In this document: positions 1 through 64,000 of the stretch, piece after piece
Layout: every line of letters begins with the position of its first letter
How positions within the stretch are numbered: position 1 is the stretch's first letter
Assembly (NCBI RefSeq): GCF_029867415.1
Contig: NW_026706167.1
Coordinates: forward strand, 1 to 64,000
DNA from: Vicia villosa
Taxonomy: Eukaryota > Streptophyta > Magnoliopsida > Fabales > Fabaceae
Length of the DNA: 64,000 bases
Direction of reading: 5' to 3'
The notes under the pieces: generated by a model
Databases searched by the model: none
What the model was told of the DNA's origin: nothing
Seen by the model: only the letters and a program-made list of their open reading frames with translations
Made by a program: the position numbers and the translations under genes

Positions 1-148
1 CCTGTTTATATAGCTTTGAATAAACTCAAGTGGACTTCTCCCCGAGTGTGAGTCCCGAGCCCTGTGTATACAAATGGATCATGCTTACAGGTATATTTCC
101 TTCATAAACTCCATTATATACACACACTTTGTCATATATATGTGCTTG

Positions 149-232
149 TTCATACTTGTTCATATCTGTTCATATTTGTTCATGTACTCGTTCATGTTTG
201 TTCGTACTTGTTCATGTTTGTGATTGTGTTAT
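149..232 (+). repeat. Short tandem repeat in Ogre-1 LTR (TTGTTCAT units)
   Basis: About eight units of roughly 10 bases built on TTGTTCATAC or TTGTTCATGT. The same array is in the 3' LTR at 17800-17883. No coding role is likely. Confidence 0.8.
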
Positions 233-264
233 ATATATTTGTTCAACTTAGTACAACACTAGGT

Positions 265-552
265 TCCCCATAGCCTCCTATTGGGCTTCGTGCAAAGAAT
301 CTCCACTAGTTAGGTTAGGACATAGAGTATGGTTTCCCGGTGAAATCGCTCTAAGAGCTCAAACCAACTATACCATGCCTCCCCTTGGGCTTTGTACAAA
401 CGAGTGACCCTCCCATAGCCTCCTCTTGGGCTTACAATGCAAGGACCCTGGATTGTCCCTCCCATAGCCTCCTCTTGGGCTTACAATGCAAGGACCCTCG
501 GATAGCCTCCTCTTGGGCTTCGTACAAGGACCCACGGGCTTCTTATAAGCAT
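265..552 (+). repeat. Degenerate repeat GCCTCCTCTTGGGCTT in Ogre-1 LTR
   Basis: Five copies of a unit reading roughly AGCCTCCTCTTGGGCTT followed by (C)GTACAAGGA or ACAATGCAAGGA. The 3' LTR copy lies at 17916-18203. The same motif in the same element orientation recurs in the LTRs of Ogre-2 (about 34970-36570 and 55170-56780, where it reads CCTTGTACAAAGCCCAAG on the + strand), so it is shared by two Ogre families. Confidence 0.75.
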
Positions 553-639
553 CCCCCAATATCCAAATCAAATACCCTAGGAGATTAGACATTTTTCATC
601 TCTATGCTAGGAGTATCTCTTCTATATCATCACAAACAA

Positions 640-838
640 TCAATCAAAATCAAACCTTTTTGCCACAAGGCTGGCTAATCAATCAAACCGTTTTGCCACC
701 GTACTGGCTGATTAATCAAAGTTTTTGTCACAAGGCTGACTTCATTGAAACTTTTGCCACAAGGCTGGCTGATTAATCAAAGTTTTTGTCACAAGGCTGA
801 CTTCATTGAAACTTTTGCCACAAGGCTGGTTAAACACA
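640..838 (+). repeat. Tandem repeat, about 61-bp period, Ogre-1 LTR
   Basis: About three units containing GATTAATCAAAGTTTTTGTC, ACAAGGCTGACTTCATTG and GCCACAAGGCTGGC. A near-identical copy lies at 18291-18483. The core CACAAGGCTG also occurs in the 3' UTR repeat at 13570-13890, suggesting a common origin. Confidence 0.8.
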
Positions 839-1527
839 CAAAAACATCTTTATCATTCTAAGCACCCTAAGTGGCACAGCCCCAGGGGCTTATAATGAAA
901 AGATTTTCAAACAAATCAAACAGATGTATGTGATGATATAGATTAGATACATCTAGCATTTAGACGACATTTGTCTATTTTCCTTTGCTTCCACTAGCAT
1001 AAGTGGGAACTACGATTGCTCTGACTTTCTCAACATCCCTTTGAGAATACGTAGGCACAAGGTCGATCCTTGGCGAGCAAAACAAAACACAAAAAAAAAT
1101 CATTCAAACCTTAGCACCCGTAGACCCCGAGCTACAGATGCTCTGATTCCCTCTAGGGGATATGTATGCAGAGGATCGCGATGATCTTTGCGAGCATAAT
1201 CAAACAAACACCTTAGGTCCCACCTATTTCACAAGAACCTCTCAATAACATGGAATGAAAAACAAAGCAAAGAAACCTATAGAGTACTATAGATACGTTG
1301 GGTGCTAATACCTTCCCTTCGTATAACCAACCCTCTTACCCAAAGATCTCTCCCCCCACTTTTAGGTTATTGCAGCTTTTTTCCTTTTCCTCCTTTGGAA
1401 ATAATAAAAAGTTTGGTCGAAACAAAAGAAAAATCATTTTTTTTGAGCACTCGAGCCCAAAGAAGGCATCAGGTGTCTCATCCCACAAAAGAGGAACAAA
1501 ACGGTTTTTTCGCCCGCGACAGAAAAA

Positions 1528-1545
1528 TGGCGACTTCACTGGGGA
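1528..1545 (+). promoter_or_regulatory. Ogre-1 primer binding site
   Basis: Begins TGGCGACTTCACTGGGG, six bases after the LTR end, with the TGG start expected for pairing with a tRNA CCA end. Ogre elements are known to use a tRNA-Arg primer; the tRNA identity here is from that knowledge. Ogre-2 has the related TGGCGACTCTGCTGGG at its own PBS. Confidence 0.85.
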
Positions 1546-1958
1546 CCATCTTTTTATTGTTTCCAAAGGAAGGGTTAATTCTATTTGCTTTATTTTTCAT
1601 TTCATTTTTGTTATATGTGTGGTTCTGGTTCTGTTACTTGCGTGGTTCTGTTACAAGTGATACATTATGGACAAATCCTAACCCGGATTAAGTACACATA
1701 AGAAATTAGGTGGAGGGTATAGTCATGTGCAGGCGCACGTGAGAATCCTTCCGCTCAGTGGAGGTTCCTTGTTGGTAATATATGTTTAGCATGTTTCGTA
1801 GCGAAGACATTATTACTTTCATTGAACTGTAGAAGCTGAGAGACCGTAGAACCCCAACCCATCCTGGCCTTATTAGGTTGTGGTGCAGAAACTATTCAGG
1901 TGAAGACTTGGATTAGTTGTCATGCGGAGAACCACACTCAGACGAGTTTTTCTTGAGA

Positions 1959-2001
1959 ATATTACTGGCTCATGAGTTTAATTGTGGAAAGCCGGTAATA
2001 T
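1959..2001 (+). promoter_or_regulatory. Leader stem-loop with palindromic loop
   Basis: ATATTACTGGC (1959-1969) pairs with GCCGGTAATAT (1991-2001): 11 base pairs with one G-U pair. The 21-base loop begins TCATGA, a self-complementary hexamer. Hairpins of this kind in retroviral leaders serve as dimerisation sites; that role here is inference, and I did not find the same hairpin in Ogre-2. Confidence 0.5.
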
Positions 2002-2119
2002 CCGAAAGAAAAATGTAGACTCTGACGTATCAGTAGAACATGTTGTGCAGGTGATTAACTAGAACTATCCCATTTTTGGTTCTCTGACCTCATGCTCGTG
2101 ACGCTGGACCGTTGAACTT

Positions 2120-2255
2120 ATGCGTTACCATGTTTGCGTTACCATGTTTGTATACCATGTTTGTAGTACCATGTTACCATGTTTGAACTACCATGTTTGC
2201 TTTACCATGTTTGAATATGTGGCATCCATGCATCCATGCATTCATGCATTCATTA
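2120..2255 (+). repeat. TACCATGTTTG repeats followed by CATGCATT repeats
   Basis: Seven units on the theme TACCATGTTTG (2124-2216), then CATGCATCCATGCATTCATG (from about 2228), 80-90 bases before the ORF1 start. Ogre-2 keeps the CATGCATT-type stretch at the same place (53945-53975 on the minus strand). CATGCA is the core of plant RY elements. Confidence 0.7.
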
Positions 2256-2339
2256 AAAAACCCATCTTTTTCCATAAAAACATGATTTTTTCCAAAAAAA
2301 TTTAGAGAATTTTCTTTGCAAACATTATAGGATTAAGTT

Positions 2340-3863
2340 ATGGAAAAAAGGTATACCAAAAAGTACGGTTTCAAAGCACCTGATGTAGAAAGACTGATAG
2401 AGTTAGCATCTTCTGTACAAGATCCTTCTAATTTTAGGAAAAGTTATGGAAAGCTTTTGCCTATCTTGAACACTCATGTTGATGAAGGACTTCTCAAAAC
2501 TCTGGTTCAGTTCTATGATCCCATCTACCGTTGTTTTACCTTTCCAGACTACCAGTTGGTACCGACCTTGGAAGAATACGCCAATCTTTTGGGTATTCCC
2601 GTGTCTGACAAAATACCCTTCAATGGTTTGGAAGCCATTCCTAAGTCACACGTCATTGCAGCAAGTATCCACATGAAAAAGTCTGAAGTAGAGAGTAATT
2701 GGACTACCAAAGGAAACCTCCCGGGTTTAACTTCACACTTCCTGGTAAAGAAAGCCTTTGATTTCATCGAAACTGGTAGCATGATAGCTTTTGAAGCTAT
2801 ACTAGCCTTGCTCATCTATGGGTTGGTTCTGTTTCCCAATGTCGACAACTTTGTTGATATCAATGCCATAAAGATCTTTCTGATTGGAAATCCTGTTCCG
2901 ACTTTACTTGGTGACATGTATTTCTCTGTCCATCATAGGAATCGCCAAGGCGGTGGAATCATTGTATGTTGTGCACCTTTGTTGTTCAAATGGATTGTTT
3001 CACACTTACCTGAGTCCCCTATTTTCACGGAAAACCGAGAAGGTTTGCGTTGGCCTCGAAGACTTATGTCTCTTACTAATAATGATATTCATTGGTATAC
3101 CTTGGCTCGCTGTGGTACAGAAACCATTGAAAGTTGTGGAGAGTTCGCCAACGTACCCCTCATTGGTACACAAGGAGGAATTAACTATAATCCGGTCCTA
3201 GCCCGACGACAACTCGGGTATGCAAATTCAGTTACGCCTGTTGGTCCCTCAGTGGAAGGATACTTCTACCGAGAAGGGGATAATCCAAAAAGATTGAAAG
3301 CAAGAATGGTGAGAGCTTGGTACGACGTCCGATGGAAAGAAAAAGGCGAGGAAAGAAATTGCATTGCCATGGATGCCTACACCTGCTGGGTAAAGAAAAG
3401 AGCCAAGGAGTTCCAAATGCCTTATGCTTATGAAAAACCCATGTTTCCTGCAGTATCTCAACGACCCAACATTCCCACTATGAAAGAATACCAAGACACT
3501 TTGGCTAAGATGAGGACAGAAAAAGATTCTTGGGAAGAAAAGTTTCGTAGCACTGAGGTGGAAAATAGAAAGTTGAAGAAAAGAGTGAAAGATCACGAAG
3601 AAACTCTCTATTATCAAGATGGATGGCTCATGAGCAAAGATGAGAAGATTCGCCAGAAAGACGCTGCAATCAAGAGGTACATCAGAGAAAGCAAGAAAAA
3701 TCTAGAAGGCTCGACAAGCAACGCTCCGACTCCTGATGATTGGAAGAATGTTGTTGACAAGCTGAGAGCTGAAAAGGCCGAATTGAAAGCTTACTATGGG
3801 AAAGAAATCATGAAGCTCAAGCTGCACAATGCATTTGGTTCTTCGTCTGATGAAGATGCTTAG
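2340..3863 (+). CDS. Ogre ORF1 protein, function unknown, intact
   Basis: 507 residues from an ATG 477 bases upstream of no other conserved start; the 5' end aligns with the internal Met of the Ogre-2 copy. ORF1 upstream of gag is a hallmark of Ogre elements and its role is not established. Residues about 55-90 (motifs QFYDPIYRCFTFPDYQ, then PTLEEYANLLGIPV) resemble the core of plant-mobile-domain / DUF7745-like proteins; this is recognition by eye, not a search. A second conserved block centres on DINAIKIFLIGNPVPTLL (about 183-200). The C-terminal 120 residues are rich in Lys and Glu and probably form a coiled coil. About 75% of landmark blocks are shared with the Ogre-2 copy at 52390-53823, showing selection on the protein during the family's history. 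Confidence 0.85.
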   Translation: MEKRYTKKYGFKAPDVERLIELASSVQDPSNFRKSYGKLLPILNTHVDEGLLKTLVQFYDPIYRCFTFPDYQLVPTLEEYANLLGIPVSDKIPFNGLEAIPKSHVIAASIHMKKSEVESNWTTKGNLPGLTSHFLVKKAFDFIETGSMIAFEAILALLIYGLVLFPNVDNFVDINAIKIFLIGNPVPTLLGDMYFSVHHRNRQGGGIIVCCAPLLFKWIVSHLPESPIFTENREGLRWPRRLMSLTNNDIHWYTLARCGTETIESCGEFANVPLIGTQGGINYNPVLARRQLGYANSVTPVGPSVEGYFYREGDNPKRLKARMVRAWYDVRWKEKGEERNCIAMDAYTCWVKKRAKEFQMPYAYEKPMFPAVSQRPNIPTMKEYQDTLAKMRTEKDSWEEKFRSTEVENRKLKKRVKDHEETLYYQDGWLMSKDEKIRQKDAAIKRYIRESKKNLEGSTSNAPTPDDWKNVVDKLRAEKAELKAYYGKEIMKLKLHNAFGSSSDEDA

Positions 3864-4211
3864 GATCTGTTTAGCTTTTTTTATTTATCATTTGCTTTTG
3901 TAAGGAGCTACGCTCCAATGTTGTAACATTTCCCATTATTGCAATAAAAAAATAATAAAAAAATAAAAAAAATGAATGAATAAAAGATTTGTTTGTGTTC
4001 AAATGTTTGCAAGGAAATAATCTTTAAGATATTTGGAAAAATCATAAATTTCTTTTTTGCATACATCATTCTGCATATCGAGTCTGTTGTATAGAGTCTC
4101 ATCTTTTGGATCTTTCTCCAATAGATCGTCAAGCTGTCGCGTCTCAAAGTTTCTCGACCGCGCTCGCAATCAGATCACAGATACAATACTCGTTCGAATA
4201 GAAGGAGAGTA
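3864..4211 (+). other. ORF1-gag spacer
   Basis: 348 bases without an ORF of note. GGAGC/GCTCC forms a small perfect hairpin at about 3905-3917, then an A-rich stretch at 3945-3972. How gag is started downstream of ORF1 (second promoter, splicing or reinitiation) cannot be read from the sequence. Confidence 0.6.
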
Positions 4212-7200
4212 ATGGAACACTCTGAACAAGAGAATATTGAGCTCCGTGGTACAGTGACCACCCTTCAGGAAAAGTTGGAAAGTCTCACTACTCTGGTTGA
4301 CTCCTTAATGGCCGCACAGAATCAGCCGCCGCCACCTAACAGTCAAGCGACGGTAACATCTGAAGTCACTACTCCAGTTTCTACAGTTGCGTTCGGTATT
4401 CCATCTTTCTCCATGCCAGAAGGTTGGGGCCCGCCTTTCAGCTTTGGTACAGGTTTCCGCCATAATTTTTCTGGGGTTCAAACAGCTACAACTGAAGCGC
4501 CTGCTGCACAAGGTTCGGCGTTTATTCCGCATTCAGGGGTAACTTTTTCCCAAATCACTATGGCACTTTCTCAACCTACTATGACAGTTCCGACCCCTAC
4601 GGTTCACACTGTTCCTTATGACGGTAATGAGATTTATCATGATCAGGGTGATAGCACGAATCAGCGTAACCTTGTGGAAGATCTCCAAGAGCAGTTTAAC
4701 AAGATGCAACTGGAAGTTAAAGCTATCCGTGGAAAAGATTTGTTTGGAAAAAATGCCCAGGAGCTATGTTTGGTTCCCAGTGTACAAATACCAGCTAAAT
4801 TCAAGGTCCCAGACTTTGAGAAGTATAAAGGTAGTTCTTGTCCGCAAAGCCATCTTGTGATGTATGCCAGAAAGATGTCTACTTATGCAGATAATCATCA
4901 GTTGCTTATCCATTACTTTCAAGACAGCTTGACTGGTGCCGCACTGAAGTGGTACACAGGCTTGGATAGCACCAATATTCGGACTTTCAATGACCTAGGC
5001 GAGGCCTTTGTCCGACAATACAAGTATAACTCGGATATGGCTCCAGACAGATATCTGCTTCGATCCATGGCTCAGAAAGACCATGAAGCTTTCAAAAAGT
5101 ATGCCCAACGATGGAGAGAAACTGCTGCTCAGATTAATCCACCGTTAAAAGAGAAAGAGATGACAAAGATCTTCTTGAATACTCTCAGTCCGTTTTATTA
5201 TGAACGCATGATTGCTAGTGCTCCAAGTGATTTCACCGAAATGGTAAACATGGGTATGCGTTTAGAAGAAGGAGTCCGAACCGGACGTCTAACTAAAGAA
5301 GGTGGATCTTCAAGCGGAACCAAAAAGTTCGGAAGTGGTTTCCCAAAGAAGAAAGAACAAAGTGTTGACATGGTATCCCAAGGGAGGCCAAAAGGAAATG
5401 TCAATCGTCAACGACAGGTAGCTGCTATTGCGCCAGTTGTTAATACATCACCTAATCCGGGGTTTACTCCGCAGTTTCAACAACAACAGCCTCGACCACA
5501 GGTTCAACAGTTTAACAATAATCAGAATCGTGTGCAAAGAGTTCCACAGTTTGATCCGATTCCAATGACCTACACAGAATTATACCCTGCTTTGATTGAA
5601 AGAGGTCTCGTTCAAACTAAAGCACCACCACCAGTACCTGAGAAACTCCCATGGTGGTACAAAGCTGAGGTCTCATGCCCTTATCATCAAGGAGCGCCTG
5701 GCCATGATCTTGAGCATTGCATAGCTTTGAAATATGAAGTTCAGAGGTTGGTTAGGTCTAATCTCCTCTCTTTCAGAAATTTGAATCCTAATGTGCAAGC
5801 AAATCCGCTGCCCAATCATGGAGGGCATGTTGTAAACATGGTATATGGATGTCCTGGCCAATACCGAGTCTATAATATCAACTTCTCAAGAGCAGATTTG
5901 GTACAAATGCACGCCACTCTTTGTCGGGGGGAGAATTTTCGCCAGCATCAATACGGTTCCTGTAGAATATGTTGTGTGGATCCTCACGGGTGTTCGATTG
6001 TGAGAAGAGATCTCCAAGTTTTGCTAGATAATGGTACTATTGAGATCTACAGAAATAGGGATGAAAATGAAGTTAACATGATAGGATGTTATCCGCATGA
6101 GCTTTTAGTCTCAGATATCAACTCGGAAATGCCTACAGTTAACGTCATCGTTCCTCATTTCAACATGCCTGAGCGCATGGAAGTTACTTACAACAAGCCG
6201 AAGGTTCCTATTGCTCCTTTGATCATTTGTCTACCTGGACCTGTTCCTTATGACTCTGACAAGGCAGTTCCATACAACTACAATGCAACAATGATAAAGA
6301 ACGGACAAGAAGTTCCTTTGCCTACTCTCTCATCCGTTGTAAACATTGCTGATGTAAGTCGAGTAACAAGAAGTGGACGTGTGTATACTCCACTACCTCC
6401 GAAGCAGCCTGTTACTCCTGCAACCGGACAAAATCATGTTGTTACACCAGTAGGGAATCCTGTGGAAACTCCTGTCAGTAATACAAGCACTGATGTTGGT
6501 CAATCTAGTGGAACTAATGTCAATCCTGACTTTGATGAAATTTTGAAACTTATCAAAAGAAGTGAATACAAGATTGTGGATCAGCTTATGCAGACTCCTT
6601 CGAAGATCTCAATACTTTCATTGCTTTTAAACTCAGAAGCCCACAGGGAAGCCCTGATGAAGGTCTTGGATCAAGCTTTTGTAGATCATGATGTGACTGT
6701 TGATCATTTTGATGGGATAATAGCTAACATAACAGCTTGCAACAATTTAAGCTTCTGTGATGAAGAACTCCCCGAGGAGGGCAAAAATCACAACCTTGCT
6801 CTGCACATTTCTATGAACTGTCAGTCAGACTCTTTGTCCAATGTGTTGGTAGACACCGGATCATCCTTGAATGTGATGCCAAAGACGACTCTCGCTCGTT
6901 TGTCTTACCAAGGAATTCCTATGAAGTTCAGTGGTGTAGTTGTCAAAGCATTTGATGGATCGCGAAAATCTGTTATCGGCGAAGTCAACCTTCCCATGAC
7001 AATTGGTCCACATACATTTCAAATCACCTTCCAGGTCATGGACATTCAAGCTGCTTATAGCTGTCTGTTAGGACGACCATGGATCCATGAAGCAGGGGCA
7101 GTAACTTCTACGCTCCATCAAAAGTTAAAATTTGTAACAAATGGAAAATTGGTAACGATAAGTGGAGAACAAGCCTTGTTGGTGAGCCATTTATCCAATT

Positions 7201-8240
7201 TCTCTTTCATAAGTGCTGATGATGTGGAAGGAACGCAGTTCCAAGGTCTCTCTTTAGAAGACGAATCTTCCAAGAAGAAAGCATCAATCTCTTCTTACAA
7301 AGAGGCGGTAAAAGTAGTGAAAGATGGAACTACCACTGGCTGGGGGCAAGTTGTGATCCCTACCAAGAATGAAACCAGAGCAGGACTCGGATGTTCACCA
7401 ACATTCTCAAACTGCACCAAGAAGGATGAAACCCTTCGACCGATTAAAGAAACATTCATTAGTGGAGGATTTCTTAACCCAATTCCTCAAGAGGTTAATG
7501 TCCTTATCGAAGAATGCATCGAAGAAGGTCTCTCCGATGATGAAGAAGAATGGAAATGTTATCTCAATGACTCGGGATACATATCTCAGGAAGAACCATA
7601 TCCTCCTTCAGAGAAATCCAAAGGCAAAGAAACTGAGCCTGTTCCTGCAGAAATCTGGGACACCTTGGGACAACCAAGTGGCAAATTTGATTACATGGTG
7701 AAATATACTGCGCCTGAAAGTTCAAAGATTGCGATTGAAGATGTCCAACCAACTGGATGGGGATATTCCTTTGAACATAATAGTCAACCAGAAGAGGTTT
7801 ATCAGCCCTGTCAATTTTCTCAGCAACCTGAAATTACTGGAGATTTCGGATTCAATGCATCTGCCAAGATTAACAATCCTGAAGATGGTTATTATCACAT
7901 AAATGCCATTTTTGAAGATGAAGGGGAAGATGGTCCCGCAGTTGACTCAGAAAGTGTCGCTGACAATGAGTCTCTTCATCCTGAAGACTGGGAAATACAT
8001 CCTGAAAATTCTGAAGATTGTGACTCGTCTTATGCTCTTCAAGAAGTAGAAGAAGACCGTTTCAACTCTACAAAGAACAAGGGTGACAAACCAGGACCTT
8101 CAAATCCTGCTCGACCAGCGGTCAATGTCAATACTGAAGATAACTCTGAGGAGAATTTTCCTGAATACATAATACACAGAGGAGTTCGTTGCTACTGGAA
8201 AGCTGTCGACGTTCCGAATGTTGTTCGCCGCTCAAAGTAA
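4212..8240 (+). CDS. gag-pro: Ogre-1 gag-protease polyprotein, intact
   Basis: 1342 residues. The N-terminal 40 residues look like a coiled coil, followed by a Pro/Gln/Thr-rich stretch. Residues about 195-320 are the retrotransposon capsid domain (YKGSSCPQSHLVMYARKM, WYTGLD, YAQRWRETAAQI). A nucleic-acid-binding knuckle of C-x2-H-x5-H-x4-C type lies at 488-503. The aspartic protease has DTGS at 881-884 and the LLGRPW motif near 960. Downstream is a Gly-rich segment weakly like a G-patch (about 1050-1075), then an acidic tail. The last codon before the stop overlaps a splice donor (GT at 8237-8238). Splicing to 8592 would continue in frame into RT. Gag alone is expected from unspliced RNA, giving the usual gag excess. 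Confidence 0.93.
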   Translation: MEHSEQENIELRGTVTTLQEKLESLTTLVDSLMAAQNQPPPPNSQATVTSEVTTPVSTVAFGIPSFSMPEGWGPPFSFGTGFRHNFSGVQTATTEAPAAQGSAFIPHSGVTFSQITMALSQPTMTVPTPTVHTVPYDGNEIYHDQGDSTNQRNLVEDLQEQFNKMQLEVKAIRGKDLFGKNAQELCLVPSVQIPAKFKVPDFEKYKGSSCPQSHLVMYARKMSTYADNHQLLIHYFQDSLTGAALKWYTGLDSTNIRTFNDLGEAFVRQYKYNSDMAPDRYLLRSMAQKDHEAFKKYAQRWRETAAQINPPLKEKEMTKIFLNTLSPFYYERMIASAPSDFTEMVNMGMRLEEGVRTGRLTKEGGSSSGTKKFGSGFPKKKEQSVDMVSQGRPKGNVNRQRQVAAIAPVVNTSPNPGFTPQFQQQQPRPQVQQFNNNQNRVQRVPQFDPIPMTYTELYPALIERGLVQTKAPPPVPEKLPWWYKAEVSCPYHQGAPGHDLEHCIALKYEVQRLVRSNLLSFRNLNPNVQANPLPNHGGHVVNMVYGCPGQYRVYNINFSRADLVQMHATLCRGENFRQHQYGSCRICCVDPHGCSIVRRDLQVLLDNGTIEIYRNRDENEVNMIGCYPHELLVSDINSEMPTVNVIVPHFNMPERMEVTYNKPKVPIAPLIICLPGPVPYDSDKAVPYNYNATMIKNGQEVPLPTLSSVVNIADVSRVTRSGRVYTPLPPKQPVTPATGQNHVVTPVGNPVETPVSNTSTDVGQSSGTNVNPDFDEILKLIKRSEYKIVDQLMQTPSKISILSLLLNSEAHREALMKVLDQAFVDHDVTVDHFDGIIANITACNNLSFCDEELPEEGKNHNLALHISMNCQSDSLSNVLVDTGSSLNVMPKTTLARLSYQGIPMKFSGVVVKAFDGSRKSVIGEVNLPMTIGPHTFQITFQVMDIQAAYSCLLGRPWIHEAGAVTSTLHQKLKFVTNGKLVTISGEQALLVSHLSNFSFISADDVEGTQFQGLSLEDESSKKKASISSYKEAVKVVKDGTTTGWGQVVIPTKNETRAGLGCSPTFSNCTKKDETLRPIKETFISGGFLNPIPQEVNVLIEECIEEGLSDDEEEWKCYLNDSGYISQEEPYPPSEKSKGKETEPVPAEIWDTLGQPSGKFDYMVKYTAPESSKIAIEDVQPTGWGYSFEHNSQPEEVYQPCQFSQQPEITGDFGFNASAKINNPEDGYYHINAIFEDEGEDGPAVDSESVADNESLHPEDWEIHPENSEDCDSSYALQEVEEDRFNSTKNKGDKPGPSNPARPAVNVNTEDNSEENFPEYIIHRGVRCYWKAVDVPNVVRRSK

Positions 8241-8591
8241 TCACCTCGCTGTTATTTTGAACTCCTGCCTTGCCCAAAGCAGAGAGATGTTTTATAGGGC
8301 TTTGCTTTTAAATGTTCCGCCCAAATAACTTTGTGTATAGGGCTTTGTTTTAAAAGTTTCCCTCTTTGTCCTGCCCAAGACAAATGAGTTTGTGTTTAGG
8401 GCTTTGTTTCAAAAATGAATCATAAATAAAGTGTCATTTTGAATTCCCTACATTATATGTTTTATTTTTGCTTTTTTTTGGAAATGGTAATCCTAAAAAA
8501 CCAAAATAAAAAAAAAAACTTTTTCAAAAAAAATCTGCATACACTCTTGCATTCATAAATTTTCTGAAATAGATATAAATCACATGTGCAG
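8237..8591 (+). other. Ogre intron between protease and RT (355 bp)
   Basis: Donor AA|GTAATC overlaps the gag-pro stop codon; acceptor TGTGCAG|A lies just after the first ATG of the pol ORF. Both junctions are phase 2, so removal keeps one reading frame. The Ogre-2 copy has the same arrangement (46455 to 46128, donor AA|GTAGGA). A spliced intron at this place is established for Ogre elements. The intron contains three spaced pairs of GCCCAA (8272, 8319, 8373) and TAGGGCTTTG (8295, 8338, 8397). The same words recur in the Ogre-2 intron. Confidence 0.88.
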
Positions 8592-11500
8592 ATTTACTAT
8601 TGATAAACCCATTGAATGCAATAACCCTATGCCCTCTCCCAACTTTGAGTTTCCTGTGTTCGAAGCCGAAGAAGAGGAAGAAGAGGAGATCCCGGACGAG
8701 ATCTCTCGATTACTTAAGCACGAGGAAAGAGCCATTCTGCCTCACAAAGAGCCTTTAGAAAGAATCAATTTGGGTTCTAAAGAAGACAAAAAAGAAGTGA
8801 CCATTGGATCGCTGCTTGATGCTGATGTCAAGAGTAAGTTGACAGACCTTCTCAAAGAATATGTGGACGTGTTTGCCTGGTCCTACCAAGACATGCCTGG
8901 GTTGGATACCAATATTGTTCAGCATTACTTGCCATTGAAGCCAGAATGTCCGCCGGTTAAGCAGAAATTGCGAAGGACTCACCCTGATATGGCTAACAAG
9001 ATCAAAGTGGAAGTTCAGAAACAGCTCGACGCAGGTTTTCTAGTCACCTCCGAGTATCCTCAATGGTTGGCCAACATAGTGCCAGTTCCGAAGAAAGATG
9101 GTAAAGTTAGAATGTGTGTTGACTACCGTGACTTGAACAAGGCCAGTCCAAAAGATGACTTTCCATTACCACATATCGACATGCTGGTTGATAACACTGC
9201 TAAGTTCAACGTCTTTTCCTTCATGGACGGGTTCTCCGGTTATAATCAGATCAAGATGGCTCCCGAAGACATGGAGAAGACATCTTTCATCACCCCATGG
9301 GGTACCTTTTGCTACAAAGTGATGCCGTTTGGATTAAAGAATGCAGGCGCAACTTACCAAAGGGCAATGACTACTCTCTTTCATGACATGATGCATAAAG
9401 AAATTGAAGTTTATGTGGACGACATGATAGCCAAGTCCAGCACAGAAGAAGAACATATTGAATACCTTTTGAAGTTGTTTCAACGACTAAGGAAATATCA
9501 GCTTCGCTTGAATCCTAACAAATGTACTTTTGGGGTTAGATCTGGAAAACTCTTGGGTTTCATTGTCAGCCAAAGAGGTATTGAAGTAGATCCCGACAAA
9601 GTCAGAGCTATTCAAGAGATGCCTGCACCAAAGACTGAAAAACAAGTAAGAGGATTTCTCGGACGATTGAACTATATCTCCAGATTTATCTCTCAAATGA
9701 CTGCTACTTGTGGGCCAATTTTCAAGCTTCTCCGCAAAGATCAAGGGGTTGTATGGACTGAAGATTGCCAGAAAGCGTTTGACAGTATCAAAGAGTACCT
9801 GTTAGAACCACCAATATTGATTCCTCCGGTTGAAGGAAGACCATTAATCATGTACCTTACCGTGTTAGAAGAATCCATGGGTTGTATGCTTGGACAACAA
9901 GATGAAACCGGTAAGAAGGAGCATGCCATCTATTACTTGAGTAAGAAATTCACAGATTGTGAGTCTCGTTACTCCATGCTCGAAAAAACATGTTGTGCTT
10001 TGGCTTGGGCTTCAAAACGTCTCCGCCAATACATGATCAACAATACTACTTGGTTAATCTCCAAAATGGATCCGATCAAGTATGTCTTTGAAAAGCCTGC
10101 ATTAACCGGAAGGATTGCCCGATGGCAAATGCTGTTATCCGAATATGACATTGAATACCGTGCTCAAAAAGCGGTCAAAGGAAGCATTCTCGCCGATCAT
10201 TTGGCGCATCAACCAATTAATGAATATCAATCTCTCAAGTTTGACTTCCCTGATGAAGATGTCTTGTACTTAAAGATGAAAGATTGTGACGAACCGTTAC
10301 CGGAAGAAGGTCCTGAGCCTGGATCACGATGGGGCCTAATTTTTGATGGAGCAGTAAACGCTTATGGCAATGGAATTGGGGCAATCATCATCACTCCCAA
10401 GGGTACTCATATCCCGTTCTCTGCCAGATTGCTATTTGATTGTACCAACAACATCGCAGAATATGAAGCTTGTATCATGGGTCTCGAAGAAGCCATTGAC
10501 TTAAGGATCAAGATCCTCGACATATATGGAGATTCAGCCCTCGTGATCAACCAAATTAAAGACAAGTGGGAAACTTACCACCCTGGCTTGATTCCTTACA
10601 GAGATTATGCAAGACGTCTGTTGACTTTCTTCAACAAGGTTGAATTGCATCATATACCTCGAGATCAGAATCGAATGGCAGACGCCTTGGCTACTCTATC
10701 TTCCATGTTCAAAGTCAATCATTGGAATGATATGCCTAAAGTCAGAATTACGCGCCTTGAAAGGCCTGCCTATGTGTTTGCAACTGAAGCAGTCATCGAT
10801 GATAAACCGTGGTTCCACGACATCAAACGCTTCCTTCAAACTCAAGAGTACCCGCTTGGGGCATCAAACAAAGATAAGAAAACTCTAAGGAGACTTTCTG
10901 GCAGTTTCTTCCTGAACGGAGATGTGCTATACAAAAGAAACTTCGACATGGTTTTGCTCAGATGCGTGGATAGACACGAAGCAGACATGTTAATGCATGA
11001 AGTGCATGAAGGGTCCTTTGGAACTCATTCAAATGGGCATGCAATGTCCAAAAAGATCTTAAGAGCAGGTTACTATTGGTTGACAATGGAATCTGATTGT
11101 TATAAACACGTGAAGAGATGTCACAAGTGCCAGATCTACGCAGATAAGATCCATGTGCCACCGACTCTACTCAACGTTCTCTCATCTCCATGGCCTTTTT
11201 CCATGTGGGGGATCGACATGATTGGAATGATCGAACCAAAAGCTTCAAACGGTCATCGTTTCATCTTAGTAGCAATTGATTACTTCACCAAATGGGTCGA
11301 AGCAGCATCTTACGCCAATGTTACAAGACAAGTGGTGGTGAGATTTATCAAGAATAACATCATTTGCCGATATGGTATTCCCAGCAAGATCATTACTGAC
11401 AATGGTTCAAACTTGAACAATAAAATGATGAAAGAATTGTGTGAGGAATTCAAGATTGAGCATCATAACTCTTCTCCTTACAGACCAAAAATGAACGGCG

Positions 11501-12057
11501 CTGTTGAAGCTGCTAACAAGAACATTAAGAAGATCGTCCAGAAAATGGTCGTCACTTACAAAGACTGGCACGAAATGCTGCCATTTGCTTTACATGGGTA
11601 CCGTACTTCAGTGCGTACTTCAACAGGGGCAACTCCCTTTTCTCTAGTATACGGCATGGAAGCTGTGCTCCCCGTAGAAGTTGAAATCCTATCAATGAGA
11701 GTCCTCATGGAGACTAAGTTATCAGAGGCTGAATGGTGTCAAAGCAGATACGATCAGTTGAACTTAATCGAAGAAAAACGTATGACTGCTCTATGCCATG
11801 GACAGTTATACCAAGCAAGGATGAAACAAGCCTTCAACAAAAAGGTTCGACCTCGTGAATTTCAAGAAGGCGACCTCGTGCTTAAAAAGATCTTGTCTTT
11901 TCAACCAGATTCTAGGGGCAAATGGTCTCCTAATTACGAAGGCCCGTATGTTGTCAAAAGAACATTTTCTGGCGGTGCCATGATTCTTACTACCATGGAT
12001 GGTGATGAACTCCCACATCCTGTGAATGCAGATGCAGTCAAGAAATACTTTGTCTAA
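8584..12057 (+). CDS. pol: Ogre-1 pol: RT, RNase H, archaeal-type RNase H, integrase; intact
   Basis: 1157 codons as an unspliced ORF; the true exon probably starts at 8592. Acidic linker (residues 15-40), then RT with VPVPKKDGKVRMCVDYRDLNKA and YVDD at 277-280. A first gypsy-type RNase H (about 410-480) has lost its first catalytic Asp (the expected TDAS region reads LTVLEES). A second RNase H has the full set D588, E626, D650, D700; Tat/Ogre elements are known for such an added archaeal-type RNase H. Integrase follows: HHCC zinc finger (about 805-855), catalytic D878, D939 and E975 (spacing 35), and a C-terminal GPYVVKR domain. No stop or frameshift. Pro and RT are joined by splicing rather than by frameshifting. 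Confidence 0.94.
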   Translation: MCRFTIDKPIECNNPMPSPNFEFPVFEAEEEEEEEIPDEISRLLKHEERAILPHKEPLERINLGSKEDKKEVTIGSLLDADVKSKLTDLLKEYVDVFAWSYQDMPGLDTNIVQHYLPLKPECPPVKQKLRRTHPDMANKIKVEVQKQLDAGFLVTSEYPQWLANIVPVPKKDGKVRMCVDYRDLNKASPKDDFPLPHIDMLVDNTAKFNVFSFMDGFSGYNQIKMAPEDMEKTSFITPWGTFCYKVMPFGLKNAGATYQRAMTTLFHDMMHKEIEVYVDDMIAKSSTEEEHIEYLLKLFQRLRKYQLRLNPNKCTFGVRSGKLLGFIVSQRGIEVDPDKVRAIQEMPAPKTEKQVRGFLGRLNYISRFISQMTATCGPIFKLLRKDQGVVWTEDCQKAFDSIKEYLLEPPILIPPVEGRPLIMYLTVLEESMGCMLGQQDETGKKEHAIYYLSKKFTDCESRYSMLEKTCCALAWASKRLRQYMINNTTWLISKMDPIKYVFEKPALTGRIARWQMLLSEYDIEYRAQKAVKGSILADHLAHQPINEYQSLKFDFPDEDVLYLKMKDCDEPLPEEGPEPGSRWGLIFDGAVNAYGNGIGAIIITPKGTHIPFSARLLFDCTNNIAEYEACIMGLEEAIDLRIKILDIYGDSALVINQIKDKWETYHPGLIPYRDYARRLLTFFNKVELHHIPRDQNRMADALATLSSMFKVNHWNDMPKVRITRLERPAYVFATEAVIDDKPWFHDIKRFLQTQEYPLGASNKDKKTLRRLSGSFFLNGDVLYKRNFDMVLLRCVDRHEADMLMHEVHEGSFGTHSNGHAMSKKILRAGYYWLTMESDCYKHVKRCHKCQIYADKIHVPPTLLNVLSSPWPFSMWGIDMIGMIEPKASNGHRFILVAIDYFTKWVEAASYANVTRQVVVRFIKNNIICRYGIPSKIITDNGSNLNNKMMKELCEEFKIEHHNSSPYRPKMNGAVEAANKNIKKIVQKMVVTYKDWHEMLPFALHGYRTSVRTSTGATPFSLVYGMEAVLPVEVEILSMRVLMETKLSEAEWCQSRYDQLNLIEEKRMTALCHGQLYQARMKQAFNKKVRPREFQEGDLVLKKILSFQPDSRGKWSPNYEGPYVVKRTFSGGAMILTTMDGDELPHPVNADAVKKYFV

Positions 12058-12080
12058 AAAAGAACAAAAGAACAGCTCGG

Positions 12081-12227
12081 TAAGTCGAAAACCCGCAAAG
12101 GGCGACTTAGGCAAAAATGAGCGTCTCGGTGGACTGAAAACCTGAAAGGGCGGTCCAGGCAAAAATTAGAGACAATAAACAGAAAAAAATTCATCCTGGT
12201 AGATTGAAAACCTGAAAGGGCAATCTA
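12081..12227 (+). promoter_or_regulatory. Array of three stem-loops just after pol stop
   Basis: Three units share one fold: outer 7-bp stem, AAAA bulge on the 5' side, inner 3-bp stem, GAAA or GCAAA loop. Outer stems: TAAGTCG/CGACTTA (12081-12087, 12103-12109), TGGACTG/CGGTCCA (12130-12136, 12151-12157, one U-G pair) and TAGATTG/CAATCTA (12200-12206, 12221-12227). Inner stems are CCC/GGG, CCT/GGG and CCT/GGG. Each unit is followed by AGGCAAAAAT. Ogre-2 has the same three units at the same place with different stem sequences (42564-42714). Confidence 0.85.
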
Positions 12228-12769
12228 GGCAAAAATTAAGGATTTATGACAAAGTAACTGCATCAGTCCGTACTTCGTCACCTGAAGAGTCTGTACTTCA
12301 TCAAAAGGATCTTCGATCAAATCATCGCCAATCTGAAGCGACAAGCACAGTTGGAACTCAAAGTTGTTTAGGGAATAGTGGTTATTGCTTTCAATGTAGC
12401 CTTTTCCGCATAATTACCATTTCCAACTTTTGTAAATACTCCATGGAATCACGCCTTTAGCTGATTACCATCCTATTAAATAAATTTGAGCCTTGTGCCC
12501 ATTTGTTTGCAATCTATAATTTCTTTTAGCCTGCAAAATGACGCTTTAATTGTGTTATTCACTTTTGAAAAAAAAATGAAAAAAAGTTTTAAATGAATTT
12601 ACTTCACTTTTCTTTTTCAAAATAAAAGCGAAATTTTCCTTTGAGTTGTGAACAACGGAAGGAACATCAGCAGTCGTCTCCACAGGATGAACAAAAGGAT
12701 TCTCCCTGAAAAATTGTTGAGACAACGGTATTCTTGTCCCAGAAAAGAATTCTTGAAGCAATTATCCCT

Positions 12770-12905
12770 CGAGGTAAAGAAGCTCTTCTATCCCCAGTGA
12801 AGAGGCTCTTCTATTCCCAGTGAAGAAGGTCTTCTATCCCCAGTGACGAAGATTTTCCATCTCCAGTGAAAAGGTTCTTCCATCTCAATGAGAAAGGATG
12901 CTCAT
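12770..12905 (+). repeat. CCCAGTGAAG-containing tandem repeat
   Basis: About five units of 25-28 bases on the theme TTCTATCCCCAGTGAAGA, becoming degenerate toward the right. Typical of the hypervariable Ogre 3' UTR. Confidence 0.75.
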
Positions 12906-13559
12906 CTTCCCCAGAGAAGTTTAAAACATGCAACACCATTTATCACCTGTGTTATCTACACCGTGTTGAAGAACTTTTGCCAAGTATCTGGTAGTATTGC
13001 GACGTCGGTCCTTCTCCAGTATATACTTCATTGTCTGTCAGTATTGTCAGTATGCATGCTACATTCATGACATTCATCATTCATACATATTTGCATCATT
13101 TATGCATTCTTGCATTTTTCAATGTTTGCTTCGAAATTACTTGTTTAGGATATATCTATCCTCCAAAAAAACAAAAAAAAAAAAAAAGAAACAAATATGA
13201 GCGTGTCATCTCTCCAGTAGGTTGTCACCCATAAGCAGAAAAAACTTCTTGTTTCTCCAGTTCCCCACTGAGATCATTCCTCGTGGAAGAAGGTTGCTTT
13301 AGTCTTTCCTCTCAAAACAAAGGAGGAAATCCCCAGTTGAGTTCATTCCTCATGGGTACAAAGTCTTGTTTGAGTGTCTCTTTCCAATTCATTCTTGGAT
13401 AGAACCCTGTCTTTACCAGAGATTCGAATTCCGATTCCTCAAACAGAGTCGTGAAAAACAGACAATAAGCAATAGCCTCATCATCTGAGCAGCTTATGTC
13501 TCTTTCAAAATATTTTTCCTCTCTAGGAAATCAATCATGAAGACCATTTGACGATCAGG

Positions 13560-13890
13560 GCCTTATTACTGTTCACAAGGCTGAATAACCAGTAATTTCC
13601 CTAGCAAAGTCTCCAGGATCATTTTATCACTCGGCTGATAATTGATCACGTCTTCAAAACCACTATCACAAGGCTGGTAGTCGGTAACCTTTTGTTCTGG
13701 TTATATTATTCAACATGTCTATCACAAGGCTGATAGTCGGTAATATTAACCGAACCTTTGAAACTCTTTTACCTTGTCAAGTCTATCACCATGTTGATAG
13801 TCGGTAATACAGTTTCATACCTTTCACCTTCGCATTATTAACAAGTCTATCCCTGTGCTGATAGTCGGTAATGTCGATAGGTAAGCTTTT
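13560..13890 (+). repeat. Tandem hairpin repeat CTATCA...TGATAG-TCGGTAAT
   Basis: Four clear and two degenerate units with a spacing of about 50-65 bases. Each clear unit has CTATCA, a variable 6-base loop (CAAGGC, CCATGT and others), then TGATAG or TGGTAG, then TCGGTAAT. The arms stay complementary (one uses G-U pairing) while the loop varies, so the RNA hairpin appears to be the conserved part. Confidence 0.75.
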
Positions 13891-14090
13891 CTTACAAAGC
13901 TATCATTCTCCGGTGAAGCATACACTTGCTTTCCCAAAGAAAAGAAACGGATTCTCTTCCTAAAACGGACTGAGACATCCTTCCCGATCTCTTGTCCCCA
14001 GTGGAGTCAGTCTTGATATCCCTTGGTAAAGATATCCTTGCATCATTCGCGATTTTGGTATCTTAGGTCCAAAATTCGCGTCTTCTGATA

Positions 14091-14169
14091 TTTAAGTCTC
14101 TTCCACCCTATCAAAACGAAGATTTTCAATCTTCATGTCTCAGGTTGAAGAAACTTAAATAGGGGCATC
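14091..14169 (+). promoter_or_regulatory. PPT-bearing stem-loop before Ogre-1 3' LTR
   Basis: The PPT region (AACTTAAATAGGGGCATC) directly abuts the LTR start. TTTAAGTCTCTTC (14091-14103) pairs with GAAGAAACTTAAA (14147-14159), 13 positions with one C-A mismatch. An inner hairpin GAAGATT/AATCTTC (14118-14134) caps it. Ogre-2 has the same outer arms but a different inner stem. Confidence 0.75.
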
Positions 14170-15741
14170 TGTCATACCCCAATTTTTGACCTAAGATACC
14201 ACCTCATATCATTGCATATGCATCATTTGCATCTCTAACAAATTGCATAGCTTGTGTTTGCTACTTGTGACTCAGCAGGATTTAATCAGGAAATCACTCA
14301 TCAATACAAGTAACAATCAATTAGGGTTTTGTTCTCCCTTCATTTCAAATGAATCATCTTCATCAACAATCAACATTTGGTCCTCAGAGATTCATTTCAA
14401 CAAGCTCAAAGGCTCTGAATCAATCAGATTAGGGTTTTGACTGAAGATAGCATACTCCTGACTTTTGCTCAGGATTTGACCTAATGACTTGGGACATGAA
14501 CTCAAGACCCCAAGTGAATCATTTTGACCTAATCCATTGGCTCAAGACATCTCCTACACAAAGATTGATCAGACAAATCCTCAGATCAGGGTTTTGAATT
14601 ATCAGGGACTGAAATCAGGGATCACATTTGGGAAACCCTAAAAATCCCCAGGAAGTCAATCAAAAGTTTCAATCATCCTCAAATAATCCCTATGACAATA
14701 TCCAATGGAAATTACATCTCAATTCAAGATCCACAGTCATCAATTTCATCAGGTCGACAATTAGGGTTTTTGACCTAATTCAGTGAACAACTACCTTTTT
14801 AATCAGGACATGGTGCCACAACTCAAACCATGGCTCAATATCCTCTAAGGCCTCAATATGATCCATTCATACCATTCATATGGTGAGGATAGCCTGTTTC
14901 ATTTGAAATCTCCAGAAACGCGATTCGTTTGAAAAAGTCAACTGTACAAGATCACCATTGACTTTTGGGGAATTTTGGTCAACCATGACTTTTGAAGTTT
15001 TAAATCATCAATATATGATATGAGAAGTCATTTGATCAAGAAAAATCAAGAAAATCAATCAAGAATCAAAAAGTCAAAAGTTTGACTTTCATACTTAGAA
15101 AATTTTTCTAAGTGTTTTTCATGGTTTTTTCCAAACTTTGGAAGGGAATAACTCAAAATTTCACCTACAAACTGAAAAAAACTTCCAACATGAAAGTTGT
15201 AGATTTTGATCCAATAAACAACTTTGACACATATAATTTTTTTCCATAAGATCAACCATTTAAGAGATATGGAACTTCAAAGTTGGTACTTTTTGAAAAT
15301 TTCACTTAAAACTTCATTTTCTTCAAAGTTCATGGATCTTTTTCACCCATTTCCTTAAAGAGTTTGAAGAAACTTTCAACTAGGGTTTTGAAGTGTGTAA
15401 TATGAGCTTTCCAAAATGTCAAAGAGCATGAAAAAATATGGAGTGTAGCCATGGTTTTGAATTTTGACATTAGTGAACTTTTCACTTGAAATTTCAAGTC
15501 ATTTTGCCAAAGTTATGAACCATTTTGCCAAATGATCCAAGTAATGATGCATAGATGCAATAATTGGAGATATTTTTCTGATTTGAGATCAGAATGGAAG
15601 AGGATAAGAAGCTAGAGTTTTAACCATGGTTTAGTCACTTTTAACCATGTGCATTAAATGTAAAGATTCCATTTTATCTTCAAATGCCAAATCACCAATT
15701 CTTGATCAACTTGCAAAGCTTTGTATTCAGAAACCTTGGCC

Positions 15742-15749
15742 TATAAATA
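15742..15749 (+). promoter_or_regulatory. LTR promoter TATA box (TATAAATA)
   Basis: CCTATAAATAGAGG sits 1.57 kb into the LTR. Ogre-2 has the same CCTATAAATAGAGG on the minus strand at 38712-38720 and 58916-58924, about 1.5 kb from its LTR start. Transcription would start about 25-35 bases downstream, making U3 about 1.6 kb. Confidence 0.8.
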
Positions 15750-16696
15750 GAGGTCATTTCACTCTTCAATTCACACCAAAGTCTCACAAATTATAGGCTT
15801 TCTCTTTCTTTCTTGAATTACAAGTTTCATAGTTTTCTAAGAGGTAGAAAACTCAACCTCTAAACCTTGCAAGTTCTGACCAAAGTGATGCTTCCCACAA
15901 ACCATAAACATCACATATGATGTGTTTGAACCATCCACACACCCCAAAAACACCTAAAACTCAAAATCACTACTTCACTTTCCAAATATGCATAACATGA
16001 GACTTATCATGCCAATTTTTATCCAGGCCCATATCTGTCCAAACTAATCATCCAAACACCATCCATGTACCATGTATGAACTATCCCAATCATCATCCAT
16101 GATCTGAAACACTAAAATCATCAAATTCGATCCTCACACCATAGCTCTGCAGATCGGGTGCCACAAACTGATCAAGAGGTTTTCAGTTCATTCCAAGACT
16201 TCAAACATGTTCCATAAGGTCCACTGAAGGTGTTCAGATCAAGAAACAACATCTGGAATCCCTCATTTGCAGAATTCGATTTCCAGTTTTGACATTTTTA
16301 AGGTAAGCTCTCTTGAACTTCAAACTCTATCATACATGCATCATAAATGAAAAACTGCCATGCCATCTTGTTTCTGCATATGTATGGATCATTAACCCTC
16401 AATCAATTGCAACTTATCATGCACACACACGATTTCAGATTGAAACTCAGAATTAGGGTTCTTCGTGTTCATCAGAAAATTAATGATCTTAGAGTGAAAA
16501 TAAATGAAATTAAATGATACCATCATGTTCCTTGTGGAAAATCGAGCAAGATAGGCTATTCACTTGATCAAAACAACTCAGTTTTCAGAAAATTCAAAAT
16601 CAAGTTAGGGATGTGTTCTTGGCGCCATTTTTTGTTCAGAAATTCAAATGGTTCGTTTTAAAATATAACTAAATGGAAGCGTGTTATTTACAAGCT

Positions 16697-16783
16697 GCGC
16701 GCGCAGCTCAGTTGGCAAGTGTTTTGGTTGGTAACCTCCAGGTCGTGGGTTCAAACCCTTGTGAGACCAAACCCTTTTTTTTT
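16697..16783 (+). ncRNA. tRNA-like module in Ogre-1 LTR
   Basis: CAGCTCAGTTGG (16704-16715) matches an A box except for its first base. GTTCAAACC (16749-16757) is a perfect B box at normal spacing. A run of nine T (16775-16783), a pol III terminator, follows directly. A proper anticodon arm is not formed, so this is a tRNA-derived or SINE-like relic rather than a working tRNA gene. The homologous module in Ogre-2 lies at 37681-37752 and 57885-57956 (minus strand). Confidence 0.65.
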
Positions 16784-17377
16784 AACACTATTTTCTTTCA
16801 TTTTCTTTTACAACTTCAATTAATTAATTAACACATCAAATTAATTCATTTTTTATTCATTTTTTGTACACTCTTTATTTAACACATATATTTTATGAAT
16901 ATAAAAAAAAATAACAAAAAAAGATTTATTTAATATGTTTTTAATTAGGTTTAAAATGATACATTTTTAAGTGTTTTTCATTACTTTAAAATTTGTTTTT
17001 TCATTTAATTTTTAACCTAATCACTTGTAAATATTTTTTGTGATCAAACCCTAATCATTTAGGTCTTAATTAAGCATTAAAACTTGTTTTAACTTAATTA
17101 AGTTAACTTTTGTCAAATTCAAATCGTTTTAAGACGAGCGATCGCGATTCTTTTTCAAAACGATAAACCACTTCTTTTTGATTAAATCTTTTTAATTGAT
17201 CAATTGATTTTCAAAACGAAGTGGGGCCTCTCGAATATTAGAGAGTGTAAGTCCCATTTCTTTTCCTTTTGTACAGTTTTTTTTAAAAAACAATAAACTT
17301 CTTCAAAATAAAATCTTTTCAAACAATTTTCAAATCATTTTCAAAACAACAAAACTTCAAATTATCCAAAGCTTTTC

Positions 17378-17655
17378 AAATATACCATGGGCCTCCATGT
17401 AGGTATAAGTCCCAAGCCCCTTTTGTACATACCCTTTCCAGTACATGAAATTAGGTATTTCATTGTACGCCTTTTTTGTACATACACTTTTTGTACATAC
17501 ACTTTTTTGTACATACACCTTTTTGAACATACCTCGATCAGTTTGTTTTTTAAACTTTGAACAACAAATCAAAAATGAAGGTTTCTTTAAATCTTCCCAA
17601 AAATACCATGGGCCTCCATGTAGGTATAAGTCCCAAGCCCTTTTGTAAAAACCTG
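17378..17655 (+). repeat. TTTTGTACATAC repeats flanked by a duplicated segment
   Basis: About five units on the theme TTTTTGTACATACAC (17465-17535), between two copies (about 17378-17434 and 17600-17655) of a 50-base segment containing ATGGGCCTCCATGTAGG. It lies in the LTR part not visible in the 5' copy. Confidence 0.7.
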
Positions 17656-19166
17656 TTTATATAGCTTTGAATAAACTCAAGTGGACTTCTCCCCGAGTGT
17701 GAGTCCCGAGCCCTGTGTATACAAATGGATCATGCTTACAGGTATATTTCCTTCATAAACTCCATTATATACACACACTTTGTCATATATATGTGCTTGT
17801 TCATACTTGTTCATATCTGTTCATATTTGTTCATGTACTCGTTCATGTTTGTTCGTACTTGTTCATGTTTGTGATTGTGTTATATATATTTGTTCAACTT
17901 AGTACAACACTAGGTTCCCCATAGCCTCCTATTGGGCTTCGTGCAAAGAATCTCCACTAGTTAGGTTAGGACATAGAGTATGGTTTCCCGGTGAAATCGC
18001 TCTAAGAGCTCAAACCAACTATACCATGCCTCCCCTTGGGCTTTGTACAAACGAGTGACCCTCCCATAGCCTCCTCTTGGGCTTACAATGCAAGGACCCT
18101 GGATTGTCCCTCCCATAGCCTCCTCTTGGGCTTACAATGTAAGGACCCTCGGATAGCCTCCTCTTGGGCTTCGTACAAGGACCCACGGGCTTCTTATAAG
18201 CATCCCCAATATCCAAATCAAATACCCTAGGAGATTAGACATTTTTCATCTCTATGCTAGGAGTATCTCTTCTATATCATCACAAACAATCAATCAAAAT
18301 CAAACCTTTTTGCCACAAGGCTGGCTAATCAATCAAACCGTTTTGCCACCGTACTGGCTGATTAATCAAAGTTTTTGTCACAAGGCTGACTTCATTGAAA
18401 CTTTTGCCACAAGGCTGGCTGATTAATCAAAGTTTTTGTCACAAGGCTGACTTCATTGAAACTTTTGCCACAAGGCTGGTTAAACACAAAAACATCTTTA
18501 TCATTCTAAGCACCCTAAGTGGCACAGCCCAGGGCTTATAATGAAAAGATTTTCAAACAAATCAAACAAATGTATGTGATGATATAGATTAGATACATCT
18601 AGCATTTAGACGACATTTGTCTATTTTCCTTTGCTTCCACTAGCATAAGTGGGAACTACGATTGCTCTGACTTTCTCAACATCCCTTTGAGAATACGTAG
18701 GCACAAGGTCGATCCTTGGCGAGCAAAACAAAACACAAAAAAAAATCATTCAAACCTTAGCACCCGTAGACCCCGAGCTACAGATGCTCTGATTCCCTCT
18801 AGGGGATATGTATGCAGAGGATCGCGATGATCTTTGCGAGCATAATCAAACAAACACCTTAGGTCCCACCTATTTCACAAGAACCTCTCAATAACATGGA
18901 ATGAAAAACAAAGCAAAGAAACCTATAGAGTACTATAGATACGTTGGGTGCTAATACCTTCCCTTCGTATAACCAACCCTCTTACCCAAAGATCTCTCCC
19001 CCCACTTTTAGGTTATTGCAGCTTTTTTCCTTTTCCTCCTTTGGAAATAATAAAAAGTTTGGTCGAAACAAAAGAAAAATCATTTTTTTTGAGCACTCGA
19101 GCCCAAAGAAGGCATCAGGTGTCTCATCCCACAAAAGAGGAACAAAACGGTTTTTCGCCCGCGACA

Positions 19167-19448
19167 CAAATGAATTGAACTTGTCTCTTCCAATCAAAGC
19201 CTTTAATTGAGGTTTATGAAACCGTGATTCCTGAGGATGATGAAGGTATATTAATCAGATGAAACCCCATATGCTGTTCTTTCAATCCAGAATTTCACAA
19301 TAGAAGTTCTTTTCTCATCAATTTTCTTGGGCAATATCAATAATATGAATGGATGTATTGGATGAATGGCCTATATGAAGTATGTACATGAATATGATGT
19401 GAGGGCCAATTGGGTAATAAATAAGTGGGCAAATTTTGGGGTGCAACA
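19167..19448 (-). mobile_element. LTR start fragment of a minus-strand element
   Basis: On the minus strand the segment starts TGTTGCACCCCAAAATTTG at 19448 and runs to the Ogre-1 junction. GGAAG at 19449-19453 is the candidate target duplication. It lies inside the Athila integrase reading frame, so it inserted into Athila and was then split by Ogre-1. Its first two dozen bases resemble the start of the solo LTR at 19567; the rest differs. Confidence 0.75.
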
Positions 19449-19566
19449 GGAAGGGATCCATGAAATCAATCCCCCATAAGTCGAACAACTCCATTTCGAG
19501 CATACCTTTTTGTGGCATCTGATTCCTTTTGAAAATGTTACCTATTCGTTGACATCTATCACATTC
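19449..19566 (-). pseudogene. Athila integrase zinc-finger fragment
   Basis: On the minus strand it reads through ECDRCQRIGNIFKRNQMP and ELFDLWGIDFMDPF: the two Cys of the HHCC finger and the start of the catalytic core with the first Asp. It continues the frame that stops at 24282 on the other side of the solo LTR. The remainder of integrase is lost beyond the inserted LTR. Confidence 0.85.
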
Positions 19567-20078
19567 TGTTATACCCCAAAATTTGCCCACATCATTTTTC
19601 AAGAAAACTCCAATCTGAAAATTAAGAGTCTCATATAATTATGGATTATTTCAACAAATATCCTAACATATGAAACACTTAGTTTTTAGAATTTTTCTTA
19701 TACAGTAATTTGGCCTGCAGTTGAATTTATTCTTACGCAAACGCCAAATACTGTTTATTACTTCACACATGCTATTTATTTATTTACAGATAAATAGTAC
19801 TGACACAATTGGTACAGAGTTAAATCTTTTTGCAGGCGCAGAATCAGGAAACTCAGACTGTACTGGTAACAAGTAGATTATTATTATCTTTTGTTTCCCA
19901 CTAATTTTTGTACTATATTCCATTATTTGCAAAAATCTTTTCAAATCTCTTTTTCAAAAATCAAATCTCTCCTTTTTCCAACACTATCTCCACTTTCTTT
20001 CAAATCTTACTTCCACTCAAATTTTCCTTTTGTACGGAATCACATCATTCCCCAACGTCTCTTTCCTTCTTTCCATTC

Positions 20079-20086
20079 TATAAATA
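20079..20086 (+). promoter_or_regulatory. TATA box (TATAAATA) upstream of the small LTR ORF
   Basis: TATAAATA about 100 bases before the ATG at 20180, after a pyrimidine-rich stretch. Distance and sequence fit a plant pol II core promoter. Confidence 0.6.
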
Positions 20087-20179
20087 CCTCTCATTTTCTT
20101 TCATAAAATCTCACATCAAATTCCAATTCATCTTTCAAATTCCTACCTCATATCTATTTTCTCTTCTTCCCTAACAAGA

Positions 20180-20347
20180 ATGGCAAAGTGGATAGAGACA
20201 CTGTTTCTTACAGTCATCACCATTGCTACGGTGATCATGACTTTCTTCTGCCTACATAGTCCTGAGGAGTGTGGACCTGCAATGGTTATGCTCCCAATCA
20301 TCTACATGTTATTGTTCATAGCATGGGTCATTAACCGTCATTCTTAA
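20180..20347 (+). CDS. Putative 55-residue two-helix membrane peptide in the solo LTR
   Basis: I do not recognise this protein. The ATG has A at -3 and G at +4 (good plant context) and is the first ATG after the TATA box at 20079. Start MAKWIETLFLT; predicted membrane helices at about residues 7-25 and 35-51, separated by a short loop with SPEECGP; short basic end NRHS. A poly(A) signal follows at 20618, so promoter, ORF and 3' signal fit in 550 bases. It could be a captured host gene piece, a true accessory gene of the LTR family, or chance. Confidence 0.45.
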   Translation: MAKWIETLFLTVITIATVIMTFFCLHSPEECGPAMVMLPIIYMLLFIAWVINRHS

Positions 20348-20617
20348 AATTTGCCGTATTTCTTATTTCTTAAATGTACCGTTTATTCGTCGTACTGTTC
20401 AATATAGTATGTGATATTTGTACTGTCAGTATTAAATGTTGTACTACTTGTCATAATATTGCTTAATTACTAAGATAATATTTTGTGTGTTTTCTGCCAG
20501 TCAAATATTCCTATTTATGTGCATTAAATGATTTTCAGGGTTATTATCGGTAATTTTGCCCGCATACCGTAAATATTAGTTATTTATTATGTCTATGTTT
20601 TTTTAACAAGTCATGTA

Positions 20618-20623
20618 AATAAA
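20618..20623 (+). terminator. Possible poly(A) signal AATAAA
   Basis: AATAAA 270 bases after the small ORF, followed by a T-rich stretch. Such hexamers are common in AT-rich DNA, so support is modest. Confidence 0.35.
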
Positions 20624-21954
20624 CTTTCATTTTTCACATAAAACAAAAACAACAAAAAAGAAAATTAACTTTGACTGTTGATTTTTCACTCTAACTGCTA
20701 CGTCAATACCTGGACAGTCAGTTGACAGCCAAACTGCTGGCAATACAATTCTCAGTGTTTTGTACCATCAATCAAATCAATCTTTCACAATTCAAAATTC
20801 CAAGATCTTTTGTGCTAGAAGTCTTCTGAATATCACGCGATTAGCAGAAACTCAACACTGCACAAAAATCAGGTACGCTTAGCTGTCTCCTACATAAACA
20901 ATCCCTAATCAGGGTTTTTCTTGTTTTTACAGGAGCAACAAGTTTTTGAGAGCTCAAATGGATTTCATACACATCCATATATCTCAAAGTACCATCATAC
21001 AAATTTTCAAACTTCAATTCACTCAGACGCACCGTCAGCAGCTCAAACAGTCAACAGACGACCCGTTTGACCAAAAAAGTCAACAGACAGTCAAGAATGA
21101 AATTTTTTGTCAAAGTCCATATTTTGTCAAAGGATTCATCATTTGATCATTGGATGATCATAATTCATCAAGGAAAGATCAAAAATCAACAAAACCCTAA
21201 GATTCAAAATTAGGGTTTTTGCCTGAAAAGTCAACTCAACTTTGACTGATCATAACTCTCTCATCCTTCATCCAAAAAATTCAAACCAAAGCTCATCTTG
21301 AAGGAAATTCAATTATCTTTCAAATTCCATTGATCCCATGGTCATTGGATTCACCATTTGAAAAATATGATCAAAGACATTACAGGTCATTTTCAAAGTC
21401 AACAAAAAGACACTTTTTTCAAAAGGACACACAAGGAGCATCAAAAATCATTTTGACATGAGACCAAAGGCATTGGTTAGAGGACTCTTTGAGGTTTCCA
21501 AAAAGTGCAAGATCTCCTTCATATGACAAAAATTGAAGGATTTACACCTTGTTGAAGTTGGCTAAATTTTGGGAAAATACATGAAATCAACATTGCTCAA
21601 AAATGTATTTTTTCCAAATGGGGCCAAGTTTTCAGCATTCAAACATCATTTCCATGATGTTATGGGCCTCCCACGACCAAGACAAAGCCCACATCATTTT
21701 TCTCCATTTTTTGATTTAATTTTATCATTTAAGATTAAATTAAAAAGGAAAAAAGGAAGGATAAATCATAGCTTATTTTCTAAGCTAAAGCTTACACATG
21801 TGGCTTAATTATGCAGCAAGGAAGCTGCAAGGAAAGGCTAAGGAAAGAAGTGTGGAAAGATCAAGCAATGGTTGCTTGAGTTCCAAGCTTGAAAGTCAAA
21901 AATTCAACAAAAGCAATCATTGCTTTTAGCTTCAATTTTAAGCACTCCAAGGCC

Positions 21955-21962
21955 TATAAATG
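21955..21962 (+). promoter_or_regulatory. Second TATA box of the solo LTR
   Basis: GGCCTATAAATGAAGC closely resembles the Ogre-1 LTR promoter context (GGCCTATAAATAGAGG). It lies 2.3 kb before the LTR end and is the more likely promoter for the retrotransposon RNA itself. Confidence 0.6.
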
Positions 21963-24281
21963 AAGCTGCATATTTCACAAACAAGGGAGAGCCAAGACAC
22001 CCACGAAAATATAGCAAGCATAGCATAGAAACACACCAAAATTCTCTCAAAATTCCATAATTTTGTAATTTTCAATTTCCATATTCCAATCAATATTAAT
22101 ACAAACAAACACTTTCAATCATCTTCTAAGATCATATAGAGTAAGAATAAACTCTTTGTGTGGTCCCATGAGAGTCGTAGCACGTGCCTAGTGTTCTTCA
22201 TGTTCATATGTGATCAATTTTTGTTTTCCTATATTCAATCAGTCTCAATGTAATCTAATCATCCTAATGTGTTCATGAGGCCTCATAGGGTAGATCTGGG
22301 CTCTAACATGTGAGTTTCCACGTGAGGATAGATCTATGCCATTAACAAGTGTTCTTGCATGCTTAAGCTTTAACCTCTTCGAATCCATAGCTACAGTGCC
22401 CAAATAGCAAAACTAACACCACCATCATGTTCAGGAGGTGATTTTAAGTCGATCTGGGTCACTTGTTTTTATTTCTAACGTTTATTTTTGCAGGTGAGGG
22501 AAGCTACCAAAAATGGCGTTTCTGATGTACAAATAGGGGAGGTTAAAAGCCCCCGCTATCTGTTTAAAAAATAAAGGAGCTGAAGGTTGAAGACGACCAC
22601 GCGTCCCAGCGTGGTTCGCCAGTCAACTTGTCTTCGTCCACACAAGCAACGTGGGTCCCACTCACTTAAAATCTGAAAAAAAAAAAAAAGAGAAACAGTT
22701 GGACTGGGCCTAACACGTATCACTATCCACACCCCTGGTTTCTGGCCCAAAAGCACCTCTTGAACTAAACTCAGTTCTCTTTCAGGTTTGCTTAATACAC
22801 CCCCTGCAGGTTTTAATTAATAAATTTCTATATTTTGCATTTTTATTAAAATCAACCAATCATAAAACACCAAAAATATTTTATTTTTAATTTTTAATCT
22901 GATAAAATATTTACTTATTTTTAGGCATAAAAATATTAATATTTAATTTAAATTAAGGCTATTTTGTATAATTAATTAGTATATATTTATATATTTGCTT
23001 TTTAATTATTCTAACCAATCAAAAAATCATAAAAAAATTTGTTCTTTATATAAAATATTGTTTATATATTATAAACTAATTTTGTACATATTTTGAATAA
23101 TTCTCTTTTTAAGTTTTAATTATTTGTATAATTATTTACATAATTATGTTTTAATTAACTTAAATCAATTGCAAAAAAATTCCAAAAAAAAATTAGTTTT
23201 GTTTAAAATTAATTAACAAATATTTTGTACATATTTTAAACTTAATTTCTAGGTTTAAATCTATTTTCATCTTTTTCTTCATTTTAATTTAATTAATCAT
23301 GCATTAATTATAATTAAAATCAATCATAAAAATCCAAAAACAGGCCTTTTATTTTCCTTGCAATTTAAATTCCTAGATAAATGTATAGGATGTCAAATTC
23401 ATGTAAATAGGCTAGTTTACATTTCCTGCACAATCGATGTAATAGCGTAGATTTATTTTCCGCACTTTACATTTCCGCATTTTAATTTCCAGCAAATATA
23501 AACTGCGTGTATGTCAAAGATAAAATTGAACCGTTAGATCACTAACTTCAAAGATAAATATCTGAATACAAACACAATCACACTTGCACCTCTTAAGGTA
23601 AATCCCTTCTCATTCTTTTCAAAATCAAAGTCAAAATTCCACTGTTTTGAGTACAAAATCGAACCTTGCGTTTATATCCGGTGAAAGGATAGATTTTTAA
23701 AGGAAATAGGATAAAGACCTTACAACTCAGGGTAGACCTCCTAGTTTGCTTGCTCAAATCAAAACAAACAAAATTCTCATACACTGTTGTTTTTCAAAAC
23801 AAAACTTTCCAAAAAGACAATACTTTGTATACATCCAAACACGGATTATTACAAAGTTAACGTTCTTTTCAAAACATCTTTCGAAAGATAAACAAGCATT
23901 TTGTATACATCCACACACGGATCATTACAAAATTCAATTTACAAAAGTATTTGAAACCACATATGAGCATTCTAAAGCAATTGAAAAGTGATCGAAAAAC
24001 AAGTGAGCTAAGCAAACTTAAGAGCCCATGGATAACCATGGATACAAAGGGTGCTAACACCTTCCCTTTGTATAACCTACCCCCTTACCCAGAATTTCTT
24101 ATAGGTCTTTTTTCTGTTTCTTTTATAAACCTTTCCTTAATTGGATAAAATAAAAGGTCGGTGGCGACTCTGTGAATTTTCAAAATGCGAAAGCATTAAG
24201 CGATAAAAAAGAGTCAGTTCACGTATCTCTACAGAACAGAGGTATGGCCCGGGATTAAAAAAATCGGAGGTCCACACATTC

Positions 24282-26250
24282 CCTCACCACACTCTGAGTA
24301 TCCTTAAAAAGCGTTGGCCAATATAATCCGGATTGGAGGACTTTAGCAGCTGTCCTGTCTCCACTAAAGTGTCCTCCATACTCTGAATTGTGACACGCTA
24401 CCAATATCTCTCTTTGTTCGTCTTCTGGCACAGATTTTCTCACCATCCCGTTAACTCCTTTCTTGTAAAGGAATGGTTCATCCCAGAGATAAAACCTGCA
24501 ATCATGTAAAAACTTTTTCCGTTTGTTATAATCAAAATCATCAGGTATGATACCACCCACCAAGTAGTTTGCATAATCTGCAAACCACGGGATACCAATC
24601 ATAGCTAGGATGCGTTCGTCAGTGAATTCATCCTTGATTGGGTGAGTTTCTTCAGTTTCTTGGATCAGAGACATTCTGGACAAATGGTCGGCAACTATGT
24701 TTTTGCATCCCTTCTTGTCTCGAATTTCCAAATCAAACTCTTGCAAGAGTAATATCCATCTGAGCAGCCTTGGTTCTGATTCCTGTTTGGCAACAAGATA
24801 TTTCAATGCAGCATGGTCAGTATAAACAATTACCTTTGTTCCTAACAAGTAGGCTCTGAATTTATCAAAGGCGTATACCACCACCAACAGCTCCTTCTCC
24901 GTGGTGGAATAGTTCATTTGAGCTGGGTTCAAAACATGACTGGCGTAATAGATAACATGCAATAGATTTTCCTTCCTCTAGCCTAGCACTGCCCCCACTG
25001 CCATGTCACTAGCATCGCACATGATTTCAAATGGTAGAGGCCAATCAGGTGAGATGACTATAGGGGCAGACACCAACTTGTTCTTCAAGGTGGCGAAAGC
25101 GTCTTCACACTTCTTATCGAACAGGAACAGAGTATCTTTCACGAGCAAACTGGTTAAAGGCTTCGCAATTTTTTAGAAGTCTCTTATGAACCTACGGTAA
25201 AATCCCGCATGTCCTAAGAAACTCCTTATACCTTTTTCATTCACTGGTGGAGGTAGATTGGCTATCACCTCCACTTTAGCCTTGTCCACCTCAATTACCC
25301 GATGAGAAATTTTATGGCCTAACACAATCTCTTCTCTTACCATAAAGTGACATTTTCCCAATTAAGGATCAAATTTGTACGTTGGCACCTTTCGAGTACA
25401 AGAGAGAGATTTGTTAGGCAATCGTCGAAGGATGGACCGAACACTGAAAAGTTGTCCATGAAAACCTCCATGTGCTTTTCTAGCATGTCAGCAAAGATTG
25501 AAGTCATACATCGTTGGAACGTTGCTAGAGCGTTGCACAATCCAAATGGCATCCTTCTATAGGAAAAGATACTGTATGGGCATGTGAAAGCCGTTTTTTC
25601 TTGATCTTCAGAGGCTATTGCAATTTAGTTGTAGCCAGAATATCCATCCAAGAAACAGTAATAATCATGACCTTCCAATCTTTCTAACATTTGATCAATA
25701 AACGGAAATAGAAAGTGGTCTTTTCTTGTGGCCGTGTTCAATCTTCTGTAGTCAATACACACTCTCCATCCCGTCACCATTCTGGTTGGTATCAACTCAT
25801 TCTTTTAATTCTTAATAACTTCCGTGCCCCCTTTTTAGGTACCACATGATCTGGGCTCACCCACGAACTATCTGAGATGGGATAGATCAAACCTGCATCT
25901 AACAGCTTAACAACTTCTTGGCGAACTACTTCCTTCATTGCCGGATTTAACCTTCGTTGTGGTTGAACAACTGGTTTTTGATTGTCTTCCATGAGAATCT
26001 TGTGCATACAAACTGTAGGACTTATTCCCTTCAAATCCTCAGTAGCCCAACCAATGGCAGTTTTAGGTTTCTTAAGTACCTCGATGAGCTTCTCTTCTTG
26101 GATCTCCATAAAACTTGAGTTGATAATAGCCGGACATTTCTCTTTTGAATCATGAAAAATATATTTCAAGTTTTCCGATAGCTGTTTCAGCTCCTTTTTC
26201 TTCTTAATTTCCTTCTCTTCTTCAAGAGAGGCAGATTGCCTCAGATCTTC
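24282..26250 (-). pseudogene. pol: Athila RT-RNase H-integrase N-terminus, broken
   Basis: Read in pieces on the minus strand: an RT start block (26169-25792), MPFGLCNALATFQRCM (from 25552), LGHKISHRVIEVDKAKVEV (25361-25173), and RNase H into the integrase start (24962-24282; [23 protein letters not shown], then [13 protein letters not shown]). At least three frameshifts or stops separate them. The catalytic motif expected as FMDD reads FMDN, removing a metal-binding Asp. The downstream end is the solo-LTR junction. Confidence 0.85.
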
Positions 26251-26253
26251 CCA

Positions 26254-27330
26254 TCAGTATGGTTTAGGCTTATTCCATTTATGTTGTGCTTCTAACATAG
26301 TAAGCACTTCAGATTCCGCTTCATTTATATCTTCATCCTTCTCAGAAATAGACAAACTGAGGACTCTTTCCAATGGTAATTTCGGTATCTTACTCTGAAC
26401 AGATTGGATGAAAACCGTGTCCAAAATTCCAACTTGCTTGCTCGAACTCTCTTCATCTCTGAACTTCATGGAATCTCTGACATTAATCTTCAACTCTTCA
26501 TCATAGACTTTGAGGGTCATTGTGCCTCCCTCCATATCTATCATGCATCTTCCTGTCTCAAGAAAAGGTCTTCCCAAAATCAAAGGGATTTCCTCATCTT
26601 CTAGCATTTCAAGGACCATAAAATCCACTAGAAAAACAAACTTATCAATCTTCACTAGCACATCATTAGCAATACCATAGGGTCTCTTCATCGAGTGATC
26701 TGTAAATTGCAGTGTCATGCGTGTGTCTTGTACTGCACCTAGCCCAAGCTTCTTGTAAATTGATAGCGGCATCAAGCTGACACTTGCACCTAAATCAATT
26801 AGTGCCTTCTTGAAGGATCTGTCTCCTATTGTGCACGGAATAGTCACCGCCCCTCTATCTTTCTTCTTCACTGGAATTTTTAAACCTTGAAGTATAGCGC
26901 TGCAAGTCTCCGTCAATTGAATTGGTTCGGACTCAATAGATCTCTTCTTTGATATAATGTCTTTCATGAACTTGGCATAAATTGGCATTTGTTCTAAAGC
27001 TTCAGCAAAAGGGATGTTAATCTCTAGCTTTTTGAACAACTCCATAAATCTTTCAAAACTCTTCTCATGTTGGTCTTTCTTCTTAGATCTGGTCGGGTAA
27101 GGGAGCACAATCTTCTGCTTAGGTTCCTGTTTCTTTTCTTTGTCAGTTATTGGAGGTGTTATCACTTCTTCCGATTGTTTTGAGTTGTCTCTGATTTCGA
27201 GATCAACCTCTAACAGTCCATCATCTTCAACCTTTTCTTCTTCAGGTTTCTCAGCAGCTTTACTTTTTCTTGTGACCACAACTTTGACATGATTTTGATC
27301 TCTAGGATTATGAACAGTTCCACTTGGCAA
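26254..27330 (-). pseudogene. Athila protease region
   Basis: 358 codons open. A charged N-terminal half, then the protease with ALIDLGASVSLMPL and LILGRPFL. Athila-type proteases often have DLGA in place of DTGA. The frame is separated from gag and RT by lesions, so it is a relic. Confidence 0.8.
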
Positions 27331-27377
27331 GGTTCCAAAAGCTTATGAATTTGAAGTCAACTTTTGAGCTATTTGAC

Positions 27378-28780
27378 CTAGTTGCACTTCCAAATTCTTG
27401 ATAGAAGCAGTAGTGTTCTTTTGATTGTTTCTTGTCTCATATTGGAATTGAATGTTGTGGGCTGCCATTTTTTAAAATGCAATTTCCCAATCTGCCTTTT
27501 TTGGAACTTGTTGTTGTTGTTGATATTGGTTCTGATATTGCCCATGTGCTTGCTGTTGTACATTCCCTTTCTGATCTCTCCATGCAAAGTTGGGATGATT
27601 CTTCCACCCCCGGGTTGTATGTGTTGGAGTAGGGATTATTTTGCTTCAAAAATTTAATGTCTTCAATCTGTTGTGGAGTTGTAAAACAGTGAACAGTGTT
27701 GTGTGGTCCACTACAGATTTCACATACTTCATTTGATGCTTGATGTACCTGAGCCACTTTCTGAGCACCAATGTTTAGTGCCTTTAACCTTTTCTCAACC
27801 TCTGCAGCAACTGTTTCTTCAATTTTTACCTGTTTGTTGGTTTCCAACTTCAAATCAATAATTCTTGCGACCTTGCTTGACACTCTGTCGTATAACTCAA
27901 GATGCTCGTTTGAGGCAATTGCTTGAATTATCTTCTTCATACCAGTGGCTATTGCAAAATTAGATGAACCACCGGCTGCTGAATCAAGAATTTTCCTTGT
28001 CTGAATTTTTAGTCCATTAACGGACATTTGCATCTACTCAGTATCATCCATATTGTGAGTAGGACAGGCCACTAGAATTATTTTAAATATTTTTTAAGCA
28101 TCTCCTAGTGACTCACCTTCTTTCTGCTTGAAATTCAGGATTTCGTATCTTTTTCTCAATGATACGGATGCGGGGAAATATTCTTGTAAGAATGCTTTCT
28201 CCATCTCAGCCCATGTAGTTATACTTCCCGCAGGTAGGGAATAGAACCATTCTTCAGCTTCATCTGCTAGTGTAAATGGGAACATACGAAGTCTTTTTGC
28301 TTCTTCCGTATGTCCCTCTATCTTCAATGTTGAGCTCATAGTCAGGAATCTTTTAAGGTGCTTTTTGGCATTTTCATTCACTTTTCCAGCAAATTACCGT
28401 TTTTCCAGCTGATTGATTGTACTAGGATGCAACTGAAATTGTGCTACATTTACCGGTTGGTTGACTATTGTCAAGCGATCACCTGGATTTTTGTTTCCAC
28501 CATAATCACCGAGTAGTCTTTCTAGTGGTGGTGGGTCTGCAGCCATGGTCTCAGGAAGTGTTTCAGTTTCTGAGTCTGATTCAGATTCAAAGTGATTAGT
28601 GTCTGACTCTGACTCATAATTGATTGACAGAGCTTCTTCTGTGTTCTGAGTCAGTGTTTCTCCTTCAGTTTCTAGTGTAGCTAATTTAGCTTTCCTTAGT
28701 TTGCGATGTAAGCTTCGTTCCGGTTCTGCGTCAAAAGGAAAATCAGCTGAGGCCTTACCTCGCATAAACAGATTAGACAA
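27378..28780 (-). pseudogene. gag: Athila gag, frameshifted
   Basis: Three main pieces: an acidic N-terminus (28780-28394), the capsid block with FPFTLADEAEEWFYSLPAGS and FLQEYFPAS (28381-28094), and the C-terminal part with a knuckle CEICSGPHNTVHC (28033-27437). Stops near 28390 and 28040 and a frame change near 27480 break it. Confidence 0.82.
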
Positions 28781-28880
28781 GAGTTAGTGAAGGGTAATTT
28801 AAAAGCAAAAGAAATAAAATTTTAATCGCAAAGCAATACAATTTCAATTGAACTAAAATTTAAACTTTGTAATTTGGCAC

Positions 28881-28898
28881 TCCCCGGCAACGGCGCCA
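28881..28898 (-). promoter_or_regulatory. Athila primer binding site
   Basis: Minus strand TGGCGCCGTTGCCGGGGA, six bases from the LTR end. It is the usual Athila-type site, thought to pair with tRNA-Asp. Confidence 0.85.
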
Positions 28899-28904
28899 AA
28901 AACT

Positions 28905-30159
28905 TGATAGGAAAAATAGCAAGTGTACTATTTTTGCCTATTGTAGTAATAAGAGGTATTTTCCCAAGTATCGAATCACGAGGAGTGGCGTAGTAACTAC
29001 TAAGTGTTTACTAGTTCAATTGAACAAAAATAATAAGATGGTTTGATTTTAGAGAATTATTGCAGAAGTAAACAACACAAATAAATAGATTTGTCTTTTT
29101 GAATGTAAAAGATGCTAGGTGAGTGGTTAATTTGGTTTGTAATGTTATGAAACTTGAATTACCAACAATCAAATATATGATCTCAATTACCAATCTCTCG
29201 AGTGTTTTTCCCTAAGTCCTTAGTGAAAAACCTTTGAACATTTATTCTTAATCCCAATATCCATGAAGTAGAAGAATGAATTCAAGCAATCATAATATCA
29301 AGATTTTAAGAGGTGATCCTAAGGTATCCCTAGTCCTAGAGGATATCTATAATGATCCAATTGTGCAAGAACCCTAACAGCCACAGCCCTGTACATGTCA
29401 GTCTTAAATCTATCTCAAGTTGACTGCAACAGAAAGCATGAACACATTGCAAAATTGAATTGAAAACATAAATCAATAGATTGCATAATTCAATAATTCA
29501 TAGTCATTACATAAACCAAATTAGGACCACCCCATAGCATTGGGGGGTTTAGCCTCTCATAATATTCAAGAAAGATACACAAAGGAATTTTGACATTACT
29601 TTCAAACTATGATGACCTTGATCTTCAATGGTGTCCACCGTTGAATCTCTCCGCCTCCAAAATTCTTGATAAACCTATCCTCTCTCATATGGTGTTTTCT
29701 ATCGTATTCGTCAAAAAGTGGCTTTTCCTCTCACTCAAAATCACTTATAAATCATTCTAGATTTTCAGGTTCAAGCCAAAATACCCAAACTGCCCTTAGA
29801 ACTCTTAAAAAAATCAAAACATAAAAATCAGAAATTATGTCCCGCACCGCTGACATGGGCTGACCGTGTCAGCTTCTGTTTCGTTTTTTAAGTGGCCTTC
29901 AGCGGAGTTGACACGGCCATGTCACTTGACACGGGCTGCCCGTGTCAGCCTCTGCCCATGCATTCCAACTTTACAATCACCAAAAGAGATCAAAAGCACC
30001 TAATATACATGATAATGAGAAAAATAACATAAAGTAAGCAAATTAACTAATACTAAAGGAATCACTGAAAAACTCTTAAAAACAACCACAAAGTGTTACC
30101 AAGTATGACGATCTTATGCCGAATTCATGACAAAACTAAGTAGAAATGGTGACCGATCA
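28905..30159 (-). repeat. Athila 5' LTR, 1255 bp
   Basis: The left end is TGATAGG (+ strand view) and the right end CCGATCA at 30159. Ends and body match the solo LTR at 46888-48326 in many blocks. It carries palindromic repeats at 29851-29947 within the first 310 bases of the LTR in its own orientation. The 5' UTR up to gag (28781-28880) is AT-rich and plain. Confidence 0.85.
29851..29947. repeat. Palindromic GACACGG/CCGTGTC repeats in Athila LTR
   Basis: Three inverted repeats in 97 bases: TGACATGG/CCGTGTCA (29851-29871), TGACACGGCCATGTCA (29909-29924), and 10-base arms TGACACGGGC/GCCCGTGTCA around one base (29927-29947). The solo LTR at 46888 has the same family of motifs. Confidence 0.85.
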
Positions 30160-30337
30160 AGAGGTTTCATCACTTCACACCTTAGCTCCTTCATTACTGA
30201 GTTCAGCCACATTGCTTGACAATTTGCAAATGTCCCTGCAATATATTCTACCTCACAAGATGAAAGTGCAGTCACCTGTTGCTTCTTGGTACACCATGAT
30301 ATGCTTGCCTCATTAAACTTGAAGACATAGCCAGAAG
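30160..30337 (-). pseudogene. Ty1/copia RNase H fragment, distal part
   Basis: Minus strand SGYVFKFNEASISWCTKKQQ, then STAEAEY-like SSCEVEYIAG. It continues from 33203 across the solo LTR. It is cut on the left by the Athila LTR. It belongs to the oldest layer in this part of the window. Confidence 0.85.
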
Positions 30338-33202
30338 TGTAACACCCATCTAAACCCCCCAAATATTCATGTAATATTAAGAATTTAAATCAGAGTAATT
30401 CATAAAAAGGGTGCAACATTTCTTCATAAAACTTCTTAATAAAAACATACTGCTCCGTAACACGGGTTCTCAAAATTTATACTTCAACATCTCAGAGAAA
30501 TAATTTATTCCAAAACATCTTTATTAAAATACTTCAATTTAAAATGTATCGTCAACTTCATAATTCATAAATCTTGTTTAAATCATTTTTAAAACAAGAT
30601 AAAACACTTCAAATACATCATCATCAACATATAATTTAATTCAAACGATCCACAACGACCCGATGTTACATCTATCAGAGCAAGACCCTCTTCACTGCAG
30701 AATAATCACTAGACTTCACCAAGAACTATCTCAAACTTCCACTGCTATTCTTGAGTACCTGTCCATTTCCCATAGTAGGGGAAATATCAGCATAAAGGGT
30801 GAGAAATGACAATCATTATAAAAAGTGTAAGGAATAAATATAGTAGGACAACAGTATACTCATATAACCCACTTATCAATACACATATCAACATTTACAA
30901 CATGATCACTAGAATCAACCTAATCAACATAACCAACTTCAACTATAAAATCATCATAAACACCTTCATCAACTTCAACAAATATACACAGCATATTCAA
31001 CTTCTTCAACATCAACATAATCATATAAGCAACTTCATCAACATAAACCACATAAACAGCTTAATAGACTTAATCAACATAAAACAACTTCATCAACTTA
31101 ATCAACATGAACAACTTAATCAAATTAATCAACATGAACGACTTAATCACTTCAACAAACCCAATCAACATAAACATCATAAATAATGCGACACAACATG
31201 CGACTTAACTATGCATATGCATGTGGTACCATCGGAGTAAAACTCCCAACTTAAACATATGCCAGGTTATCAAGGCATTTTCAACTTAATCAGGTGCCAT
31301 CAAGGCCAACTTAATCGGATGCCATCAAGGCCAACTTAAACAATGCAATGTATGCGACATTATGAATGACATACAATCAATAATATAAACAACAACAAAT
31401 GCAACTCAGAACAACATAATCAACATTTCAACTTTGTCTATTTAAGCCTCCAACCAAAACTTGCCCATAATTAGGACAAAACAACATATTCAACGTACGA
31501 GAAAATCCACACATTCCCAAAACTTAAGTAAAATTACGCACGGAAAGTCGCATCGATTTACCAAAAATTATGCTACTGGTTTTGGAAATAGTTTTACAAG
31601 ATAGAAAATAACCTTAGCTTTCCAACGGTCCAAACGGCGTGTCAAACGGACACCCGAGTAAAAAATTACGAGTTTTCTAAGTTTTCGGAAAGCGCAAACT
31701 CCGACATCATACAATGGCACAACAAAACCTCATTTCACACCAAGTAAATTTATTTCCAGAACATGAAACTATTTTTATAAGAAAATACACATTATTAGCT
31801 TCTTAGCGCTTCGAACAGGGACTCAAACAGACTTACAGATCAAAATATATGAATTTTTGAAGTTTTCCCCAAAACCAGATTTTTGCCCAGGAACAGCTAC
31901 GGGTTTTATGCATCTTTCCATTAAAATCCAACCAATTCAATTATTTTTCATGAAACAAACACATATTCATTCATACCTAACATATAGTAGGGAATTGGAA
32001 ACCTAAAACATGAATTTTAACACATTGATTTTGATCCCAAATCTCAAACCCCAACATACCAAATCCCTATAACTCAATCCAAAACTCCCCAAATCATACC
32101 AAATCAAATTTCTCCATTGAACCAATTCCATACACAGATTATACAACTATCCAAACAAGATTATAACATCAATTATGATAAATTTTCACAAATTAACTCA
32201 AAACAACAAACAACCAAAACCTAACCACAAAACCCACAACTATCTAAACCTTATACCAATTATAATAATCAAGATAACTCCCGTTACCTTAGATTGATGA
32301 GCTTTTTCCTCTTCCTCAATGAGTTCCTTCCTTCTTCTTGCCCTAGCCTCTTCTCCCTTTTGCTGTCACTTTCAAGTATGATTAAAACTCCCTTCTCATT
32401 CTCTAATTTTTTTCTTTATAAAGTCCCTCATTATAAATTACCTCTTTTACCCTCACTTACTCTTCTACAATTGGCTATTTTACCCTTATTATCTCTAGCA
32501 CCAATAATACTTCATTCTACTAATTAAAAATAATGATAAATAATTATCTTAATTATCTAAAATCATTTAAATAATCCTCATAATTATTTCACTTCACTCT
32601 ACCTCACAACACGTCACCTCAAGACATCATATTCGTCAAAACATCACAGAATTTCACCAATAATTCACGATTAACACAATAACTAAACCCACTAAATAAA
32701 TAGTCTTATATAATTATAATATTATTTCTACAAATTAATTAATTAATATTCTCCGAAAATTAATATTATTTCTAATATTAATTTCTCCCGACTAAATCGA
32801 TTTTTTACCCGCTTATCATCTCAAACAACAAATTCAACAATTATTCGGAAAATACTTAATAATGTTTCAATTATATTATTTCTAGTATAATTCTACGACT
32901 AAACTAACTTAAATACCGACTTAGCAACTTAAATCACCGTAACACAATATCAGCCAATAAATCACGAGTAAATAATTAAATATTTAATTCAATAAATAGT
33001 CCAATATAATAATATTATTACTAATATTATTCGTCCGATTAAACCGACTAGTTACTCGACTATCAACTTAACAGTTCCAATCAACATATTAATCCAATTA
33101 CGTCTCTTAGAATAATACCAATAACTCTCAACTTCGACTAATTCCAACAAATAAATTCTTAATTAATTTAATTAAATAATTAATTAAATTCGGGGCATTA
33201 CA
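30338..33202 (+). mobile_element. 2.9 kb solo LTR in copia RNase H (duplication AGAAG)
   Basis: Starts TGTAACACCC and ends GGGCATTACA, flanked by AGAAG (30333-30337 and 33203-33207). The copia frame on both sides fits together. TGTAACACCC ends are common in Ty3/gypsy chromovirus LTRs (Tekay/Del type); the clade is inferred. Inside are a degenerate ATCAACATAAACAACTTA array (about 30880-31180), GGTGCCATCAAGGCCAACTT repeats (31290-31345) and AT-rich sequence (32520-33190). Strand is nominal, from the TGTAAC start. Confidence 0.88.
30880..31180 (+). repeat. Low-complexity ATCAACAT repeat
   Basis: Many imperfect copies of CATAAACAACTTAATCAA-like units. The 126-codon ORF across it is an artefact of the repeat (Asn/Ile/His-rich). 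Confidence 0.75.
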
Positions 33203-33717
33203 AGAAGTGCTCCTTCTATCTATGATATCTCCACACCAATCATTATCCGAGTACCCAATTAATTTATTCCTTTCACCTTTGCTTCCACTTGGAAATAGCA
33301 AACCAAACTCCTTTGTGCCTTTTATGTACTCCCTTCGGCCTTATTTATAAGCAAAGATTCCTTTTTTAGGTTGATTGAGTAATGAATGTATCTGGTTTGC
33401 ATAGTAGATCAGATACATTCATTACTCAATGAACCTAAAAAAGGAATCTTTGCTTATAAATAAGGCCGGAGTAGTACTTAAGTATCCTTTTAGCAGCTAT
33501 CAAGTGAGTTTTTCTTGGGTCCTGCATGAATTTTCTAATCACACTGACTGAGTAGCATATATCAGGTGTGCTATTGCACAAGTATCTTAGTGAACCAACT
33601 ATTTGTCTAAACATTGTTGGATCCACTCTTTCTTCATCACTGCACTCATCAATTTTTGAATTTGTCTCTGAGGGATTTGAGATTGAGTTACAATTTTCAA
33701 ATTTCTTAAGTAACTCA
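33203..33717 (-). pseudogene. Ty1/copia RT end and RNase H start
   Basis: On the minus strand, RT with VDPTMFRQIVGSLRYLCNST and PDICYSVSVIRKFMQDP, then (after the MITE) KLIGYSDNDWCGDIIDRRST, the start of RNase H with its first Asp. The frame is broken by the MITE at 33329-33474 and the whole is cut on the right by the LTR at 33718. Confidence 0.88.
33329..33474. mobile_element. Stowaway-like MITE, about 146 bp
   Basis: Ends CTCCCTTCGGCC and its imperfect complement GGCCGGAGTAG, flanked by TA on both sides (33327-33328, 33475-33476). Long arms (TTATTTATAAGCAAAGATTC and its complement; a further arm GTAATGAATGTATCTG) make the whole a hairpin. CTCCCTCCG-type ends with TA duplication fit Tc1/mariner Stowaway elements. 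It disrupts the copia coding frame. Confidence 0.85.
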
Positions 33718-34435
33718 TGTAACACCCTTCTAAACCCCGTGACAATTATTAAAATAATCAGAGTAAAAACATGCAACCAAGGGTGCCACAATTAATTTAA
33801 ACCAAACATATGTCAACTGTCATGCATTATTAGAAACGATTTGTCAGATAACAACATCATGTTTAACACATCGGGAAATACGCATCACCAAAATCAAGGT
33901 AATAGAACAAAACCAAAAACCATTAAATAGAGTACGTAATTAAACTCTAAACTAAATCGTTCTCCAGTGTTACACTATCAGAGCATGACTGACACGACAC
34001 TAGACTACCAGATGAGCTCTACAAGCTATCCTCACCAAGCAATAAGCCGCTACTCCTCAATCTGAAAATATCAACATGTAAGGGTGAGTCTCATTCGAAA
34101 TTAATAAGTATTATGCATTCATAAGCAATAAAACACCATAGGATTATTATTCACCCAATTATGACATGTATTCAGATTTCCAAACAATAAACCAAACAAC
34201 CATGCCAATAAATACATCACTGAAACATGACACTCAAGTCATTCGGTCATACTATAGCATTATGCACATGAATGAACTGACGCTATGCATGTGGTACCAT
34301 ACATGGGCTAAACCCATCCGACTCATCTATTCATCACCAAGATATAGCCCAACCGGCACAAATTCCACACAATGGGAATTATGCCCACCATTATATCCAC
34401 AACATCACCGGGATCCATCACCAAAAATGCGTATG
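33718..34435 (+). mobile_element. TGTAACACCC-type LTR, left part (split by Ogre-2)
   Basis: Starts TGTAACACCCTTCTAAACC inside the copia RT and resembles the solo LTR at 30338 (shared GCATGTGGTACCAT block). It ends at the Ogre-2 duplication GTATG (34431-34435) and resumes at 60465. No coding sequence. Confidence 0.8.
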
Positions 34436-34969
34436 TGTGGTGTCGTTTTTTTTACCTCCCCGTTTCACATGGGAGGACGGCACGCTAGACCCTTCACGCG
34501 AAATTTGGAAGGAGAATGCGCCCGTGGCGGGATGAATTTTATTTCAGTTCTTCCTACGATATCACACGAACTTTCTTATTGTCCTACGAGTAGGAAAGGG
34601 AAAAAAAGATCTCAACTAAACCCTAGGAGTTTGCTAAGTGTGGGGATTCACCTAGACTAGAAATTCTGGAATCCGGGGGGTCGGTTATACATAGGGAAGT
34701 GTTTAAACACCCTACATATCTGTAGTACTCTACAGGAACCTTCTCTGTGTCTAAATGTGTTTGTGCTGCTAATGATTATTTGGGAAAGTTTCTCCTTTGT
34801 GTTAGGAGAAGGAATTGAATTGAATAAAAGAAAGACAAACAGACAGACTGACTATTTTTGGTATTTTATTAGCTCGCTGAGATTCCTTGTGAACCTCATG
34901 CCTACATATCCCTAATGGAAGTCAGAGCTTAATGTAGTTCGGGGAACTAATTGATTATTAATTATTTTT

Positions 34970-36570
34970 GGGTGCCTTGCTTGAAGCTCAAGGTTGAAGC
35001 TTTGAATTAAATCTCTGTTTACAGTAAAGAGACATGAAGTCATCTTTATAGAGAGGTATTTCTACTATTCCACCACAAACATTTTAAAAGAGTGACATAA
35101 TGATTGAATTCATTTCATTAAGAGAGTGACCTTACTTGTGTGTTTGCAAGTATGCTAGTATCTCTTGAATGAAAGAAAGATGCTCGTCCAAATTAGGGAA
35201 AGTGTACAAGTCTGGGGATGTGCCAGAGCATGTCTTTCAGAGTCCTAAATGGGAGACTTTGATTGAAATTGAAATGTGTAATGTTTGTTTGTTTGAATGT
35301 GGTGAGATAGAAGAAAGATCTCTCTATAGAGATAAGCTATGTCTATCTACTGTATAAAAGATTTGATTTTTTAGCTGGCTTGTATGAGGCCCAAGCTTGA
35401 GGCTTTTTGATTGATTGATTATTATTATGACTCTGGGAGAAAACTCCACTGAGGATTAATTTACAAGGGATTTTTATGTTCTGTACAAAGCCCAGAATTG
35501 AGGCTGACTCTACTTAGGGAAAATCTATTTTGATGGGTTTGATTTGGTGTTCTGTACAAAGCCCAGAATTGAGGCTGACTCTAGCTAGGGGAAATATTAT
35601 TTTCTGCCTTGTACAAAGCCCAAGGTTGTGGCTGACTGAGTATGAATGACTCTAATAGGGAAAAGATCCTAGACGTTAGGAATCTTTGACACATGAAGTA
35701 TGGTTTATCTGCCTTGTACAAAGCCCAAGGTTGTGGCTACTGAACAATGAAGGACTCACTGGGGAGACTCTATTATCTGCCTTGTACAATGCCCAAGGTT
35801 GAGGCTGACTATTAACAGGGGAGTTTTATTGTTTTGGTGCCTTGTGTGAAGCCCAAGGTTGAGGCTAACTGTTTTTTGTTGGTTTTGACTCTACTGAAGG
35901 ATTTATTTATTAAAAGACTGATTTTTTTGGAAGCTAACCCTTTCCAGGGATTTTGACTCAGCTGGAGAAATTGTCTGTTAAAAGACTGATTTTTGTCATG
36001 TTTTTGGAGGCTGACCCTTTCTAGGGGTTTTGACTCTTTTGGGGAAATTATCTCCTAAGAGAAATGAATCTTTGGTTTTTTGAAGAAGTGATTTTGGAGG
36101 CTAACCCTTTCCAGGGGTTTTTGTTAAAATGAAAGAATGTGTGGAGGCTAACCTTTTCCAGGGGTTTTTATTAAGATGATTGGCAGAAATATTATCTAGT
36201 GAGACTTCTTGTTTAATGCCCAAGATGAAGGCTGACACTTGCTGAGGATAAGCAAACATGGATCCTAGACTCTGCTAAGGAAAATTGATGAAGATAAGGG
36301 TGACAGAGACTGTCCATGTCTCTCATTCCAAAAGGTGTACTCAATGTAAAATTGAGACAAATTTAGCTTGTTTAAAGTCTGGTTTAAATTGGAAGAAACT
36401 CACCAGGGTATGTTAAAAGGTAACTAAAGACCTGTTCCTATGTTTGTAAGAAACCTGATGGGTCCTTGTATACAAGCTCAAGAGGAAGCTGGAAATGCTT
36501 TTAAGAAGCCTGTGGGTCCTTGTACAAAGCCCAAGAGGAGGCTAATCGAGGGTCATCGAGGGTCCTTGTT
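34970..36570 (-). repeat. CCTTGTACAAAGCCCAAGGTTGAGGCT repeat field, Ogre-2 LTR
   Basis: About ten imperfect copies spaced 50-120 bases, with a block of GGAGGCTAACCCTTTCCAGG units at 35930-36170. The other LTR copy is at 55170-56780. The motif equals the Ogre-1 repeat at 265-552 in the same element orientation and contains the palindrome TTGTACAA. Confidence 0.75.
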
Positions 36571-37680
36571 ATAGCACAAGAGAAAGCTATGTAGTTTTGA
36601 ACTTATTTTGGCTTTAAGCAAATGGGTAAGAGGTTTCACCGGGAATAATTCCTCTTTGGGTGGATGTGTCCTATTTTGGGTTCTAAGGTTTTTGCCAAGA
36701 AGTTTCACCGGGAATAATTCATCTTGGGGGTTTGAACTACAGATCTCTAATTAGGAAAGAGCCTTCACCGGGAAGACATTCTCAATCCTAGGTCATATTC
36801 CTATAATATATATATAGTTTAACTGTCCTAGGGTTTACACTCAAACATAGTTCTAAACAAATATATGCACAGTTTATATTTGACAGTAATTTAAACAAAG
36901 ACTGTAAATTGAAAGCTTGTAAAGCCTAACCTGGATGGAGTGGAGGCCTTTGAAGAAGTATGTACAAAGCCTTACCAGTAACTGATGGATAACAGTTGAA
37001 TATATAGGATAAACAGTTAATGGTTTTTTGAAAACAGAAGAAGTGAATATGGACAAAGGTCACATAGGTATCTGAAGAGTTTCACCGGGAATAATGCCCT
37101 TCAAATACCAGAAGAATATTTTGAAAACAGAAAGAAGATTTTGAAAATACAGTTTTGAAAACAAGCTAAGAAGAGAAGAAGGTGTTGGAACTTACACTCT
37201 ATTAGAGGCCCACTTAAAAAATGATTCACTGTTATGAGAAACAGTTGAAAATGATTGGTATTGATATAAGGTTTTGTTGTTTGAAAACTTTAATCATCTG
37301 TTTGATCGGAGATTGAAAACAGTTTTGCAAATTGACAAAAGTCAACATAATTAAGGCAAAGATGAAATCTATACCTAATTAAGACCCAAATAATTAGGGT
37401 TTTATCATAAAATTATTCACAAAGTAATTAGGTTAAAACAAAATGAAAATATATATTTTAAAGTGTTTAAGAAAACATTTAAAACATACTATTTTAAACC
37501 TAATTAAAATACATGAAATAAATAATATTTTTATGATTATTTTGATTATTCATAAAATAGGTATATTAAATAACAAGTGTGTGAAAAATGAAGTGAAAAT
37601 GAATTAATTTGATAGGTTAAATAATTGTGTAAAGTTGATAAAAAAAATGGAAGAAAAATAGTAGTAAAAAAATATGGTTT

Positions 37681-37752
37681 GGTCTCACCAATGGTTGAAC
37701 TCACGCCCTCTTGGTTATCCAACAAAACAATTACCAACTGAGCCACGCGCGT
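37681..37752 (-). ncRNA. tRNA-like module B, Ogre-2 3' LTR
   Basis: Minus-strand TGGCTCAGTTGG (37745-37734) is a perfect A-box match; GTTCAACCA (37700-37692) is a B box with its last base off. A T7 run follows (37672-37666). Homologous to the Ogre-1 module at 16697: the ends GGTGAGACCAAACC and GTGAGACCAAACC match. Confidence 0.65.
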
Positions 37753-37833
37753 GGAGTGATTAGCAGAGGTGCCCATGTGATTATATGTGAAAGCAAAGCA
37801 TGAAAAAGATTTGAAAAAAATAAAATGTACAAA

Positions 37834-37925
37834 AGGTCTGAGAGGGGGATCGAACCCCAGACCTAAGGCATGGCAAGAGTTTGGACGCGCGCTGTAACCA
37901 TTGGGACACTACGATGAGTTCGTAA
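37834..37925 (-). ncRNA. tRNA-like module A, Ogre-2 3' LTR
   Basis: Minus strand: TAGTGTCCCAATGGTTACAG resembles a degenerate A box; GTTCGATCC (37855-37847) is a perfect B box. GGTCTG and CAGACC pair around it, and TTTT follows at once. It lies just upstream (in element sense) of module B. Ogre-1 has no such second module between its conserved TTGGCGCCATTTTTTG block and its single module. Confidence 0.6.
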
Positions 37926-38711
37926 GTGACACACCTATCATTCAAAATAAAATAAACTCGTTTCTGGGAAATTCAAAAAATGGCGCCACCATCTTCATCT
38001 TCAACCTCAAGCTTTTGAATTTCTGGAAATCGTATCTCTCTCAATTCTCAACCAAATCCAAAGATGTAAAGATGGATTTTGCTCGTTTTTGGACGAGGAT
38101 TATGATGGTGTCCTTTAATTTTATTTATTTTCAGTATAACATAAAATTCGCAAGCATGAACACTAAGAACCCTAAAACTGGAATTAAACATGAAATACTA
38201 TATATGCATGATTTGATGCAATTGATTGAGGGCTAATGATCTATGAAGGTGCAGAAACCAACTGGTAACTTCATTTTAAATTTATCATGCGTGAATTATA
38301 GAGTTTGAAGCTTTTGAAACTTACCTGAAAAATGAAGATTTGGCTCTGATCAAAAGGTGTTACAGAACTGTTGTAACGATCCAGATAGCTTCAATGACTC
38401 CTTTGGAAGGTGTTGAGATGCCTGGCTTGGACTGAAAGTGCCCAGAACTTCTTGCTCGACCCCAACTGCAACAGCTCTAAGTGAGAGGTGAAGATGATGA
38501 TTCTTCACGCCCAGAAGTGTTTCAGAGGTTTGGATCACCTCTAAATGACTCCCCTAAGGTGTTTGAATACTTAATTCCAAAGGAAGAGCTCTGGTTTGAA
38601 GAATCCAAGTCTTCTTGCCAAAGAACCTTTGAAAACCTTAAGTATGAAGAAAGAAGAGAGAAAGCAAGAATTATGTTTCTTTGGTGTGTTTTCTGAATGA
38701 GAAAGAGCCCT

Positions 38712-38720
38712 CTATTTATA
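38712..38720 (-). promoter_or_regulatory. Ogre-2 3' LTR TATA box
   Basis: Minus strand CCTATAAATAGAGG, 1.5 kb from the LTR start; it matches the Ogre-1 promoter exactly over 14 bases. Confidence 0.8.
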
Positions 38721-40228
38721 GGCAAATGGCTCAGAGCAATTGAACATAGCAAGCTTGCTTAGTGTAGTGAGTTTGGTTTCTTAGCCAAGAAGAAAATTTG
38801 AAAAGATCCTAAATGCAATGATGCATTTTCGGGCTAGCTTCCCCAACCATTGATCTTGTATGATCTAAGGGAACATTTCTGATTCAGAGGAGAGTTCTAA
38901 TTGGCTTAGGACAAGATTCCTTGATGATTCATCATTTGCCATAAATTCAAAAATGCAATCATTACATAATCACATGCCTTTGTTTTTGGGAATCTTCTCT
39001 AATCCTTATGCAATGATGAATTTGGATGCATGACATGTTTTTAGATGCATTAGAGGTCGTGTAGCATCACTTAGTGAAGCAAAATGCACAAAATTGCAAA
39101 GTTTCAAATTGTACATGACCTATAATTTCACTTCATGAGGCCAACTTTGAACAAGCATAACTCTTAGCTCAAAATGAATTTGGAGAAGGTTGAACACAAT
39201 TTGGAAAGCCCTAAACATATACTTCAAATCATTAGTTTATGGTTCCTTCAGAATCCTTTGGCAAATTTGTGAAAAATGAGGCCAAAGTTGGAAGAAAACT
39301 AGGTTAAAAACACTTAGAAAATTTCCAAATCTCTTAAATGATTGATCTTTTGAAAAAAGTTCCATTGTAAGATGTTGTTTTATTTTGCAAGATCTACAAC
39401 TTTCATGTTGGAAGATTTTTGAGTTGTGTAGGTGAAATTTTGAGTTCCCACAGTGCCCTCAAAAACCCTAATTCCCGACTTTTTGCTCCTTGAAGATTCT
39501 TCTTGAATTTCTTTGGTCAAATGACTTTAATATCCATATATTGATGATATTGATCCTTGAAAGTCATGGTTTGACCAAAAATCTTAAAAGTCAAAGGTGA
39601 TCCCATACAGTTGACTTTTTCCAAATAAGGTGAGATTTTGGACTTTTGTGTGGAATTAAGATCTTCTCCTCAAATGAGTGATGTAAATGGGTTATATAGA
39701 GGTAGCAGAGGTTCTTGAATCATGTCTTGAGTTTTGGATCCATGCGCTGATTAAAAGTCAACTATCCAGATGAATTAGGTTAAAAACCCTAATTGTCGAC
39801 CAGATGAAATTGGTGACTGTGGATCTTGAATTGAGGTGTGATGTCCAGTGGATCTTATTGTATGGATCATTTGAAGATGATTGAAGTCTTTAATATATGT
39901 CCTGGAGCTTTTTAGGGTTTCCCAAAGGTGATCCCTGATTTCAGTCCTTGATTGGCTCAAAAACCCTAGTCTGGTGACCTGAGTAAATCTGTACTCAGAG
40001 GACTGGGTGTCTAATCAATCATAGGTGAAAAAATGAAGCTCTTGAGTCCTATGATTATGTTAGAGACTAATCCTTCTACTGATTGATCCTTTGCCTGAGT
40101 TTTCTTGTCTTTGAACATCCTTGATTAAATGGCAAATGAAGAAGTCACTGCTCTGGGTACTTGCTTTGACCTGATGAAAATCCTGAAGATATGTCATCTC
40201 AGGGGGGGTCAAAAATTAGGGTATGACA

Positions 40229-40307
40229 GATGCCCCTATTTAAGTTTCTTTTATCTGGAGGGAGAGAGATTGATATCTCGATCTCTCCTGCGTGAAAGAG
40301 ACTTAAA
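40229..40307 (-). promoter_or_regulatory. PPT-bearing stem-loop, Ogre-2
   Basis: In element sense AAGAAACTTAAATAGGGGCATC abuts the 3' LTR. It pairs with TTTAAGTCTCTTTC (40307-40294) as in Ogre-1, with the same single C-A mismatch. The inner stem is GAGAGAT/ATCTCTC (40287-40281 with 40270-40264), unrelated in sequence to the GAAGATT/AATCTTC of Ogre-1 but equally paired. Confidence 0.75.
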
Positions 40308-40839
40308 TATCAAAGAATGCCCGAATTTTGGGCGCTCCTGAGATGTTGTAATTGATAAAATCCTTGCATGACTTGATCCCGTTGTCGCACTTGGCGGGGG
40401 ATGAGGAGACAAACTCCTGTAGAAATACTTGATGTGGACTCTGGTGAATGGATGGCAGTGTAGAATGCTCAATCCATCTTCTTTAACTAAGTGTTGACAC
40501 TTAGAAAAAGGTAAACAACCTCCCCCTTGTTTCGGATGTCCATATCTCGAAACTGGTCTCAGCCGTGTTTGGACAATATCTCAGATAAAGAGAAAATTTA
40601 CAAAGCTTTGTTTCCTCATCAAACTTCTCATCAGCACTTGGAGATGAGATGCCATTTGATGGTAGTAAAGAAACTTCAAAGGTTTGTTTCCTCACCAAAC
40701 TTCTCATCAGCACTTGGAGATGAGACGCCATTTGATGGTAGTAGAGAAACTTCACCATCTTTACTTTTGACTTGACGTCTTTGAAAGAATGTCATATGGC
40801 CTCATGATCTTTTGAGGGGCTAATGACTTTGCTTGAAAG

Positions 40840-41800
40840 CGGACGAACTGTTTTCGGGGTGAAAACCAACATTCACCGACTTATGCCAGGGAATCAACAA
40901 ACTGTTTTCCTAAGAGGAAAAACTGTCATTTGTCGACTCATGCCGGGGAATCAATAAACTGTTTTCCTAAGAGGAAAACTGCCATTTGTCGACTCCGAGG
41001 GGAATTAACAAACTGTTTTTTCTAGGAGGAAAACTGCCATTTGTCAACTCTGAAGGGGATGAAACATCCCAGAAACAGACAAACTGTTTAAAGAAACTGC
41101 CATTTGTCGATCTCTTGAATGTTTAACAGACAAACTGTCTTTCCTTGGGGAAAGACTGCCATTTGTTGATTGCTAGGGGAACAAACTGTCTTCTACTGGG
41201 AGAGACTGCCATTTGTTGATCCTGTCGTGAAAGAAAGTGAGCAAACTGTCTTCTGCTGAAAGAGACTGCCATTTGCTAATTTTGTTGAGGAATCTTTAAG
41301 CGAAACGAACCGTCTTCATGAAGAAGGCTGCCATTCGTTATTTTTGCCCGAAAAAGTGAGTGAACTGTCTTTTGTCGAAAGAGACTGCCATTCAGTGACT
41401 CCGCTGGGGAATCATTTGTCGATCTGCCGGGAGATTCTGAATTATTTTCTTTGACGAAGAGTGGCATCTCTTGACCCTGCTGGGGATATACCAAACTGTT
41501 TTCCAGGAGGAAAAATTACCACTTATCAATTATGTCGGGGAATCCACACTTCTTGGAGAAGAGAACCGCTCATCGACCCTGTGGGGAATTCCAAAATGCG
41601 AAACAAACTATCTTATTTGAAGAAGATTGTCGAGCGTCGCTCTGCAGGAGATTCTCAGTTGGGGAATTCCAAAAGTGAACAAACTATCTCTTTGAGGGAG
41701 ACTACCATTTGTTGACTCGCTTGGGGAATTTGGGTGTATGAACCTTCTTTATGAAGAAGAAAAACCCTTTCACAACTTTGCAGGGGAATCTTGAGTATAT
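40840..41800 (-). repeat. 3' UTR tandem hairpin repeat, Ogre-2 (about 60-bp period)
   Basis: Roughly fifteen units seen on the + strand as ACAAACTGTC, a short arm and loop, GAGACTGCCATTTGT, and a GGGGA spacer. The outer arms covary: ACAAA/TTTGT (most), GCAAA/TTTGC (about 41240-41275), ACGAA/TTCGT (about 41303-41337), TGAA/TTCA (about 41360-41395). Equivalent in position to the Ogre-1 array at 13560-13890, though the sequence differs. Confidence 0.8.
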
Positions 41801-42563
41801 GCTTTAATGACTCGGGCATTCACATGATCAAAGCCTGACTCGACTATGCAGTTATAATGTATGCATGAATATTATGACAAATATAAAATGTAAAGTGAAA
41901 GTGAATAGAATTGTCGCGGATGTAAAATCCTATGATACGACTTGAATCTTGTTGATCAGAAGATGTCCTCTTCTTGTAGTTCGAACTCTGTCGGGAATAC
42001 CTGGTTATCAGTTGTCCGCTGTCCGAAGTGAGTAATATGAATTGAAGTGAAGATCCGTCATCGGGAGATGTTCGCAAAGCGACCTCATGGGGAAATCTTG
42101 GTTCCCGGAGTCTCAACCGTTCTCGGAGTAGCTGTTTGCATTCTTCCTATTGTTTGTAAACCTTAGAAAGAAAATTTCACCTCTATTTTTTGCAAGTAAA
42201 TTCATTTTATTTTATGAAAACATTTGTTTCAAGAAAATGACTGCTTAAACTTAAAATGCATTTCAAGAAACTGAATAAGACTCGATTTGCAAAGAAAGCA
42301 CAAGGCTCAAATTATTATATATGGAATGGTAATCAGGCAAATGCTTGATTCCATGGAGTATTTACAAAGTTGGAAATTGGTAATTTTTCGGGAAAAGGGC
42401 TACGATGAAACGTGACGACCGTTATCTTTCCCTTCCACTCCGAGTTGCGCTGTATTCGTGCTTCGTAGAAGATGACCTACTACTGATGAATACTCCGCTA
42501 TGGATTTTTGAATGATCAAGTTTGTCCTGAACACAGTTACTTGCCATATATCCCTAACTTTTG
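41801..42563 (-). other. Ogre-2 3' UTR, unstructured part
   Basis: About 760 bases between the hairpin repeats and the hairpin array. Nothing recognisable beyond weak similarity to the Ogre-1 stretch at 12240-12540 (shared blocks around CCATGGAATC and TTTGTAAATACTCC). Confidence 0.6.
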
Positions 42564-42714
42564 CGTAAACAACCCCTTTCGGGTTTTAAGTCTACCGGGA
42601 TTGATTATTTATTTTTTTATGTCTCTAAATTTTGCCTGAATCGCCCTTTCGGGTTTTCGATTCACCGAGACGCTCTTTTTTGCCTAAGTCGCTCTTTGCG
42701 AGTTTTCAACTTAG
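42564..42714 (-). promoter_or_regulatory. Array of three stem-loops after Ogre-2 pol stop
   Basis: In element sense: CTAAGTTG/CGACTTAG (U-G at one pair; inner CTC/GAG, GCAAA loop); TGAATCG/CGATTCA (inner CCC/GGG, GAAA loop); GTAGAC/GTTTAC (one G-U; inner CCC/GGG, GAAA loop). All have the AAAA bulge. Compared with Ogre-1 unit 2 (TGGACTG/CGGTCCA), two pairs changed on both sides and a U-G became C-G; unit 1 also changed its inner stem from CCC/GGG to CTC/GAG. Stem sequence drifts, fold stays. Confidence 0.85.
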
Positions 42715-42734
42715 CGAGCTGTTCTTTTAATTAT

Positions 42735-45700
42735 TTAGGCGAAGTATTTCTTGACTGCGTCGACGTTCACAGGACGGGTGAATTCTTCTCCATCCATAGT
42801 CGTGAGTATTAAGGCTCCTCCCGAAAAAGCTCTCTTGACCACGTAGGGGCCGTCATAATTGGGAGTCCATTTCCCTCTTGAATCTGTGAGAAAAGATTGA
42901 ATCTTTTTGAGTACAAGGTCGCCTTCTTTGATTGTGCGAGGTTGAACCTTTTTGTCGAAAGCTTTCTTCATTCTTTGTTGATATAGCTAACCGTGGCATA
43001 AAGCTGTCATGCGCTTTTCTTTGATTAAGTTCAATTCATCGAATCTACTTTGACACCACTCGGCTTCTGTTAATTTTGCTTCCATCAAGACTCTCATCGA
43101 TGGAATCTCAACCTCTATAGGTAGGACTGCTTCCATGCCATATACAAGGGAGAAAGGAGTTGCTCCAGTCGAAGTACGTACTGATGTACGGTAACCATGA
43201 AGAGCATACAGGAGCATTTCATGCCAATCTTTGTAAGTGATGACCATCTTCTGAACGATTTTCTTGATGTTTTTGTTAGCTGCTTCTACAGCTCCATTCA
43301 TCTTTGGTCTGTAAGGAGATGAGTTGTGATGCTCAATCCTGAATTCTTCACAAAGCTCCTTCATCATTTTGTTATTCAAATTTGACCCATTGTCAGTGAT
43401 TATCTTGCTAGGAATGCCGTAGCGACAGATGATGTGATTCTTGATAAACCTGACGACAACTTGTCTTGTAACGTTTGCATATGAAGCTGCTTCAACCCAT
43501 TTGGTGAAATAGTCTATAGCTACCAAGATGAAGCGATGTCTGTTGGACGCTTTTGGCTCGATCATTCCAATCATGTCGATTCCCCACATGGAGAAAGGCC
43601 AAGGGGAAGAGAGTATGTTGAGAAGAGATGGTGGCACATGAATTCTATCGGCGTAGATCTGACATTTGTGACACCTCTTTGCGTACTGGTAGCAATCTGA
43701 CTCCATCGTGTATTTCTCTCATGAGTACTTCTGCTTCTTTTCTGTCAACGCATCTGAGCAGAACCATGTCGAAGTTTCTCTTGTACAAAACATCTTCATT
43801 CAGGAAGAATCTACAAGCTAACCTTCTCAAAGTCTTTCTATCTTTCTTTGACGCCCCAAGAGGGTACTCTTGTCTCTGAAGGAAGTTTTTGATGTCGTGA
43901 TACCACGGTTTGTCGTCAATGATTGCTTCTACTGTGAAAACATGAGCGGGCCTATCCAGGCGCATAACATCGATCCGAGGAATGTCATTCCAATGATTTA
44001 TCCTAATCATGGAAGAGAGTGTGGCTAATGCATCAGCCAAGTTGTTTTCTTCACGAGGAATGTGATGAAAATCTACCCTGTCGAAGAATGGTAACAATCT
44101 TCTCGCGTAGTCTTTGTAAGGAATTAGCCCTGGTTGGCGTGTTTCCCATTCTCCTTTGATTTGATTGATGACCAAAGCAGAATCCCCGTATACATCCAAG
44201 TGTTTGATTCTTAGATCCACGGCTTCTTCGAGACCCATGATGCAAGCTTCATATTCGGCCTCATTGTTTGTGCACTTGAAAGTTAATCTGGCAGTAAATG
44301 GAATATGGGTACCCTGAGGTGTAACAATGATTGCCCCAATTCCTCTTCCATAAGCGTTGACAGCTCCGTCAAAGATTAAGCCCCACTGGGATCCTATCTC
44401 AGGTCCTTCGTCTGGTAGTGGCTCGTCGCAATCTTTCATCTTGAGGTACATGACGTCCTCGTCCGGAAAGTCAAAACTGGTTGATTCATGACCATTGAGT
44501 GGGTGGTGAGCCAGGTGCTCAGCTAGAATGCTTCCTTTCACGGCTTTCTGTGCGTGATACTCAATGTCATATTCTGATAGCAATATCTGCCACTGGGCAA
44601 TTCTCCCAGTTAAGGCAGGCTTCTCAAAGATGTACTTGATTGGATCCATATGAGAGATCAAACAAGTAGTATGTCGAATCATGTACTGGCGGAGACGCTT
44701 GGCAGCCCAGGCCAAAGCACAACACGTCTTCTCGAGCATGGAGTAGCGGGATTCACAGTCAGTGAATTTCTTGCTTAGGTAGTAAATGGCATGCTCTTTT
44801 CTTCTCGTCTCGTCTTGCTGTCCAAGGACACAACCTATGGAGTCTTCTAAGGCGGTTAAGTACATTATCAAAGGTCTTCCTTCCACTGGAGGAGACAAAA
44901 TGGGTGGTTCGAGCAGATATTCCTTAATGCTGTTGAACGCTTTCTGACAATCGTCTGTCCAGACGCAACTTTGATTTTTCCGTAGAAGTTTGAAAATAGG
45001 AGCACAAGTTGCAGTCATGAGATATATGAATCTCGAGATGTAATTCAGACGTCCAAGAAATCCTCTAACTTGTTTCTCGGTTCTGGGTGAAGGCATTTCT
45101 TGAATTGCCTTGACTTTGTCTGGATCTACTTCAATTCCTCGTTTGCTGACAATGAAACCAAGGAGTTTTCCTGAGTAGACACCAAAGGTACACTTGTTGG
45201 GGTTCAGGTGAAGCTGAAACTTCCGTAAGCGTTGAAATAACTTTGTCAGATTCTGTATGTGATCTTCTTCATTTTTTGATTTGGCAATAATGTCGTCCAC
45301 ATAGACTTCCACTTCTTTATGCATCATGTCGTGGAAAAGCGTAGTCATGGCCCTTTGATAAGTTGCCCCTGCGTTCTTTAGTCCAAAAGGCATAACACGA
45401 TAGCACAACGTGCCCCAAGGGGTGATGAAAGCTGTTTTCTCCATGTCTTCAGGTGCCATTTTGATTTGGTTGTATATATCCTGAAAATCCGTCCATGAAC
45501 GAGAAAACTTTGGATTTTGCTATACTGTCTACCAACATATCAATATGCGGTAAAGGAAAATCATCCTTAGGGCTAGCTTTATTCAAATCTCTGTAGTCGA
45601 CGCACATGCGGACTTTTCCGTCTTTCTTAGGAACGGGAACAATGTTAGCTAACCACTGAGGGTATTCTGAAGTGACGAGGAAACCTGTGTTGATCTGCTT

Positions 45701-46127
45701 TTGAACTTCCTCTTTGATTTTCATGGCCATCTCCGGATGAGTTCTTCTTAATTTTTGCGTGACCGGAGGGCATTCTGCTTTTAATGGCAACTGATGCTCC
45801 ACTATACTGGTATCCAACCCTGGCATATCTTGATAAGACCAAGCGAAGACATCTGAGAATTCTTTGAGTAGTTGTATCAAACTCTCTCTGATCTCTGAAC
45901 TGAGCGAAGCTCCAACCTTAACCTCTTTTCTGTTTCCATCGGAACCAAGGTTAATGATCTCTAGAGGCTCATTGTATGGCTGAATGGCCTCTTCCTTTTG
46001 TTGAAGTAATCGTGAAATTTCCTTTGATATTTCTTCGTCTTCTTCTTCCTCTGCCTCGAATACAGGAAACTCAAAGCTTGGAGAAGTCATACGATCGCAC
46101 GTTTCAACGGGGTATTTTATGAATAAT
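42735..46127 (-). pseudogene. pol: Ogre-2 pol (RT, RNase H x2, integrase), broken
   Basis: Exon 2 begins at 46127. RT has VPVPKKDGKVRMCVDYRDLN and an intact YVDD, but a 4-base insertion near 45470 (after FMDGFSGY) shifts the frame. The second RNase H keeps IFDGAVNAYG, NNEAEYEAC and VYGDSALV. Integrase has lost about 24 residues between REIHDG and ESDCYQY, removing the His pair of the HHCC finger and shifting the frame. The breakpoints share ATGGA, a sign of short-repeat deletion. A CAG codon has become TAG near 42988. D and D35E residues remain readable. Confidence 0.92.
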
Positions 46128-46455
46128 CTGCATATGTGTGATAAGTTTTATTTAGACAACGAGGGAAGACTCGGTGTATGCAGTTAATGAAATTTTTGAG
46201 GTTTTTTAAGGGTGTTTTTTAGGATTACCAATTTCCGAAAAAAAAGAAAAGGAAAAACTAATGACGGAACAAAATGACATTTTTATTTATTGACAGTCAT
46301 TTCTTGAAACAAAGACCCTATAAAACAAAACTCTATTGCTTTGGGCGAAGCAAAGAGGGACATTTTCCTAAGAAATAGTAAAATGCAAAGCCCTATGAAA
46401 CATCTCTTCACCCTGGGCTATGGTGAGAGGATAAAATAACGGTGAAAGTTCCTAC
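46128..46455 (-). other. Ogre-2 intron between protease and RT (328 bp)
   Basis: Minus-strand donor AA|GTAGGA overlaps the gag-pro TAG stop; acceptor ATATGCAG|A ends at 46128. Phase 2 on both sides, and the frame continues into the acidic linker before RT. GCCCAAAGCA and ATAGGG(T)CTTTG words match those in the Ogre-1 intron. Confidence 0.87.
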
Positions 46456-46887
46456 TTAGGAGTGCGAACAACAGTTGTAACTTCAACAGCTGTCCAATAG
46501 TGGCGAACCCCATTGTGCACTAGGTAATCTGGAACCTTAGGCTTAAGCTGGCCTGTGGTAGGTCTTGATTTACCAACCACTGTTTTTGCAACACTCAGAC
46601 GATCTTCTTCTACTTCAGCAGACTGAGCGGTGTGAGCATACCCATTTCCATGTGGAGTATGTCGAACTTTCTTTTGAGGAAACTTTCAATCTTCTGAATG
46701 GAGAGACTCGTTGTCGGAGACACTTTCGAGATCATCCTCTTCTGTATTTTGGTCTTGCTCTTCTCCCAAGATGGCATTAACTAGATATGTGAACTCTAGA
46801 TCCGTAGCCTCGGAAGGTGACTTGGGGATATAATCCTCAATGATGATTTCACCAGTCGATGATGATGAATAGCAAGGGTTATACATC

Positions 46888-48326
46888 TGACCGGTAAAAT
46901 AGCAAGTGTACTATTTTTACCGATGTAGTAATAAGTGGATTAATTTTCCCAAGTATCGAACTCGCGGACTGCGTAGGAATTATACGTTTAAGAATAGTGC
47001 AATGGAATAAAAAGTCATCGGGGTGTTTGAATTTGGTTATTTAATTGAAACAACAGCTTAAATAGAATAAAGTGCTTAAATGTTTTGACTAATGAAAGAG
47101 TATGAAACTAGTTAGGATGGATGTATGAATTGCTCTGTAATGAAATAACTACCGATTAACAGATTTACTTTAGAAATTCTCAACTATCGACACCGAACAT
47201 TGATTTCCCTAATTCCTTAGTGAAAACCTCTTGAGACAAAAACCCTCTCTTAATTCCTTAACAAGATAATTATATCTCAAGATTCTAAAAGACATAATCC
47301 GGATAATTTGATCGCTACGCATCAAACCCTTATTCCTAAGTGATTCTTAATTATAGCGTTATGATTAAAAATGCCTTGAGGTAGTTTTCCGACAAAACCC
47401 CAACCGTAAATCAACACATATATTTTCCAATATAGTGAAGCAATAAGAACTTTTACTCATAAAATGAATTTCATAAAGATAATCCAAAAATTAACGGTAA
47501 ATAATATTCATTACATCACATGATCCAGGGACATCAATCCTAACAAGTAAAGAGCTTAGCTACTCATGGCAATTATCAAGATAACAATGATTAAAGATGA
47601 AGACATTACAATTGGTTGAATCGGAATTGATCTTCAATCGCGGATGCTCTTGAAGATTTCTTCGCTCCAAGCCCTAGTGCTCTCAATCTCTATTTTCACG
47701 TTCTCCGACCGTCAAAAAAATGATTTTCTTCTTTCCAAACAGTGACTAAATACCTCACAGCAAATATTCTCATACGAAAAGTCCATCATACCCTTACTTA
47801 AGTGACAGATTTCATAAGTTAAAAATCAGAATTTTTCTGCGCACATGTCTAACACGGCCGTGTCATGGGACACGGGTGGCCGTGTCAGACCCCTGACTTC
47901 TTGGTTCCAAGATTTCTCAACTTTTTCTCTTCAGCATGTCTGACACGGCCGTGTCATGGGACACGGGTGGCCGTGTCAGATCTCTGACTTGATGCTTCCA
48001 AGATTTTCCAATGCCTCCTTTCAGCCAGTGTGACACGGGTGGCCGTGTCACATGACACGGGTGGCCGTATCAGACCTCTGGCTTGCCAAAAACCGCCTTT
48101 CCTTGACTTGAATCGTGCCCTATTCCTGCAATACTTAAACACTACCAGTACAAGATCAAAAGCAAGAGGAAAAACAACAAAAGCTAGAAAAGATAACACA
48201 AACAACTCAAACATAAAACTAAGCAAAACTAACAATAACCAGACTAAAATAACTTAAATTACCACCGGATGAAGTGTTTTTCCATTGATCAGAACATAGA
48301 AACAAGGTGAAATTGGTGGCCGATCA
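46888..48326 (-). mobile_element. 1.4 kb Athila-type solo LTR nested in Ogre-2 (duplication ACATC)
   Basis: Flanked by ACATC (46883-46887 and 48327-48331). The left end TGACCGGTAAAATAGCAAG matches the Athila LTR left end TGATAGGAAAAATAGCAAG; the right end GGCCGATCA matches GACCGATCA. 1439 bp, no internal region. It inserted after Ogre-2 landed, and it splits the gag-pro frame. Orientation follows the Athila copy. Confidence 0.9.
47852..48073. repeat. Three paired palindromes ACACGGCCGTGT in the nested solo LTR
   Basis: Pairs at 47852-47863 and 47869-47886, 47941-47956 and 47960-47977, 48031-48050 and 48054-48073; period about 90 bases. TGACACGGCCGTGTCA is a perfect 16-base palindrome; its partners are GACACGG-GTGG-CCGTGTC inverted repeats. 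Confidence 0.88.
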
Positions 48327-51300
48327 ACATCTCTTTTGGCTGAGAGAGGTACTCAAAATCACTGTTCCATCCACTTGGAACAATATCTTCAAGAGAGATT
48401 CTTGAACTTTCAGGAGCGGAGTATTTCACCATGTAGTCGAATTTTCCGCTTGGTTCTCCTAATGTATCCCAAGTCTCTTCGGGGATAGGAGGAACTTCTT
48501 CTGATGAATCATGACTTCTGGTGGTGAAGCTGTTTGTAACTTCATCACTGCTTGGTCGAGTCTTACTTTCAGATCCTTTAGTCGGATAACAGCATGGTGA
48601 TTCAGACTCTGATAGGGCTATGTATCCTGCTTTGTTAAGATAGGATAGCCATTCCTCTTCATCGGTGTTTTCCATACCGATGGTATTGACTGCTTGTTGA
48701 ACAGGTTGAAGAAAACCTCCGCTGCGGAAAGTTTCTTGAATTGGAAGAACTACCTCAATTCCTGGAATAGTCTTTGATGATGTTGGAAAGAATCCAACTC
48801 CTGTTCTGTTCTTGTTGTTGGTAGGAATATTAATGTGCCCCCAACCACTAGTAGTGCCATCCTTTACAACTTGGATTGCATCTTTGTAGGAAGAAATAGA
48901 CGTTGCTTTCTCCTTTCCTTTGTCCAAGGAAAGTGCTTGGAATTTAGTTCCGACAACTTCTTTTGGTTCTATGTCGGAGAATGATGACAGGTTGCTGACG
49001 ATCAGAGCTCGTTCTCCACATACGGTTACCAATTTGTCATTTCTTATGAACTTCAGTTTCTGGTGAAGTGTTGATGTAATTGCCCCAGCCTCATGAATCC
49101 ATGGGCGACCTAGCAAACAACTGTATTGTGCTGGAATATCCATAACTTGGAAAGTGATTTTGAACGTCTGAGGTCCAATAGTTATGGGAAGATCTACCTC
49201 TCCAAAAACTGACTTTCTTGATCCATCAAATGCTTTGACGATGACATGACTTTTTCTTAGAGGGTAATCCTCGAAAGATAATCTTGACAATGTTGATTTC
49301 GACATGACGTTGAGAGAGGATCCATTGTCTATTAGGACTCCTGTGAGTGTATCACCCATGCAGCCAACTGAGATGTGAAGTGGAAGATTGTGGTCTACTC
49401 CTTCTTCAGGAAGATCTTCATCACAGAAACTAAGGCTAGTTCCCGCGGAAATGTTGGCAACGATGTTGTTGAATTGGCTTATTGTAACGCCAGGTTCTAC
49501 AAAAGCTTGTTCCAAAAATTTCTGTAGAGCTTCCCTATGAGCTTCAGAACTCAATAGCAGGGAAAGGACAGAAATCCTAGACGGAGTATGTAGTAATTGA
49601 TCTACAATGTTGTATTCACTCCTCTGGATTAACTTCAAGATCTCATCATTTTCTTTCGCTTGAACAGCATTGGTCGGATGATTGTCTTGCCTATGTGGTA
49701 CTTCCTCCGAAGGTTTCTCCACATTTTCTGTTGTTCTGTTGAAGACTCGTCCACTTCTGGTGACTCGACTGACATCAGCAATGTTGACAACAGACGGTAA
49801 TGGTATTTCCTTACCATCTTCAGTGAATGTAGCATTGTACTTGTATGGTATAGCCTTGCTGGACTCATACGGTATAGGACCTGGTAAGTAGATGACTAAC
49901 GGAGCAACTGCTGTCTTCCTGCTATCATACTTAACTTGCATTGGTTCAACTTGATTAATTTGAGGAGATACGGTAAAGACTTCGTCATCTTCTCTGTTGG
50001 CAAGAACTGTAATGGTATTGTCATCCATCAGCTTTTGAATGTCGTTGCGAACACGCAAACATCCTTGTGAATTTCTTCGACAAATTCTGCATCTACTGTA
50101 AGCGTGGAAATCTGTTCCAAAGTAGGCAAGTCCATTTAAAGTTTTATGGAACCTGACTACCGATCCTCCGAGATCTTCAACTTTGTAGATTTTTTATTCT
50201 CCTGGACATCCTTGAACCATGTTGATGTCATGTTCAATTCTGACTCGGATATGTTGAATCCATCCTAAGTCCATTTGTTCTTGTAATGCAGCTTGAACTA
50301 CGGCACATCCTTGATTATTCTTTGGACAAATATCGCATGTGAAGTAGTTGTGAGGTGGTACATGGCCGTACCCAGCTTGTTTAGCGTGCATCTTGACAAG
50401 ATTTTCCCCTATCTGACGAATGTCGTAGATTTGAATGATGTTAGGGTGTTGATCTATCAGATTTACTGAAGCTTCTTTATGTTGCGGCAAAGGATTTGCT
50501 TGGACGTTTGGACTAGTATCTTTGAAGGATAGCATTCCGCTCTTCACTAATCGTTGGACGTCAATCTTGAAAGAGAAACAGTTCTCAATATTGTGACCTG
50601 GTGCCCCCTGATGATAGGGACAAGATTGGTCAGCCTTATACCATGGTGAGGAACTGTTTGTAGGACTTGGAGGACTCCTTGTCTGAATGAGTCCTTTTGC
50701 CACTAATGTTGGAAATAATTCCGCATACGGCATTGGTACTGGGTCAAAGGCAGGATACCTTGGAGCCCGATTGTTGTAATTTGGAGGTCGAACCTGCTGT
50801 TGAGGTTGCTGCGACCTTTGTTGAATTTGTTGTTGCGAGACCTGAGGTTGATAAGCTGGCGCTGAGTTAACAACCAGAGTTATTGCTGCAACTTGAGGTT
50901 GAAATTTCTTCTTGATTTTGTGCAAGACATTGCTGACATCTTGATCCTTTTTCTTCTGGAAAGAAATTCCATACTTCCTTGGACCAATAGAAGATTCTGG
51001 TTCTTTGTTCAAGCGTCCTTCTCGAACTGCTTCTTCTAAACGTACACCCATGTTTACCATCTCGGTAAAGTCACTTGGTGCACTTGCAACCATTCGTCCG
51101 TAGTAAAATGGACTCAAAGTTTTGAGATAGATTTTTGTCATTTCTTTCTCTTCAAGTGGTGGACAAATTTGAGCAGCAACTTCACGCCATCTCTGAGCGT
51201 ATTCCTTGAAGCTTTCTCTATCCTTTTGAGTCATGGCCCGGAGTTGATCTCTGTCGGGAGCCATATCCAGATTGTACTTATACTGTTTGACGAAGGCCTC

Positions 51301-52101
51301 TCCGAGGTCTCGAAAAGTACGAATCTCTGAACTGTCCAAGTTCATGTACCATTTGAGTGCAGCACCAGTCAGGCTGTCTTGAAAATAATGAATGAGTAAT
51401 TGTTGATTATCAGTCTGAGTTGACATTCTTCGAGCGTACATTACGAGGTGACTTTGTGGGCATGAATTCCCTTTGTACTTCTCGAAATCTGGTACTTTGA
51501 ATTTGTGAGGAATCTTAACATTTGGAACCAGACAGAGGTCTGCAGCATTCTTTCCAAATAGATCTTGTCCTCGAAGAGTCTTGAGTTCCTTTTGCATTTG
51601 CAGAAATTATTCCTGGAACTCGTCCAATCTTTCATACACGCCAGCGTCCTCACTGGGAGCGTGATGATATACTTGTCCGCCCTGTGGAGGAAAAGTATGC
51701 ATAATGGGCTGTGGAGAAGCCATGACAGTAGATCTTGGAATCTCAGCATTCTGTTGTGTGAAACCCATTGCCGTTGCTCTTGGAACTTCAATTTCCAGAG
51801 GTTTGTAACCCTCCGGTGGTTGCATCTCTATTGTAGCTCTTGGAACTTCAGAAACTGGGGGTATGTACCCTTCTGGAATAAAGTTATATGGCATGCCCCA
51901 AGGTCGGTTGGGTGGCATGGTATACTGAGGAATAGGAGTAGAAACAATCTCGGAAACCACAGTCCTTTGTGGTTCTTCTGGCGTTGGTCGATTCTGTGCA
52001 ACTACCAGGGCTTCTACCATGCTATTGAGCCTTTCAATAGCATCTTTGAGAGTATTAACCTCTTCTCTGAGTTCTCCATTCTCTTGCTCAAAGTCTTCCA
52101 T

Positions 52102-52389
52102 TCTTTTCTTGCGACTTGAACGAGTGTTGTATGGATGAGACAGCTTGAAAGTCTTGGTTCACCTCCTTCTCCTCCTCTCTTTCTGGAGAAAGGAAAGTGA
52201 CTATTAGATCCGCGACAATTCTCATGTCAGTGCGTACGACTAAAGCGATGTATGATATGCAATTAAGTTAATATTTTTCAAGGAAACACCATAATTACGT
52301 TATGAAACATCAAACTTTTATTAATTAAGCGAAAACGCCGTTTTTACACATTTTGAAAAAGAAATACAGAGAAACTGAGAGAAAGGACT
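52102..52389 (-). other. Ogre-2 ORF1-gag spacer
   Basis: 288 bases, AT-rich, no ORF. Corresponds to 3864-4211 of Ogre-1. Nothing further seen. Confidence 0.6.
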
Positions 52390-53823
52390 CTAAAACTTTG
52401 ACGAAGAGCCGACTTCACGTTCTAACATCTTCTGTTTCTTGAGCTGAGCGTTCTCTGACGTGAGCTGATCAATGATCCAGGAAGAAGGAGGGATATGATG
52501 AGAAAGTGACGTTTGTGACACTTGTCGATCGAGCACTTCAAGTAACTCATCCTTCCTTCTTAGGATGTTATGAATCTCAACGTTTTCCGTGTTGACGATT
52601 CGATACTTGTTCCTCCAAGCATTCCTTTCTTGGACTACCTTGTTTAATGCCGCTTGTAGTTTTTCAACATCGGTGGCGAAAAGGTATATTGGTTCCCTTA
52701 GGGGAATGGGTTCTTGATGCTGATATGGCATCCTGAGCTTGAATGCTCTGACGCGTACCCATTGAAGGTAAGGATCCAGGGAGATGCAAAGATGTTTTCC
52801 TAACAATCTTCTCCCTTTGCTGTGAACAAGACGCCAGGCTTGGACAATTTCCTTCTTCAACATGTTGCCATGATCGTCGATGTTCTTGAAGAACAGACCC
52901 TCCAATTGGATGTTACTTGGAATGTCTTTCATGGGATAGCCGTATTGACGACGGGCTAAAGCTGGATTGTAACTGATTCCTCCCTTAGTTCCAATAAGGG
53001 GTATGTTGGGAAAACTTCCGCAACTGAAGATGATCTTGGTTTCGTCGTTGTCAGGACTACACCATTCAATGTCCCTATGAGTGAGAGACATGATTTTCTG
53101 TGACCAGTAAAGGCCATCCCTCATATTCCAGAAAGTGCTAGACTTTGGCAGGTGCGAAACGAACCATTCGTATAACAACGGTACGCAGCATGTGATTAAT
53201 CCTCCTCGCTGCAGGTTTCTTGAATGCACAGAGTGATAAGCATCTGCAAGCAAGGATGGAACTGGATTTCCAATTAAGAAGATCTTAATTGCGTTGATGT
53301 CGACGAAATCATTAATGTTAGGGAACAAAAACAATCCGTAGATAAGCAAAGCCAAGATTTCCTTAAAAGCGCTCATATCTTGGATGCTGACGAAGTATCG
53401 AGCTTGATCAAACAGGAATTTGGAGGGCAATCCTTGAATTCCTCCTCTACTCACCATATGAGTTCTGATGTCGACTACGTTCAAAGGAGTAGTTGCAGCG
53501 ATGATAATGTCGTCAGGATTCTTTTCCAAACCGGAGTACGGATCTTGCGCATACACGGGTATTCCAATCAGACGAGAGTACTCCTCCAACGTAGGTATGA
53601 GCTGATAATCTGGAAAGGTGAAGCAGTGATACGTTGGATCGTAAAACTGTACCAAGGTGGGAAGGATCCCATCCACAATGTTGGTATTGAGCAAAGGCAG
53701 AAGTTTTCCATACTTCTCCTTGAAAGCCTGGGGGTTGACCACCAGTTTTCCGAGCTTTCCCAGTTCCTCGACCTGGGGAATCTTGAAGGTGTATTTCCTA
53801 GCTCTCTTTCTTCCGTAATCCAT
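52390..53823 (-). CDS. Ogre-2 ORF1 protein, open
   Basis: 477 residues from the Met at 53823 (MDYGRKRARKYTFK), chosen because it aligns with the Ogre-1 start; a further in-frame ATG lies 51 bases upstream. Contains QFYDPTYHCFTFPDYQLIPTLEEY and DINAIKIFLIGNPVPSLL as in Ogre-1. The C-terminal region again looks like a coiled coil. This is the only Ogre-2 frame without a lesion. Function unknown; the PMD/DUF7745-like resemblance is by eye. Confidence 0.82.
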   Translation of the reverse strand: MDYGRKRARKYTFKIPQVEELGKLGKLVVNPQAFKEKYGKLLPLLNTNIVDGILPTLVQFYDPTYHCFTFPDYQLIPTLEEYSRLIGIPVYAQDPYSGLEKNPDDIIIAATTPLNVVDIRTHMVSRGGIQGLPSKFLFDQARYFVSIQDMSAFKEILALLIYGLFLFPNINDFVDINAIKIFLIGNPVPSLLADAYHSVHSRNLQRGGLITCCVPLLYEWFVSHLPKSSTFWNMRDGLYWSQKIMSLTHRDIEWCSPDNDETKIIFSCGSFPNIPLIGTKGGISYNPALARRQYGYPMKDIPSNIQLEGLFFKNIDDHGNMLKKEIVQAWRLVHSKGRRLLGKHLCISLDPYLQWVRVRAFKLRMPYQHQEPIPLREPIYLFATDVEKLQAALNKVVQERNAWRNKYRIVNTENVEIHNILRRKDELLEVLDRQVSQTSLSHHIPPSSWIIDQLTSENAQLKKQKMLEREVGSSSKF

Positions 53824-54642
53824 GGTATAGATCCTTAAGTCCTTTCTCCGTTTCTCTCTTTCTATGAAGTTCAAAACGTTCGTTATTTAGTTTCCTTGAA
53901 AAACGACTCGAAAAAGACTCTTTTTGTTTTTAGTTGTTATTAATGAATGATGCATGAATGCATGAATGCACACACAAGAGTTTTAAACAAACATGGCGTT
54001 GAAGGGTATAGTGGTCATGAAGTCAAAATGCAAACCTCGCCCCAAATGGTAAACTAAGGATAAGGATTTTTTGTACTTGTAGAACGGGTTCTAGGGGTCT
54101 CAGAGTTTTTGCTCGACCTTAAAGATACGTTGACTGGTATCTATAAAAGAGTTTTCTCTGAGGTTAGTATCTGCGTGACAATTACTTTCGTAATCACCGC
54201 TCTACGTCCTAAAAAAGGCTTTAGGTGGGGTTAATGTGTTTTTAGGTCCTCCTGGTACAAATTAGTCTCGGAATGCATTGGCGCAGTTAATCACAACCAG
54301 CCAGGCAAATCCCAAGAGTAGAATTGTGAACCAAGATTAGAGGGTCTTCACCGGGAAGACATCCTCCATCCTATCTTATGTTGCACTCAAATCCGGGTAT
54401 AGGATTTCTCACCACAAGGGGGAATCAAGCCCTTTCCCGATACAGAATAAACAAAATAAACAAATATAAATGCAGCAAACACATGAAATGACACAGAGCT
54501 TAGGCAGGATCTCTCTTGTTTGAGGGGGAATTTGGCATCCCAAATTCCTCATTGGGGCTGGACCAGCAACAGGTCAACCATTGGTTTGGATGAAAAACCA
54601 AGGTTTTTAACACTTATATCCCCAGCAGAGTCGCCATTTTTC
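53824..54642 (-). other. Ogre-2 5' leader with CATGCATT repeats
   Basis: 819 bases from LTR to ORF1, almost the same length as in Ogre-1 (818). Contains GCATTCATGCATTCATGC at 53945-53975 and a small hairpin ATTAC-GAAA-GTAAT near 54172-54186 in element sense. No protein. Confidence 0.7.
54621..54636 (-). promoter_or_regulatory. Ogre-2 primer binding site
   Basis: Minus strand TGGCGACTCTGCTGGG, six bases from the 5' LTR end, as in Ogre-1. The tRNA-Arg assignment rests on knowledge of the family. Confidence 0.85.
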
Positions 54643-57600
54643 TGTGGTGTCATTTTTTTTACCTCCCCGTTTCACTTGGGAGGACGGCACGCTAGACCCT
54701 TCACGCGAAATTTGGAAGGAGAATGCGCCCGTGGCGGGATGAATTTTATTTCAGTTCTTCCTACGATATCACACGAACTTTCTTATTGTCCTACGAGTAG
54801 GAAAGGGAAAAAAGATCTCAACTAAACCCTAGGAGTTTGCTAAGTGTGGGGATTCACCTAGACTAGAAATTCTGGAGTCCGGGGGGTCGGTTATACATAG
54901 GGAAGTGTTTAAACACCCTACATATCTGTAGTACTCTACAGGAACCTTCTCTGTGTCTAATTGTGTTTGTGCTGCTAATGATTATTTGGGAAAGTTTCTC
55001 CTTTGTGTTAGGAGAAGGAATTGAATTGAATAAAAGAAAGACAGACTGACTGACTGACTATTTTTGGTATTTTATTAGCTCGCTGAGATTCCTTGTGAAC
55101 CTCATGCCTACATATCCCTAATGGAAGTCAGAGCTTAATGTAGTTCGGGGAACTAATTGATTATTAATTATTTTTGGGTGCCTTGCTTGAAGCTCAAGGT
55201 TGAAGCTTTGAATTAAATCTCTGTTTACAGTAAAGAGACATGAAGTCATCTTTATAGAGAGGTATTTCTACTATTCCACCACAAACATTTTAAAAGAGTG
55301 ACAGAATGATTGAATTCATTTCATTAAGAGAGTGACCTTACTTGTGTGTTTGCAAGTATGCTAGTATCTCTTGAATGAAAGAAAGATGCTCGTCCAAATT
55401 AGGGAAAGTGTACAAGTCTGGGGATGTGCCAGAGCATGTCTTTCAGAGTCCTAAATGGGAGACTTTGATTGAAATTGAAATGTGTAATGTTTGTTTGTTT
55501 GAATGTGGTGAGATAGAAGAAAGATCTCTCTATAGAGATAAGCTATGTCTATCTACTGTATAAAAGATTTGATTTTTTAGCTGGCCTGTATGAGGCCCAA
55601 GCTTGAGGCTTTTTGATTGATTGATTATTATTATGACTCTGGGAGAAAACTCCACTGAGGATTAATTTACAAGGGATTTTTATGTTCTGTACAAAGCCCA
55701 GAATTGAGGCTGACTCTACTTAGGGAAAATCTATTTTGATGGGTTTGATTTGGTGTTCTGTACAAAGCCCAGAATTGAGGCTGACTCTAGCTAGGGGAAA
55801 TATTATTTTCTGCCTTATACAAAGCCCAAGGTTGTGGCTGACTGAGTATGAATGACTCTAATAGGGAAAAGATCCTAGATGTTAGGAATCTTTGACACAT
55901 GAAGTATGGTTTATCTGCCTTGTACAAAGCCCAAGGTTGTGGCTACTCAACAATGAAGGGCTCACTGGGGAGACTCTATTATCTGCCTTGTACAATGCCC
56001 AAGGTTGAGGCTGACTATTAACAGGGGAGTTTTATTGTTTTGGTGCCTTGTTTGAAGCCCAAGGTTGAGGCTAACTGTTTTTTGTTGGTTTTGACTCTAC
56101 TGAAGGATTTATTTATTAAAAGACTGATTTTTTTGGAAGCTAACCCTTTCCAGGGATTTTGACTCAGCTGGAGAAATTGTCTGTTAAAAGACTGATTTTT
56201 GTCATGTTTTTGGAGGCTGACCCTTTCCAGGGGTTTTGACTCTTTTGGGGAAATTATCTCTTAAGAGAAATGAATCTTTGGTTTTTTGAAGAAGTGATTT
56301 TGGAGGCTAACCATTTCCAGGGGTTTTTGTTAAAATGAAAGAATGTGTGGAGGCTAACCCTTTCCAGGGGTTTTTATTAAGATGATTGGCAGAAAGATTA
56401 TCTAGTGAGACTTCTTGTTTAAAGCCCAAGATGAAGGCTGACACTTGCTGAGGATAAGCAAACATGGATCCTAGACTCTGCTAAGGAAAATTGATGAAGA
56501 TAAGGGTGACAGAGACTGTCCATGTCTCTCATTCCAAAAGGTGTACTCAATGTAAAATTGAGACAAATTTAGCTTGTTTAAAGTCTGGTTTAAATTGGAA
56601 GAAACTCACCAGGGTATGTTAAAAGGTAACTAAAGATCTGTTCCTATGTTTGTAAGAAACCTGATGGGTCCTTGTATACAAGCTCAAGAGGAAGCTGGAA
56701 ATGCTTTTAAGAAGCCTGTGGGTCCTTGTACAAAGCCCAAGAGGAGGCTAATCGAGGGTCATCGAGGGTCCTTGTTATAGCACAAGAGAAAGCTATGTAG
56801 TTTTGAACTTATTTTGGCTTTAAGCAAATGGGTAAGAGGTTTCACCGGGAATAATTCCTCTTTGGGTGGATGTGTCCTATTTTGGGTTCTAAGGTTTTTG
56901 CCAAGATGTTTCACCGGGAATAATTCATCTTGGGGGTTTGAACTACAGATCTCTAATTAGGAAAGAGCCTTCACCGGGAAGACATTCTCAATCCTAGGTC
57001 ATATTCCTATAATATATATAGTTTAACTGTCCTAGGGTTTACACTCAAATGTAGTTCTAAACAAATATATGCACAGTTTATATTTGACAGTAATTTAAAC
57101 AAAGACTGTAAATTGAAAGCTTGTAAAGCCTAACCTGGATGGAGTGGAGGCCTTTGAAGAAGTACGTACAAAGCCTTACCAGTAATTGATGGATAACAGT
57201 TGAATATATAGGATAAACAGTTAATGGTTTTTTGAAAACAGAAGAAGTGAAGATGGACAAAGGTCACATAGGTATCTGAAGAGTTTCACCGAGAATAATG
57301 CCCTTCAAATACCAGAAGAATATTTTGAAAACAGAAAGAAGATTTTGAAAATACAGTTTTGAAAACAAGCTAAGAAGAGAAGAAGGTGTTGGGACTTACA
57401 CTCTATTAGAGGCCCACTTAAAAAATGATTCACTGTTATGAGAAACAGTTGAAAATGATTGGTAATGATATAAGGTTTTGTTGTTTGAAAATCTTAATCA
57501 TCTGTTTGATCGGAGATTGAAAACAGTTTTGCAAATTGACAAAAGTCAACTTAATTAAGGCAAAGATGAAATCTATACCTAATTAAGACCTAAATAATTA

Positions 57601-57884
57601 GGGTTTTATCATAAAATTATTCACAAAGTAATTAGGTTAAAACAAAATGAAAATATATATTTTAAAGTGTTTAAGAAAACATTTAAAACATACTATTTTA
57701 AACCTAATTAAAATACATGAAATAAATAATATTTTTATGATTTTTTTGATTATTCATAAAATAGATATATTAAATAACAAGTGTGTGAAAAATGAAGTGA
57801 AAATGAATTAATTTGATAGGTTAAATAATTGTGTAAAGTTGATAAAAAAAATGGAAGAAAAATAGTAGTAAAAAAATATGGTTT

Positions 57885-57956
57885 GGTCTCACCAAGGGTT
57901 GAACTCACGCCCTCTTGGTTATCCAACAAAACAATTACCAACTGAGCCACGCGCGT
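57885..57956 (-). ncRNA. tRNA-like module B, Ogre-2 5' LTR
   Basis: Copy of 37681-37752; one change lies beside the B box (CAAGGG versus CAATGG on the + strand). The T-run is retained at about 57870-57876. Confidence 0.62.
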
Positions 57957-58038
57957 GGACTGATTAGCAGAGGTGCCCATGTGATTATATGTGAAAGCAA
58001 AGCATGAAAAATATTTGAAAAAAATAAAATGGACAAAA

Positions 58039-58120
58039 GGTCTGAGGGGGGGATCGAACCCCAGACCTAAGGCATGGCAAGAGTTTGGACGCGCGCTGTA
58101 ACCATTGGGACACTACGATG
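58039..58120 (-). ncRNA. tRNA-like module A, Ogre-2 5' LTR
   Basis: Copy of 37834-37925 with the perfect B box GTTCGATCC kept. Being present in both LTRs, it predates this insertion. Confidence 0.58.
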
Positions 58121-58915
58121 AATTCGTAAGTGACACACCTATCATTCAAAATAAAATAAACTCGTTTCTGGGAAATTCAAAAAATGGCGCCACCATCTTC
58201 ATCTTCAACCTCAAGCTTTTGAATTTCTGGAAATCGTATCTCTCTCAATTCTCAACCAAATCCAAAGATGTAAAGATGGATTTTGCTCGTTTTTGGACGA
58301 GGATTATGATGGTGTCCTTTAATTTTATTTATTTTCAGTATAACATAAAATTCGCAAGCATGAACACTAAGAACCCTAAAACTGGAATTAAACATGAAAT
58401 ACTATATATGCATGATTTGATGCAATTGATTGAGGGCTAATGATCTATGAAGGTGCAGAAACCAACTGGTAACTTCATTTTAAATTTATCATGCGTGAAT
58501 TATAGAGTTTGAAGCTTTTGAAACTTACCTGAAAAATGAAGATTTGGCTCTGATCAAAATGTGTTACAGAACTGTTGTAACAATCCAGATAGCTTCAATG
58601 ACTCCTTTGGAAGGTGTTGAGATGCCTGGCTTGGACTGAAAGTGCCCAGAACTTCTTGCTCGACCCCAACTGCAACAGCTCCAAGTGAGAGGTGAAGATG
58701 ATGATTCTTCACGCCCAGAAGTGTTTCAGAGGTTTGGATCACCTCTAAATGACTCCCCTAAGGTGTTTGAATACTTAATTCCAAAGGAAGAGCTCTGGTT
58801 TGAAGAATCCAAGTCTTCTTGCCAAAGAACCTTTGAAAACCTTAAGTATGAAGAAAGAAGAGAGAAAGCAAGAATTATGTTGCTTTGGTGTGTTTTCTGA
58901 ATGAGAAAGAGCCCT

Positions 58916-58924
58916 CTATTTATA
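58916..58924 (-). promoter_or_regulatory. Ogre-2 5' LTR TATA box
   Basis: Minus strand CCTATAAATAGAGG. This is the copy that would drive the genomic RNA. Confidence 0.8.
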
Positions 58925-59511
58925 GGCAAATGGCTCAGAGCAATTGAACATAGCAAGCTTGCTTAGTGTAGTGAGTTTGGTTTCTTAGCCAAGAAGAAAA
59001 TTTGAAAAGATCCTAAATGCAATGATGCATTTTCGGGCTAGCTTCCCCAACCATTGATCTTGTATGATCTAAGGGAACATTTCTGATTCAGAGGAGAGTT
59101 CTAATTGGCTTAGAACAAGATTCCTTGATGATTCATCATTTGCCATAAATTCAAAAATGCAATCATTACATAATCACATGCCTTTGTTTTTGGGAATCTT
59201 CTCTAATCCTTATGCAATGATGAATTTGGATGCATGGCATGTTTTCAGATGCATTAGAGGTCGTGTAGCATCACTTAGTGAAGCAAAATGCACAAAATTG
59301 CAAAGTTTCAAATTGTACATGACCTATAATTTCACTTCATGAGGCCAACTTTGAACAAGCATAACTCTTAGCTCAAAATGAATTTGGAGAAGGTTGAACA
59401 CAATTTGGAAAGCCCTAAACATATACTTCAAATCATTAGTTTATGGTTCCTTCAGAATCCTTTGGCAAATTTGTGAAAAATGAGGCCAAAGTTGGAAGAA
59501 AACTAGGTTAA

Positions 59512-59539
59512 AAACACTTAGAAAATTTTCTAAGTGTTT
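59512..59539. repeat. Perfect 28-base palindrome in Ogre-2 LTR
   Basis: The left arm is AAACACTTAGAAAA and the right arm its exact complement, 930 bases from the LTR start. Ogre-1 has a similar ACTTAGAAAA/TTTTCTAAGT inverted repeat at about 15093-15113, also about 930 bases from its LTR start. Confidence 0.85.
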
Positions 59540-60464
59540 ATGACCTAAAACTTCAAAATTTCCAAATCTCTTAAATGATTGATCTTTTGAAAAAAGTTCC
59601 ATTGTAAGATGTTGTTTTATTTTGCAAGATCTACAACTTTCATGTTGGATGTTTTTTGAGTTGTGTAGGTGAAATTTTGAGTTCCCACAATGCCCTCAAA
59701 AACCCTAATTCCCGACTTTTTGCTCCTTGAAGATTCTTCTTGAATTTCTTTGGTCAAATGACTTTAATATCCATATATTGATGATATTGATCCTTGAAAG
59801 TCATGGTTTGACCAAAAATCTTAAAAGTCAAAGGTGATCCCATACAGTTGACTTTTTCCAGATAAGGTGAGATTTTGGACTTTTGTGTGGAATTAAGATC
59901 TTCTCCTCAAATGAGTGATGTAAATGGGTTATATTGAGGTAGCAGAGGTTCTTGAATCATGTCTTGAGTTTTGGATCCATGCCCTGATTAAAAGTCAACT
60001 ATCCAGATGAATTAGGTTAAAAACCCTAATTGTCGACCAGATGAAATTGGTGACTGTGGATCTTGAATTGAGGTGTGATGTCCAGTGGATCTTATTGTAT
60101 GGATCATTTGAAGATGATTTAAGTCTTTAATAGATGTCCTGGAGCTTTTTAGGGTTTCCCAAAGGTGATCCCTGATTTCAGTCCTTGATAGGCTCAAAAA
60201 CCCTAGTCTGGTGACCTGAGTAAATCTGTACTCAGAGGACTGGGTGTCTAATCAATCATAGGTGAAAAAATGAAGCTCTTGAGTCCTATGATTATGTTAG
60301 AGACTAATCCTTCTACTGATTGATCCTTTGCCTGAGTTTTCTTGTCTTTGAACATCCTTGATTAAATGCCAAATGAAGAAGTGACTGCTCTGGGTACTTG
60401 CTTTGACCTGATGAAAATCCTGATGATATGTCATCTCAGGGGGGTCAAAAATTAGGGTATGACA

Positions 60465-61415
60465 GTATGAATGTACACATATGACATACTTATAACATCA
60501 CCGATCCGATGTTTCACATCGTCTCATTACAATTCACCAATTCATCACCAATAAGCATGCACATGTCTTAACACTCATTCAATCATATCACAATGAAAAT
60601 CAAGATAGTTTCAACACCATAACAACACATTGCTACATTCACACATATATGTACACAATGCTACAATTCATCATTTAAATTAACTCGAAATTTAAAATAA
60701 AATCGGGCCATTACCCATTTCCCCAATTCATCATATAGAGCTCTGACTCAGATTCGTAACGCCCAAAACGACACATAAATCGGACGCTCGGATCAAAAGT
60801 TACGAATTTTTAGAATAAAACAATTTTTCAAAAAACTTTAGTGGTAACCGGTTACCTAAATTGGAGTAACCGGTTACTACACATGGCAGTAACTATTTTT
60901 CTCAAAACATTCAGTGGTAACCGGTTACCTCAATCCAAGTAATCGATTACTGCCTGACGGACAACCAAAAATCCTATTCGTAAACAGCGGTAACCGGTTA
61001 CCTCAATTCGAGTAACCGATTACTGCCTCCAAGACAGCAACAACAACGCCAAAACCAACAGTGGTAACCAGTTACCATACTTCAAGTAACCGGTTACTTC
61101 GTACCTGCAACCCTAAAATCCACTTTTGACAGCAATTAAACATTTCCAATTCAACCAGTTTCATCCCCAAACGAACACCACATACAAACAGCACCAGTTT
61201 ACATGTTACAACATAATTCTAACACGTTTTAGACATCAATTAACAACATGCATTATCATCATCATTCAATTTCACCAAATCATACAAAAGTTATAAATTT
61301 ACTCAAACCTAACAATTCCCCAAAACCCAACACATTTAATTGACTCAAACAACAATCCTAATCAATCATACTACCCTTGATTGTATAATAATAAGAACAA
61401 GCATACAATCACAAA
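60465..61415 (+). mobile_element. TGTAACACCC-type LTR, right part
   Basis: Continuation of 33718-34435 after the GTATG duplication. It contains paired palindromes (60843-61098), then AT-rich sequence with nothing further recognised. Its right end is set by the inferred start of the copia LTR at about 61416, which is uncertain by tens of bases. Confidence 0.65.
60843..61098. repeat. Paired palindromes GGTAACCGGTTACC / AGTAACCGGTTACT
   Basis: Four pairs: 60843-60856 and 60865-60878; 60916-60929 and 60938-60951; 60989-61002 and 61011-61024; 61063-61076 and 61085-61098. Each pair has starts 22 bases apart, and pairs are 73-74 bases apart. In pair 2 the second site reads AGTAATCGATTACT: both halves changed together, keeping the symmetry. 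Confidence 0.9.
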
Positions 61416-61509
61416 TGAGTTTTTGATTCATGGCAAACATCACAAGCAACCAAATACAAGAGCACAAGTGAATGACTCAAAGAAAATGAAGTTTTGACCA
61501 TCGTTGCAT

Positions 61510-61815
61510 CTGTCAGGTCGACCTAGTTCACAATCAGGTCGACCCAAATTGAAGTAAAAATTGCATACTTCTGTTAGGTAGACCCAGTGCTTCAGCAGGT
61601 CGACTCAAAGTGAAGTAAAAACAACATGGTTCTGTTAGGTCGACTCATCCTTTATCCTAGGTCGACCTAAACTGAAGAAAAGCCTCAAAAATTCAATTTA
61701 ACTGACTTTAGGTCGACCTAACCTACCAACAGGTCGACTCAACTGGAAGTAATTACAACTTGGCCAAATCTAACTCTGTTAGGTCGACCTAACCAACAAA
61801 GTAGGTTGACCTATC
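61510..61815. repeat. AGGTCGACCT palindrome repeats in copia U3
   Basis: Ten or so copies of AGGTCGACCY, in pairs about 20-25 bases apart, repeating every 60 bases or so, all upstream of the TATA box. The best site is GTTAGGTCGACCTAAC (61778-61793), a perfect 16-base palindrome. Confidence 0.85.
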
Positions 61816-61868
61816 TGCTCAAAACCTGCCAAACTATGTGTGTTTTGCTGATACACAGATCCTGCTCC

Positions 61869-61878
61869 TTTATATATT
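61869..61878 (+). promoter_or_regulatory. Copia LTR TATA box
   Basis: CCTTTATATATTCC just downstream of the palindrome array and about 1 kb before the LTR end. Confidence 0.6.
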
Positions 61879-62874
61879 CCTTCATGTCATTTATTGCAAA
61901 TTAACACCAACAACTGAAAGATACACAAAGGCTTCTCATCTTTGAACATCGACACAACTCCAACACAACTACACACAATCATTTTTGCGTTGAGGGTTTG
62001 CGCTCAAGATCGATAACGTCCATGGAACAGAATTGAAGATTCCTAGTGGGTGAAGATTTGTGGGGTTTTGGTGAATAAAATCTGCGGATTTTGTCCTCCA
62101 AGATTGGTGAATTTTGGGGGTTTTTATCAAGAGGCTTTATCAAAGATTCAGCTGAGTGTGAAGATTGAAGAACAAGGGTTCAAGGAATTCAATACACTGC
62201 AGCAAGGAAATCAAAGTGAAGCTCTTGGAAGACCTTGATCTGGCTCAAGATTAAGGGGGAAGAAGATTCAAAGGATCAACATAATTGGTTTATCGTTTAT
62301 CGCTTTGTTATCTTCTTTGTATAAACTGTTTTCAATAATAATGAAAGACATCCCAATTCCCGTTTGGAATTGGGGGCAGATGTAGTCGTAGCGAGGACGA
62401 TCGACGAACTGCCTGAACAAATATCGTGTTGTTATCGCTTTTGTCTTTTCATTTACGTTTTGTTCGTACTTGGTTATAATTGCAAATTGATCAACGATTC
62501 AAGTGTTAAATTTGTGTATTAAGAACCTTCGTAAACATCACAATTCACCACATATTGAATCACAATCAATTTAGATATTATCACCAAGTGTTTGTGCTTT
62601 TGCTTCATCCATTATCAAAGCATTGCAAACAAAGTTTATCAAATCAGAAGTTAATCGTTTTTCATTAGAGCAACAAATTGATTCTATAATCTATCCTTTC
62701 ATTGTTAATCCCAATTATCTTGTGGTTTTATCACATATACAACCTTTTCAATAGCGGTCCGGAATAGACGCAAGTCGATCCCGAACCGCTTTCGCTTAAG
62801 TTTGAAATAAGTCCGAAAAACTCTGAGAGATCTATTCACCCCCCTCTAGATCCTTAAGCCTAGCGTCTAACAAG

Positions 62875-62887
62875 TGGCATCAAGAGC
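62875..62887 (+). promoter_or_regulatory. Copia primer binding site
   Basis: TGGCATCAAGAGC resembles the TGGTATCAGAGC site used with initiator tRNA-Met by most plant copia elements; it has one substitution and one extra base. Confidence 0.75.
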
Positions 62888-62927
62888 TCTGGTTTATTCC
62901 GTGCTACGTGAAACACTTATTGGAAAG

Positions 62928-64000
62928 ATGGCTTCCAGACCTAAAGGGGCTCACAATAGAGCTCCAGTTTTCAACGGTGAAAACTATGGCTATTGGAAGG
63001 ATTGTATGTGCGTTCATATCAATGCCATTGATAGGAACATCTGGACAGCAATTGTCAATGATCCCTTTCAGATCACCATGACAAATGCAGCTGGTGCCGT
63101 TGTTCCAAAACCAGAAAATACTTGGGATGCTAAAGATGAAAAGAGATATGGATACGATTGGAAAGTGAGAAACATTCTAATCTCAGCTCTAGGAGTTGAT
63201 GAATACTATCGCGTTTCCCATTGTAGATCCGCTAAAGCTATGTGGGACACATTGCAAGTTGCCCATGAGGGAACGGATGATGTCAAACTAGCTAGAATCA
63301 ATACGTTAACTCAAGAGTTCGAACTCTTTCACATGGAAGATGGTGAATCCATCGAAAACATGCAAAAGAGATTCGTACATTTGAAAAATCATTTAAATTC
63401 TCTTGATAGACCTGTTTCCAATGCAGTTGCTACTAACAAAATCTTGAGATGCTTGAACAGGGAATGGCAACCCAAGGTTACGGCAATAAAGGAAGCAAAT
63501 GATCTAAATACCTTAGACATCACCACTCTCTTTGGTAAACTAGAAGAACATGAACAACATCTTAAATGCCTTGACATGCATGAGAAAAGGGCAAAGAAAG
63601 ATAAGAACATGGAGAAAGAGGTAGAGAAGAAGTCAATAGCTCTAAAAGCTTCAAGCTCCAAGACCTCAAAACAAGAGCTAGAGGATAGTGATACAAGTGA
63701 TGATAAAGACTCCGATGATGAGGAAATGGGACTGTTTGTGCGAAGATACAACAAATACCTAAAGAAAAATGGAGCAAAACATTCCGGCAAAGGCTTGATC
63801 AACTATAGAAAGCAATCAAACAAGTTCAAACAAGATGAGAATAACAAAGGAAAATCAAAGGTCCTTTCTTCAATTGTGGCAAAGTCGGTCACTACAAACC
63901 GGATTGTCCATACCTTAAGAAGGAGAAAGAGAAGAACCAAAGCAAAGGTCACAACAAATCTAGAAGAGCCTACATAGCATGGGAAAGTGATTCATCTAGT
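62928..64000 (+). pseudogene. gag: Ty1/copia gag, start of element, frameshifted; runs off the window
   Basis: Start ATG at 62928 (MASRPKGAHNRAPVFNGENY); a longer reading from 62874 begins at GTG inside the PBS and is not real. The N-terminal domain NGENYGYWKDCMCVHI is typical of copia gag (UBN2/DUF4219-like), followed by MWDTLQVAHEGTDDVK and a Lys/Glu/Asp-rich linker. Near 63860-63870 the frame slips: the zinc knuckle FNCGKVGHYKPDC is in another frame, and its expected first Cys is Phe. The stop at 63977 is therefore off-frame. The knuckle frame remains open to the window end. Clade not assigned. Confidence 0.82.

Follow-up and report, generated by a model that had tools for sequence, protein, structure and literature searches.

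The window analysed here, a 64-kb stretch of Vicia villosa DNA, carries two Ogre-type LTR retrotransposons in opposed orientations, E1 on the plus strand and E2 on the minus strand (Table 1). Ogre elements are defined, in the accessible text of PMC6317226, by an extra RNase H domain lying between those of RNase H and integrase, and their gag-pro and RT-RH-INT reading frames are parted by an intron with a mean length of 274 bp. The pol of E1 encodes a second RNase H domain (RVT_3, at 595-704) between RT_RNaseH (419-521) and rve (871-968), and E1 gag-pro and pol are two open reading frames 343 nt apart (8241-8583), a gap that may be such an intron. The extra open reading frame of Ogre is also present, as a DUF7745 frame upstream of gag. 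The protein features of E1 and E2, a second RNase H and separate gag-pro and pol frames, fit the Ogre elements described in that source. A pattern scan for a CCHC zinc knuckle found none in the E1 gag-pro frame (4212-8240), in E1 ORF1 or in the E2 frames. The LTR of E2 starts at 40228 (minus strand).

Several other features of the window deserve mention. A 60-nt LTR block (493-552 and 36495-36554) is 92% alike between the two Ogre families, and the remaining matched LTR stretches are 75-86% alike. The presumed E1 gag-pro/pol intron contains three imperfect 34-nt repeats with TAGGGCTTTG at 8279-8414, the fold of which is not unusual (z -0.92). Elsewhere lie a broken Ty3/gypsy element at 24255-28033 (minus strand), a copia-type gag open reading frame at 62874-63977 (plus strand) and a near-perfect inverted repeat at 33333-33471 (62-nt arms, 97%) that matches MIR2593 in Rfam on both strands and resembles a small hairpin-type transposon more than it does a miRNA gene.

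Behind the pol stop codon of each Ogre element is an array of three tandem structured units, spanning 12075-12243 (plus strand) in E1 and 42550-42719 (minus strand) in E2. The original prediction, made from the letters of the window, was that six units of a common fold are shared by two Ogre families. All six proved present as claimed, and folding revealed in addition an outer stem that closes every unit and was absent from the first description, the arrays being wider than first noted. Each unit begins with the outer stem (4-5 bp), which is followed by GG (or GC), a 7-bp stem, an AAAA bulge on the 5' side and a 3-bp stem. The loop, GAAA or GCAAA, is followed by the return of both stems, then GGCAAAAAU or GGCAAAAAUUA, and finally the second strand of the outer stem. 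The E1 array begins 17 nt past the pol stop; units 1 and 2 abut (12122/12123), and a 19-nt linker separates them from unit 3. Unit 3 of E2 carries CGCAAAA in place of GGCAAAA. Scored with a covariance model of the six, the window units reached 61.5-77.5 bits, and no place in the window outside both Ogre arrays exceeded 17.2 bits, the next best score. We rejected a weak model match at 22787-22819 (E 0.063), seemingly behind another Ty3/gypsy element, as no pol end was readable there.

Table 1. Features of the two Ogre elements and their hairpin units, with positions in the 64-kb window and covariance-model scores.
Feature	Position	Strand	Remarks
E1 ORF1 (DUF7745), 5' of gag	2340..3863	+	
E1 gag-protease ORF	4212..8240	+	
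E1 pol ORF	8584..12057	+	RT, RNase H, second RNase H (RVT_3), integrase
E1 pol stop codon	12055..12057	+	ends ORF 8584-12057
E1 unit 1	12075..12122	+	outer GCUC/GAGC, 7 bp, AAAA, CCC/GGG, pentaloop GCAAA, GGCAAAAAU; 68.3 bits
E1 unit 2	12123..12173	+	outer GUCUC/GAGAC, 7 bp, AAAA, CCU/GGG, GAAA, GGCAAAAAUUA; 76.5 bits
E1 unit 3	12193..12243	+	outer AUCCU/AGGAU, 7 bp, AAAA, CCU/GGG, GAAA, GGCAAAAAUUA; 75.0 bits
E1 3' LTR	14170..19170	+	start TGTCATACC placed by likeness to E2 LTR start; end approximate, taken from 5'/3' LTR alignment
E2 unit 3	42550..42601	-	outer AUCCC/GGGAU (compensated); top two pairs of 7-bp stem unformed; 68.2 bits
E2 unit 2	42621..42671	-	stem UGAAUCG/CGAUUCA, two pairs compensated relative to E1; 77.5 bits
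E2 unit 1	42672..42719	-	inner CUC/GAG, compensated relative to E1 CCC/GGG; 61.5 bits
E2 pol stop codon	42735..42737	-	pol spread over several ORFs

Further structured or conserved stretches occur downstream of the array. A second conserved non-coding block lies about 160 nt past it, at 12402-12476 (plus strand) and 42321-42395 (minus strand); E1, E2-type copies and the genomic loci L137 and L140/L141 have this block, 80-85% alike, and blastn found none in L108 or L149. Ahead of the E1 3' LTR, at 13625-13871, there are four to five tandem units of CTATCA-loop-TGATAG followed by TCGGTAA, small palindromic hairpins with a nearly invariant stem sequence. Between these and the LTR is a 19-nt inverted repeat (14089-14161) whose 3' arm enters the polypurine stretch before the 3' LTR (14170). 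The E2 LTR is preceded by letters close to those of this inverted repeat, and by its sequence the polypurine tract may sit in an RNA hairpin in both elements.

It had been claimed that the stems differ between the two families yet stay paired. Our counts agree, with standard pairs in 86 of the 88 pair cells of the six units and compensatory types in 9 of the 15 pairs; the two unpaired cells are the top pairs of E2 unit 3. Between orthologous units of E1 and E2, five pairs have changed on both sides and been kept, five have changed on one side and been kept, and two are broken, both in E2 unit 3. Random placement of the E1/E2 substitutions gave equal pairing in 31 of 100,000 trials and equal compensations in 251 of 100,000. 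When the 10 inner pairs of the six units were compared with shuffles, none of 500 attained the observed pairing or covariation score, and 10 of 500 attained the count of pairs changed on both sides. Additional pair types in the six units showed no excess over shuffles (481 of 500 as high). The array (155 nt) is 85% identical between E1 and E2, and the adjacent pol segments are 77% and 80% identical.

A sense RNA had been proposed from the U-G pairs, and this too is borne out, the window units having five G-U cells versus no A-C cells. Shuffled sequences folded as well as the sense strand in 3 of 200 cases for E1 and 2 of 200 for E2, and the E1 antisense strand folds no better than shuffles (44 of 200 as good).

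We scanned the Vicia villosa assembly, 2,034,964,285 bases (2.03 Gb), for further copies. The pattern GAAAACCYGNAAAGGGC had 2626 matches and its reversed control none; a loose pattern in which the unpaired letters and one pair were fixed had 28,324 (14,074 + 14,250), its reversed control four. The loci studied were drawn from the first 100 places per pattern, most of them on one contig (C1), and L096-L100 were excluded from the lists as the same sites as L088, L090, L091, L093 and L094. Removal of rows with identical arrays, and filtering of unrelated short matches by loop and stem letters, yielded a set of 47 distinct loci that includes both window elements. An integrase C-terminus lies upstream of the array in all 47. 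By a simple descriptor, which accepts a unit if 8 or more of its 10 inner pairs form, 39 of these loci have three units, six have two and two have one. Some of the loci below three carry further, variant units: scored with the covariance model, L111 has three units in all and L150 four, the weakest at 25.6 bits. The variants are without the AAAA bulge, and (G)GCAAAA still follows them. GAAA is the commonest loop, and GCAAA, GTAAA, GGAA and a few AAAA also occur. Among the 39 three-unit loci, 38 have the pol stop 12-29 nt ahead of the first 7-bp stem, L101 being the exception.

E1 was compared with five other families in bins from -400 to +700 nt. Within the array, which takes up three 50-nt bins, identity is 72-94%; it falls to 40-68% in the bin that follows and to 26-54% in the two beyond. 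Over the whole stretch compared, identity peaks at the first array bin in every one of the five comparisons (with a tie in L101). Further downstream identity climbs again in two of the five families, to 82% in E2 and 76% in L140, in one bin each. The likeness of copies could come partly from their youth, yet the drop to 26-54% is reached within about 150 nt of the array end.

The larger sample allowed covariation to be examined on a broader footing. From 50 sources the covariance model retrieved 152 units at E <= 0.001, of which 150 were aligned (alignment A7, fitted to the model, as was A8) and 80 are distinct. Among the distinct units 96.8% of 1108 cells are paired, and 182 cells in 10 pairs have changed on both sides. 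The original prediction was to fall if a large alignment lacked covariation; here the observed pairing and covariation score were attained by none of 500 shuffles. For pairs with double changes, 8 of 500 shuffles attained the observed number. Further pair types again showed no excess (500 of 500 shuffles as high) and do not help the case. The weakest pairs are the outermost, which fails in 14 of 79 units, and the uppermost pair of the 7-bp stem, which fails in 11 of 79. As a check free of the descriptor, we took 23 distinct matches from 30 loci to the loose pattern, which fixes one pair only and none of those in the long stem: the long stem is paired at 7 of 7 positions in 22 and at 6 of 7 in the remaining one. 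A strand-swap control of 529 combinations, own partners included, gave 7 of 7 in 156 and 6 of 7 in 259, the combinations often pairing because the stems resemble one another.

Since shuffles leave relatedness in place, changes were also mapped on a tree. The tree was built from the sequence upstream of the array in 39 three-unit loci, omitting loci with identical upstream sequence, those whose upstream stretch was shorter than 400 nt and those in which the descriptor did not find three units, and these 39 are not quite identical to the 39 three-unit loci of the 47-locus count. Ten double compensations were placed on it, six on inner and four on tip branches, a second finding in favour of covariation. 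Unselected transitions give G-U and A-C equally often. On the tree, Watson-Crick pairs became G-U in 28 events and A-C in four, all of the latter on tips (12 versus 0 on inner branches), and the split of 28 to 4 has a binomial probability of 1e-5; eight other pair breaks were counted, six of them on tips. A descriptor threshold lowered from 8 to 6 of 10 pairs altered none of these counts. In the unit alignment the cell counts are 105 G-U versus 9 A-C. The excess of G-U over A-C therefore argues that selection acts on the sense RNA. Unpaired columns are conserved at 1.69 bits and paired columns at 1.34 bits, and by this higher conservation the single-stranded letters are predicted to matter most. 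Taken at the level of sequence, a sense-strand RNA element under selection, common to many Ogre families of one genome, is strongly supported.

The most distant family we found, represented by L101 (10-kb stretch L162, G000:C1:16961000-16970999), shares 29.8% amino-acid identity with E1 in ORF1 and 28-33% in pieces of pol. Its three units are all fully paired. L162 is without pol residues 268-1060, such that residue 267 is followed by 57 nt and then by residue 1061, and tblastn detected no gag in it. A 301-nt query across the deletion junction matched the genome at 32 places, and at 30, own locus included, the match was near full length at 84-100%. Three units are present in 19 of the 20 further pol-deleted copies that were read, the exception, L172, having unrelated sequence there; these copies contribute 28 distinct units in which 97.4% of 390 cells are paired. 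The array has thus been kept in a family that became amplified with most of its pol missing, which argues for a function in cis on RNA. In L101 the pol-end frame is an open stretch of about 70 codons that crosses the array and stops in unit 3, and an integrase tail reduced to a short frame through the array weakens ideas built on pol termination.

Translations of the array have entered public protein collections. The +1-frame translation of units 1-2 had 19 matches among public proteins, 18 of them below E 0.001, and a second search with these 18 matches as query retrieved at least 458 short translations with E values no higher than 10. Among the 120 matches listed, 119 were tagged jgi or ena and one was from pea, Lathyrus oleraceus (P0118); used as a query in turn, the pea protein matched nothing but itself. 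Translations of units 1-2 (P0001-P0123) stand publicly as small hypothetical proteins, for example pea KIW84_020134, and translated units 1-2 are a source of spurious gene calls.

We regard the array as almost certainly a cis-acting RNA element, judging from its sequence. Our tentative proposal for its role, which draws on analogy as well, is that a host RNA-binding protein docks on the array and thereby serves export or persistence of the genomic RNA. The tandem structured units at the pol end of Ogre genomic RNA, usually three, would act in cis on the sense strand, with the paired parts as a scaffold and the AAAA bulge, the GNRA-like loop and the GGCAAAA strand opposite GG as the putative protein contact surface. 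Repetition of the unit would raise avidity. The partner would be a conserved host RNA-binding protein that, once bound, would let the long, partly intron-retaining genomic RNA exit the nucleus or persist in the cytoplasm. A host partner seems likelier than the element's own Gag because the unpaired letters are constant while the proteins drift to about 30% identity, and yet recombination between families could keep arrays alike without a common host ligand. Splicing affects only a subset of Ogre transcripts according to the accessible text of PMC6317226, and the need of genomic RNA for export or persistence is met elsewhere by CTE/RTE-type elements, as set out in parts of PMC12786077. The array sits on spliced and unspliced RNA alike and alone cannot distinguish them. 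An export or packaging role had been suggested from the outset; the structural half of that suggestion held, and the functional half, which we retain as a proposal, gains from the pol-deleted family keeping the array. Retention in that family fits packaging as well as export.

Packaging is the alternative we take most seriously, as a possible but somewhat unlikely one. The array would be a packaging or dimerisation signal to which Gag or a particle protein binds and by which genomic RNA is picked, helper proteins packaging the pol-deleted relatives. A packaging signal is expected to be kept in cis after gene loss, and this trait is seen in the 30 places with one pol-deleted arrangement and in the further copies that retain the trio; the position and tandem layout of the array fit as well. 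The lack of a CCHC zinc knuckle in the frames scanned makes an unusual structured target plausible. A Gag-RNA pair would, however, be expected to drift together, and the unpaired letters are near-constant at about 30% protein identity. For dimerisation in particular, most loops are GNRA-like and not self-complementary, which makes kissing dimers unlikely. Weighing these points by analogy, export or stabilisation via a host factor is our first guess, and packaging by Gag a near second.

An unlikely alternative is a shield against nonsense-mediated decay in the style of Rous sarcoma virus, in which structures and A-rich strands behind the pol stop would mask the long 3' part of the RNA. The short and regular distance from the pol stop to the first 7-bp stem suits this idea, as does the length of what trails the E1 array, about 1.9 kb and then the LTR. 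It sits poorly with the L101 frame that passes through the array, and with the public translations, in which the pol frame enters units 1-2 in 59 of 123 by a rough pattern count; ribosomes would melt such units. PTBP1, the protein partner of the Rous sarcoma virus stability element (RSE), prefers pyrimidine-rich sites, and the conserved unpaired letters of the array are mostly A and G.

It is very improbable that what is conserved is a basic peptide at the C-terminus of pol (in one frame, GDLGKNERLGGLKTRKGGPGKN), with the hairpins a by-product. That frame is the one with the many public matches, and the end of pol is in the same frame in the 59 translations just mentioned, but in all but one of the three-unit loci, both window elements included, pol stops ahead of the array, and in the window the frame is interrupted by stops. 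Nor would a peptide account for the outer stems, for the pairs restored by compensation or for the excess of G-U over A-C. That the array is a mere hypervariable tandem repeat of the Ogre/Tat 3' part, its pairing due to duplication history or chance, we consider scarcely credible: such repeats behind pol are usual in Ogre/Tat by the accessible text of PMC7004042 and PMC11963269, and the window has others, but the stems vary between units and remain paired, identity is highest at the first array bin in every family comparison, and 87 bacterial and viral places with the loop letters reach 8 of 10 pairs at best.

Three further candidates were rejected. The 87 loop-letter matches (81 + 6), from scans of viral contigs and of bacterial and archaeal genomes, are chance rather than viral or prokaryotic relatives, and an integrase search of viral contigs found no relative. 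A polypurine plus-strand primer (AAAGGG) does not fit, as pairing is what is kept and the L111 variant unit is without that run. For a self-cleaving RNA, there was no Rfam ribozyme match on the array.

Rfam 15 places no family on the array, its best match there being a group II intron that falls far short of its cut-off of 32 bits (11.7 bits, E 9.7), and the only gathering-threshold hits in the window are to MIR2593, at 33345-33459. A match to a described RNA family, taken as a trait of the retroviral and retrotransposon transport elements CTE, RTE and MTE, is thus one that the array does not have. The original prediction knew of no description of the element. Rfam and the literature searched agree with this, short of the original Ogre papers and most subscription papers; Neumann 2003, Macas and Neumann 2007, Steinbauerova 2008 and Macas 2009 lie outside that literature and may hold one. 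The stretch between pol and the 3' LTR of Retand, a sister lineage of Ogre, is the subject of a 2025 paper whose main text, as far as accessible, is without the terms hairpin, stem and secondary structure (PMC11963269).

If our proposal is true, the array would be the first structured genomic-RNA signal for plant LTR retrotransposons within the literature searched. The nuclear exit of plant LTR-retrotransposon RNA is said, in parts of PMC12786077, to lack any direct study, and the array would offer a concrete handle on such export, being compact, covarying and fixed in place. The RNA structure could also identify Ogre-type elements and their defective derivatives at protein similarity down to 30%. 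Ogre makes up 45% of the Lathyrus sativus genome, as given in the accessible part of PMC7004042.

Comparison with known systems places the array among several kinds of element. The hypervariable tandem repeats of Ogre/Tat share its 3' region and tandem layout; they vary in sequence and monomer length (PMC7004042, accessible part), whereas the array is conserved across families with compensatory change. If bound by Gag, the array would be a genomic-RNA signal of the same kind as the packaging regions of Ty1/Ty3 and retroviral psi. Retroviral psi packaging targets are hairpins. Unlike these signals, the array lies behind pol, and Ogre gag-pro has no CCHC knuckle that we could find; Ty3 packaging requires the NC domain of Gag, as stated in the portion of PMC4974528 consulted.

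The RSE of Rous sarcoma virus is 155-400 nt long, lies behind gag and has PTBP1 as its partner (PMC5580461, accessible text). In 38 of 39 loci with three units the array resembles it in lying directly behind a stop codon with a long untranslated stretch after it; the array differs in following pol, in being A-rich and in being, in some families, in frame or without a nearby stop. Like the array, the CTE of Mason-Pfizer-type retroviruses, the RTE of IAP and the MTE of musD are structured cis-acting elements. Elements of the CTE type lie 3' of genes, and the CTE has repeated internal loops. The array departs from them in its plant host and in being made of small individual units, every one of which has a closing stem, an AAAA bulge and a GNRA-like loop to itself. 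In the mouse LTR elements, RTE and MTE serve RNA that bypasses splicing, as described in parts of PMC12786077. By analogy, and with more reserve than we attach to docking itself, the array may be a lineage-wide RNA module of plant LTR retrotransposons, a counterpart of the CTE that would be read by a host protein, whose loops would outlast the proteins of the element and which defective relatives would use in trans.
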